DNA of 39,234 nucleotides, taken from the IMG/VR virus record IMGVR_UViG_3300042731_003895, positions 1 through 39,234 of that record. One strand, written 5' to 3'. Numbering within the stretch: the first letter of the stretch is position 1; every line of letters starts with the position of its first letter. Of the stretch, positions 1 to 39,234 are shown piece by piece. The notes under the pieces are model-generated. The model was not told where the DNA came from. It ran no database searches and worked only from the letters and a program-made list of their open reading frames with translations. A program made the translations under genes and the position numbers. Source of the stretch: a virus.

Positions 1-1
1 G

Positions 2-127
2 TGGGATCGCATACCTGATGACACCAAGCGGGATATCATCGAGAAGATCCTCAGTCGAGTGAGAAAAGAGGTTAAGCCGATCATACTAAAAAGGGTCGTG
101 CGTGATAAACTTGCATCACGTCAATAA
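2..127 (+). CDS. C-terminal end of an unidentified protein (partial)
   Basis: The first base of the window lies inside an open frame that reads 41 residues and stops with TAA at 125-127. The visible tail is basic and rich in Lys/Arg/Ile (it contains DIIEKILSRVRKEVKP and ends KLASRQ). No family can be named from this fragment. It is 11 bases upstream of the radical SAM gene on the same strand, so the two probably share a transcript. The start lies outside the window. Confidence 0.6.
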   Translation, partial: WDRIPDDTKRDIIEKILSRVRKEVKPIILKRVVRDKLASRQ

Positions 128-138
128 CGGAGAGGCCA

Positions 139-1107
139 ATGATCACAGAGAGAATCGATGCCATTACCGGCATCCCTGAAGACTACCTCACCACCACGCC
201 GCCGGCGCCGAAGTCGGTCAAGATAGAACTGAGCCCTCGCTGTAATCTGTCTTGTGGATTCTGCGCACTGCGCACCAGGAGACAGCAACCGAAGAATGAT
301 ATGGATCTTGATCTGTTCAAGCGGATCACCCTCGAGATGCGTGAGGTCGGCGTAGAGGAGATCGGGGTTTTCTATCTGGGTGAGTCGTTCATGAACCCAG
401 TGCTGCTTGAGGATGCCGTGCGCTACTTGAAGCGGGAGCTGGAATTTCCCTATGTGTTCTTGACCAGCAACGCCACGCTGGCTAAACCGGATATCGTGGC
501 CAGGGTCATGGGTGCCGGGCTTGATTCCCTGAAATGGTCCGTCAACGCAGCTGATCCACAGCAGTTCAAAGACATCATGCTGTCAAAACCGATCCTCTTT
601 TACCGTGCGCTGGAGAATATCAAGCGAGCCTGGGACGTACGCAATATCTGCAATTTCAACACCAAGCTCTATGCCTCATCAATACAGTTCGACGGCGAGC
701 AAGGAGAGAGAATGCTGCAGATGGTCAATAAAGAAGTGAAGCCATACGTCGACCAGTGGTATGAACTGCCGCTGTACGGTATGAGCATGCTACAGAAGGA
801 CGTGGAGAAGCGTATTGGGTACAAGCCCACCCACGGCAACATGGGCAGGATCGGCGGTCTGAGAGATCCACTGCCGTGCTGGAGCGCGTTCACCGAAGGG
901 CATGTCAGGTATGACGGCCATTTGTCGGTTTGCTGCTTCGGGTCAGATGACAAGTTCGATGCCGGTGACCTGAAGACGCAGGCGTTCATGGAAGCCTGGC
1001 ACAGCGAGAAATTCCAACAGATCCGCGCCGCTCAGCTGGCGACCCGGGAGCAAGGACCCAAAGCGCTGGAAGGAACCATGTGCCAAGTGTGTGTGGTATC
1101 AGAATGA
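139..1107 (+). CDS. Radical SAM protein with Cys-rich (SPASM-like) C-terminus
   Basis: 322 aa. The Cx3CxxC motif that binds the radical-SAM 4Fe-4S cluster is at C35, C39 and C42 (CNLSCGFC). Radical SAM enzymes use this cluster to cleave S-adenosylmethionine and start radical chemistry. Further cysteines near the C-terminus (CW..., VCCFG, and a final CQVC) resemble a SPASM or twitch domain that would hold auxiliary clusters, as in peptide- or sugar-modifying members. A Shine-Dalgarno GGAGAGG precedes the ATG. The substrate cannot be deduced. The phage also encodes two glycosyltransferases and a methyltransferase (22242-24828), so a role in modifying a sugar, virion protein or host surface is possible but is inference. 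It overlaps the next small ORF by ATGA. Confidence 0.85.
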   Translation: MITERIDAITGIPEDYLTTTPPAPKSVKIELSPRCNLSCGFCALRTRRQQPKNDMDLDLFKRITLEMREVGVEEIGVFYLGESFMNPVLLEDAVRYLKRELEFPYVFLTSNATLAKPDIVARVMGAGLDSLKWSVNAADPQQFKDIMLSKPILFYRALENIKRAWDVRNICNFNTKLYASSIQFDGEQGERMLQMVNKEVKPYVDQWYELPLYGMSMLQKDVEKRIGYKPTHGNMGRIGGLRDPLPCWSAFTEGHVRYDGHLSVCCFGSDDKFDAGDLKTQAFMEAWHSEKFQQIRAAQLATREQGPKALEGTMCQVCVVSE

Positions 1108-1214
1108 ATGATCTTGATGATCTCATCCGGGAACTGACTGACCTGCTTCTTAGGATAGCCATACTCGGCGGCTATGTCCTGGTCATCACCCTGTTCGTTC
1201 ACATCCTGAAATAG
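1104..1214 (+). CDS. Small single-pass membrane protein
   Basis: 36 aa, too short for routine ORF calling. The ATG overlaps the TGA of the radical SAM gene (ATGA), a translational-coupling arrangement. After an acidic start (MNDLDDLIREL) there is one hydrophobic segment of about 20 residues (LLLRIAILGGYVLVITLFV), so it is predicted to sit in the inner membrane. Function unknown. A coupled lysis or superinfection role is possible, but nothing in the sequence supports a specific one. Confidence 0.5.
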   Translation: MNDLDDLIRELTDLLLRIAILGGYVLVITLFVHILK

Positions 1215-1223
1215 GAGGCCATT

Positions 1224-1265
1224 ATGGGCTGCAAGAAAGGCAAGGGCGGCGGTCGTCGCAAGTAA
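1224..1265 (+). CDS. Possible 13-residue Lys/Gly/Arg-rich micro-ORF
   Basis: MGCKKGKGGGRRK, preceded by a near-perfect Shine-Dalgarno (AGGAGG) six bases before the ATG. It ends immediately before the A-run and hairpin at 1264-1289. The strong ribosome site is the only reason to list it. It could be a real micropeptide or a leftover of a longer gene. Confidence 0.3.
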   Translation: MGCKKGKGGGRRK

Positions 1266-1289
1266 AAAAAGGCCCCCAACACGGGGGCC
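1264..1289 (-). terminator. Rho-independent terminator of the head-gene operon
   Basis: GGCCCCC and GGGGGCC form a 7-bp stem around the loop AACAC (1271-1289). On the minus strand the stem is followed by seven T (1270-1264). It lies just past the last minus-strand head gene (stop at 1322) and matches an intrinsic terminator for that operon. Read on the plus strand there is no T tract, so it should stop rightward transcription less well. Confidence 0.85.
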
Positions 1290-1321
1290 AATATGGAGCG
1301 CACGGAGAGAGAGGGTTGTTG

Positions 1322-1738
1322 TTATGTGTCGGTCGAGTAGGTCGCGGCCACGCGCATCAGGGTCGCGGTACCAGACCCAACGCTCACAGCGGCGAAGGTA
1401 ATATCCAGCGTATCATCCGCCGAATACTCATACCCCATTCCACCAGCCGCGCTGGTCATCTGCTTCACGGTAGAGGCCGCAGATAGCGAGATCGAGGTAA
1501 TGTAGCGGTCGGGATCACCCCCATCACCCACGGTCACAGTACCCACGATAGCGCCGCCGTCATTCGCTCCGGAGAGCTTCACGTCCAGCATCTTGGCGCC
1601 GCTAGGCACCTTGCAAACCTGAACCACATCGTTGGCGGTAACAGAGGTCAGCGAGACCTGCTTCACGATGCTGACAACACCAAGACCTTCACGGGGCGGG
1701 CTGGTCGATTGTGCAGCGGTTCCAGTAATAGTAGCCAT
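1322..1738 (-). CDS. Small virion protein downstream of coat (head decoration or fibre candidate)
   Basis: 138 aa, rich in Ala, Val, Thr, Ser and Gly, with a beta-rich look and no membrane segment. It is the last gene of the head operon, 12 bases after the coat protein, with a Shine-Dalgarno GGGAGG. In phages with N4-type coat proteins this slot usually holds a small capsid-associated or head-fibre protein. That role is inferred from position and composition only. Confidence 0.6.
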   Translation of the reverse strand: MATITGTAAQSTSPPREGLGVVSIVKQVSLTSVTANDVVQVCKVPSGAKMLDVKLSGANDGGAIVGTVTVGDGGDPDRYITSISLSAASTVKQMTSAAGGMGYEYSADDTLDITFAAVSVGSGTATLMRVAATYSTDT

Positions 1739-1750
1739 AATGGACCTCCC

Positions 1751-2809
1751 TTAGGACTTGGTAGTGTAGGTGGGGCAGATGATGGTTCCAAAATCCTTGG
1801 AATTAAACCGACATTTCTTTGCCCCCCAGATCGCGCCAGCCGCCACGCCGAGCTTGTTGTCGTAGTCGAACGCCTTCTCTTTCCAGGAGAACTTGTTCGG
1901 CCCGTTGCCTTTGGCGAATGCCACAGCACCGGCCTGTGCACCGCAGAAGATCGCACGCCGCACCTGGGTCTGACCCACACCGAGCGGTACACGGGTATTC
2001 TCATGCAGCACCACGCCGTTGTACATGCCCAGCGCACCGGTAAAGATTGGGTTCTTCGTCACCTGGCCGCCAGTCATTGCAGCCTTCAGGATATCCAGCC
2101 ACTGACCCGTGCTGGTATTGGTGCGCAGATCGTACACCTGGAACGGATGCAGGAAGGCCACGAAGTAGCTGCCGCCCTTGATCTTGATCGGGCGGATCAG
2201 CGGGCTGATGGTCTTGGCCTTGGCCACGAACTCATCGATAAGGCTGAGCTGGAAGATCGAGGACGCACCCGAGGAAGCCACATCGGCCTCAGAGGTATCG
2301 GAGTCAGGAAAAAAGTAATGGTCCGTATCAGAGGCGGCAATCGGATCGACCGCGGCCTGCATACCGGAATACTTGGTTGCAGCACTCGACACACCACCCA
2401 ACTGGTTGAAGAACGAGGTGTCGATACGATCTGCCCACCAGTCTGCCAACCCGTCTTTGGCCTCATCACGAGTGGAGTGATGTACGCGGTGTTCGCTCAT
2501 CGCACCCTTTGAGCGTACTGCATGGCGCAACTGATCCAGCCAGATCGAGTCGCTGTACGTCACCAGCGCCTCTTCGTTATCTTCGAGGGTGTTATCCCCG
2601 TCGATACCGTCCCCGGTCAACTGCATGCGTAGGCCGAAGGTGATCTTCTCACCGACCTTCTTGGCCTCTTCTTTGTATTGGATCATGGAGTCAGAGCCCT
2701 TCCCCATGAAGCGTAGCATGTCGGTCTTGGACAAAGCCTCTACGGCCAGCTTCTTCGACCAATGCTGGACTGCAAGCGCGTGGCCTACAGGATAGTTTGT
2801 TTCTGCCAT
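1751..2809 (-). CDS. Major capsid protein, N4 gp56 family
   Basis: 352 aa. The N-terminal third has the family's recognisable stretches: HWSKKLAVEALSKTDML, GEKITFGLRMQLTGDG, LRHAVRSKGAMSEHRV and LADWWADRIDTSFFNQLGG. This is an HK97-fold coat protein that assembles around the scaffold into the icosahedral head. Start choice: ATG at 2809 with Shine-Dalgarno GGGAGG. It follows the scaffold gene after a 111-base spacer containing an 11-bp perfect hairpin. That spacer may raise or stabilise coat mRNA relative to upstream genes. Confidence 0.9.
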   Translation of the reverse strand: MAETNYPVGHALAVQHWSKKLAVEALSKTDMLRFMGKGSDSMIQYKEEAKKVGEKITFGLRMQLTGDGIDGDNTLEDNEEALVTYSDSIWLDQLRHAVRSKGAMSEHRVHHSTRDEAKDGLADWWADRIDTSFFNQLGGVSSAATKYSGMQAAVDPIAASDTDHYFFPDSDTSEADVASSGASSIFQLSLIDEFVAKAKTISPLIRPIKIKGGSYFVAFLHPFQVYDLRTNTSTGQWLDILKAAMTGGQVTKNPIFTGALGMYNGVVLHENTRVPLGVGQTQVRRAIFCGAQAGAVAFAKGNGPNKFSWKEKAFDYDNKLGVAAGAIWGAKKCRFNSKDFGTIICPTYTTKS

Positions 2810-2876
2810 TGGCGGCCTCCCGTCATAGTTAAGATTCCATGACTTCTCGCCGCCAAGGCGCCCCTGGTATGTTTGT

Positions 2877-2906
2877 GCTAGTAGGGACGGGGTATTCCCT
2901 ACTAGC
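2877..2906. promoter_or_regulatory. 11-bp perfect hairpin between scaffold and coat genes
   Basis: GCTAGTAGGGA (2877-2887) pairs without mismatch to TCCCTACTAGC (2896-2906) around an 8-base loop. Neither strand has a following T run, so it is not a classical terminator. Its place just upstream of the coat gene suggests an mRNA-processing or 5'-stabilising element, or a partial terminator. Confidence 0.6.
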
Positions 2907-2920
2907 GTCTAGGGCAAAGT

Positions 2921-3937
2921 TTAGAGCATGGGGGAACGGAAGTCCACATCAGACATGAACGCACCCATGGCCTCCTCGAAACTTTCTTCGTCGCTAGTCG
3001 AGAGCTTTTCGAGTGACACGGCCTTACCACCAGAGCCATGCTGCTTGTTGCGCTGCTGGCCTTGCTCAATACGTTCGAGCTTTTCTGCGTTCGGGTTATC
3101 AGCAGGAGTCTGTTCAGGCTTCTTGAATCCGTGCCGTTCGGCAAGCTGTAGCACCATCATGGCCGGGTTCTGCCCTCTCATCGCCATGTTGATGCCGGCT
3201 ATCACTTCCAGATTCATGGCCTCGCTCAGGAACTGCTCTTCTGTACCCGCGCGTCCCCTTTCTTGCTGCTCCTTGACGTACTGCTGACGCAGGAACTTGA
3301 GCGCGTCGGGGTATTCCGGATTGGTCTGCCTGACCTTGGCCTCGGCCTGCTCGATCTGCGTGGTGACCTGGTTCAGGGTCTGATTGAACAACTGCTGTTC
3401 GTCCTGGGAGTCCACGCGCTTCTTGATGGCTTCCAGTTCTTCCTTCTGCGCAGATTCGCGTATCTCCTGGGCTGCGTTCGTCCATTTGTCGAAGCCCTCG
3501 ATATCCTCAACCGGGTCAGGCCTTGGACCCAGCTCGGCAATGCGCTCCTCGACCGTCTTGGGCTGCTGTGCGGGCTGCTGCTCAGGCGGCCTCTGAAAGC
3601 GCTCCACGACTTGCTGAAAGCGCTGCTCCATGTTGTGGATGGTGCGCTGCAGGTTCTGGTTCTGCTGCTGCAGGGCCTGGATAGTGGGCGGCTGGTCAGG
3701 TGCCGGCTTGTCAGATTCCTGGTCACCCTCCTCTGAGGTCTGCTCCTCCGCGGTAGACTCAGGCTTCGGCTCCACGTCCTTTGCCTGGATGTCTTCCTCC
3801 TCGCCGTGGTCGTCGTCACGGTAGAAGTCGTCCAGGCGCGAGGTCTCGTACTCCTCACCGTCAACGGTCCCTTGTTCCAGATCTACCTCTGGCTCCTGGC
3901 CTGCCAGGTCTGCCGCCATCTCTTCAGCTATGTTCAT
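2921..3937 (-). CDS. Scaffolding protein
   Basis: 338 aa, strongly acidic N-terminal third (runs of E and D), then Gln- and Pro-rich helical and coiled-coil sequence with repeated EQRFQQVVERFQ and QQLFNQTLNQV type stretches. This composition and the slot between portal and coat genes are typical of internal scaffolds that guide procapsid assembly and then leave. The reading frame is open upstream to 4078, but the start at 3937 (MNIAEEMAADL) is chosen because AGGAGAG lies upstream and the longer form would run through the preceding gene. No protease signature is seen next to it. Confidence 0.75.
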   Translation of the reverse strand: MNIAEEMAADLAGQEPEVDLEQGTVDGEEYETSRLDDFYRDDDHGEEEDIQAKDVEPKPESTAEEQTSEEGDQESDKPAPDQPPTIQALQQQNQNLQRTIHNMEQRFQQVVERFQRPPEQQPAQQPKTVEERIAELGPRPDPVEDIEGFDKWTNAAQEIRESAQKEELEAIKKRVDSQDEQQLFNQTLNQVTTQIEQAEAKVRQTNPEYPDALKFLRQQYVKEQQERGRAGTEEQFLSEAMNLEVIAGINMAMRGQNPAMMVLQLAERHGFKKPEQTPADNPNAEKLERIEQGQQRNKQHGSGGKAVSLEKLSTSDEESFEEAMGAFMSDVDFRSPML

Positions 3938-3962
3938 CTCTCTCTGATCTCTCCTGTGTGGG

Positions 3963-4346
3963 TTAAAAGGCTCGGCGTCCTCCCATGCGCTGCTGGAGCA
4001 TTTGCATGAACCGGTTCCGATCCATGGCGCCCTGCTGCTCAGGGTTACCCCGGGCTGCTGAATTGGGTGAGTAACCACCCATGTTCTGGTTCATCGGCCC
4101 CTGGCCCGGCATCATGCGCTGTCTGGCTTGGTGTTGCGGCATCGGGCTGGCTGGCTGCATCTGCCCGCCAGGCGGCATTGGGATGGCTGCTGGGCTCATC
4201 GCAGCACCCGGGCCTTGCGGCTGGGCCTGTGGCTGACCACCGCCTTGCATCATGCGTTGCATGAGTATATTGCGGATCATGGCCTGGAGCTGCGGGTTCT
4301 GCATCATCTGCTGTTGCATGTTCCCGCCGAATGGTTGGTTGTACAT
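3963..4346 (-). CDS. Met/Gln/Pro-rich low-complexity protein in head operon
   Basis: 127 aa made almost entirely of Met, Gln, Pro, Gly and Asn (for example MQQQMMQNPQLQAM, and a C-terminal MLQQRMGGRR). No domain is recognised; it is probably disordered. It lies between portal and scaffold with an upstream AGGGG ribosome site and is collinear with the head genes, so an assembly cofactor or minor virion part is plausible. Confidence is in the gene, not a role. Confidence 0.6.
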   Translation of the reverse strand: MYNQPFGGNMQQQMMQNPQLQAMIRNILMQRMMQGGGQPQAQPQGPGAAMSPAAIPMPPGGQMQPASPMPQHQARQRMMPGQGPMNQNMGGYSPNSAARGNPEQQGAMDRNRFMQMLQQRMGGRRAF

Positions 4347-4373
4347 AGTGATTACCCCTATAGGCTGTTAATA

Positions 4374-6248
4374 CTACGGCATGATGCCGGTTGACTGCAA
4401 AATCTTGTTTTCTATGTCAGTTTGCTCTGCCTCTGCCTGCTTCTTCTCTGCGCTGGCCGCGACCTCCATGGCCTTGGCTTCCCGCTCGTCCGCCATGCCT
4501 TTCATCAGCCGTTCCTGATTCGGATCAGGCTTGGCTTGTGCGTCCTGGATGTACTGCAGCCACTCCTCGATCAGCTTCTCCGGGAACGGCGTGTATCGCA
4601 ACAGGCTCGGCGGTATCGGCACGCCCATGCTCTGCAGGCTGGGCAAGAGTTCCGTCATGATCTGGAACACCCGGTCCTTCATGCTCGGGCTGGTCGGTGC
4701 CTCATCGATGATGATGTCATACTTCAGGCCGTCGGCATCGAACTGCAGCGGCTGGTACTCCTGGCCTTCGCTCGTAGTCACACGCACCAGGCGACCATCG
4801 TTCAGGTAATTGGTGATCAGGTGGGCCAGAATGCGGGCTTGCTGCTTGCGGTAGCGTCTCATCGCATCAAAAGCCCAGGCGATGTTGTTCAGCGCTGACT
4901 GCTTGCGGGTGGTCTCCACGATGCCGGCTTGATCCTTGCCGGCCAGACCCAGGATCTCCAGGTTGAGCCCAGTGACATCGGGGAAGGATTGAATCGCGAA
5001 CTGCAGCAGCCGGTCGATCCCGTTCGGGTAGGCGCCGACCGGCTTTTCTTTGACCTTGTTAAGTCCGCCGGGGTTGAGCCATGAGACCGCTGTCGGGTTG
5101 GCCCAGGTCTCCTCGAGCTTCTTCGGGTCGTCGGTTGCGTCTTCCTCGGCCACCAGTCCGCCTTTGCCAATGCTCATCATGATGTCGAGCAGGGTGGACA
5201 AAAACACATTGGCCCAGGTCTGGGGGTCCTTCATGGGCCGGATGAACCCGTAGAACACGCCCTTGACCTCGTCATACTTGCCGGTCACCGCGGACATGGA
5301 GAACTCACGCTCGCAGGGTGCGGGGCCATCTTCGAGCAGATGACCGCCGACCACATAGGCTTGCTGTACGACTTTGCGTTTCTGGCGGATGGCTTTGTGT
5401 GGCGTACCCATGGCCAGGTACTGCTCTTTCAGGATCTCCCACTCCTTCGGATCATACTCCTCGATACCTTCCTGCGTGGCCACCCGCATGATGGCTTTAT
5501 ATTTGATGTACTGGTAGCGTGCCACCCAGATCGTCTTTCTGTCGTCTCGCTTGCCGCTGCCGGTTTCGTCTGTCAGGTACTCGTCAATTCCTGACTTGTC
5601 GATCGACATCGATGATTGCGGGCTTTCCATGTCCTTATCCCAAGGTCCCTTCAGGTTCTGCCCGTCCAGGTCCGCCTCCGGCCACTGCTGCTGGATCTCA
5701 TCCATGGACATATCGTCCAGGTACAGATCCCAGCGCCGATCAGTCAGGTTGCGCTTGGTTGCCCGGGTATCGTACCGAATGCGGAACGGATCGCGGCGAG
5801 TGATATCCCCCATGCCGTCAGGATCTTCGGTGTAGTTGATGGTCGTGTCGATCCAGCCCAGGCCGGTGGTCAGCATGTCGGTGAATGCATGTGATTCTTC
5901 GTCCTCTGCGTCCGTCTCGTCCCTGACCCATTCCGCGGCACCACCTAGCAGATCATGCGGTACTGGCTTACCGGGCACGCGCTTAATGTATCGCGCCTCC
6001 TTGCGGTTGCTGATCTCCATACCAAGGACGGCATCGACAAATGGCCCCGTCCGGTTGAACGTGAGCGCTGGCCGCTCGAGCGCGTCGAGCTTCAGCTTGT
6101 CCTCTTCACTCCACTGGTGACCGTGCCGGATACGGGTCGCCTCCCTGGCTTCTTCGTCCCAGTCTCTGAGGTCTTCGGTGCTGGCCCGGTAATCGTCGTG
6201 GATGCGCTTTACCAGATCATCAAGTTCTTTGTCTTCCTCAAGGTCCAT
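4374..6248 (-). CDS. Portal protein (P22 type)
   Basis: 624 aa, within the size range of P22-like portals. Recognisable features: N-terminal FNRTGPFVDAVLGMEISNRKE, a DPFRIRYDTRATKRNLTDRRW stretch, and FYGFIRPMKDPQTWAN in the middle, all typical of this portal family. The C-terminal 60 residues are a charged helix (ADEREAKAMEVAASAEKKQAEAEQ), like the P22 barrel helix. Twelve copies would form the DNA channel at the unique capsid vertex and dock terminase during packaging. It overlaps the upstream 61-aa gene by 11 bases. Confidence 0.85.
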   Translation of the reverse strand: MDLEEDKELDDLVKRIHDDYRASTEDLRDWDEEAREATRIRHGHQWSEEDKLKLDALERPALTFNRTGPFVDAVLGMEISNRKEARYIKRVPGKPVPHDLLGGAAEWVRDETDAEDEESHAFTDMLTTGLGWIDTTINYTEDPDGMGDITRRDPFRIRYDTRATKRNLTDRRWDLYLDDMSMDEIQQQWPEADLDGQNLKGPWDKDMESPQSSMSIDKSGIDEYLTDETGSGKRDDRKTIWVARYQYIKYKAIMRVATQEGIEEYDPKEWEILKEQYLAMGTPHKAIRQKRKVVQQAYVVGGHLLEDGPAPCEREFSMSAVTGKYDEVKGVFYGFIRPMKDPQTWANVFLSTLLDIMMSIGKGGLVAEEDATDDPKKLEETWANPTAVSWLNPGGLNKVKEKPVGAYPNGIDRLLQFAIQSFPDVTGLNLEILGLAGKDQAGIVETTRKQSALNNIAWAFDAMRRYRKQQARILAHLITNYLNDGRLVRVTTSEGQEYQPLQFDADGLKYDIIIDEAPTSPSMKDRVFQIMTELLPSLQSMGVPIPPSLLRYTPFPEKLIEEWLQYIQDAQAKPDPNQERLMKGMADEREAKAMEVAASAEKKQAEAEQTDIENKILQSTGIMP

Positions 6249-6423
6249 AGGTCCACCGTTTAGCGTCAGCAGGTAGGTCCACCTTAGGCCCTGGGCCTGC
6301 CTGTATGAAGAGTTTGGCCGATGCGCTGTAGTATATCGGTTTTTTCAGCTCGAATCCGTTGCAGGCTAGTACGACAAGCTCACTGGCTCGCTTGGGTATC
6401 TCCGTCGCTTTGAGTACACGCAT
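6238..6423 (-). CDS. Conserved-looking small head-operon protein
   Basis: 61 aa (MRVLKATEIPKRASELVVLA...). No family is recognised and it has no membrane segment. It overlaps the portal start by 11 bases and is on the same strand, which supports it being translated. It could be a minor capsid or head-assembly factor; the sequence gives no direct clue. Confidence 0.5.
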   Translation of the reverse strand: MRVLKATEIPKRASELVVLACNGFELKKPIYYSASAKLFIQAGPGPKVDLPADAKRWTYGP

Positions 6424-6467
6424 CAGGGTTCACCGTGGTCACTTCCTGATAGTATAGCGCTACTGGG

Positions 6468-6626
6468 TTATTCGTCTCTCTCAGGTGCCTCCTGGATACT
6501 CGGCAACAAGGTAATCGTCATCTCGTCAATCACCTCATCCTCGATCAGGCCCAGCCTGCCCTCGAGGTTGTCGATGCGCTGCTCGAGTTCGAGGATCTTC
6601 CTTCTCATGTCGTTAATCAGGCTCAT
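6468..6626 (-). CDS. Small coiled-coil protein
   Basis: 52 aa. Starts four bases after the stop of the 104-aa gene and has a strong ribosome site (GAGGGG) overlapping that stop. The sequence ILELEQRIDNLEGRLGLIEDEV has clear heptads, so it should form a short coiled coil. Role unknown; its place between terminase and portal suggests packaging or head assembly. Confidence 0.6.
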   Translation of the reverse strand: MSLINDMRRKILELEQRIDNLEGRLGLIEDEVIDEMTITLLPSIQEAPERDE

Positions 6627-6630
6627 GATA

Positions 6631-6945
6631 TTACCCCTCAAACTTCTTCTTTAATCGTTCAAACTCTGCCAGGTCTGCTGCTTCCCGTTTGGCGAATTCT
6701 CGGTACTCCTCCACTTCGCGCTTCACTCTGTCTGTCACGGTCATCACCTTCACCCAGTCAGGCCGCAAAGTCACAAGGCTTTCAACCTTATCGGCTTTCA
6801 CTCGCTTCGATTTACCTTCAAGTGGAATCAACTCCCAGTCGGTATCAGATTTATCAATACCTGTTTGGTAGTAGTGGACGATCAGCCCCCTTATCAAGTG
6901 TTCACATAACCACTTTTTCAGTTCATAGTCTTGCGGTTTTTCCAT
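6631..6945 (-). CDS. Hypothetical protein of the packaging operon
   Basis: 104 aa, highly charged, with a helical C-terminus (VKREVEEYREFAKREAADLAEFERLKKKFEG). It begins three bases after the terminase large subunit stop. No known domain is recognised. Tight packing with its neighbours supports a real gene. Confidence 0.65.
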   Translation of the reverse strand: MEKPQDYELKKWLCEHLIRGLIVHYYQTGIDKSDTDWELIPLEGKSKRVKADKVESLVTLRPDWVKVMTVTDRVKREVEEYREFAKREAADLAEFERLKKKFEG

Positions 6946-6948
6946 AGT

Positions 6949-8550
6949 TCACCTCCTGCTTGCGAATGATCCGGCTTGCGTGGGCGGATCGGAATAAGGG
7001 TCCCGCTTCTCTTTGCGAATGGGAACCTTGGGGAATATCAGGTTGATGTCTGGGTCCTGTATCCGGCTCATGATGTCCAGCACATCATCGTGTCCGGTGA
7101 TCAGCGGAAACGCCTTGTACTCCTCCTCGATGAACCGGTCCACCAGGTCGATAGTCTGGCCGTCGTAAATCGTGCGGTGCTGCGTCCTGGGTAACCATAG
7201 CCGGTTGGTCTCCGTGATCGGCAGCAGGCGCCTGATCCTGTCGTGCTTCCCCATCTGCCCACCGAACGGCGTGATCTCGAACCGATAGGTGATCTGAGCC
7301 TGAACATACCGGATATGAGAGACATCGGCCTGCATACCGTACTGCTCATAGTATACTCTGAGCGGCCTATACTTGCGATGCAGATCGATCAATAGATTGG
7401 CGCGCTCGGTCAGGCCCAGCTTGTCCCGATACAGCGCCAGGATGTAGTAATTCTCATCCGATCCCAGGCCCACCACGATCACCGCGGTCCAGTCGCTGCG
7501 CTTGTTCTTCTCATTCGCCGGGTCCACCAGGATGTAGACGTTCATCCCCTTGTGGTTCAGCTGCCCGTCATAGAATCGCAGATCCTCTTGCTTGAACGTG
7601 CTGGCCGAGTCCGGCTTGGGCCTCTGTAGCAGCTGGCATGAGGCCACGAAACTACCCATGTCCCTGACCTTCCGGCGCCAGACCTCGGGTGCGAGCAGTA
7701 GCGGGTTGCCGTCCAGCTCGTCATTGTCCACACCGGTGTGCTTACGGACGATCACCGACCCGCGCTTGATCATCTCCTCGTAAGTGTCGGCATAGTGGTA
7801 TCGCGTGCCGATCGTTTTGACCTTGCCGTCCTCGGTACCCAGGTTCAGGCTGAGTGACCAGGCGTTGGTGGTCTTCTGGATCATCTCCGTGGTGGCCACG
7901 CTCTTCAGTGTCACCACATCATCGTAGACCAGCCGGCTGAAATGCTTGCCTGTGGGCTGTCCGTCGACCAGGCCCCACGCCTCAACCGTCGCCTCTTTGG
8001 GGTTGTTCTTTCGCTTTACCACCAGGCCGGCATCCTCTGACCAGGTGGGCGCATCCTTATCCGGGTTGCTCCAGAACACATCGGCGAACAGGTTGACCAG
8101 GTATTCGTTGGTCTCGATCTCGCGTTTGATCTGTCTGAGGAAGGATTTAGCGATAGGCCGGGTGTGCGAGAATATGCCGATCGTGACCTCATCCGGGTCA
8201 TACGGCTCATCACCGTGCGATCTTATGATCTCGAATAGACTGTGTGCATAGGTGATGATTGTGCTCTTTCGGTGCTCACGAGCCCACAGGTCCAGGTAGC
8301 CGAATGGCGCCTCCTGATACTCGTTGCAGCGCTCATACAGCCATGGGTGGTCGAAATCACTCCTGTTCAGTACGTACCTGATCAAGAAGTATAGGTTGGT
8401 CCTGCACAAGTGTCGTACCGCGCTGACTCTCGAGCTGTCCGAGAGCTTGCCCAACGATAGCAGCAGCGGCTTGTACTGTTGCTGCGGTATCAATACTGTG
8501 CTTGTGTGTGTGGTCGATTGTTCCACGTACCTCTTTCTCCCTCGGGGCAA
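6949..8550 (-). CDS. Terminase large subunit (ATPase-nuclease)
   Basis: 533 aa. ATPase half: a Walker A-type segment AREHRKST at residues 90-97, with Arg where Gly is usual, and Walker B RLVYDD at about 206-211. Nuclease half (RNase H fold): LVDPANEKNKRSDWTA at about 341, with D343 as first catalytic acid, and GHDDVLD near the C-terminus as the last acid. It powers DNA packaging into the procapsid through the portal. Its first 64 codons lie inside the small-subunit gene (194-base overlap). No later Met occurs before the ATPase core, so the overlap looks real. Confidence 0.9.
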   Translation of the reverse strand: MPRGRKRYVEQSTTHTSTVLIPQQQYKPLLLSLGKLSDSSRVSAVRHLCRTNLYFLIRYVLNRSDFDHPWLYERCNEYQEAPFGYLDLWAREHRKSTIITYAHSLFEIIRSHGDEPYDPDEVTIGIFSHTRPIAKSFLRQIKREIETNEYLVNLFADVFWSNPDKDAPTWSEDAGLVVKRKNNPKEATVEAWGLVDGQPTGKHFSRLVYDDVVTLKSVATTEMIQKTTNAWSLSLNLGTEDGKVKTIGTRYHYADTYEEMIKRGSVIVRKHTGVDNDELDGNPLLLAPEVWRRKVRDMGSFVASCQLLQRPKPDSASTFKQEDLRFYDGQLNHKGMNVYILVDPANEKNKRSDWTAVIVVGLGSDENYYILALYRDKLGLTERANLLIDLHRKYRPLRVYYEQYGMQADVSHIRYVQAQITYRFEITPFGGQMGKHDRIRRLLPITETNRLWLPRTQHRTIYDGQTIDLVDRFIEEEYKAFPLITGHDDVLDIMSRIQDPDINLIFPKVPIRKEKRDPYSDPPTQAGSFASRR

Positions 8551-8710
8551 ATCTCGCGACAGCCTGAAGTGTGTTCAGGGGATTCTTACGGATGCACTCG
8601 GCCATGATCTCCGGAAACGTGAGACCGTCTTGGTCCTCGATGATCTTCAAAGCCTCCATAAAAGCTTTTCGGATTTGAGGTGCTATGTCGTATCGTACTT
8701 TTCCAGCCAT
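8357..8710 (-). CDS. Terminase small subunit (candidate)
   Basis: 117 aa. It has an N-terminal helical region (IAPQIRKAFMEALKII) and a C-terminal Ala/Gln-rich helix (ATVQAAAAIVGQALGQLESQ) suited to oligomerisation. It sits directly before the large subunit on the same strand, the usual place of the DNA-recognition subunit that selects the packaging start. No strong Shine-Dalgarno precedes the ATG at 8710, and a promoter-like TGC-TACCAT lies immediately upstream, so a very short or absent leader is possible. Assignment rests on position and shape. Confidence 0.65.
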   Translation of the reverse strand: MAGKVRYDIAPQIRKAFMEALKIIEDQDGLTFPEIMAECIRKNPLNTLQAVARFAPREKEVRGTIDHTHKHSIDTAATVQAAAAIVGQALGQLESQRGTTLVQDQPILLDQVRTEQE

Positions 8711-8721
8711 ACGTACTATGG

Positions 8722-8737
8722 TAGCACTATTGTGCTA
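8722..8737. promoter_or_regulatory. Operator candidate O4 (TAGCAC-TATT-GTGCTA)
   Basis: A perfect 6-4-6 inverted repeat 12 bases upstream of the small terminase ATG, in the divergent region. Read on the minus strand, its right arm GTGCTA runs into TACCAT, an extended -10 look-alike (TGC-TACCAT). The same arrangement occurs at 16066, 18998 and 21304. Probably a phage repressor site for the packaging and early region. Confidence 0.6.
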
Positions 8738-8757
8738 AATCTCTGACCAAACATTTA

Positions 8758-8771
8758 TTGACCTAGATCAA
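8758..8771. promoter_or_regulatory. FNR/ANR-box-like sequence with one mismatch
   Basis: TTGACCTAGATCAA against the FNR/ANR consensus TTGAT-N4-ATCAA (one mismatch). It lies in the divergent region between packaging and early genes, centred about 51 bases before the likely rightward start. One-mismatch boxes are expected about once per window by chance, so this one is suggestive only. Confidence 0.35.
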
Positions 8772-8780
8772 TTAAAACCC

Positions 8781-8809
8781 TTGCATAGTGGCGATTCACC
8801 ACCTACAAT
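8781..8809 (+). promoter_or_regulatory. Candidate early promoter, rightward
   Basis: TTGCAT, a 17-base spacer, then TACAAT (5/6 of the -10 consensus), placing a start near 8816, just before the ribosome site (GAGGTG) of the first early gene at 8839. The -35 is weak (3/6), so an activator may be needed. Confidence 0.5.
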
Positions 8810-8838
8810 GAAATCACAGTAAACAACAGAGGTGAACC

Positions 8839-9057
8839 ATGAAACAGTACGGTGAATTCAGCGAATACATAGCGCTCAATCTCAACAAATGGGCGCTCGA
8901 TAAACTACAGGATGGAGGCGCTAAAACCTATGAAAGCGCTTTGTTTTGCCACCAACAAGAGTATATGAAGTCATGGCGGCATTGTGGTGCGGAAAAGTGG
9001 CACGGGTGCCAGACAGACTATACGGGCAATGCCCAGCGCTGGCACTGCAGAGGATAA
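8839..9057 (+). CDS. Early hypothetical protein
   Basis: 72 aa, starting MKQYGEFSEYIALNLNKWAL. A good Shine-Dalgarno (AGAGGTGAACC) and a candidate promoter precede it. The second half is rich in Cys, His and Trp (SWRHCGAEKWHGCQTDY) and could bind metal, though the spacing matches no known motif. The leader resembles that of the next gene (both GAGGTGAAnC before ATG). No family recognised. Confidence 0.55.
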   Translation: MKQYGEFSEYIALNLNKWALDKLQDGGAKTYESALFCHQQEYMKSWRHCGAEKWHGCQTDYTGNAQRWHCRG

Positions 9058-9127
9058 TCCAGACCCATGCCACTTTCCGAGGGGGCATCAGCCTGGAACC
9101 CCAGGAAACAAACAACCGAGGTGAATC

Positions 9128-9664
9128 ATGAACGAAATCAGAACAGAAGACCATCCCGCCTACCAAGTCCTTCCTCCATTGAATAGAGTAGTCCAGCGTG
9201 ATTGCTTCCAGGGCCTCTCCAAGGAAGCTGAAGACCAGATCATCCAGCAGGCCATCGAGATACTGAATCGCCGCATGGGTGAGCCTGGAACCGCGATTAC
9301 ATCGCCGCAGGCATCCAAAGACTACTTACGGCTGAACCTGGCTGATAAAGAGCGTGAGCATTTCGCGGTGTTGTTCCTGGATAATCAGAATCGTGTGCTG
9401 GGTAGGCCGACTGTGCTATTTTCAGGGACCGTGGACAGCGCCTCGGTACATCCCAGGATCATCGTGAAAGCCGCACTCGAGGCGAACGCCAATGCCGTCA
9501 TATTATGCCACAACCACCCCTCCGGTGACACTTCGCCATCGAATGCTGACAGAGCGATTACGGCCAGGCTGAAGGATGCGCTGGCGCTGATCGATGTGCG
9601 GGTGCTGGATCACATCATCGTGGGCCGAGATGCCTATTCATTCGCAGAGGGAGGGCTGCTGTGA
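9128..9664 (+). CDS. radC: RadC-family JAMM/MPN protein
   Basis: 178 aa. The JAMM metal motif is H128-N-H130-P-S-G-D with D141 completing HxHx10D, preceded by VLFLDNQNRVL typical of RadC (DUF2466). The N-terminal helix-hairpin-helix part of chromosomal RadC is largely missing, as is usual for phage and island copies. The biochemical role of RadC proteins is unsettled; phage and island copies often sit near anti-restriction or recombination genes. Ribosome site GAGGTGAATC. Its stop overlaps the next gene's GTG. Confidence 0.85.
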   Translation: MNEIRTEDHPAYQVLPPLNRVVQRDCFQGLSKEAEDQIIQQAIEILNRRMGEPGTAITSPQASKDYLRLNLADKEREHFAVLFLDNQNRVLGRPTVLFSGTVDSASVHPRIIVKAALEANANAVILCHNHPSGDTSPSNADRAITARLKDALALIDVRVLDHIIVGRDAYSFAEGGLL

Positions 9665-9882
9665 GCCTACGGTTCCACCTGAGCAGACTCGGGCTGACCA
9701 TTGAGAAGGCGGCCCGAATCACCAGAACACCGGTTGACTCTGTAAAGCAGTGGTCACGGGGCCGATACAAAACCCCGAGACCGGTTATGCGATTGCTGGC
9801 CGCCTATCGGCTGGACAAATATCTGTCTAGTCAAGGCAGAAGAAGACTGAGACCGCGACGATACCGTTCTTGTGGTAGATAA
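9661..9882 (+). CDS. Small helix-turn-helix-like protein
   Basis: 73 aa starting with GTG inside the RadC stop (GTGA overlap), with GAGGGAGGG upstream. LSRLGLTIEKAARITRTPVDSVKQWSRG has the spacing of a Cro/C1-type helix-turn-helix, and the tail is Arg-rich (RRRLRPRRYR), suggesting DNA binding. It could regulate the early region. Its stop TAA lies in GATAAC. Confidence 0.55.
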   Translation: MSLRFHLSRLGLTIEKAARITRTPVDSVKQWSRGRYKTPRPVMRLLAAYRLDKYLSSQGRRRLRPRRYRSCGR

Positions 9883-9929
9883 CTGACAAATACCTATCAA
9901 AACAAATACATTAATAGATTGGTTGGTTA

Positions 9930-9976
9930 ATTATGTGGCTGGCACGTATATCGGAATATACAGCCGGCCACATAAT
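9930..9976. repeat. Long imperfect inverted repeat at the end of the cassette array
   Basis: A 22-base arm starting ATTATGTGGC (9930-9951) pairs with a 21-base arm (9956-9976) around a 4-base loop, with few mismatches and one bulge. Neither strand has a T run, so it is not a standard terminator. It directly follows the R'' core GCATAAC (9988-9982, minus) of the last cassette gene and is best read as a terminal attC-like stem whose R' core is lost. Confidence 0.5.
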
Positions 9977-9982
9977 CACCTG

Positions 9983-10234
9983 TTATGCACATAGCCTCAT
10001 TAGGTTATGTACGCCTCTTCCACGCTTGCCGTTCCTGGCGATATATTTGCCAGTTCCAGGCCAAAAATCTATCAGCCAATCTTTACCAGTAACGATTAAA
10101 TGAGCGCCGCCGTTCTTGCTCTCAAACGGTATGCCTTTTCCTTGCAGCAAAGCAGCAGAACTATTCCTGTTCCTTTCTCGCCGTTCCTTACTCTCTTGCT
10201 TCATTGCGTTGAAAATTTCACCCATGTCACCCAT
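9983..10234 (-). CDS. Cassette-borne hypothetical protein
   Basis: 83 aa. Start chosen at 10234 (MGDMGEIFNAM) because GAGGAG lies upstream; the open frame runs further up through the attC-like site. The N-terminus is charged (KQESKERRERNR). The rest has a beta-rich pattern (GGAHLIVTGKDWLIDFWPGTGKYIAR) seen in many small phage and mobile-element proteins of unknown role. The stop TAA sits inside the core GCATAAC, the hallmark of an integron cassette gene. Confidence 0.6.
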   Translation of the reverse strand: MGDMGEIFNAMKQESKERRERNRNSSAALLQGKGIPFESKNGGAHLIVTGKDWLIDFWPGTGKYIARNGKRGRGVHNLMRLCA

Positions 10235-10249
10235 GTCAAACTCCTCTGT

Positions 10250-10309
10250 GCATAACCAGCACATCCAGGCGATGGCAAAAAGCGCCACGCCTGATGGCGG
10301 TCGTTATAA
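10250..10309 (-). repeat. attC-like recombination site 7
   Basis: 60 bp. Minus strand: R'' core TTATAAC (10309-10303), which contains the stop of the upstream cassette gene, and R' core GTTATGC (10256-10250). The arms pair well: GCATAAC...CCAGGCG against TTATAAC...TCAGGCG. Spacing and symmetry fit the short (about 60 bp) class of integron attC sites. Confidence 0.7.
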
Positions 10310-10615
10310 GTCGTCGTTTGCTTCACGTATTTGCTCTTTCAGCGACAAGCCACCGAGCGTATAACAGCCATTCAGTTCTTCAATAGCCATAGATAAATCA
10401 TTGCATTCTTCGCAAAGATATTTAGATGCTAAATCTTTTTCATCACCATTTTCGTCATACCCGCAACGCGCAATTTCTTGACACTCTGCGCCTATATCAA
10501 TTAACTGTTTGCAGTTAAGGCAACGCTGTCTTCGCTTTAAATCAAAAGGCTTTGGTTCTCCATGCTTCCACCATGTCCATTCAAATTCGACTGTATCACA
10601 ACTACATAAACTCAT
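10304..10615 (-). CDS. Cassette-borne Cys-rich putative zinc protein
   Basis: 103 aa. Cysteine pairs: CSC near the start, CLNC and later CEEC, plus single Cys, giving a zinc-ribbon-like pattern. Start chosen at the ATG at 10615 (MSLCSCDTVEF), with AAAGGTG upstream. AT-richer than the phage core, as expected for a foreign cassette. The stop TAA lies in the attC core TTATAAC. Function unknown. Confidence 0.6.
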   Translation of the reverse strand: MSLCSCDTVEFEWTWWKHGEPKPFDLKRRQRCLNCKQLIDIGAECQEIARCGYDENGDEKDLASKYLCEECNDLSMAIEELNGCYTLGGLSLKEQIREANDDL

Positions 10616-10634
10616 TGTCGTCACCTTTAAAAAT

Positions 10635-10696
10635 TTATAACAAATCGCTAGTTCGGAACTCCGCTGCGCTACGTCCGCACAGCTTTGCCGTTATAT
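10635..10696 (-). repeat. attC-like recombination site 6
   Basis: 62 bp. Minus strand: R'' ATATAAC (10696-10690), containing the stop of the 93-aa gene, and R' GTTATAA (10641-10635). The centre carries CGCTGCGCTACGTCCG-type sequence, common in attC stems. Arm pairing is moderate. Confidence 0.65.
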
Positions 10697-10972
10697 TTCA
10701 CCAATCGCCGCCAGTTCTTTTTCGAGTTCTGCTTTTCTGGCAGCTTTTAGGTGTCTATCGCTCTCGCTACCTAGGCGAATCCCGAGCACAGCTCTGAATA
10801 TCTTCCAATCATTTTTTTCATTCATGCAGCTGTATTTATTTTCCGCATCTTCCAGTGGCATTTGCGCGGCTGAATCTATATCACCGGTTAAAATGGCAGA
10901 GCCAAGATATAGGTTTTGCTCTTTGAAGTATTGCCCGCTTTTGTGCTGTAGGACATACATTTTTTTGCTCAT
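10691..10972 (-). CDS. Cassette-borne hypothetical protein
   Basis: 93 aa. Start at MSKKMYVLQHKSGQYF (10972), with GGAGTCAGAT upstream. It has a beta-rich first half and a charged helical C-terminus (HLKAARKAELEKELAAIGEI). No family recognised. Its stop is embedded in the attC-like core ATATAAC. Confidence 0.6.
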   Translation of the reverse strand: MSKKMYVLQHKSGQYFKEQNLYLGSAILTGDIDSAAQMPLEDAENKYSCMNEKNDWKIFRAVLGIRLGSESDRHLKAARKAELEKELAAIGEI

Positions 10973-10993
10973 ATCTGACTCCATAAAAATAAA

Positions 10994-11056
10994 ATATAAC
11001 AATGGCTTTAACTCAGATCCTCGCTTCGCTCGGCCTGGTTAAGCCAAGCGTTAGCC
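10994..11056 (-). repeat. attC-like recombination site 5 (best defined)
   Basis: 63 bp. Minus strand: R'' GGCTAAC (11056-11050), L'' TTGGCTTAACC, a centre CCGAGCGAAGCGAGG, L' GAGTTAAAGCCA, and R' GTTATAT (11000-10994). L'' and L' pair almost completely with one extra base on one side, the asymmetry typical of attC. The stop of the MazG-like gene lies in R''. Confidence 0.8.
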
Positions 11057-11392
11057 AGCTTGGTGATGTAGGTACGAATGAACAGCAGTCATTTTTTCCA
11101 TCACCCTGTTTTCGATGTCGTCTTCTTCGAAGTCACCGGCATTCAGCATCAATTCTAGTGCTAGTTGCACATCGCCAATTTCGCGGACAAGTGCCTGTCT
11201 ATTTGTAGGGCCGCTTGGCCTGTTCGGGTGTGTGCTTTCATATCCGTGTCGCAGTATCTTGCCGATCGCCTGCTGTGCTTCTCCAAGCTCCTCCAGTAGT
11301 AGCGCCAGGCGCTCTGCTTGGGCTGGGCTAAGTTGGTTGAAGTGCTGGCTAACCAGCACATCAACCGGATTCACTTCATTCGCTGCGCTCAT
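11051..11392 (-). CDS. MazG-like nucleotide pyrophosphohydrolase (cassette-borne)
   Basis: 113 aa. LLLEELGEAQQAIGKIL followed by LVREIGDVQLALELM reproduces the ExxE...ExxD metal-binding pattern of the all-alpha MazG/dUTPase superfamily, which hydrolyses NTPs or dNTPs to monophosphates. MazG-type proteins are known cargo of integron cassettes and of phages, where nucleotide-pool or ppGpp effects are proposed. Ribosome site GGAGAACGAA before the ATG. The stop TAA sits in the attC core GGCTAAC. Confidence 0.7.
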   Translation of the reverse strand: MSAANEVNPVDVLVSQHFNQLSPAQAERLALLLEELGEAQQAIGKILRHGYESTHPNRPSGPTNRQALVREIGDVQLALELMLNAGDFEEDDIENRVMEKMTAVHSYLHHQAG

Positions 11393-11751
11393 TTCGTTCT
11401 CCGGTTAAATTGGCGTTACATGGCGCGCCTAACGTCGGCAGCGCGCCCCCGCTCTTTCTTCCTCCACCCTTAGCCGTCTCGGGGTGGCAGTCATATTTGG
11501 AGCGGTTCGCCGATCCGATGCCGGGTTACCAAGTAGCTCAAGGCCTTCAAAACTTGCCCGCTCCATTCGTGTATTCAGTGCCGTCTCTCCGGCTGTCACG
11601 CACTCGTTATTCACACTGTTGCTTGCCGTGCCTACTAGGGCTGGCTCATGCTGGGCGGTGTACGTTTAGCCCTCTGCTCTGTTCTGATGCGCCATGTAAC
11701 CAGGCACATCAGCGGGGATCTCGCTATCGCTCGATCCCCTGTGTTTCATCG
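11393..11751. other. Cassette segment without a convincing gene
   Basis: 359 bases between the MazG-like and Lar-like genes. Most is bounded by candidate attC sites at 11424-11530 and 11693-11757. A 61-codon minus ORF (11429-11614, GTG start) ends with TAG inside GTTAGGC, but its composition (Arg-rich tail, no ribosome site) is unconvincing. This may be a non-coding or decayed cassette, both of which occur in integrons. Confidence 0.4.
11424..11530 (-). repeat. Possible attC-like site 4 (long form)
   Basis: R' core GTTAGGC (11430-11424, minus) matches the GTTRRRY consensus perfectly. A possible R'' GGTAAC lies at 11530-11525, with arms CCGGCATCG and CTGCCGACG giving partial pairing. At 107 bp it would be one of the longer sites. 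Only the R' side is clear. Confidence 0.4.
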
Positions 11752-11757
11752 TTATCT
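11693..11757 (-). repeat. attC-like recombination site 3
   Basis: About 65 bp. Minus strand: the Lar-like gene's stop lies in AGATAAC; a 7-bp perfect inner stem GGGGATC/GATCCCC follows; R' GTTACAT is at 11700-11694. Cores are less canonical than at sites 5 and 7. Confidence 0.5.
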
Positions 11758-12003
11758 AGCCTTACCGTTCCGCATGTTCCACCTATCAATAGCGGCCTCT
11801 TTGCTGGCTGATGGTACTTGTTGAATGGCACACGTTCCGCCCCTGTTTATCGTGTTCCGGCAAACAACACCCCACCATCTTCGTTTCCCGTATATCGGGT
11901 CTATTGTTGACTCCGCCTCTTCCAGCGCTACAGTCCCGCCACAAAATGGGCAGGCTAACAACGGCATCAACTCTGACGCCTCATTCTTCGCTTCTCTCAT
12001 CAT
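11752..12003 (-). CDS. Lar-like restriction-alleviation zinc protein (cassette-borne)
   Basis: 83 aa from the ATG at 12003 (an in-frame TTG allows up to 128 aa, and an ATG at 11967 gives a shorter form). LLACPFCGGTVALEE and a later VVCRNTINRGGTC provide the paired cysteines of the Lar family, and the end SKEAAIDRWNMR matches the family's EAIxxWNxR signature. Lar proteins of the Rac prophage relieve type I restriction by modulating host modification. The start is uncertain because a weaker attC-like site overlaps the 5' end. The stop is in AGATAAC. Confidence 0.65.
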   Translation of the reverse strand: MMREAKNEASELMPLLACPFCGGTVALEEAESTIDPIYGKRRWWGVVCRNTINRGGTCAIQQVPSASKEAAIDRWNMRNGKAR

Positions 12004-12030
12004 TCTTATCCGGTTATGCCAGCCGTTATG
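11953..12030 (-). repeat. Possible attC-like site 2 (overlaps Lar-like gene start)
   Basis: Minus strand: GCATAAC (12030-12024), TGGCATAACC and later GTTGATGCC and GTTAGCC (11959-11953). L'' and L' pair 8 of 9. However, the Lar-like reading frame passes through it, which is unusual for a cassette, so it may be partly coincidental. Confidence 0.35.
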
Positions 12031-12190
12031 CGGCACTCGCATCATGTCGGCAACGGTATCTGGTCTGCCCGCGTACATCCAGGTAGGGTTGCGCCTTGTT
12101 GCAATGCGGTGCGGCCAGGTCAAATATTTTGTATTCAATTCGGTCTATTCCGTTCTTCCAGTCTGGGGAAATATGCTCGCGCAACGTGCC

Positions 12191-12276
12191 GCATAATAAA
12201 TCGGTCAAGGCGACGCTTCGCGTCGCGGTGGCTTTATCTGGCTTCATCGTGGCGCGCCTTAACTAATCCGTTAGGC
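12191..12276 (-). repeat. attC-like recombination site 1
   Basis: 86 bp. Minus strand: R'' GCCTAAC (12276-12270), a perfect RYYYAAC core containing the stop of the 87-aa gene; L'' side TTAGTTAAGG; a centre with the palindrome GCGACGCTTCGCGTCGC; L' CCTTGACCGA; and a degenerate R' ATTATGC (12197-12191). Outer arms match 13 of 20. It resembles attC sites of mobile integrons in layout. Confidence 0.7.
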
Positions 12277-12534
12277 CTCCAAAACCGTTACGTCATAGCC
12301 GTGCAAATGGAAATCACCAAGTCCGCCGCTATCGATTATGATCCGGCGCTTTCCGTCGTACAGCGTTACCTGTGTTCCGTCGTCGCGCTCCACCATTTCG
12401 GTGGGAACTCCTACACAGTCAAGGAATAGGGTCATAGCGAAAATGTTGTCCCCACTTTGTGCTGGGTCTGTAATGCTGTAGCTGCGCTCACCGTTATCAA
12501 AAAGCTCTTCGGTGGATTCTGGGATGTCATACAT
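12271..12534 (-). CDS. Cassette-borne hypothetical acidic protein (first cassette)
   Basis: 87 aa. Start ATG at 12534 (MYDIPESTEELFDNG), with GGAGGTTGAT upstream. Acidic and beta-rich (GTQVTLYDGKRRIIIDSGGLGDFHLHGYDVTVLEA). No family recognised. It begins 14 bases after the GTTAGGC core at 12554-12548 and ends in the attC core GCCTAAC, exactly the layout of an integrated cassette. Confidence 0.6.
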   Translation of the reverse strand: MYDIPESTEELFDNGERSYSITDPAQSGDNIFAMTLFLDCVGVPTEMVERDDGTQVTLYDGKRRIIIDSGGLGDFHLHGYDVTVLEA

Positions 12535-12547
12535 ATCAACCTCCAAT

Positions 12548-12554
12548 GCCTAAC
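12548..12554 (-). other. Lone GTTAGGC recombination core at array boundary
   Basis: Minus strand GTTAGGC, a perfect GTTRRRY core, coincides with the TAG stop of the outer-membrane-like gene 12550-13017. No attC-type stem precedes it. It marks the 5' end of the cassette run and could be a secondary (attG or attI-like) insertion point. Confidence 0.5.
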
Positions 12555-13017
12555 GAAGCCGCTCAATAACGACCGACAGACCCGCGGCGCCTTCGTTGTT
12601 GGGGATGACTGACAGCCTAAGACTGACGCAGTCCGTCAACTGATACTGGCCGAACAGCGTTCCCATAGGGGAGATGGTCTGATCGGTCAGTTCATCGTAG
12701 CCCGTCGCTATTCCCAGCTGACCACCCACCGACAGCCCTCTCCACTCGCTACTTCTGACCTCTCCGCCAATGATGAAGGAGGTCTCCTCATACGTGTTGC
12801 GGTAGGCTCCACCAACGATCGACCAATGGTCAGAGATGCTGTGTGCGTAAAACAGGCCCGGGTTGGTCTCGTTGTAGGTCAGGTCTTCGTCCTTGTTGTA
12901 ATGCCTTGACCCGATGCTAATCTGCAGCTCGTCAGACTCTGCGGTCGGTAGCGCGAACAGTATCAACACGCCAACCGCCATGGCGACCAGTGCGATCATT
13001 TTCTCTCTGCGGCACAT
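12550..13017 (-). CDS. Putative exported beta-barrel protein
   Basis: 155 aa. A signal peptide (MCRREKMIALVAMAVGVLILFALPTA, cleavage likely near SDELQ) is followed by alternating beta strands (WSIVGGAYRNTY, SFIIGGEVRSSEW, LSVGGQLGIATGY, GTLFGQYQL, LRLSVIP) ending in a basic residue. This is the pattern of a small outer-membrane barrel or periplasmic beta protein. Similar phage-encoded proteins may alter the host surface, possibly excluding other phages; that is inference. AGGAG precedes the ATG. Its stop overlaps the GTTAGGC core. Confidence 0.6.
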   Translation of the reverse strand: MCRREKMIALVAMAVGVLILFALPTAESDELQISIGSRHYNKDEDLTYNETNPGLFYAHSISDHWSIVGGAYRNTYEETSFIIGGEVRSSEWRGLSVGGQLGIATGYDELTDQTISPMGTLFGQYQLTDCVSLRLSVIPNNEGAAGLSVVIERLR

Positions 13018-13026
13018 GTCAGTCTC

Positions 13027-14040
13027 CTAGTAGATAATCTTCAATCCTTCTATCTGTCCGGCCTCGACCAGCTCCACCACGCAGGTGGCTGCAACTTTTG
13101 TCACACCATTATGAACTGACAACTGCGAGATGATACGCTCATGGACCGCAGCCCTGTGTTTCTGGTCCTCCTCCCGCTCGCGCTTGATGCGCTCCTGCTC
13201 GGCCTTTTCTTCTTCCTGGCGGACGCGCTCCTGCTCTCTGGCCTGCTCGGCTCTGATCTCAGCTTGGCGTGCCTCCTCTGCCTGCCGCGCACTGGCATCC
13301 GCTGCTTCCTGTAGCCTGCGCCGCTCAACCTCCAGCGCTTGGCGTTCTGCCTCCAGTTTGGCCGCTTCCGCAATGCGCGTGCGCTCCTCAGCTTCTCTCC
13401 TGGCCTCTTCTGCGATGCGTCTCTCACGCTCCTCACGCTCACGCGCTTCGGCCTCCCGTTTCAGTCTGGCGTTCTCAGCTGCCAGCCGCTCGGTCTCCTC
13501 GATGGACTCCCGGCGCCGGTCAGACTCGACAGCGATCTGGTTGAACAGTTTATGGGCCTCTTCCTGGTACTCCTCGAAATCAACATCCTGCAGTGGTTTG
13601 GCCTTATCCACCACACTGTTGAGATTATCGACCGTGTTCTGGTAGGGAATATATTCCAGGACCGTGCGCAGTATGGCCAGGTTATCTGCATGCCTGGCGA
13701 TCCTGTCACGCTCGGCATTTTCATACTCAGTCAGAGGTGACCTGACCTTCTCCTTGATATCATCCAAGCTATCCCTGATCGCCTTCCTTCGGCTATCTAC
13801 CTCCTTAACTTTGGCCTTGATATCGGCCACCAGGCCCTTACCCAGTCCGTCGATATAGGTCTTGCTGCGCGCCACCTTGGCGGCGACAGAGGCGATTTCC
13901 TTGCGCCCCTTGACGGTCCCCACGTCACCGACCACGGAGCTAGCGGCGTCCTCGATCCGCATGATGATCTGATTCACCTCTTCGTCGGAATTGAACAGGA
14001 CTGCCGCATTGATGTCTTCCAGTTTGATTAAATCGCTCAT
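13027..14040 (-). CDS. Long coiled-coil protein of the recombination module
   Basis: 337 aa. Residues of about 1-180 are helical (VGDVGTVKGRKEIASVAAKVARSKTYIDGLGK). Residues of about 185-305 form an uninterrupted Glu/Arg/Ala-rich charged helix resembling TolA-type coiled coils. A short globular tail (VAATCVVELVEAGQIEGLKI) ends the protein. Proteins of this shape are common in phage operons directly next to ERF/RecT-type annealing proteins and exonucleases, with unknown function. GGAGAGAC precedes the ATG. Confidence 0.65.
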   Translation of the reverse strand: MSDLIKLEDINAAVLFNSDEEVNQIIMRIEDAASSVVGDVGTVKGRKEIASVAAKVARSKTYIDGLGKGLVADIKAKVKEVDSRRKAIRDSLDDIKEKVRSPLTEYENAERDRIARHADNLAILRTVLEYIPYQNTVDNLNSVVDKAKPLQDVDFEEYQEEAHKLFNQIAVESDRRRESIEETERLAAENARLKREAEAREREERERRIAEEARREAEERTRIAEAAKLEAERQALEVERRRLQEAADASARQAEEARQAEIRAEQAREQERVRQEEEKAEQERIKREREEDQKHRAAVHERIISQLSVHNGVTKVAATCVVELVEAGQIEGLKIIY

Positions 14041-14078
14041 TGTTGTCTCTCCAGTTGTGAATTTCTATTAGAAGTCTC

Positions 14079-14849
14079 TTATAAACATTTTGACAGTTTC
14101 CAGAAATTTAGCAGGCATTCGAAATGCGGCCAATAGTCCTGGTCATGCACCTCGATCTTTACAAGCGGCATCCCGTCTTCCTGCAGCTCACGACTGATAT
14201 ACAAATTCGCGATTTTTGCGTCATGCTGGCCGAGACCTTTCCGGTAAGCCGATAACTGCATTTTGTTATTGTCGTATGACATAGGATTCTTCATATCCAT
14301 TTTTGCCAAGTCTTTAGTTTTGTAGTCTACAATGACACCTGGCGACTGCAGGTCTATCTTTCCTCCGAAACCAAGCTCAGACGCAAAAGACTTTTCAGCT
14401 ATCCATTCCTGTTCTCCGAATGCCTCGAGCAGCGCTGTCTCAACAGCATGCACCCACGGCATACCTTCATTTGGTACTGTTTTTCCCTGAAAAGCCGCCT
14501 CTATATAGCCATGTATCTGCGTACCTGCTTCTCGAGCGGCCTTTGATTGAGCGTTCGCATCTTCCCACAGCCTAGCCTCATACTCGCTTACAGACTCGCC
14601 TTCGACTGCAGGAAGTGTCAGCGCAGCGAGCATGAGCTGATTGAGTTTCCATCTCTCAAGCATAGGCTTTGCAGCCATCTTGAGAATACTGGTGACAGAC
14701 GGCACGAGGCCGAGCTTGCGGGCATCGCGTAACGTCGTCGGACGCATTTTTCCAGGCTTTGACTTATTAGGTTGCGTATAGGCAGGCGTTCCGTCTTTTT
14801 CGTACCAGTGGCCTGATTCACTTGCTATTTGAAATGTTGCGTTGCTCAT
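14079..14849 (-). CDS. PD-(D/E)XK exonuclease (phage recombination)
   Basis: 256 aa from the ATG at 14849, which overlaps the ERF stop (ATGA) and has GGAGAG upstream. Catalytic pattern: GTQIHGYIE (H113), an acidic residue at E153 (WIAEKSF), FGGKIDL (D166) and VIVDYKTK (D175, K177), typical of RecB/Cas4-like nucleases. It would resect linear DNA ends to give single strands for the adjacent ERF annealing protein, as lambda Exo does for Bet. Confidence 0.8.
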   Translation of the reverse strand: MSNATFQIASESGHWYEKDGTPAYTQPNKSKPGKMRPTTLRDARKLGLVPSVTSILKMAAKPMLERWKLNQLMLAALTLPAVEGESVSEYEARLWEDANAQSKAAREAGTQIHGYIEAAFQGKTVPNEGMPWVHAVETALLEAFGEQEWIAEKSFASELGFGGKIDLQSPGVIVDYKTKDLAKMDMKNPMSYDNNKMQLSAYRKGLGQHDAKIANLYISRELQEDGMPLVKIEVHDQDYWPHFECLLNFWKLSKCL

Positions 14850-15505
14850 CGTTTTCTCTCCAGTTGTGCCTTTCTCGTTTCTTTGGCTTGCAGGTACTCG
14901 GATTGCCGCTTCTGATCCTTGCCGAGCAGATCCCACTGGAATTTGAGCGAAACCAGGTCAGGCGCGTCATAGAGGCGTTTAATTATGGGGTCTGTTTGCT
15001 CTTCGGTATCCTGTGCATCCTGCCGAGGCGGTGGTGTCCTGCGCCCGGGTTCTGTCGCGTTATATTCGGGCTGGGCCGGTCGTGGCTGTGCAGGTCTCTT
15101 GCTGCCAGTGTACGGCTCACCGCGGGGCTCTTGGGCGTCCGCGTCTTTGGTGTCATCGATGGCGAACAGGCCATTAAGCGCATACTTGCGCGCATAGCTC
15201 GAGGTGGCTCCCGTGATCTGGGCCTCGTCCATGCCCTTTTTGATCTGCGGCTCACGGGCGCTGGCGGTGGTCTCGGCCACCACCTTACCGTCATCGTGGA
15301 GCAGGGTGGCGGTTGCTTCGACATAGATTCTGTCCCCGACCGAGATGATCTTGTCCGACAGCAACAACGACATACCAGCTTCCCGAAGGAGGGGCTTGGC
15401 CTCCTCCACAATATCCTCGCATGATCGGTATCTATACCCGCCAAACTTGTTGGTCTGATTCTTAGGAACCTTGAGTACCGCTTGTATTTGAGAGAGAGTC
15501 ATCAT
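14846..15505 (-). CDS. erf: ERF-family single-strand annealing protein
   Basis: 219 aa. The N-terminal core NKFGGYRYRSCEDIVEEAKPLL, followed by GTES/GATSSYARKYALNGLFAIDD-type sequence, is diagnostic of the ERF superfamily (P22 Erf and relatives). These proteins anneal complementary single strands and support genome circularisation. The C-terminus is a Pro/Arg-rich linker (ARPAQPEYN-like) and a charged tail. It is translationally coupled to the exonuclease (ATGA) and to the 62-aa gene upstream. Confidence 0.85.
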   Translation of the reverse strand: MMTLSQIQAVLKVPKNQTNKFGGYRYRSCEDIVEEAKPLLREAGMSLLLSDKIISVGDRIYVEATATLLHDDGKVVAETTASAREPQIKKGMDEAQITGATSSYARKYALNGLFAIDDTKDADAQEPRGEPYTGSKRPAQPRPAQPEYNATEPGRRTPPPRQDAQDTEEQTDPIIKRLYDAPDLVSLKFQWDLLGKDQKRQSEYLQAKETRKAQLERKR

Positions 15506-15690
15506 GTTCTCGCCTCCAGGCAGGCCTCGATCTCATAGCCCCGGTTTTCCTTCACCCAGGCGATGCAGGTTGGCAGCAGTTCGTGCGTCTCTTTCTTTCG
15601 CTCAATGGCAAGATCAATAACTTGCCCCTTGGTGTCTTCCGGCAGTCCGTTAAGCCATTCAATAGCTTGCCATTCTTCAAGTGTGTGCAT
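15502..15690 (-). CDS. Hypothetical protein
   Basis: 62 aa (MHTLEEWQAIEWLNGLPEDTKGQVIDLAI...), mixed helical. Ribosome site AGGTGAGAT. Its stop overlaps the ERF start. No family recognised, but the tight coupling on both sides supports a real gene. Confidence 0.6.
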   Translation of the reverse strand: MHTLEEWQAIEWLNGLPEDTKGQVIDLAIERKKETHELLPTCIAWVKENRGYEIEACLEART

Positions 15691-15698
15691 ATCTCACC

Positions 15699-15809
15699 TC
15701 ATGGATAGAATTTTCTGCTGTGATCAATCGGCCTGACACCGCCTGGAGTGTCATCCCAGGGGTCGACGGGCTTTTGTGGTTCGTTGTTCCAGTACATGAT
15801 TGCATCCAT
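15699..15809 (-). CDS. Small hypothetical protein
   Basis: 36 aa: MDAIMYWNNEPQKPVD followed by PWDDTPGG and a basic end. It stops nine bases before the next gene. The frame is the same as the 60-aa gene at 15855 and is open from that gene's TAA, so it could once have been its C-terminal part. No clear ribosome site is seen. Confidence 0.4.
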   Translation of the reverse strand: MDAIMYWNNEPQKPVDPWDDTPGGVRPIDHSRKFYP

Positions 15810-15854
15810 GCACCACTCGACTCGGCTGGATCGGGCAGTGACTAACCGCTGGCT

Positions 15855-16037
15855 TTAAGCCGATTCTTGCAGTGATTCGATCAGGTCATCAGCCTCTTCG
15901 ATACTGAGGTCTTTGTAGTGCATCCAGCCCTCAACCTCGCGAGATTCGACCCAGAAATCATCGTGGCCGTCTGACATCAATCGCCAGGCGAGACCGTCTT
16001 TGATCCAGTGTGCGTACTCTTGTGTGTATCCGCTCAT
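15855..16037 (-). CDS. Hypothetical protein after the regulated promoter
   Basis: 60 aa (MSGYTQEYAHWIKDGLAWRLMSDG...), acidic C-terminus with SIEEADDLIESLQE. Strong ribosome site GAGAGGTGAGG. It is the first gene after the FNR-box/operator promoter at 16062-16103 and heads the recombination operon (15690 down to 12550). Role unknown. Confidence 0.6.
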   Translation of the reverse strand: MSGYTQEYAHWIKDGLAWRLMSDGHDDFWVESREVEGWMHYKDLSIEEADDLIESLQESA

Positions 16038-16061
16038 GCCTCACCTCTCTAACTTGTGCAT

Positions 16062-16089
16062 AGTGTAGCACGTTCGTGATATATTGCAA
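16062..16089 (-). promoter_or_regulatory. Promoter of the recombination operon
   Basis: Minus strand: TTGCAA (16089-16084), a 16-base spacer and TACACT (16067-16062), with an extended -10 TGC before it. Predicted start near 16055, 18 bases before the ATG at 16037. The operator O1 fills the spacer, and a perfect FNR/ANR box is centred 41.5 bases upstream of the start. Confidence 0.65.
16066..16081. promoter_or_regulatory. Operator candidate O1 (TAGCAC-GTTC-GTGATA)
   Basis: Plus-strand view; on the minus strand it reads TATCAC-GAAC-GTGCTA, with the right arm running into the -10 TACACT. It lies exactly between -35 and -10, so a bound repressor would block RNA polymerase. Confidence 0.65.
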
Positions 16090-16103
16090 TTGATTTATAT
16101 CAA
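16090..16103. promoter_or_regulatory. Perfect FNR/ANR-type box at -41.5
   Basis: TTGAT-TTAT-ATCAA, an exact match to the consensus for the oxygen-sensing activators FNR and ANR. Centre 16096.5; predicted transcription start 16055 gives -41.5, the classical class II activator position. It overlaps the end of ninB. Confidence 0.6.
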
Positions 16104-16502
16104 CCCCATGGCCTTGTAATAGCTGTCTTCAGGATGGCTCAAGTACCAGCCCATATTGGTCGCCATGGCTTCGACCTGGGTCAGGAAGTCAGCCATCTCA
16201 CGGACCTTCAGTTCCCGCGTCCCATTGATCACTTCGACCTCCATACCGTCGAACCGTCTGACCACCTTAGTCCCAAGAATTTGGGAGCAAAAAATGTCAT
16301 GGACATCTTGCTTTGTATAGCCGGTCTCCTCAGCTATCTCACCGAACCACCGCCACATAAGCCGGTTCTGGGCTATTGAGCGGCTTTCCTCGGCTTTCTT
16401 GATGATCACCACGACCGATCCATCGTCCGGGAGGCTCTTCACGCGCTCGACAATGCTCTGGCGGACCGCTACGTTCCAGATTCTGGTCTCAACTTGTTTC
16501 AT
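16095..16502 (-). CDS. ninB: NinB-family recombination protein
   Basis: 135 aa. The stretch SRSIAQNRLMWRWFGEIA and the later LKVREMADFLTQVEAMATNMGW match the NinB family (lambda Orf), a recombination mediator that binds SSB-coated single strands and can replace RecFOR. Its stop codon is inside the FNR-type box. It overlaps the endolysin gene's stop by ATGA. Confidence 0.8.
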   Translation of the reverse strand: MKQVETRIWNVAVRQSIVERVKSLPDDGSVVVIIKKAEESRSIAQNRLMWRWFGEIAEETGYTKQDVHDIFCSQILGTKVVRRFDGMEVEVINGTRELKVREMADFLTQVEAMATNMGWYLSHPEDSYYKAMGLI

Positions 16503-16897
16503 TGGTTTTTCACTATCTCGAAATGCACTAGGTCATCGAAGGTGTTGTCTTTCACCTGCGTGTCTCTGTCCCAGTCACCGCCCCAGCGAATGTTGATACC
16601 CATCTCTGAAGCAACGCCGAGGACATAGCCGGCAAAGAGGCTAAACCGCTCTCGGTCATTCCAGTCGATCGGGTATGGCGCCACGTCAACTGCGATCGAC
16701 GGATGTGTATTGTGCTTGCTGTCAGGCCACTCTTTCTTGCTGTGACCGGTGCGGAAGGCTTCGTCTTGAGCCTCCTCGGTCCTGTGGCCTACGATCACTG
16801 TGCAGTCAAACTTTTTCACAACACGGCGAAATAGCCGCTGCAGGTCCCAGTCACATGAATCCAGGTTGTTGCTTGATCGTTTAGAAAAACTTGGCAT
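16499..16897 (-). CDS. M15-family peptidase endolysin
   Basis: 132 aa. IVGHRTEEAQDEAFRTGHS, then SKHNTHPSIAVDVAPYP (zinc ligands likely H62 and D71), and the final DLVHFEI (H125) match the M15 peptidase family used by phages to cut the peptide stem of peptidoglycan. There is no signal peptide, so a holin or other release mechanism is needed. Its position among replication genes, far from the lysis-like genes at 25521-26424, is unusual. Confidence 0.8.
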   Translation of the reverse strand: MPSFSKRSSNNLDSCDWDLQRLFRRVVKKFDCTVIVGHRTEEAQDEAFRTGHSKKEWPDSKHNTHPSIAVDVAPYPIDWNDRERFSLFAGYVLGVASEMGINIRWGGDWDRDTQVKDNTFDDLVHFEIVKNQ

Positions 16898-16906
16898 GTT
16901 TGCCTC

Positions 16907-17203
16907 CTAGTTACGCAAAAGCCGTGAGAGATCGATGGCATCATCAACGGACTCAACAAGTCCCCATATGCCTCGCCATTCTTCCATGAACCGCTTCTCA
17001 CCCTCGGTCAGCTTCCGCTTTGATGGTGGCTTGTTCCCGTCTTTGATCTCGACCACGCAATACCGACTGCCGTTTGCTATCAAGATGTCCGCGGTGTTTG
17101 GGATCTGAGATATATCCAGGACTGACCAGCCGAGACGCTCGAAGGTCTTCACTATCTCTGAGTGGTTGTCGTCTTTCTTCGCCGCTGTCCTAACTTTAGG
17201 CAT
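16907..17203 (-). CDS. VRR-NUC-like nuclease
   Basis: 98 aa. TADILIANGSRYCVVEIKDGNKPPSKRKLTEGEKRFMEEWRG gives the D...E-x-K core of PD-(D/E)XK enzymes of the VRR-NUC or Holliday-resolvase-like group found in phage replication modules. The likely role is processing of branched DNA. It overlaps the preceding gene's stop by eight bases. Confidence 0.75.
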   Translation of the reverse strand: MPKVRTAAKKDDNHSEIVKTFERLGWSVLDISQIPNTADILIANGSRYCVVEIKDGNKPPSKRKLTEGEKRFMEEWRGIWGLVESVDDAIDLSRLLRN

Positions 17204-17438
17204 CGCGTTCGTTGATCAGTCTCAGCATGAACTCGTTCTCATACTTTAGTCGTAGGTTTTCCGCCTGCAGCTCACGAATAATTACGTCCATGTTGATTGC
17301 CTCTCTGTATATTCGCTGGGTTTCATTTAGGAAAGAGAGGGCATCGTCGCGGCTCACCTTGCCGTCGCTGCGTGCGATCTTAGCGTGTAGCGCAGTGGGA
17401 TACTCAAGAGTACAGCCTGATGCGGGATACCAGGGCAT
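17196..17438 (-). CDS. Hypothetical protein with coiled-coil C-terminus
   Basis: 80 aa. The C-terminal half (MDVIIRELQAENLRLKYENEFMLRLINE) has leucine heptads suited to dimerisation. No domain recognised. No strong ribosome site before 17438, so the true start may be internal. Confidence 0.55.
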   Translation of the reverse strand: MPWYPASGCTLEYPTALHAKIARSDGKVSRDDALSFLNETQRIYREAINMDVIIRELQAENLRLKYENEFMLRLINERDA

Positions 17439-17470
17439 AATTGTCTACTCGCGAGGGAATAAAAAACGCC

Positions 17471-17557
17471 ATGGAGGACCGGCGGAGGAGACCGGTTCGG
17501 TTGACTGAGGTGAGGAGCCACCCCCATGACGTTGGGAAAATCATAGCAGAGTTCTGA
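17471..17557 (+). CDS. Possible 28-aa Arg-rich peptide
   Basis: MEDRRRRPVRLTEVRSHPHD followed by a short hydrophobic end. It lies on the plus strand inside the minus-strand operon, in an otherwise gene-free 126-base gap. The opposite strand also has a 46-codon ORF (17404-17544). No ribosome site supports either clearly, and the purine-rich stretch may instead be a structured RNA. Confidence 0.2.
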   Translation: MEDRRRRPVRLTEVRSHPHDVGKIIAEF

Positions 17558-17564
17558 TGTACGT

Positions 17565-17759
17565 TCATCCTATCGCTCGATATTTATAATCGGCGTCGTA
17601 CACGACCTTTCCGCTGTCGATTGCGGTCTGTATGCTGCAATCCAACTGGATCATCCTGAAAGTATTGCTGTAATTCTCTACAGCCCATTGCTGCAGCTCC
17701 TCGTATGTCAGCGATTCATCCCTGATTCGTTCTATAACTTTGTCGCTTAATTTTTCCAC
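17565..17759 (-). CDS. Hypothetical protein
   Basis: 64 aa (MEKLSDKVIERIRDESLTYEELQQWAVENYSN...), mostly helical. It starts one base after the nuclease gene's stop at 17761, indicating an operon. No family recognised. Confidence 0.55.
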   Translation of the reverse strand: MEKLSDKVIERIRDESLTYEELQQWAVENYSNTFRMIQLDCSIQTAIDSGKVVYDADYKYRAIG

Positions 17760-17760
17760 C

Positions 17761-18054
17761 TTAGCCTCCTGGTATCTCTATGTACCCATTTTCCAACCAC
17801 CACCGCTGTGTGCGGTGTACGGCGTGATAGTGGAACAAGAGTAGTTGTTCTGGCGTGTAGTCGGTCTTGAATCTGCGATCAATTGCGGAGTGGCAGTTGT
17901 TACAGGCAAAGCAGCCGAAGATATCAGGTTGCTTCATGCCCATGCCGCCGCCATTGAGGTGAGCGAGGACCGTGGTCTCAGAGTCGTGCGTACAAACCCC
18001 TGGAATCCTGACCAGACAGACCTGGCCTTTCGCGCTTTCACGAAGCGTTTTCAT
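17761..18054 (-). CDS. YbcO-like (DUF1364) nuclease
   Basis: 97 aa from the ATG at 18054 (GAGG upstream); an upstream in-frame start would add 14 residues. QVCLVRIPGVCTHDSETTVLAHLNGGGMGMKQPDIFGCFACNNCHSAIDRR matches the YbcO/DUF1364 HNH-like metal nuclease of lambdoid prophages, with its CxxC and His/Asp pattern. Probably acts in phage recombination or DNA processing. It overlaps the preceding membrane protein gene. Confidence 0.8.
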   Translation of the reverse strand: MKTLRESAKGQVCLVRIPGVCTHDSETTVLAHLNGGGMGMKQPDIFGCFACNNCHSAIDRRFKTDYTPEQLLLFHYHAVHRTQRWWLENGYIEIPGG

Positions 18055-18379
18055 AGCGCGCCTCGTATTCAATCTGCTCATCGTGCAGATTGTCATAGAG
18101 AGTTTGAATGTTGCTTGGCATACACCCAGGATTGCCGTACCGAGCGACTAATTCATCCATGCGCGCCAGTCTCAGCTTGGAGACCAATCGCTCCATGTCC
18201 TCGATATTCTTTTCTGTATCGACCAGGGCAGATCCATCGAAAAGCGGGCTGGTTTGTTGTGGCGGCAGCTTGCAGCGAGGCCGACCAAGACTTGTTCCCT
18301 TCATGAACGCAAAGATCAATAGCGCCATAGCGAGGCCGACTATGTAGCCAGCACCAAATAATGCAAAATCCATACTCAC
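18038..18379 (-). CDS. Membrane-anchored hypothetical protein
   Basis: 113 aa. One N-terminal transmembrane segment (FALFGAGYIVGLAMALLIFAFM) is followed by a soluble helical domain (EDMERLVSKLRLARMDELVARYG). Ribosome site AGGTGAG. Function unknown. It could anchor a replication or superinfection protein to the membrane. Confidence 0.6.
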   Translation of the reverse strand: MSMDFALFGAGYIVGLAMALLIFAFMKGTSLGRPRCKLPPQQTSPLFDGSALVDTEKNIEDMERLVSKLRLARMDELVARYGNPGCMPSNIQTLYDNLHDEQIEYEARYENAS

Positions 18380-18404
18380 CTCTTCGACGTAATTTATGCG
18401 CTTA

Positions 18405-18445
18405 TACGGGGTTATCGTCAGTTTGACGTATATTGCCTGTTATGA
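18405..18445. repeat. One-sided attC-like end (site 9) with hairpin
   Basis: Minus strand TCATAAC (18445-18439) lies just past the TAG of the 73-aa gene. It is followed by a hairpin in which TATAC/GTATA and GTCA/TGAC arms pair (18405-18432). No R' core is visible, so this may be a decayed terminal attC, comparable to 9930-9988. Confidence 0.3.
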
Positions 18446-18447
18446 CG

Positions 18448-18669
18448 CTATGCCAACGCCCAGAATGCGTTATTAAATTTGGTCCTGTTTGTACAATAGT
18501 TGACAATCAGTTCCTCAATCCGATATATGGACACAATATCAGAATATTTCAGTGTCACATTTACCCCGTCGTTCGAGATACACCGTCCCGAGCAGGGGCC
18601 TTTATCCGTTTGTTTATCACTGACGAACTCGATCAAATCACCAGGCTGCATGTCGTTCGCTGTGAGCAT
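18448..18669 (-). CDS. Cassette-borne hypothetical protein
   Basis: 73 aa (MLTANDMQPGDLIEFVSDKQTDKG...). The DLIEF and VTLKYSDIVSIYRIEE pattern suggests a small SH3-like beta barrel. The ATG overlaps the R' end of attC-like site 10, and its ribosome site GGAGG lies in that site's centre, so the recombination site doubles as leader. Confidence 0.6.
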   Translation of the reverse strand: MLTANDMQPGDLIEFVSDKQTDKGPCSGRCISNDGVNVTLKYSDIVSIYRIEELIVNYCTNRTKFNNAFWALA

Positions 18670-18713
18670 AATTGCCTCCGCTTCGCTCCATGCCGGTTAA
18701 ACCGGCGTTATAC
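18666..18713 (-). repeat. attC-like recombination site 10
   Basis: 48 bp. Minus strand: R'' GTATAAC (18713-18707), containing the stop of the 69-aa gene; arms GCCGGTTTAACCGGC; centre GGAGCGAAGCGGAGG; R' ATTATGC (18672-18666), one base off consensus. Short but with the typical centre. Confidence 0.6.
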
Positions 18714-18917
18714 GTCAACAAAATCCAATCTCGCTATACGGCATTTACCATACTTGCCTGCAAGCTGCGCGATACGCCTCTTAATATTTTCTAAATCAGC
18801 AGTCTTTGTGTATTGCTCAAAAACCAATGGGCCGCCATCGTCATAAAATGGCTCTTCTCTGTTTGGCATTCTGTGGGGCTGGTCGTTGTCTGCAACAATC
18901 ACATAAATATCAGTCAT
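18708..18917 (-). CDS. Cassette-borne hypothetical protein
   Basis: 69 aa from MTDIYVIVADNDQPHRM (AGGAG upstream). Alternating beta and helix (LENIKRRIAQLAGKYGKCRIARLDFVDV). No family recognised. Flanked by attC-like sites 11 and 10, with its stop inside the core GTATAAC; a complete cassette. Confidence 0.6.
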   Translation of the reverse strand: MTDIYVIVADNDQPHRMPNREEPFYDDGGPLVFEQYTKTADLENIKRRIAQLAGKYGKCRIARLDFVDV

Positions 18918-18935
18918 TTCATATCTCCTAAAAAC

Positions 18936-18988
18936 GTATAACACGTCGTTTCAGCGGACCTGTAGACGCTGAACATGGGTCGTTATGG
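18936..18988 (-). repeat. attC-like recombination site 11
   Basis: 53 bp. Minus strand: CCATAAC (18988-18982), TTCAGCG and CGCTGAA arms, and R' GTTATAC (18942-18936). The seven-base inner arms pair perfectly. A possible promoter with operator O2 lies immediately upstream (18994-19013). Confidence 0.65.
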
Positions 18989-18993
18989 ATAAT

Positions 18994-19013
18994 ACTATAT
19001 CACGTTCGTACTA
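18994..19013 (-). promoter_or_regulatory. Operator candidate O2 with extended -10 promoter
   Basis: Minus strand TAGTAC-GAAC-GTGATA (19013-18998), whose last bases form TGA-TATAGT, an extended -10 (18999-18994). TTGTAA 15 bases earlier may be the -35. It would drive the cassettes at 18917 and 18669 through attC-like site 11. Confidence 0.55.
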
Positions 19014-19361
19014 ATTACAACCCTGATTTCCCCAATAGTACGGCTTACCCTTAAGGAGTACGGACGGCTTAAATACCGCATTGACCTGAGCCATGATTTC
19101 GTTGGCCCTCACGACCTCAGGCGGCACCACCGGCTTCTTCGGCTTGCGCGGCTTACAGTTTCGGCACCAGGTAATACTCTCCTTCCACTTGGCCGTGATT
19201 CGGTTCTTCGACATCGGTCCCTTCCAGCCACAACCACAAGCCACATAATACTTTGCGTTCGAGCCTTCCTGTTCTGGATTCTCGATGATCTCCAGGTTGA
19301 TCTCAGGGTGTAGACCCACCATGAAATGCTTACTGGTCATTCTGTAATGTCCGTCGCCCAT
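19011..19361 (-). CDS. Cys-rich putative zinc protein
   Basis: 116 aa. VACGCGWKGP and, 30 residues on, WCRNCKPRKPKKP give a CxC...CxxC zinc-ribbon arrangement. Ribosome site AGAGGTGAG. Lies next to the replication genes. Its stop overlaps operator O2. Probable nucleic-acid binding; no family named. Confidence 0.6.
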   Translation of the reverse strand: MGDGHYRMTSKHFMVGLHPEINLEIIENPEQEGSNAKYYVACGCGWKGPMSKNRITAKWKESITWCRNCKPRKPKKPVVPPEVVRANEIMAQVNAVFKPSVLLKGKPYYWGNQGCN

Positions 19362-19371
19362 GACTCACCTC

Positions 19372-19854
19372 TCACTTGTTCTCAAGTTTTGTACGCAATT
19401 CTCTGATATTTTTTAGAGAACGCGCTTTGTCTTCTGCGCTTCGCTTATGGCATAACTGTTTTCTGTTCCAGAATTTGTTTGTATACGCTGCCGTCCTATG
19501 CGTCAGGCCTGAGTCAGTGGTCCCCATGCAGTATTTAGCAAACTGACCCGGGGATGGAAGAAAAGGACTCCCCGCTTTTCGCATGTTCGACAGGCCTGAT
19601 TTAATCAACTCGCCAGACCTGACGCCAGACTCTTTGAGCACGGCAGACAGCTCTGACTTGTACCTGTCTGCCCATTCAGTTGAATCGCCGTCAACCGATG
19701 CTTTCCACGCCGGGCAGATCACGATCATTCTTTCAAATATCCGGTTTATGTAGTCCTTAGCCGCCTCAGGCAGACTATCATTCCGGGATATCCCAGCTGT
19801 GGCTATTGTGGTCGATTCGCTGATGGTTTCCAGATGCTGTTTTATGTGTTTCAC
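19372..19854 (-). CDS. Replication protein P-like helicase loader
   Basis: 160 aa starting with GTG (GGGAGCG upstream). ICPAWKASV and FLPSPGQFAKYCMG match the lambda P family, in which the protein recruits the host DnaB helicase to the phage origin. The C-terminus is basic. It overlaps the initiator-like gene by 77 bases in a different frame, as often seen for O/P-type pairs. Confidence 0.75.
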   Translation of the reverse strand: MKHIKQHLETISESTTIATAGISRNDSLPEAAKDYINRIFERMIVICPAWKASVDGDSTEWADRYKSELSAVLKESGVRSGELIKSGLSNMRKAGSPFLPSPGQFAKYCMGTTDSGLTHRTAAYTNKFWNRKQLCHKRSAEDKARSLKNIRELRTKLENK

Positions 19855-20182
19855 TTTTTCGCTCCCAGGTTCTTACAGCTGCCTTCCAGTCTTTCATCTT
19901 ATTCTTTCCGACCATCCAGCCCTTAGATTGGTAAAAGTCATACCACTTCCTTGCATCCACACCTGAGCCTCTATTGCTGCAATACTCTGACACCGCTTCG
20001 ATGGTGGGCGGAGTGAAGATTTTCTTCGGTTTTTTTTCCTTCACCTCAACCACTGCCCGCCCAGCGGACAACTTTTCTTTCAGCGCCAGACAAGCCCAGT
20101 TTGAAAACGTCCTTCTATCGTCACTTGCTGCTTTCTTGCATCGATCTACTAGATCTTTATCAATTGATATTGAGACTATCAT
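19778..20182 (-). CDS. Replication initiator-like protein with N-terminal ribbon-helix-helix
   Basis: 134 aa. The first 45 residues (MIVSISIDKDLVDRCKKAAS...FSNWACLALKEKL) look like a ribbon-helix-helix DNA-binding fold. The C-terminal half PPTIEAVSEYCSNRG...KWYDFYQSKGWMVGKNKMKDWKAAVRTW is a domain common at the C-terminus of phage replisome organisers. The pairing suggests an unusually short initiator acting with the P-like loader. Driven by the strong promoter at 20217-20244. Confidence 0.65.
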   Translation of the reverse strand: MIVSISIDKDLVDRCKKAASDDRRTFSNWACLALKEKLSAGRAVVEVKEKKPKKIFTPPTIEAVSEYCSNRGSGVDARKWYDFYQSKGWMVGKNKMKDWKAAVRTWERKSETHKTASGNHQRIDHNSHSWDIPE

Positions 20183-20216
20183 ATGTATCCCATTGGTTAC
20201 GTTTACATTAATATCT

Positions 20217-20244
20217 ATTATAAACTTTTATTAATTATTATCAA
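20217..20244 (-). promoter_or_regulatory. Strong sigma-70-type promoter for replication genes
   Basis: Minus strand TTGATA (20244-20239), 16-base spacer, TATAAT (20222-20217; perfect -10). Predicted start near 20210, 28 bases before the ATG at 20182. The region is very AT-rich. The -35 overlaps the stop of the upstream gene. Confidence 0.7.
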
Positions 20245-20425
20245 CCCCAATATAATCATCTGTTCCAGGCTCCCTGATGTAGTAAACACAGTACCCATCC
20301 ACACTCTTTCGATCACCAACACGCTCCGGGACATCGCAATCATGAATTCTGGGTAGGCCTGTTTTCAGATTGAGCCGCTGTTTCAGGTAGATGCAGGATC
20401 TGCAGTCGGAAATTTTCGTTTGCAT
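20231..20425 (-). CDS. Cys-containing hypothetical protein
   Basis: 64 aa (MQTKISDCRSCIYLKQRLNL...). CRSC and two further Cys (HDCDVP, GYCVYY) may bind zinc. GGAGAAAATA precedes the ATG. Similar short 'C..C...' proteins are common next to phage replication genes; no function can be named. Confidence 0.55.
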   Translation of the reverse strand: MQTKISDCRSCIYLKQRLNLKTGLPRIHDCDVPERVGDRKSVDGYCVYYIREPGTDDYIGVDNN

Positions 20426-20744
20426 TATTTTCTCCAGGCAATATCAGGTCATAGACCCCGTTCGAGATGGGGATTATTTGTGACGGTATACTGCAGTCAG
20501 CTTATTGCGCTCCATGTGTTCGGGAAGTTCGGTCCCCATGGTCACAGTGCAACCATTGGCGCGTCCTTGCGGCATCTCTTTAGCAAGCGTTTACTTTCAG
20601 GCCGGGGTCATTTCCTGGCTATGCTGCAGATTGTCTTTGCTCTTTTCTGATGGGCCACGGATTTCAACGTGCACGAACTCTCAGTGCATCGGACTGACCA
20701 TTGGTGTTTGACTTGCGGAGAAGCTAGGAGGGGATTAAACTTAG
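20426..20744. other. Gap with only two doubtful small ORFs
   Basis: The minus strand holds a 33-codon ORF (20474-20575; MPQGRANGCTVTMGTELPEH and on) and a 25-codon GTG ORF (20597-20674; contains HVEIRGPSEKSKDN). Both read like protein but lack clear ribosome sites and are separated by a stop and a frame change. They may be remnants of one gene. No tRNA, origin iterons or other feature was seen. Confidence 0.3.
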
Positions 20745-20836
20745 ATCAGTCGCTGAGAGCGGTCTGAGTCTATTTATCCCTGTTTTGCCTAGATTCAACC
20801 GCGAGGTGCTGCTACACCAACGGTGACCCACTTTAT
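20745..20836. ncRNA. Candidate structured RNA region
   Basis: Several good stems: CCG..GGTG/CACC..CGG around a TAGCAG loop (minus view) and AGA-TCAG/CTGA-TCT enclosing GCT/AGC. The segment directly precedes the plus-strand hairpin terminator at 20837-20866. It lies between repressor and replication genes, the position of small regulatory RNAs in several temperate phages. No tRNA fold fits. Strand and promoter unknown. Confidence 0.3.
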
Positions 20837-20866
20837 AGCCCCTTACGGAGAAATCTGCAAGGGGCT
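20837..20866 (+). terminator. Terminator-like hairpin
   Basis: AGCCCCTT (20837-20844) and AAGGGGCT (20859-20866) form an 8-bp GC-rich stem with a 14-base loop, followed by TTCTCTTGT on the plus strand. The T tract is imperfect. It would end a rightward transcript from the structured region. Confidence 0.5.
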
Positions 20867-20888
20867 TTCTCTTGTCTGGGGTTTTTAA

Positions 20889-20902
20889 TTGATCTGGATC
20901 AA
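20889..20902. promoter_or_regulatory. Perfect FNR/ANR-type box
   Basis: TTGAT-CTGG-ATCAA matches the consensus exactly. It overlaps the stop of the 25-aa membrane peptide. No -10 is well placed on either strand (TGCAAT at 20926 would give about -42.5 rightward), so it could also act as a roadblock or be unused. Confidence 0.4.
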
Positions 20903-20976
20903 CCGCCCCTGTTGACTGCTGCGGCTGCAATCGCCAGCCCGATATAGATACCGACCAGTATGTATAGGATTTCCAT
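20899..20976 (-). CDS. 25-aa membrane peptide
   Basis: MEILYILVGIYIGLAIAAAA followed by VNRGG. A strong ribosome site (AGGAGG) lies six bases before the ATG and it follows the HTH repressor gene by 12 bases. It is a single hydrophobic helix, probably inner-membrane. Small peptides beside phage repressors sometimes mediate exclusion or toxicity; this is inference. Confidence 0.6.
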   Translation of the reverse strand: MEILYILVGIYIGLAIAAAAVNRGG

Positions 20977-20988
20977 GTTGTCCTCCTG

Positions 20989-21261
20989 TTATGCTCTTGG
21001 TAATCCGGCCAATGCGTTTAAATCAACCCCATACAGGCGAACAACCGAGTATGCAATCCAAAGCGATGGTTCCGTCTCGTTTTTCTCTATTGCCCATAGG
21101 TGACTCTTTGATATGCCTGCCCTGTCGGCAGCTTTACTAAGGCTCATGCCGCTTTTCTCTCGGCATTCTTTGAACGCTTCTCCAAGTGTCTTAGATTGGC
21201 CAGCATACTTATTATTGGCGCGCGGCACGTACACATGACCATCAATCGTTACTAATGGCAT
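20989..21261 (-). CDS. XRE-family helix-turn-helix regulator (repressor candidate)
   Basis: 90 aa. LGEAFKECREKSGMSLSKAADRAGISKSHLWAIEKNETEPSL is a clear Cro/C1-type helix-turn-helix (residues of about 27-70), with a short tail and no cleavage domain. Strong ribosome site AGGAGG. Divergent from the HTH gene at 21336, with operator O3 between them, giving a classic genetic-switch layout. It is a good candidate to bind the TAnnAC-N4-GTnnTA operators. Confidence 0.8.
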   Translation of the reverse strand: MPLVTIDGHVYVPRANNKYAGQSKTLGEAFKECREKSGMSLSKAADRAGISKSHLWAIEKNETEPSLWIAYSVVRLYGVDLNALAGLPRA

Positions 21262-21274
21262 AATTGTCCTCCTT

Positions 21275-21319
21275 TTGGATGCGCGGGTGGTATGTCTGTA
21301 TTATACTACAAACGTGATC
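21275..21319. promoter_or_regulatory. Divergent switch promoters with operator O3
   Basis: Rightward: TTGGAT (21275), 18-base spacer, TATTAT (21299-21304). Leftward: perfect TATAAT (21305-21300) with no good -35. The two -10s nearly coincide on opposite strands. O3, TACTAC-AAAC-GTGATC (21304-21319), overlaps the leftward -10 and the start of the rightward transcript, and GTGATCAC is a perfect 8-bp palindrome. A bound regulator would affect both genes. Confidence 0.6.
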
Positions 21320-21335
21320 ACTTAGGGCGACTGGT

Positions 21336-21521
21336 ATGGCAAGAAAACGAATTGTTGAAATCATGATCGATCGGATCAACGCAAGCGGGCTGAGTCGGCG
21401 TGAGCTGTGCGAGCGTGCCGGTGTCTCCAAGTCCTGGCTGGATCGTGTCATGCAGAGAAAGAAGACCAACATCATGACAGATCAGGTTCAGGCGATCATT
21501 GATGTGCTGGATAAGGTTTAA
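21336..21521 (+). CDS. Small HTH (Cro-like) regulator
   Basis: 61 aa. MIDRINASGLSRRELCERAGVSKSWLDRVMQRKKTNIM is a helix-turn-helix of the XRE/Cro class, with a short C-terminal helix. It is divergent from the repressor candidate. Its stop TAA lies in GTTTAAC, the R'' core of attC-like site 12, so this regulator itself looks cassette-linked. Confidence 0.75.
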   Translation: MARKRIVEIMIDRINASGLSRRELCERAGVSKSWLDRVMQRKKTNIMTDQVQAIIDVLDKV

Positions 21522-21573
21522 CGTTTGAAGTGTGCGGCGAGCGCAGCGAGTCCACACGACTGACTTGTTATGC
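21516..21573 (+). repeat. attC-like recombination site 12 (plus orientation)
   Basis: 58 bp. R'' GTTTAAC (21516-21522, perfect RYYYAAC) overlaps the HTH stop. GTGTG/CACAC arms surround GCGGCGAGCGCAGCGAG. R' GTTATGC is at 21567-21573. Orientation is opposite to the arrays at 9979-12554 and 18666-18988. Confidence 0.7.
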
Positions 21574-21648
21574 GTAAGACACTGTAATTCCTGTGATAGT
21601 TTATCTGAGGATATGTAAAGAAAACAGACCGGTATGGAAAGTTTACAC

Positions 21649-21918
21649 ATGAGAAAGAAGATAGTTTGCCGAGAAGTTGATTGCCAAGGTGCGCCTGGAT
21701 GCCCCTGCATGAAACCGGAATATTGGGAACGTTGGAAGTTTGAACGGCTGCATGACAAACAGGAATTGTATGATTTAGCCAGCGACCTGCTGCAAGAACT
21801 ACAAGTATGCCGGAAGTTTATCGGTAGCCGGGAACGGATGCACTTAGATGGTTTAGCGATGCTGGATGAGCTGATAGCAAATAGCGCCACAGTGATTGAA
21901 CGCAAGTGGGACGTATAA
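21649..21918 (+). CDS. Cassette-borne Cys-rich hypothetical protein
   Basis: 89 aa from MRKKIVCREVDCQGAPGC (GGAAAG upstream; an ATG 15 bases earlier is possible). CREVDCQGAPGCPC near the start may bind metal. The rest is helical (LYDLASDLLQELQVCRKFIG, LDELIANSATVIE). The stop TAA is inside the attC core GTATAAC. It lies between two attC-like sites, a complete cassette. Confidence 0.6.
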   Translation: MRKKIVCREVDCQGAPGCPCMKPEYWERWKFERLHDKQELYDLASDLLQELQVCRKFIGSRERMHLDGLAMLDELIANSATVIERKWDV

Positions 21919-21968
21919 CACGGAAATAATTCGTGAGCGCAGCGAATCTGATTATTGATCGGTTAAAC
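21913..21968 (+). repeat. attC-like recombination site 13 (plus orientation)
   Basis: 56 bp. R'' GTATAAC (21913-21919), AATAATTCG and CGAATCTGATTATT arms, centre TGAGCGCAG, R' GTTAAAC (21962-21968; perfect GTTRRRY). Arms pair with an unpaired TG on one side, as in genuine attC hairpins. Confidence 0.75.
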
Positions 21969-22056
21969 AAATAGGCTGGTTGGCCTGCGCTGGTGTGTTC
22001 CCCCGAGCACCACACACGAACGGACATCGGGGGTCTAATTATCATGAGGTGCTGTT

Positions 22057-22242
22057 ATGGCAAGACCAAAGCATTCCGTCGAACTGACCATCAACACCAG
22101 GCGCGAGAAGTATGTTGAGGGCACTTACCAGAAGCCGATCGCGGCTGATGCTAGCAAGCGGGAAAAGGTTCGTCGTAACCTCGGCAGAATCGCAGAGCGC
22201 CGGCGGATGAAGTCTGAAATTTGCGATCCCTGGGAGGTTTGA
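22057..22242 (+). CDS. Small basic protein
   Basis: 61 aa, Lys/Arg-rich (MARPKHSVELTINTRREKYV..., KREKVRRNLGRIAERRRMK). The stop overlaps the next ATG. A hairpin (CCCCCGA/TCGGGGG, about 21997-22033) lies in its leader. Possibly nucleic-acid-binding; no family recognised. Confidence 0.5.
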   Translation: MARPKHSVELTINTRREKYVEGTYQKPIAADASKREKVRRNLGRIAERRRMKSEICDPWEV

Positions 22243-23630
22243 TGTTAGAGCACTTCACCATGCAAGAAGCGGCTGAAACACTGAAGGCCGGCGATCTCAA
22301 GCGAGCCGAGCAGATGTTCAAGGCCGCGGCAGGCCAGAACCCAGACGACTGGTTTCCCTGGTTCAACCTGGCCAGTATCGAGGGGCAGCGAAACAACACC
22401 GTCACAGCCATGGCGTTTCTATACCGGGCCCTAAGCCTGAACCCTGATGAGACCGCTATCCTGAACAACCTCGGTACCCTGCTGCGCATGGAGCACCATG
22501 TCGACAAGGCCAAGGAGGTTTTCCTCGAGGGCGCGCAGCGCAAGCCGGATGACCCTGACCTCTGGAGCAACCTATCCACCCTGTACGTGAACGAGGGCAA
22601 CCCGGAGCTGGGCCTGGAATATGCCGAAAAGGCCCTCGCGCTGAAACCGGATCACGTCAATGCTGGCTGGAATCGAGCGCTGCTGCTGCTGGAATGCGGG
22701 CGCCTCGAGGAAGGATTCGAGGCCTACGCAGCGGGCGTGCATACCGGGGAGCGGATGGAGCGCTGGCGGTCGATCCCCTACTACAACCCAGAGACCGATC
22801 AGGACAAGGTGGTACTCACCTATGGCGAGCAGGGCCTGGGCGATGAAATCATGTATCTGTCGGTGCTGGATTATCTGGTCAACAATAGCGGGTCAGTGAT
22901 CTACGAGTGCCACCCCAGACTCGAGTCGCTGGTGAAACGCTCATTCCCGTATGTCACCGTCTACCCCACGAGGAAAGATATCGTTCTCGACTGGGAGGAG
23001 CCGTTCGACGTTAAGATCCCAATCGGTGATCTGCCAAAATATTGGCGCAGGAAGCCTGCTGATTTTCCTCGGAAGCCCTACCTGGTGGTCGACCCAGCTA
23101 TTGAGGCGCAGATGCGCGCACGCCTCCAGCAGCGAGCGGGTGATGGGCCTTACGTGGGCATCGCCTGGAAGGGTGGCTACAAGAAGACACGCAAGGACCT
23201 GCGCTCCATGCCGCTGGAGGACCTGCTGCCGGTGATCCGGGCAGCTCATGAGTCAGGCGCCAAGCTGGTCTCTTTCCAGTACACAAAGGACGCTGAGATG
23301 GAGGTCAGGCAGTTCGAGCGTAAACACGGGATACGGATACACCACTGGCCAGACGTGATCTGCGGCAATACGGACTACATGCTGACCGCGGGGCTCCTGG
23401 CCAACATGTACCAGACCATTGCCGTGAATACTTCCCTGGTCCACTTGGCCGGCGCCCTGGGCTGCCCGCTGTGGACGATGACGCCAAAGGGTTGCGCCTG
23501 GCGCTACTGGTCACCAGACAACAAGATGCTGTGGTATGACAGCGTAATCCAATACCGGGCCGGCGAAAACAAAACCTGGGCGCCCGTCATCGAGCGGCTG
23601 GCCAATGACCTGAGAGAGAAACTGAAATGA
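22242..23630 (+). CDS. TPR-domain glycosyltransferase
   Basis: 462 aa. The N-terminal ~160 residues are TPR repeats (AETLKAGDLKRAEQMFKAAA, NLASIEGQRNN, GLEYAEKALALKPDHVNAGWN). The C-terminal part has GEQGLGDEIMYL, VGIAWKGGYKKTRKDLRSM and VNTSLVHLAGALGCPLWTM, the signatures of a GT-B (heptosyltransferase/OGT-like) fold. Start ATG at 22242, coupled to the upstream stop, with GGGAGG before it. Likely transfers a sugar to protein or surface glycan together with the next two genes. Confidence 0.8.
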   Translation: MLEHFTMQEAAETLKAGDLKRAEQMFKAAAGQNPDDWFPWFNLASIEGQRNNTVTAMAFLYRALSLNPDETAILNNLGTLLRMEHHVDKAKEVFLEGAQRKPDDPDLWSNLSTLYVNEGNPELGLEYAEKALALKPDHVNAGWNRALLLLECGRLEEGFEAYAAGVHTGERMERWRSIPYYNPETDQDKVVLTYGEQGLGDEIMYLSVLDYLVNNSGSVIYECHPRLESLVKRSFPYVTVYPTRKDIVLDWEEPFDVKIPIGDLPKYWRRKPADFPRKPYLVVDPAIEAQMRARLQQRAGDGPYVGIAWKGGYKKTRKDLRSMPLEDLLPVIRAAHESGAKLVSFQYTKDAEMEVRQFERKHGIRIHHWPDVICGNTDYMLTAGLLANMYQTIAVNTSLVHLAGALGCPLWTMTPKGCAWRYWSPDNKMLWYDSVIQYRAGENKTWAPVIERLANDLREKLK

Positions 23631-24145
23631 ATACCATTTCCGAAGAATACCGAAAACTGAACACGCAGCTCCACGAGGAGCGGCCAGACTATGGCGCTGG
23701 TTCATGGAGACCATTTGCGCAGATGATCATCGAAATGTGCAAATCTCTCAACACCAATGACATACTTGATTATGGCTGCGGCAAGGGTGGGCTTGCCATG
23801 GCGCTGCCGATGGCTGATGTCACGAACTACGACCCGGCGATCGAAAAATGGTCAGCCGAGCCCGAGCCCCATGATGTAGTGGTTTGCACCGATGTGGCCG
23901 AGCATGTCGAGCCGGAGTTCACCAATGCGTTTCTGGATGACCTGGTTCGCGTAACCAAGCGCACGCTGATCCTCACAGTCAACACAGGTCTTGCCGTCAA
24001 GGAACTCCAGGACGGGCGCAATGCACATATCAACATTAAAGAGCCGATCGAGTGGCTGTTCGAATTGACCGATCGGTTCGAACTGATCTCCTACAACAAG
24101 ACCAGCGGAGCCCAGTTTCTCTGCGTCCTACAGCCCAAACAGTAA
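23627..24145 (+). CDS. SAM-dependent methyltransferase
   Basis: 172 aa. DILDYGCGKGGLAMALPMAD is motif I (SAM binding) and VVVCTDVAEHVEPE matches motif II of class I methyltransferases. The small size and sugar-gene neighbours suggest a sugar or small-molecule acceptor rather than DNA. Starts inside the stop of the previous gene (ATGA). Confidence 0.8.
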   Translation: MNTISEEYRKLNTQLHEERPDYGAGSWRPFAQMIIEMCKSLNTNDILDYGCGKGGLAMALPMADVTNYDPAIEKWSAEPEPHDVVVCTDVAEHVEPEFTNAFLDDLVRVTKRTLILTVNTGLAVKELQDGRNAHINIKEPIEWLFELTDRFELISYNKTSGAQFLCVLQPKQ

Positions 24146-24147
24146 TT

Positions 24148-24828
24148 ATGCTTAGAATCTTCATTGGTTACGACGAGATCGAGTCCCTGGCCTATCACGT
24201 CCTGGTGCAGTCGATCATAAAACACACACGCCACCCGGTCGCAATAACGCCGCTCAAACTGTCGATGCTGCCCATGTTCGATCGCCCCAAGGCACAGGAG
24301 CAGTCGAACGAGTTCACCTACTCACGCTTCCTGGTTCCTTTCCTGTCTGGCTACCAGGGGGTCTCGATCTACATGGACTGCGACATGATGCTACGCTGCG
24401 ATATCCAGGGGTTGCTGATGCACTGCGATCTCAGCAAGCCTGTGTGCTGTGTCAAGCATGACTATACGCCCAAGCAGACCACCAAGTACCTCGGGAACAA
24501 ACAGGAGGCATATCCCAGAAAGAACTGGTCCAGCCTGATGGTGTTCAACAACGCCAAATGCAGGAACTTGACCAAGGAATATGTGGAGTCAGCCGCCCCC
24601 GCCGATCTCCACCGCATGAGCTGGACTGACGAGGTGGGCGGCATTCCGCTGGAATGGAACCACCTGGTCGGTGAGTATGAGCCAAACCCCAAGGCAAGAC
24701 TGGCCCACTGGACAAATGGAGGGCCGTGGTTCTCTGGCTATGAAAACGCCGAGTTCGCCAATGAGTGGTTCCAGTTGTTTTGGGATACTACGAACGTAGT
24801 AGACAGAACCGCTCTGCTGCGTGGCTGA
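24148..24828 (+). CDS. GT8-like glycosyltransferase
   Basis: 226 aa from MLRIFIGYDEIESLAYHVL. YSRFLVPFLSGYQGVSIYMDCDMMLRCDI carries the DxD metal/nucleotide-sugar motif (DCD) of GT-A retaining transferases, and WTNGGPWF resembles the C-terminal motif. It starts two bases after the methyltransferase stop. Operator O5 lies inside its 3' end. The three-gene block probably builds a modified glycan. Confidence 0.75.
   Translation: MLRIFIGYDEIESLAYHVLVQSIIKHTRHPVAITPLKLSMLPMFDRPKAQEQSNEFTYSRFLVPFLSGYQGVSIYMDCDMMLRCDIQGLLMHCDLSKPVCCVKHDYTPKQTTKYLGNKQEAYPRKNWSSLMVFNNAKCRNLTKEYVESAAPADLHRMSWTDEVGGIPLEWNHLVGEYEPNPKARLAHWTNGGPWFSGYENAEFANEWFQLFWDTTNVVDRTALLRG
24786..24801. promoter_or_regulatory. Operator candidate O5 (TACTAC-GAAC-GTAGTA)
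   Basis: Perfect 6-4-6 inverted repeat within the 3' end of the GT8-like gene, 53 bases before TATAAT at 24854. The spacer GAAC is shared with O1 and O2. It may control the tail operon. Confidence 0.55.
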
Positions 24829-24835
24829 AATAGTT

Positions 24836-24859
24836 TTGACCACATTGGCTGGCTATAAT
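24836..24859 (+). promoter_or_regulatory. Candidate promoter of the tail operon
   Basis: A perfect TATAAT (24854-24859) lies 27 bases before the ATG at 24886. TTGACC (24836-24841) is only 12 bases away, too close for a standard promoter, so an activator or phage factor may be required. Confidence 0.45.
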
Positions 24860-24885
24860 GGAGTCAATCAACTCCGGAGCCAGCC

Positions 24886-25503
24886 ATGTCCAATTTTTCC
24901 GCTGTTCAGTCGCTTTGCATCGAGGATATCGACAAAACCGATCAGACCGCGAACGTCCAGCAGGCGATCAAGGATGCAGTCAAGTTCTACAACAACCGCG
25001 AGGCCATGTGGTTCCAGGAGGAGCGCGCGCAGACCACGGTCTTTACATCATCCGACCTCTATCAGTTGCCTAGTGACTTTGATTCACGCGAAACCCTCAC
25101 GATCCTTGACCCCACCAATTCCGACACCTGGGCGCTGACACCCAAACCGCTGGAATGGATACTGGAGCGCACCGATACCGACCATACCAGTCACCCCAAG
25201 TTCTATACGATCTTCGACGATCAGATCCAGCTCTACCCATACCCCGATCAGACTTACACGCTCAGCCTGTACTACAAGCGCAATCTCAGTGAGGTGACCG
25301 CGACACCGGCCTATACCTCGTCCTGGTTCACTGAGGCTGATGACTTGATACGCTATCGCGCAGACAGGATGATCTACAAGAATATCCTCCATGACACCGA
25401 GGCCTCGAACGAAGCCAAGGAGATGGAAGCGGAGCAATACAATACCTTATTGAAACGGCACCGCCGCCGGCTGCAGACGGGCCGCTCGGTTAAATGGTTC
25501 TAA
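24886..25503 (+). CDS. Head-tail adaptor protein (P22 gp4-like candidate)
   Basis: 205 aa. Helical start (VQQAIKDAVKFYNNREAMWFQEERAQTTV), then a beta-rich middle (SSDLYQLPSDFDSRETLTIL, FYTIFDDQIQLYPYPDQTYTLSLYYKRNLSEV) and a helical, Arg-rich end. This layout is typical of phage adaptor or tail-accessory factors that extend the portal channel. It is the first gene of the tail operon. Confidence 0.65.
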   Translation: MSNFSAVQSLCIEDIDKTDQTANVQQAIKDAVKFYNNREAMWFQEERAQTTVFTSSDLYQLPSDFDSRETLTILDPTNSDTWALTPKPLEWILERTDTDHTSHPKFYTIFDDQIQLYPYPDQTYTLSLYYKRNLSEVTATPAYTSSWFTEADDLIRYRADRMIYKNILHDTEASNEAKEMEAEQYNTLLKRHRRRLQTGRSVKWF

Positions 25504-25520
25504 CGACAGGAAAGGGCGAT

Positions 25521-25850
25521 GTGGAAAAATTCTTTGAGAAAATCTTACCTTCGATTTTTACTGCCGTCTTCGTTGGCGTCCTTTATGGGCTCATTGGTCT
25601 TAGGGATACTACTAATAAGCACATTGGGATTCTGGCACCCATCGATGGTGAGCTATTTCGAGATGCTGTCACCGAAGTCAAGCGAACCTGCAAGCACAAC
25701 GTCAATGATGGCAATGAACGAGATAGAAGACTGCTAGATTTAGAGAAGGAGGTCAGGACCTTGGCGCAGGCCATTGTGGAAGCAAGAGGGTCAATTGAGC
25801 GGATTGAGGTAAGAATAGAGAAAAGCCGAACCGATTACGTAACACAATAG
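25521..25850 (+). CDS. Membrane protein with coiled-coil tail (holin-like candidate)
   Basis: 109 aa from a GTG (AGGAAAGGGCG upstream); the frame is open back to 25494. One N-terminal membrane helix (ILPSIFTAVFVGVLYGLIGL), then a charged coiled coil (RDRRLLDLEKEVRTLAQAIVEARGSIERIEVRIEKS). This resembles small XhlA-like or holin-accessory proteins. A second frame starting at the ATG 25519 encodes a different hydrophobic 72-aa peptide. Confidence 0.5.
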   Translation: MEKFFEKILPSIFTAVFVGVLYGLIGLRDTTNKHIGILAPIDGELFRDAVTEVKRTCKHNVNDGNERDRRLLDLEKEVRTLAQAIVEARGSIERIEVRIEKSRTDYVTQ

Positions 25851-25859
25851 GAGAAACAT

Positions 25860-26090
25860 ATGAAACACCTGAAGCAATTAGTTTTATCTATCGTTGGAAT
25901 GTCCCTTGCTGGTACTGTTTCGCTGTCCCATGCGGACGGAGGCCAGGTCCAGCAGAGTCGGCCTTTGATTGACCCGGATACCGGGGATGTCATTGGGATT
26001 GTTGTACCTGTCAATGCCTGCGAAAACTACGAGGTAGTGAAGGACCAGTCTGGTAAAGTGATTTATGTTATCTGCACTGGCGACGATTGA
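25860..26090 (+). CDS. Exported small protein
   Basis: 76 aa. Signal peptide MKHLKQLVLSIVGMSLAGTV-SLSHA, then a short periplasmic domain with two Cys (NACENYE and VICTGDD) that may form a disulfide. Ribosome site GGAGAAA. Lies in a lysis-like cluster; function unknown. Confidence 0.6.
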   Translation: MKHLKQLVLSIVGMSLAGTVSLSHADGGQVQQSRPLIDPDTGDVIGIVVPVNACENYEVVKDQSGKVIYVICTGDD

Positions 26091-26172
26091 TCCCAGCGTA
26101 GGCTGGTTGTGGTGGGTATGCGTCTATGACGTGTACTCACCCATTAACTGGGTTCCATTGATAGGTGTTTAG
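26065..26172 (+). CDS. Possible Trp-rich membrane peptide
   Basis: 35 aa, overlapping the end of the previous gene in another frame. VGWLWWVCVYDVYSPINWVP is strongly hydrophobic. The ribosome site is weak. It may be a lysis-related micropeptide or chance. Confidence 0.3.
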   Translation: MLSALATIDPSVGWLWWVCVYDVYSPINWVPLIGV

Positions 26173-26175
26173 AGC

Positions 26176-26424
26176 ATGAAAAAGTTGATTATTCCGCTAG
26201 TGGTTGTTCTCTCCGGCTGCTCAACAATTGAAAGATATTCCGGCGCGGCCATTGATCAAATTACAGCAGCTAACGACCTAGAGCTTGCGGCTGCTGAACT
26301 GGCCTATTGTGACGCGCCTAGCAATGGCGCTCTTTCCAGGCGTTATGGAGGACAGGCTGATATTCAGGATCTGAGAAATGAGCTATGTCAACTGATTAGA
26401 GCAAAATTCTACGGGGTTGAATGA
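26176..26424 (+). CDS. Outer-membrane lipoprotein (o-spanin-like candidate)
   Basis: 82 aa. The signal sequence MKKLIIPLVVVLSGC ends in a lipobox (LSGC), so the mature protein would be lipid-anchored. The small soluble part contains paired Cys. In this context (after a membrane protein with coiled coil) it may complete disruption of the outer membrane at lysis, like an o-spanin; this is inference. Confidence 0.5.
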   Translation: MKKLIIPLVVVLSGCSTIERYSGAAIDQITAANDLELAAAELAYCDAPSNGALSRRYGGQADIQDLRNELCQLIRAKFYGVE

Positions 26425-26507
26425 TGTGGCGAGGAGAGGTACGAATCAGTAATGGCGTTACCCCCGCACAGTCTGATTACTTCTTCAGCCTGCGGAAGTT
26501 AAGCTAA
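26421..26507 (+). CDS. Possible 28-aa peptide
   Basis: Starts by ATGA overlap with the lipoprotein stop (MMWRGEVRISNGVTPAQSDY and on) and ends ten bases before the next gene. Coupled start and frame fit are the only evidence. Confidence 0.25.
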   Translation: MMWRGEVRISNGVTPAQSDYFFSLRKLS

Positions 26508-26517
26508 GCGGTAGCAC

Positions 26518-27762
26518 ATGGCGACCGAAGTACTTTATCCAGATGGTGTTGTCTTTGCGCTCACCAATCTTTCTGGCGCCTACACTGATATTGATGACGA
26601 CGCTGATACTTCAGCGTCCGACTCTGATTTTTTGTCCGCAACAAGCGATGCGCTGTCCGATTTAAGGGCTTCTTTCCCTACTCCGACCGGTAACCCGACG
26701 ACAGGTACCGGCGTTCAGAATTTCAAGTTTCGGCTGCGATTGACCCAGAACGCGCCGCAAAATGTCACGGTTGAGCTTCGAGAAACCGGGGGCGGATCGT
26801 TACAGTCAACCACGATTTCGGTCACCTCCACGGCCTTCGCGACGTATACCTTCTCCTGGGATGCGGCAAACCTCAACACGGCGGACGGGAGCGCCGTCGA
26901 AATATACATCACCGGCGGCAGCTCCTCAGGCCCTCCATCCGGTCGATGGACCTGGGAAATCTCGGCGCTTGAGTGGAATGTCGATTATGTAGCTGGATCG
27001 ATAGAAACATTCACCCCGGTCAATGGAGCGCTTGCGCTTGAGGGGCAGACGCCGTCCGCGGCCTTCGCCACAGTACTACCTGTTGCGTTATCTCCGGTCA
27101 CCGGAGCCATCCTCCTTGAGGGGCAGGTCCCGACAATAGGACTATCGGCTGGTCATGTCTTCGCGCCCAATGCAGGCACGATCACACTGGAAGGCGCTTC
27201 GCCTGATTTCATAAGCAAGCTGATACAGAACTTCGCTCCAAATACGAGCGACGTTCAGCTTGTGGGTAACACGCCTGTACTTTCTGCGACGGTTGGGAGC
27301 CTTTCGTGTGATACGTCTTTCGATGCTCAGTCTGGATCGTTTGATACAGACTTTGGTCGTTTCGATCAGGCCGTATTTTGCCCAGTGATTGGCAGCCTGT
27401 CGCTTGATAGCGGTCTACCTGTATTCTCCGGCATTGCACCGGTTGTGTTTTCCCCTGTCACCGGGACCCTCCTCCTTGAGGGGCAGGTCCCGACAATAGG
27501 ACTATCGGCTGGTCATGTCTTCGCGCCCAATGCAGGCACGATCACACTGGAAGGCGCTTCGCCTAATTTCATAAGCAAGCTGATACAGAACTTCGCTCCA
27601 AATACGAGCGACGTTCAGCTTGTGGGTAACACGCCTGCTATACTCACGACATTAACCACCTACTGGAGAAATAAGGCTGATTCTTCCATTGCTTGGACGC
27701 AGAAAACAGATCAATCATCAACTTGGGTGACAAAAACAGATCACTCTTCAACCTGGAGTTAA
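26518..27762 (+). CDS. Repeat-containing virion or tail protein
   Basis: 414 aa. N-terminal beta domain (residues of about 1-150: VELRETGGGSLQSTTISV...FTFSWDAANL-like), then repeated short beta modules of the type FxPVxGxLxLEGQxP. A nearly identical 56-residue block occurs twice (DNA 27110-27277 and 27470-27637). Between the copies is SFDAQSGSFDTDFGRF, a motif also found in the 545-aa tail protein. The end has SSxxWTxKTDxS repeats. Probably a surface-exposed tail or fibre component. Confidence 0.6.
   Translation: MATEVLYPDGVVFALTNLSGAYTDIDDDADTSASDSDFLSATSDALSDLRASFPTPTGNPTTGTGVQNFKFRLRLTQNAPQNVTVELRETGGGSLQSTTISVTSTAFATYTFSWDAANLNTADGSAVEIYITGGSSSGPPSGRWTWEISALEWNVDYVAGSIETFTPVNGALALEGQTPSAAFATVLPVALSPVTGAILLEGQVPTIGLSAGHVFAPNAGTITLEGASPDFISKLIQNFAPNTSDVQLVGNTPVLSATVGSLSCDTSFDAQSGSFDTDFGRFDQAVFCPVIGSLSLDSGLPVFSGIAPVVFSPVTGTLLLEGQVPTIGLSAGHVFAPNAGTITLEGASPNFISKLIQNFAPNTSDVQLVGNTPAILTTLTTYWRNKADSSIAWTQKTDQSSTWVTKTDHSSTWS
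27110..27277 (+). repeat. 168-bp direct repeat, copy 1
   Basis: Matches 27470-27637 at 167 of 168 positions (G at 27205, A at 27565), 360 bases apart and in frame, inside the repeat-containing virion gene. Near-identity at the DNA level points to a recent duplication or gene conversion. Confidence 0.9.
27470..27637 (+). repeat. 168-bp direct repeat, copy 2
   Basis: Second copy of the in-frame direct repeat starting at 27110; the single difference changes Asp to Asn (ASPD/ASPN). Confidence 0.9.
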
Positions 27763-27765
27763 ATT

Positions 27766-28194
27766 ATGGCAGCCGGTTCATTTCATGTATTCGACGTGTG
27801 GCGCCAGGAGTTGGGCCAGAACGGCGGCGGAATCAGTACCGCGACCTTTATCGCAGACCTATGCTCTGCAAGCCGCGCACCCACCCTCGCCGATCTATCC
27901 AGTACCGCACTGGTTGATAAGGTCACTCAAAGCGGTTACGCCACTCAGGTCTTGGCGAGTGTCGAATGGTCTTCGATCTCCTCCGGCACCTGGCGGATGG
28001 ATGCAGCAGACTTCGCCTTTACCACCTCAGCGATCATGACGCCGAAGTATTGCGTCATCAGTCGACAGGTAGATGGCAAGCTGGTCTGTGTGTCTGACCT
28101 CAATACCGGATCGCTCAGCGGCGTCCAATGCACACAGGCGAATATCACCGTGCCGGCTTCTGGGTTCTTCAAACTGTCCGGCGCTACATTGTAA
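27766..28194 (+). CDS. Hypothetical virion-associated protein
   Basis: 142 aa, Ser/Thr/Ala-rich and beta-like (MAAGSFHVFDVWRQELGQNGGG..., MTPKYCVISRQVDGKLVCVSDL). Three bases after the previous stop and followed by the fibre-like gene. Small proteins of this kind often sit with tail fibres; no family named. Confidence 0.6.
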   Translation: MAAGSFHVFDVWRQELGQNGGGISTATFIADLCSASRAPTLADLSSTALVDKVTQSGYATQVLASVEWSSISSGTWRMDAADFAFTTSAIMTPKYCVISRQVDGKLVCVSDLNTGSLSGVQCTQANITVPASGFFKLSGATL

Positions 28195-28204
28195 GGAGTA
28201 GATT

Positions 28205-29194
28205 ATGGCTCTTGAGAGCGCGTCCTGGATCAGTGAGCTTGTTGCCACCAATCCCGCAGGGACGGATGACCGATCCACATCAGACGACCACCACCGCCTG
28301 ATCAAGAAATGCCTGATACAGACGTTGGCCAACTTTGCCGGTGCTGTCACCGTAACGCATACCGAGGTGAATCAGCTCTCGGGTATCGCCAGCAACGTTC
28401 AGACGCAGCTCAACTCAGCCTCGGCTGCGGTGGCCTCACTCTCGGCTGCGGTGGTCTCACTTAACGCCAGGGTGACCTCTGCCTCGGCTGCTGTTGAAAC
28501 GCGGATCAATACGCTGTCAGGCAGTATGGCAGGCTCTGACTCCTCGCTGGATGCCAGAATTACCTCGGCCTCGTTGGCTTTTACCACTAAAGACAATTCC
28601 CTATCGGCTGCTGTGGCCTCTCTCGATGCCAGAATTACCTCGGCCTCGTTGGCCATTGAAACGCGTATTAACACGCTATCCGGCAGTATGGCAGGCTCTG
28701 ACTCCTCGCTGGATGCCAGAATTACCTCGGCCTCGTTGGCCATTGAAACTCGGATCAACACGCTGTCAGCTAGTATGGCAGGCTCTGACTCCTCGCTGGA
28801 TGCCAGAATCAACTCGACAGCGATCGTGCTCGTCGTTAAGGATGCCTCTCAGTCGGCACAATTGACCTCGCTGGACGCCAGGGTGACGAGCGCAAGCGCA
28901 GCAAACACAATCAAAGGCGCTCGGGCTTTTGCGTTTGTGGATCTTAGCGGGACTCTTGTAAATGCTCATAACTTTGCATCATCTACCAAAACCAATACTG
29001 GTATATACGCACTGACTTTGAGTTCATTAATGCCTGATACAAATTATCTCGTTCTCGGCACGAATTATGGAAACACTGGAGTTTTTGTTTCAGTTTCAAG
29101 CAAGACGTCAGCAACTATTGTTTATAGGACTTATGATGCTTCTGCCGGAACCAACGTGGACAATGCCGCCCACATAGTAGTATTTGATGCCTAA
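28205..29194 (+). CDS. Fibre-like protein with repeated trimeric coiled-coil modules
   Basis: 329 aa. After an N-terminal domain (SWISELVATNPAGTDDRSTSDDHHRLIKKCLIQTLANFAG, typical of virion-attachment parts) come four to six copies of SLDARITSASLA(I)ETRINTLSGSMAGSDS-type repeats (about residues 75-225), a pattern that forms triple coiled coils. The C-terminal ~100 residues are a separate beta domain, possibly receptor-binding. GGAG precedes the ATG. Confidence 0.7.
   Translation: MALESASWISELVATNPAGTDDRSTSDDHHRLIKKCLIQTLANFAGAVTVTHTEVNQLSGIASNVQTQLNSASAAVASLSAAVVSLNARVTSASAAVETRINTLSGSMAGSDSSLDARITSASLAFTTKDNSLSAAVASLDARITSASLAIETRINTLSGSMAGSDSSLDARITSASLAIETRINTLSASMAGSDSSLDARINSTAIVLVVKDASQSAQLTSLDARVTSASAANTIKGARAFAFVDLSGTLVNAHNFASSTKTNTGIYALTLSSLMPDTNYLVLGTNYGNTGVFVSVSSKTSATIVYRTYDASAGTNVDNAAHIVVFDA
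28420..28890 (+). repeat. Tandem in-frame repeats of the fibre gene
   Basis: Repeated blocks around 'GCATGGCAGGCTCTGACTCC' and 'GATGCCAGAATTACCTCGGC'-like sequence encode the SAAVASLDARITSAS / GSDSSLDARI modules. Copies are nearly identical at DNA level, so copy number may change by slippage or recombination. Confidence 0.75.
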
Positions 29195-30824
29195 CCGAAC
29201 CGACATCGACGCCGCTGGACAAGTCGGTTTCATCGCTGATATCGACGACACTCAACTTCCACAAAACGCCTGGAGCGATACACGTAATGTTCGATTCTAC
29301 AACGGTCGCGCCAACAAGATGCTTGGCGATAAAGCAGTCTTCGAGGGCTCAGCCAGCGTCATGGGTAATCCGCTCGCGCTTTTCCCTGTGCAGACGGAAA
29401 CCTCGTACCTCTGGGTCTATCCCTCGGATACCCGCATCTATGCCACAGATGGCGACACCCATGCCGACATCTCGGAAAGCGCCACGCTATCACTGACCTA
29501 CACGACAAACGATGATCTGCGTTGGAATGGTGGCGTACTCAACGGCTACGCGATCCTGAACAATGGCAGTGACATTCCTGTTTATTGGAACCCGAGCCTG
29601 TCCAATGATGTCGCCAAGCTGGACTATGATCAGTCCGCAGGCACGACATGGGCTGACATTACCGCAGCACCAAGATGTAACGTCATGCGCGTGTTCAAGG
29701 AGTTCGCGGTCGCCATGGACATCACGGAGAATGCGGTCAGGAACAAGCGGCTGCTGTGGTGGAGTCACCCGGCATCGGCGGTCTCCATGCCAAAGACCTG
29801 GGACTACACCAAGACCAACTATTTCGCGGCACAGGTCGAGCTGGCCGAGACCCAGGGCATCCTGATCGACGCGCTGACCCTGAAGAACGACATGGCCATC
29901 TACAAGGATGATTCGATCTATCGGATGACCTACACGGGCCTGCCGAATATCTTTACTTTCAGAAAAGAGATCGAAACCTTGGGCGCGCTTTCAAGAGACT
30001 GTGTTGTGACAATCTTTGGTAGCCACCTGGTGTTCGGTAATGGCGATGTCATCCTGCACAACTTCTCGGAAACAAAGTCCGTCCTGACAAGGAAGACACG
30101 GCGCTGGCTTTATAACCAGATATCCAGCACGCGCTATGAGCGCTCGTTCGTCCTACTGAATCAGGACCGATCAGAGGTCTGGATCTGCTTCCCTGAGACC
30201 GGAAGCGATTATCCAAGTCTCGCGCTCATCTGGAACTGGGAACATGATACATGCACAGTCAGGGAGCTTAACAATATTGTTTGCGGATCGGTTGGTATTA
30301 TCGATCCTGGGTCTGAAGCAACAACATTCGACGGTCAGACAGGAACCTTTGATACTGACTTCGGCGCGTTCGGTGAGTCCTCGTTCAATCCATCAGCCAC
30401 CCGCCTGGCGCTAGGTCAACGCAGCGCGGCCACATCACCCAAGATTCTCCTGGCTGATTCTACGGAGCAGTTCAGTGGCGTCGATATGACCGCCTATCTG
30501 GAGCGCTCCGCACTGCCGCTGGGTCGTCAGATGCAAGACGGCACCGCCCGGGTGGACCTCGGCAGGATCAAGCAGGTTACTCGCATCATCCCGAGAATTC
30601 GGGCGACCGCGGGCGCCACTATGCAGATCATGGTAGGCACACAGGATCACCCAAACGGGGCGATTTCCTGGCGTCACACCGGCACCTTTACGCCAGAGAC
30701 AGACTGGAAACACGACTGCCGGGTATCAGGCAGACTGATTGCAGTCAGATTTACCTCCACCACCAATATCTCCTGGAGCATGGAAGGCTTCAGCTTGGAG
30801 TGGAGTCTGCGCGGTGACAGATAA
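29187..30824 (+). CDS. Large tail protein (P22 gp10-like hub or stabilisation candidate)
   Basis: 545 aa from the ATG inside the stop of the fibre gene. Beta-rich with repeated blade-like segments (LALFPVQTETSYLWVYPSDTRIYATDGD; SIYRMTYTGLPNIFTFRKEIETLGALSRDCVVTIFGSHLVFGNGDVILHN), as in the beta-propeller tail proteins of P22-like phages. Near the C-terminus TFDGQTGTFDTDFGAF repeats the motif of the 414-aa protein. Confidence 0.7.
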   Translation: MPNRTDIDAAGQVGFIADIDDTQLPQNAWSDTRNVRFYNGRANKMLGDKAVFEGSASVMGNPLALFPVQTETSYLWVYPSDTRIYATDGDTHADISESATLSLTYTTNDDLRWNGGVLNGYAILNNGSDIPVYWNPSLSNDVAKLDYDQSAGTTWADITAAPRCNVMRVFKEFAVAMDITENAVRNKRLLWWSHPASAVSMPKTWDYTKTNYFAAQVELAETQGILIDALTLKNDMAIYKDDSIYRMTYTGLPNIFTFRKEIETLGALSRDCVVTIFGSHLVFGNGDVILHNFSETKSVLTRKTRRWLYNQISSTRYERSFVLLNQDRSEVWICFPETGSDYPSLALIWNWEHDTCTVRELNNIVCGSVGIIDPGSEATTFDGQTGTFDTDFGAFGESSFNPSATRLALGQRSAATSPKILLADSTEQFSGVDMTAYLERSALPLGRQMQDGTARVDLGRIKQVTRIIPRIRATAGATMQIMVGTQDHPNGAISWRHTGTFTPETDWKHDCRVSGRLIAVRFTSTTNISWSMEGFSLEWSLRGDR

Positions 30825-31461
30825 CAAGGAACAGGTCTTCGTCGCTCAATACCCGCCAAGCGGGGATCTGGAGCGCTGGCTGTATGATCAAATGGTGCTC
30901 ATCCAGCAGAGCATCGATACACTCAGAACATCGCAGGGTTCCTGGAACAATCCGAAATGGAACCTACATCCGTCAGTCTCAGCGGAAAGAGTTAAGGGCG
31001 CAGCAACACCCTCGACCACCTACGCGCTGAACTGCAACCTGTATGTTTTTCAAGATACCTATTCTTCAACCGAATCACTGGTATTCAATGAGCAGATTGA
31101 ATCCGGATGGCAGGAAGAAAGCTCGCTGGTGGCTTGTCTGAGAACCGTCAATATCAACTCGATAGCGGGCGATATTGTGTGGGGGCTTACCTATCGCAAG
31201 TCCAACTGCACCAGCCAGCCGTCCAGCGTCACAACAATACAAGTCACCCAAACTCTCTCAGGTACCGCGAACGAGGTTCAAAAAACGGAGTTCGCTTTCG
31301 ACTCAATGGTCGGCATTGGTTTTGCGCCTGCGGTATTCGGTGAACTCTACAGACTGTCAGGAGACGCATCCGACACCGCAACCGGCGGGATCGCGCTTTT
31401 ATCGCTCAACTTCCTTTATAAGAAGAACACCGATGGCAGCCGAGAAAAAACAGCCAAGTGA
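30814..31461 (+). CDS. Tail-associated protein
   Basis: 215 aa starting with GTG inside the previous gene's 3' end. The N-terminal helix (LERWLYDQMVLIQQSIDTLRT) is followed by a beta-rich domain. Conserved neighbours in podovirus tail operons suggest a minor tail or neck protein. No family recognised. Confidence 0.55.
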   Translation: MTDNKEQVFVAQYPPSGDLERWLYDQMVLIQQSIDTLRTSQGSWNNPKWNLHPSVSAERVKGAATPSTTYALNCNLYVFQDTYSSTESLVFNEQIESGWQEESSLVACLRTVNINSIAGDIVWGLTYRKSNCTSQPSSVTTIQVTQTLSGTANEVQKTEFAFDSMVGIGFAPAVFGELYRLSGDASDTATGGIALLSLNFLYKKNTDGSREKTAK

Positions 31462-31861
31462 GATCAGGCTCGTCCAGCCCTATGCGGTGAGGCCTATCTG
31501 GGACCGGGTGTCCGAACTGTTGAAGCCGGCGGTGGACATGAATCCCGGCTTTAATCTCCAGGACGTACTATCCAGTCTTGAAATCAGCACGTCCATGTTA
31601 TGGGTGGCCATTGATGATAGGGGCATCCATGCCGCGATGGTGACTCAACTGTTAAACTATCCACAATGTAAAACGGTTATGTGCTTGTTCATGGGCGGCA
31701 ATCTCATGGGTCGAATGCCTGAGTTTTATCCTCCGCTGAAAGCATACGCCAAGGCGGTGGGTGCCGATTATGTCGAGGGTATTGGGCGGCCTGGCTTCAA
31801 GCGAATCATGAAAGACAAGATCGTCAGTCGTCAGGACCATTTGATTTTAAGTATTGATTAA
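31433..31861 (+). CDS. GNAT-like virion-operon protein
   Basis: 142 aa from MAAEKKQPSEIRLVQPY, overlapping the previous gene by 29 bases. The pattern (IWDRVSELLKPAVDMNPG, TSMLWVAIDDRGIHAAMVTQ, YAKAVGADYVEGIGRPGFKRIM) has the order of an acetyltransferase (GNAT) fold, as in similar small proteins of podovirus tail operons. Activity is unknown, and it may be structural. Confidence 0.5.
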   Translation: MAAEKKQPSEIRLVQPYAVRPIWDRVSELLKPAVDMNPGFNLQDVLSSLEISTSMLWVAIDDRGIHAAMVTQLLNYPQCKTVMCLFMGGNLMGRMPEFYPPLKAYAKAVGADYVEGIGRPGFKRIMKDKIVSRQDHLILSID

Positions 31862-31874
31862 CGGGAGATAGCCA

Positions 31875-33422
31875 ATGTCAGGCGGCGGCAGTTCGACAAA
31901 CACGATTGAAAAAGCTGATCCCTGGGACCCGATACAACCCTACCTGAAACAGGCGGCAAAAGAATGGCAGAATATCTATAATCAGGGGGCTCCTGATTAT
32001 TACCCAGGCCAGACTTACGTCGATCCCAATCAATTGCAGACTGGCGCGGTCAACCAGCTTGCCGACTATGCAGGAAGTCTGAGTGGGTTGGCGGGCACCG
32101 GCTTGAGCGCTCAGGGCGCTATGTTCGACCCGTTCTCCAATCCCTATTCGCAGCTCTCATTGAGCTCGCTCTATCCTTCAATGGGTGCCATGACGCAACT
32201 CATGGGCGGAGCGGGTCAGGCAACCGACACCGCTGGTATGTTGCAGAACATGGGCCTGAACTACAGCCCGGGCATCTACACCCCCATAATGAACATTGCA
32301 GGCTACGCAGATCCCAATCAGGCCCTGGCCCAGATGATGTACGGTCAAGGCAATCCCTATCTGGATCAGATGGTCGGCGCCGCGCAGCAGAACCTGCTGC
32401 AGAACTACGACATCACCACCGGCATGGCGGCAGATGCGTTTGAGTCTCAGATGCTCCCGCAGATCCAGGACGCCAGGAGCCTGATTACGGATGCCCTGGG
32501 CCAGTTCACCGATGTGGCGCTGCCGCAGATTACCGACCAGGGACTAAGAACCGGTACCTCCTATTCAACCAGACAGGATCTTGCGCAAGGCGCAGCGCTT
32601 GGCAATATCTACGACACGCTGAACCGCGATCTCACCAACCTGGCACGTACCTCGGAACTCACCGGTGGCAACATCTACCAGGACATGCTGAGAAATCAGG
32701 CCATGACTCTGGACGATGCCGGCGCCATGGCTCAATCCATGTATGGCGGGGCCTGGGATCAGCAGCAGCAGAACATCCTGAATGCGGCGGGTATCGGCGC
32801 CAACCTACAAGGCAACTGGCAGGACGCCATCCTCCGGGCCGCTGACCTCGATCTCGAGAGGCAGTTGGCCGGCGAAGGTCTGTCCCGAGACTGGGCGAGC
32901 TTGGCGCTGGACGCTTCCCTGGGTGCGGGCGGCCTGGCTGGCGATGCAGCGGGTCAGGGCATGGACCTGTTCGGGGATATCTATGGCCAGAACTACGACA
33001 CCCTGTTTCGCGGTCTCACGGTGCTCCCGCAGACGCTGCAGGCCGGTGCGATACCGTCGCAGCTCATGGGTGCGGCTGGCGACCAGCTCTACCAGTGGCA
33101 ACAGATGCCACTGCAGGCGGCCATGGATCGCTGGAATTACGAGCAGGGCGCACAGCAGGCGCTTCTATCTGATTACTCCAATGCACTGGCCATGCTCGGA
33201 GGAATGGGCGGCATGTCGACCGGATACACTGATACCGCAGGCAACCCGTTGATGGGCGCCATGGGTGGGGCTGCAATGGGTTATGCTGCAGCCGGCGCTA
33301 TTGGTTCGATGGTGGGGGGCGGAGGTGGTGCGGGTGCGGCTAGCGGTGCATCAGCTGGCTCCGTCGGCGGACCTTACACCGCAGCCCTTGGAGCGCTGAT
33401 CGGCTACCTGTTGAGTTCTTAA
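31875..33422 (+). CDS. Internal virion / DNA ejection protein candidate
   Basis: 515 aa, Gln/Ala/Gly/Met-rich. The start MSGGGSSTNTIEKADPWDPI with PYLKQAAKEWQNIYNQG, and the Gly-Ala hydrophobic C-terminus (GAAMGYAAAGAIGSMVGGG), are typical of podovirus ejection proteins that pass into the host with the DNA. GGGAGA ribosome site. Confidence 0.65.
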   Translation: MSGGGSSTNTIEKADPWDPIQPYLKQAAKEWQNIYNQGAPDYYPGQTYVDPNQLQTGAVNQLADYAGSLSGLAGTGLSAQGAMFDPFSNPYSQLSLSSLYPSMGAMTQLMGGAGQATDTAGMLQNMGLNYSPGIYTPIMNIAGYADPNQALAQMMYGQGNPYLDQMVGAAQQNLLQNYDITTGMAADAFESQMLPQIQDARSLITDALGQFTDVALPQITDQGLRTGTSYSTRQDLAQGAALGNIYDTLNRDLTNLARTSELTGGNIYQDMLRNQAMTLDDAGAMAQSMYGGAWDQQQQNILNAAGIGANLQGNWQDAILRAADLDLERQLAGEGLSRDWASLALDASLGAGGLAGDAAGQGMDLFGDIYGQNYDTLFRGLTVLPQTLQAGAIPSQLMGAAGDQLYQWQQMPLQAAMDRWNYEQGAQQALLSDYSNALAMLGGMGGMSTGYTDTAGNPLMGAMGGAAMGYAAAGAIGSMVGGGGGAGAASGASAGSVGGPYTAALGALIGYLLSS

Positions 33423-33434
33423 TTGGAGAATATG

Positions 33435-34154
33435 ATGTTCGGACTATACGATAGCTACGATCTCACTGAGGAAGAAAAAAAAGCGCTGTTGATGCGGCAA
33501 CTACTCGGGTTTGGCTCAAGTATGCTGATCGGCAGCGGCCAGGGCATACCAACAGGCCAGGGGCTCGGCGGTGGTGTGCTGGCCGGACTCCAGGCTGGTG
33601 ACCAAGGGCTTGAGGCGATGCTCAGAAGGCGCCAATCGACCAGTGATCAGGCAATGCAAGAGCGCAAGATGAGCAATGAAGATGCTCGCACTCAGGCCTC
33701 ACTCCTGCAGGCCATCGCTCAAATTACCCAGGCGAACAAACCGGGCGAGGTCACGCAAGCCGATTATGAGGCCATGACGCCAGAACAGCGCGCACTCTAC
33801 AGGCAGCGCATGGAAGCCAGGTATCCTCCCTATCGAGGCGGCACCGGCGGCAACTCCATCGCCGACCTGCTGGCAGATATCGGGATGGAGGATACCGAGC
33901 CACCAAAACCGGAGCCTAAGAAAGACGATGGCCCCGGTATTCTTGATGCTGTCTCTGAATACCTCAAAGGCATTCGCGAACAAGCCACGCCAAAGCCGCA
34001 AGGTAGCGGTGAGTCTGAGATTATCCCGATCAATCGATCCGGCATTAACTTCCCTGAGTGGTTTACGCCTGAAGACCGCGAATGGTTCTTCTACAAATAC
34101 GGGAAACAAGCCAGCCAGAAAGACCTGGAAGAGTTTCTCAAGAGTCTCAAGTAA
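33435..34154 (+). CDS. Virion/ejection-associated protein
   Basis: 239 aa (a second ATG three bases earlier is possible). Acidic start (YDSYDLTEEEKKALLMRQLLGFGS), Gln-rich helical middle, Pro-rich linker, and a short conserved-looking end (WFTPEDREWFFYKYGKQ). It lies between two ejection-type genes and overlaps the next ATG by one base. Confidence 0.55.
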   Translation: MFGLYDSYDLTEEEKKALLMRQLLGFGSSMLIGSGQGIPTGQGLGGGVLAGLQAGDQGLEAMLRRRQSTSDQAMQERKMSNEDARTQASLLQAIAQITQANKPGEVTQADYEAMTPEQRALYRQRMEARYPPYRGGTGGNSIADLLADIGMEDTEPPKPEPKKDDGPGILDAVSEYLKGIREQATPKPQGSGESEIIPINRSGINFPEWFTPEDREWFFYKYGKQASQKDLEEFLKSLK

Positions 34155-37100
34155 TGGCCAGCTATGCCAGTTTTCGCGACCACATGCGGGAGAAGGTGCC
34201 CGGGATCTCTGATGAGGAGATTATCAAGCAGTGGTCTGATTTAGTTAACACAGGACAGGTCGAGCCTGATTTCACGGACGCCCTGAAGCGCGGCGCGGCC
34301 GGCATCGGCGAGGCGCTGTACGGCGCCATGCGCTACCTGGGTCTCGGTGAAGACATTGAACTGGTCAACACCCGGGCGGACTACCCGAACCCCTACGCGC
34401 AACGCCACATCCTGGAGGACCCAGGCGTACTGACCGAGGGCGGGTACTGGTCTCAGTCCCTGGGCGAACTCATCCCACAGGCGCCACTCTGGTTTACCCC
34501 AGGCGGGGCCATCTCCAAGGGCCTGATAGCTGGCGGCCAGGAAGTCCTGCCGGAGTTCACCGAACAACTCGAGGCCGGCATGGACCCGACCGAGGCAAGA
34601 CTTCGGACCGGCGCGGGTATCGGCGGCATCGGCCTGCTGGAGGCCATTCCCTTCGCGCAGATGATGCGTCCCACCAAAGGCGTGGGCGACTTCCTGTCCA
34701 ACATCGGCAAGACCGCACTCAAGGAGGGCACCACCGAAGTGCTGGAGGAGCCTGTGCAGGCGCTTGCCTGGGGCAGAGACCCGGTTGAGGCACTGTATCA
34801 GGGCATCAATGTTTTCCCGATAGCGGCGGCCACCGGCGGCCTGATGGGTGGTGTCGGCCCTGCCGTGAGTACCGCAATGCAGCCGCAGCCGCAAGCCGGC
34901 GGCGACATCCGGACCTCACTGATGCAGGCCGCACGCCAGAACCCGCAGATCATCGAGCAGATCCAGGCTATGGCGGCGCGTCCGGGTGCAGCTCCCCCGC
35001 GGGTTGCGCAACCGCTCGCAACCCCGCAACAGGCACCCGCGCCCCTCGATGGCGCGATGCGCCCCTCAATGGCGCAACAGGTCTTCGCCACCCGTCAGGC
35101 ACCCGAGACGCCGGCCTACACAGCGCCACAGCTTCAGGCTGTTCAGGAGCAAGTCGCTCCGCTACTGGATGAGCGCGGCGACATCGTGATCAAGGCGGAC
35201 ATGAAAAAGCCGTCTCCTGCCGCTATGCGTGGACTGGTGGCCTATGCCGATCAGGCCGGCACCAGGATTCGGATCGACCCGGGAGAGAGCAAGCGGGATG
35301 CGGCATTCTACAAGCGGGTCGGCTTTCGGGAAAACGTGGGCGAGACGCGGGACGAGACAATAGCAGAACCGATGGTGCGCGAGCCGAGAGGTCAGCAAGT
35401 CTTCCCGATGACCGCCTACCACGGATCACCGCACAAGTTAGATCAGTTCTCAACGGATAAGATCGGCACCGGTGAAGGTGCGCAGGCTTATGGGTATGGG
35501 TTGTATTTTGCTGAGAATCCAGCGGTTGCAAAAAGTTACTCAACATCATTATCACCGCCGCCTGCTTTTGTAGATAATGCACAAGAAATATTTCAAGAAG
35601 CATATCCAGAAGGTGCGCGCATAGATGGAACTATCTACAAGAGCATTGAAGACATATCTTCTAATTTAGATTGGTTTCTTCCGCGCGCCAAACTGCCGGA
35701 TAACATAAAATCTCTTATATCAAATTATAATGATGGATTTATCTACGAAGTCGACATCAAAGACGAAACTATCGACAAGATGCTCGATTGGGATAAGCCG
35801 CTGAGTAAAGAAAAGTTGAGGCTCATTGAAGAGCAAGGACAAAAGGAGGGGTACACACGAGCAGGATATATGCATATACATGACAGCGGTGAGCAGGTGT
35901 ATCGTGATATTGCTGATGATCTAGGAGAAAAAGAAGCCTCTGACTTTTTAAATAGGGCTGGTATACCAGGCATCAAATACCTCGACCAAGGCTCACGCGC
36001 AGAAGGCGAAGGAACCAGGAACTTCGTTGTCTTCGACGCCAAAGACGCAAAGATTCTTAGCAGGAACGGCCAGCCGATCACTCAAGAAGAAATGAACGCG
36101 CTGGCCATGCGTTCCGGACTCGGCCAGCCGTCTGACATCGAGATCGAAACAGACACCCAACTCAACGCCGATGACGAAGTAGGCCCCAAGGCGCAGGCCT
36201 TCATGCCGGAGCACCAGGCCCACCTGTCGAGCCTGGGTATCGCTATCTCCAGCGCACTGGACCCCGCTTCCCAGCAGGCGCTGAGCGCCGGCATCGCCGC
36301 ACTCAGGAACGCCAACGTCCCTGCCAGGCTCTTCGATCAGGTCGGCACCGTGTTCGGCTTCAAGGGCAATGACACCGCGCTCATGGTGCGCTCGCATAAC
36401 GGCATGCCTACCATGATCGGAATCAACCCGGAGATGCTCGCCAATCTCCCGCAGGCTGAGTTCCTGGTGAGTCTGGCCCATGAGTTCGGCCATGTCGCCG
36501 ATATCGAGATGTCGCCCCATGGCCTCTCGGTCGCCCAGGTGAGCCCGGAGTTCGGCATCGATCCGGTAGAGCTGACCTTCGACCCTGAGACCGGCGTCCT
36601 GAGTACCGATGTGCTGGGGCCGATCGTCAAGGAGGCGGCTGAGTATTATGCCGAGGCCGATCTGGCTGAGGATGCGATGGCCATGCGCCTTGGTTATCCG
36701 CTGGCAGACCTCATTCATGTGGCCATGGGTAACAAGACCGTCAACACGGCTGAAGGCGCGCAGACGATCCAGGCCATGGCCGCCAAAGACGAAACCATCC
36801 GCGGCGCGGTAAATCATGCCATCGGGCATGAGGTCCGGCGGATACAAGCCGAGACCTTCGCGCAACTGTTCGCGCTCTACCACACCACACCCCAACAGAT
36901 GAAGCAGGCGCTCCCGCAGGGATACCGGTTCGTCAAACGCTACATGGAGGCACTGAATGCAGGGCAAACAATTTCTGACGCTCGCCAGTCAATACAGCGA
37001 TCTTTTTGGCCACAGGATACCGAACGCGGCACTGATGCGGGGGGCTACAGAGGCTGGAACGCCCCTCCCGCAGGCTTTGGAGCAGGCCATCTCAAACGGG

Positions 37101-39234
37101 GAGCCGATCCCGGAGTTTACGCAACAAAGCCACCTGAAAGTTCCATCTGGAAAAGATCCGTTCCTCAACCTGGGCAAGGTCGCGACCGACTTGGCAACCT
37201 CTCTGAGCGAGGAGTCGTAGGCGCCTCACTCAATGATGAAGAGTACGCGCTGGCTCAAGATGTCTCGAAGATGTTCGGCAAAGAACGTGCCAGGGCAAGG
37301 CGGGGCACGCTCAACCTACCAGAGCTTGATCGTATGGCCGCGGCCCTGGGCATGCAGCCTGATGAGCTGGCGCGACGGGTCAAGGGTTCCGCATGGAACG
37401 CGGAGAAGATCCGCGCAGGCGCGAAGATCGTCACCGACCGAGCCCGGTCGCTGAGGGAGACGGCCGAGCGCGCGCAGACCGGTGATACCCTGGCCCGGGC
37501 GCAGTTCCTGAATCAGTACAATGCGCTGGCCGAGGTCCTGATTCCGTTTCAGGGTGTCGCCGCCGAGGCCGGCCGCGCCCTGATGGCCTTCCGCGGGGCG
37601 ACCGCGGGCATGAACCTCAAGGAGCTGACCAAGATCGTCAACGATCCGAACCTGGACCTGGATCGCAAGATGGATAAGATCACGGGCATGGAAACCCCGG
37701 GGCAGATCGCCAACCATGTCGGCAAGGAGATGACCCCGACCTGGGCGGACAAACTCCTTGAACTGTGGATCAACAACCTGCTTTCCGGACCTCAGACCCA
37801 GATCGTCAACCTGCTCTCCAATGCCCTGGTGGCTGGCTTCTCCATGGTCGAGCACGCCGTCGCCTCGGGTATCTCCGGCATCCGCGGGGACAAGAACATC
37901 CCACTGTCTTCCGTGCTGGCCCGATCCGGCGCCATGGCGACCGCAGGCTTCGACGCGGCCAAGATCGCGACCCGGGTGTTCCGGCATGAGCAGGAGTTCG
38001 GTGAGGAGAAGATCGAGGCCAGGCAACAGAAAGCCATCTCGGGCGCCAAGGGCAGGCTGATCCGGATACCCGGCAGACTGTTGAGTGCAGGGGATGCCTT
38101 CTACAAGGTCATCGCTATGAAAGGCGCGCTGGCTGAATGGTACAACATGGAGGCCAGGAATAAAGGTCTAAAAGGCAAGGAGCGACACGACTACATCCAG
38201 ACCGGCATCCGCAACCCGTCAGACAGGGCCTACAAAAACGCCATGGAACAGGCGAACTACTACACCTTTACCCGGCGCCTGGGTAAGTTCGGACAGCTGA
38301 TCCAATCTATGGCCAGAGAATATCCCATCCTCCGGGTCATCATCCCCTTTATCCGCACGCCGCTCAACATCGTCAAGTTCGCCGGCGAGCGCACGCCGTT
38401 CGGTCTGGCCATGAAGGAGGTCAGAGACAATCTCAGGGGCGAGAACGGCAGGCACCAGCAGAACCTCCAGATATCGCGCCTGGCGGTGGGCTCCTCGATC
38501 ATGATGGCCGCAGGCATGATGGCGGCACAGGGCCTGCTCACCGGTGGCGGACCCTCTGACCAGAAAGAACGTAACCTGAAGTACCAGCAAGGCTGGATGC
38601 CCTACTCGATCAAGGTCGGGGACAAGTATTACGCCTACGGCCGGCTGGAGCCACTTGGCATGCTGCTCGGTATCGCCGCGGACCTGCATGAGATCGGTAT
38701 CGCCGCCACCAACCCGGAAGAGGCCGAGAAGATCGGCGGCATGTTGGTCGGCGCCATCTCAAAGAACCTGACCAGCAAGACATTCCTCCGCGGTATCTCC
38801 GAGGTCATCAATGCGGTCACTGATCCGGATCGATACGGTGATCGATGGGTCAACAACCTGGTGGGCACGCTGATCCCAACGCTTTCGGCACAGATTGCCA
38901 GGACCAATGACCCGACGCTTCGGATCACCCGGGACTGGACCGATACCTTGATGGGCCGCATCCCAGGCCAGCGCGAACGGCTCACGCCACGGGTGGACCT
39001 GTACGGCAGGCCTATCGTGCGCGAACAGCCACCCGCTGCCCTGTTCAATCCGATCTACAAGTCCACGGCTGTGAATGATCCCGTGGCCCGTGAGTTCGAG
39101 CGGCTGCGGTTCTTAGGCGGGAGAGCCGGCAAGAAGGTGTTCGGCCAGGAACTCACCGACCCGCAGCGCAATGAGTACCAGCGCCTGATGGGTGAGTCCA
39201 TGCGTCGTATCCTGCAACCGCTGATTCAGTCACC
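34154..39234 (+). CDS. Giant polyvalent virion protein with ART, zincin and LPD38-like regions (partial)
   Basis: More than 1,693 aa, open to the window end. Order: helical N-terminal region; a GNAT-like fragment (DAAFYKRVGFREN, about residue 380); an ADP-ribosyltransferase-like domain from YHGSPHKLDQF (H423), IGTGEGAQAYGYGLYFAEN and GIPGIKYLDQGSRAEGEGTRNFVVFD (about 420-632), matching the ART-PolyVal family; a zinc metallopeptidase motif HEFGH (776-780) with ETFAQLF as possible third ligand; and a long C-terminal part with GWMPYSIKVGDKYYAYGRLEPLG, like LPD38. Such proteins are packaged and injected to act on the host early. The ART interior is AT-rich. A 264-base ORF overlaps at 36957-37220. 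Confidence 0.8.
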   Translation, partial: MASYASFRDHMREKVPGISDEEIIKQWSDLVNTGQVEPDFTDALKRGAAGIGEALYGAMRYLGLGEDIELVNTRADYPNPYAQRHILEDPGVLTEGGYWSQSLGELIPQAPLWFTPGGAISKGLIAGGQEVLPEFTEQLEAGMDPTEARLRTGAGIGGIGLLEAIPFAQMMRPTKGVGDFLSNIGKTALKEGTTEVLEEPVQALAWGRDPVEALYQGINVFPIAAATGGLMGGVGPAVSTAMQPQPQAGGDIRTSLMQAARQNPQIIEQIQAMAARPGAAPPRVAQPLATPQQAPAPLDGAMRPSMAQQVFATRQAPETPAYTAPQLQAVQEQVAPLLDERGDIVIKADMKKPSPAAMRGLVAYADQAGTRIRIDPGESKRDAAFYKRVGFRENVGETRDETIAEPMVREPRGQQVFPMTAYHGSPHKLDQFSTDKIGTGEGAQAYGYGLYFAENPAVAKSYSTSLSPPPAFVDNAQEIFQEAYPEGARIDGTIYKSIEDISSNLDWFLPRAKLPDNIKSLISNYNDGFIYEVDIKDETIDKMLDWDKPLSKEKLRLIEEQGQKEGYTRAGYMHIHDSGEQVYRDIADDLGEKEASDFLNRAGIPGIKYLDQGSRAEGEGTRNFVVFDAKDAKILSRNGQPITQEEMNALAMRSGLGQPSDIEIETDTQLNADDEVGPKAQAFMPEHQAHLSSLGIAISSALDPASQQALSAGIAALRNANVPARLFDQVGTVFGFKGNDTALMVRSHNGMPTMIGINPEMLANLPQAEFLVSLAHEFGHVADIEMSPHGLSVAQVSPEFGIDPVELTFDPETGVLSTDVLGPIVKEAAEYYAEADLAEDAMAMRLGYPLADLIHVAMGNKTVNTAEGAQTIQAMAAKDETIRGAVNHAIGHEVRRIQAETFAQLFALYHTTPQQMKQALPQGYRFVKRYMEALNAGQTISDARQSIQRSFWPQDTERGTDAGGYRGWNAPPAGFGAGHLKRGADPGVYATKPPESSIWKRSVPQPGQGRDRLGNLSERGVVGASLNDEEYALAQDVSKMFGKERARARRGTLNLPELDRMAAALGMQPDELARRVKGSAWNAEKIRAGAKIVTDRARSLRETAERAQTGDTLARAQFLNQYNALAEVLIPFQGVAAEAGRALMAFRGATAGMNLKELTKIVNDPNLDLDRKMDKITGMETPGQIANHVGKEMTPTWADKLLELWINNLLSGPQTQIVNLLSNALVAGFSMVEHAVASGISGIRGDKNIPLSSVLARSGAMATAGFDAAKIATRVFRHEQEFGEEKIEARQQKAISGAKGRLIRIPGRLLSAGDAFYKVIAMKGALAEWYNMEARNKGLKGKERHDYIQTGIRNPSDRAYKNAMEQANYYTFTRRLGKFGQLIQSMAREYPILRVIIPFIRTPLNIVKFAGERTPFGLAMKEVRDNLRGENGRHQQNLQISRLAVGSSIMMAAGMMAAQGLLTGGGPSDQKERNLKYQQGWMPYSIKVGDKYYAYGRLEPLGMLLGIAADLHEIGIAATNPEEAEKIGGMLVGAISKNLTSKTFLRGISEVINAVTDPDRYGDRWVNNLVGTLIPTLSAQIARTNDPTLRITRDWTDTLMGRIPGQRERLTPRVDLYGRPIVREQPPAALFNPIYKSTAVNDPVAREFERLRFLGGRAGKKVFGQELTDPQRNEYQRLMGESMRRILQPLIQS
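36957..37220 (+). CDS. Alternative-frame ORF inside the polyvalent gene
   Basis: 87 aa (MQGKQFLTLASQYSDLFGHR..., ending TSLSEES) in the +1 frame. It reads more like ordinary protein than the overlapping main frame, which here is Pro/Gly/Arg-rich and linker-like. TGA directly precedes its ATG. It may be a real overprinted gene, or the site of compensating frameshifts joining two formerly separate genes. Confidence 0.4.
   Translation: MQGKQFLTLASQYSDLFGHRIPNAALMRGATEAGTPLPQALEQAISNGEPIPEFTQQSHLKVPSGKDPFLNLGKVATDLATSLSEES

Follow-up and report, generated by a model that had tools for sequence, protein, structure and literature searches.

The window analyzed here comprises the whole of IMG/VR record IMGVR_UViG_3300042731_003895 (39,234 bases, classed as linear). 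Profile matches identified a podovirus-type portal (phrog_156), an Erf-like protein, and an exonuclease among its products. Most of the early genes are on the minus strand, from approximately 21 kb down to 9.98 kb, and the 3′ end of this block, after a PagP-like gene, is formed by a cluster of approximately eight small genes. Their stop codons lie within RYYYAAC boxes, and their starts follow or fall within a site that is partly palindromic and closes with a GTT box. This layout confirms part of a sequence-only reading of the same DNA: the genes are small, unrelated, and on the minus strand, each has its stop in an RYYYAAC box, and the site that follows is 59 to 86 bp long and ends in a GTT box. 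That reading had also noted an AT-richer composition; GC content is 49.4% in the cluster and 54.5% over the window as a whole, a modest contrast given the 51.2% of the neighboring early region.

The PagP-related gene (12550 to 13017; phrog_3600, lipid A acylation) belongs to the early operon and lies directly upstream of the array. At the opposite end, the array is adjoined by a gene for a RadC-like JAB domain protein (9128 to 9664, plus strand), and a long inverted repeat (ATTATGTGGCTGGC...GCCGGCCACATAAT; 9933 to 9975), possibly the operon terminator, is located just past the last cassette. Elsewhere in the window, a radical SAM-like gene (139 to 1107) and a block of TPR, methyltransferase-like, and glycosyltransferase-like genes (22221 to 24828) were recognized by reading the sequence only, and a protein made of repeated SASAAVETRINTLSGSMAGSDSSLDARI-type units is encoded at 28205 to 29194. 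At gathering thresholds, Rfam gave no match in the window. No plasmid DNA similar to the array was found, and similar phage DNA was limited to short matches. The closest phages by terminase, at approximately 50%, share too little for a comparison with an empty site, which was rejected for this reason.

Sites were scored with R1, a covariance model trained on nine attC sites from class 1 integrons in plasmid arrays and on no phage sites; its E values are rough owing to a short calibration. The features of the first cluster are as follows.

9981 to 9987, minus strand: lone R box (GTTATGC on the plus strand), array 3′ end, holding the c1 stop codon (sequence)
9983 to 10236, minus strand: c1, phage-type protein (ORF; phrog_27571, E 2e-4), likely start ATG near 10236
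10250 to 10309, plus strand: attC upstream of c1 (R1 32.2 bits, E 1.4e-6; fold z −3.8)
10304 to 10624, minus strand: c2, no assigned function (ORF)
10635 to 10696, plus strand: attC upstream of c2 (R1 18.1 bits, E 0.014)
10691 to 11002, minus strand: c3, no assigned function (ORF)
10994 to 11056, plus strand: attC upstream of c3 (R1 18.6 bits, E 0.01)
11051 to 11392, minus strand: MazG-type pyrophosphohydrolase (PF03819, E 7e-6; phrog_4856, 5e-16)
11347 to 11421, plus strand: attC-like site with the RBS and ATG of MazG (boxes and arms only)
11422 to 11693, minus strand: no convincing ORF, perhaps a cassette that lacks a gene (sequence, ORF list)
11694 to 11757, plus strand: attC-like site just downstream of Lar (boxes; fold z −2.4)
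11752 to 12003, minus strand: Lar-like restriction alleviation protein (PF14354, E 1e-5, just under the cutoff; phrog_599, 2e-10)
11953 to 12031, plus strand: attC with the RBS and ATG of Lar (R1 19.3 bits, E 0.006)
12026 to 12247, minus strand: c7, no assigned function (ORF), start inside its own attC
12191 to 12276, plus strand: attC with the c7 start (R1 33.9 bits, E 5e-7)
12271 to 12546, minus strand: c8, no assigned function (relatives in other arrays)
12548 to 12554, minus strand: R-box-like junction (GTTAGGC on the minus strand) where the PagP-like gene stops, array upstream end (sequence)

Relatives of c1 were detected by tblastn in Pasteurella, Vibrio, and Pseudomonas phages. A relative of c2 (78% identical) is present in L047, beside an attC of the same polarity, and c8 has relatives in the L048 array (82% identical) and in L049 and L050 (75%), with none found in genome_contigs. 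A c3 relative (75%) lies outside any cassette in L039, with no attC, directly after a DNA polymerase gene (2249 to 5014 of that sequence), within which an intein seems, by eye, to be present. PADLOC identified no defense family among the window cassettes.

Detection and folding of the attC sites

R1 recovers the plasmid attC sites as well as two from phage TJE1. In the window it matched six sites at E values from 4e-8 to 0.014, distributed over two clusters, and the best match outside these clusters had an E value of 0.47. Five of the six (E ≤ 0.014) fall within 2.1 kb in the first cluster and include the three sites that had been singled out as clearest (10250 to 10309, 10994 to 11056, and 12191 to 12276). 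The sites at 11347 to 11421 and 11694 to 11757 are absent from the R1 list and are based on box and arm matching only. The remaining match belongs to a second cluster (21516 to 21968), with genes on the plus strand and sites on the minus strand:

21516 to 21573, minus strand: attC upstream of p94 (R1 37.6 bits, E 4e-8)
21634 to 21918, plus strand: p94, no assigned function (ORF), with no relative found in viral contigs
21913 to 21968, minus strand: weak attC-like site downstream of p94 (R1 12.0 bits, E 0.7; found independently by a box and arm scan)

A covariance-model search had been named as the check on an array, with a lack of any hit as the result that would speak against it; because R1, a model of our own, does match attC sites here, this objection falls away. 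The folding of single strands, also proposed as a check, gave a mixed outcome. As free DNA, two of the nine window sites folded clearly better than shuffles, 10250 to 10309 (z −3.8) and 11694 to 11757 (z −2.4), and class 1 control sites in the same test reached z −4.9 and −4.2. As most window sites fold poorly in this form, some may be decayed, and we do not claim that all are functional.

No match to the integrase profiles PF00589 or TIGR02249 was found in the record, which may be incomplete; without an integrase it does not hold a complete integron (intI with attI). A CALIN is a cluster of at least two neighboring attC sites lacking an integron integrase; with five R1 matches in 2.1 kb and no tyrosine recombinase, the array is formally of this kind. 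The cassette array of integron type in this podovirus-like genome is real. The sequence-only reading had considered such an array in a podovirus striking; the array is present, but integrase-less arrays in phages had already been published (PMC9892861).

Polarity of attC sites and genes

The R1 matches in the first cluster are all on the plus strand, and the genes are on the minus strand. Counting the second cluster, R1 lists seven window sites, every one of them antisense to the genes; the layout of a canonical array, in which gene and attC are co-oriented and attC follows the stop, was not found. No sense-strand match at these sites was listed up to an E value of 10. In controls (plasmids, L044, and TJE1), attC and gene are co-oriented, and opposite-strand scores are far below those of the true strand. 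The control sites are asymmetric, with an extra base in the arm after R″ and usually a C before R′. When the window sites are read in gene sense, the extra base sits in the wrong arm, and a G follows the stop-side box in eight of nine sites, the mirror of the usual C-GTT. Across a larger set, also read in gene sense, the G after the stop-side box is present in 31 of 34 phage sites and in none of 24 controls, and a C before the start-side box is present in none of the 34 phage sites and in 21 of the 24 controls (Fisher p about 1e-12 for a set in which the limits of some phage sites were set by eye, those from the same array are not mutually independent, and the controls are partly the R1 training sites).

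Since the R1 matches are antisense to the genes, the R″ and R′ assignments of the sequence-only reading were swapped. For the same reason, the attC that belongs to each gene is the one upstream of it; the proposal that the attC of a gene comes after it does not hold, as the site belongs to the gene downstream. The window ORFs are thus reversed in their cassettes. In L025, a full attC opens the array and a lone R box closes it, which mirrors the normal arrangement, and c1, at the end of the window array, likewise stops in a lone box. The DNA homology between c2 and its L047 relative extends from the stop-side box to beyond the start-side box, but the likeness of the two attC sites is within background and does not prove ownership; this pair therefore offers mild support, and the assignment of the upstream attC rests on the other points.

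In three cases (MazG, Lar, and c7), the reading frame opens within the upstream attC, which holds both RBS and ATG for MazG and Lar and the start only for c7. Residues 1 to 15 of MazG are attC encoded, and MazG relatives in other phages begin near EHFN, where this leader ends. Seven more genes start inside attC in L048 and L058, where Lar and methyltransferase homology begins after the attC-encoded part. Successive cassette proteins at 13186 to 14325 of L058 share an attC-encoded N-terminal motif of the PLERxVR type. The second cluster, the reverse-ORF cassettes, and the starts inside attC did not feature in the sequence-only reading.

An ordinary co-oriented array, in which the attC of each gene comes after it and the antisense score is a quirk of near-palindromes, would share the overlap of stop codons with the first box and the position of starts after the second, and canonical arrays do exist in phages (TJE1 and L020). 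We nevertheless consider this improbable given the missing sense-strand matches, the far lower opposite-strand scores of the controls, the base signature that fully separates phage sites from controls, and the start codons inside the upstream attC.

Related arrays in a bacterial integron and in other phages

A search of bacterial genomes for MazG identified L059, a 5.8-kb scaffold of a Desulfuromonadales metagenome-assembled genome that encodes an integron integrase (TIGR02249, 440.6 bits). At 1 to 3301, a canonical first cassette is followed by a reversed MazG ORF and then by another canonical gene. The L059 MazG is 64% identical to that of the window and, as in the window, its ORF is reversed with a strong attC (43.2 bits) immediately upstream; unlike the window, L059 is a complete integron with intI, and the neighboring cassettes are canonical. 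The direction here is independent of the attC model because it is fixed by intI and the neighbors, a further point against co-orientation. The sequences suggest that the same MazG cassette may have moved between the L059 lineage and phages, but 64% identity does not demonstrate recent exchange.

The reversed layout was also identified in L025, L047, L048, L058, L120, and L123, and the records checked carry portal, terminase, or head genes. In L117 (with L174 part of record G022, 28,430 bp, which has tape measure, tail, and major head genes), an integron integrase (4475 to 5467, plus strand) lies beside a reversed array that includes a Lar cassette. The sequence L096 (G027) also carries an integrase but was not accepted as a phage, as the two proteins tested matched no PHROG. 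In Pseudoalteromonas phage H101 (NC_029094; L179, 30900 to 32400), two R1 matches, one of them weak, are on the plus strand among minus-strand genes. By R1, H101 therefore shares the inverted polarity of the window; the array is called typical in PMC9892861, where its polarity is unreported.

To survey viral sequences, a gene-blind pattern scan followed by R1 yielded 102 sites, which were oriented heuristically by which ORF stops in the box: 50 were inverted, 13 canonical, and 39 unclear, or 18, 7, and 12, respectively, when counted by contig group. The same procedure classified 2 bacterial and plasmid sites as inverted, 24 as canonical, and 16 as unclear, in a small sample in which eight canonical sites come from L044, an IMG/VR record with a tyrosine recombinase. 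Relatives of c2, c8, and MazG (64 to 82%) occur in arrays of different composition, and no near-identical cassette was found. Cargo in other arrays includes methyltransferases (L025, a weak match, and L048), a nucleoside deoxyribosyltransferase-like protein (L048), and an exonuclease together with Lar (L117).

These arrays also bear on the idea that the sites are intergenic hairpins, acting as terminators or translation-coupling elements, with boxes that arise because stop codons favor TAAC. The positions between operon genes, the overlap of boxes with stops, and the missing integrase would fit, but a model trained on class 1 sites only reaches an E value of 4e-8 with a full-length alignment, a relative sits beside intI in a true integron (L059), and in L117, a phage contig, IntI occurs together with such an array. 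We regard this explanation as extremely improbable.

Proposed origin and significance of the reversed cassettes

Integrons are understood as arrays in which a gene is followed by its attC and is read from Pc. The cassettes of class 1 and chromosomal integrons (plasmids L021 to L024 and L044) resemble those of the window in their R boxes, unequal L arms, sites of approximately 60 bp, and tightly packed small genes; there, each gene precedes its own, co-oriented attC, whereas in the window attC precedes the gene. CALINs have been published in virulent phages (Qi et al. 2023, PMC9892861; e.g., TJE1 and PH101/H101). Like the window, these are attC arrays without an integrase in phage genomes, and both carry anti-restriction-type cargo, methyltransferases there and Lar here; Tetrasphaera phage TJE1 differs in that its sites are co-oriented with the genes. 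The unusual part lies in the reverse-ORF cassettes and the start codons inside attC, on neither of which a paper was found among the openly licensed PMC literature.

The cluster is probably an integrase-less set of reverse-ORF integron cassettes at the 3′ end of the early operon, captured via a host IntI. This is the best explanation of what was observed, namely, attC-type sites, antisense polarity, recurrence in phages, and a reversed MazG in an intI-bearing integron. At R′, IntI recombines attC as a folded bottom strand, with unpaired attC features setting insertion orientation (Nivina et al. 2016, as cited in PMC9892861), and recombination by IntI1 has been published for attC sites from phages other than this one, among them PH101 (PMC9892861). 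A phage would infect an integron-bearing host, whose IntI would act on attC as a folded single strand, in this case the gene-coding one. New cassettes would be added at the lone R box at the operon 3′ end (9981 to 9987), the likely insertion point, beyond which R1 found no attC. As attC lies upstream of the gene, a captured ORF would be read from a putative phage early promoter instead of the integron Pc, and translation may proceed from an RBS just behind attC or from an RBS and ATG inside it, the latter giving a short attC-encoded leader. Reversed ORFs would be kept because only these are read by an operon running toward the insertion point. The cargo may be useful to phages: here it includes MazG and the anti-restriction protein Lar, and arrays elsewhere carry DNA methyltransferases and an exonuclease.

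Capture through a host IntI need not imply continuing exchange, and the array could be a dead relic, acquired once via a bacterial integron and since decayed. The weak fold energies and low R1 scores at several sites and the lack of an integrase would be expected of such a relic, but the ORFs, RBS, and three strong attC sites are intact, and the occurrence of c2, c8, and MazG relatives (64 to 82%) in differently composed arrays is what past exchange would produce; we judge a relic rather unlikely. More tentatively than capture itself, and at somewhat below even confidence, we suggest that phages may keep their own pool of reverse-ORF cassettes, exchanged by IntI among phages and host integrons, in which attC would serve as a 5′ recombination and start module that lets a phage operon express the captured ORF.

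A second integron architecture, in which the gene is reversed and lies downstream of its attC, would be common among phages and occur in one or more bacterial integrons. It would constitute a pool of mobile genes that is read the wrong way round in standard annotation and would offer phages a way of gathering genes for anti-restriction and nucleotide metabolism. It would also bear on how ordinary genes become cassettes, as relatives of both MazG and c3 occur free as well as cassette borne.
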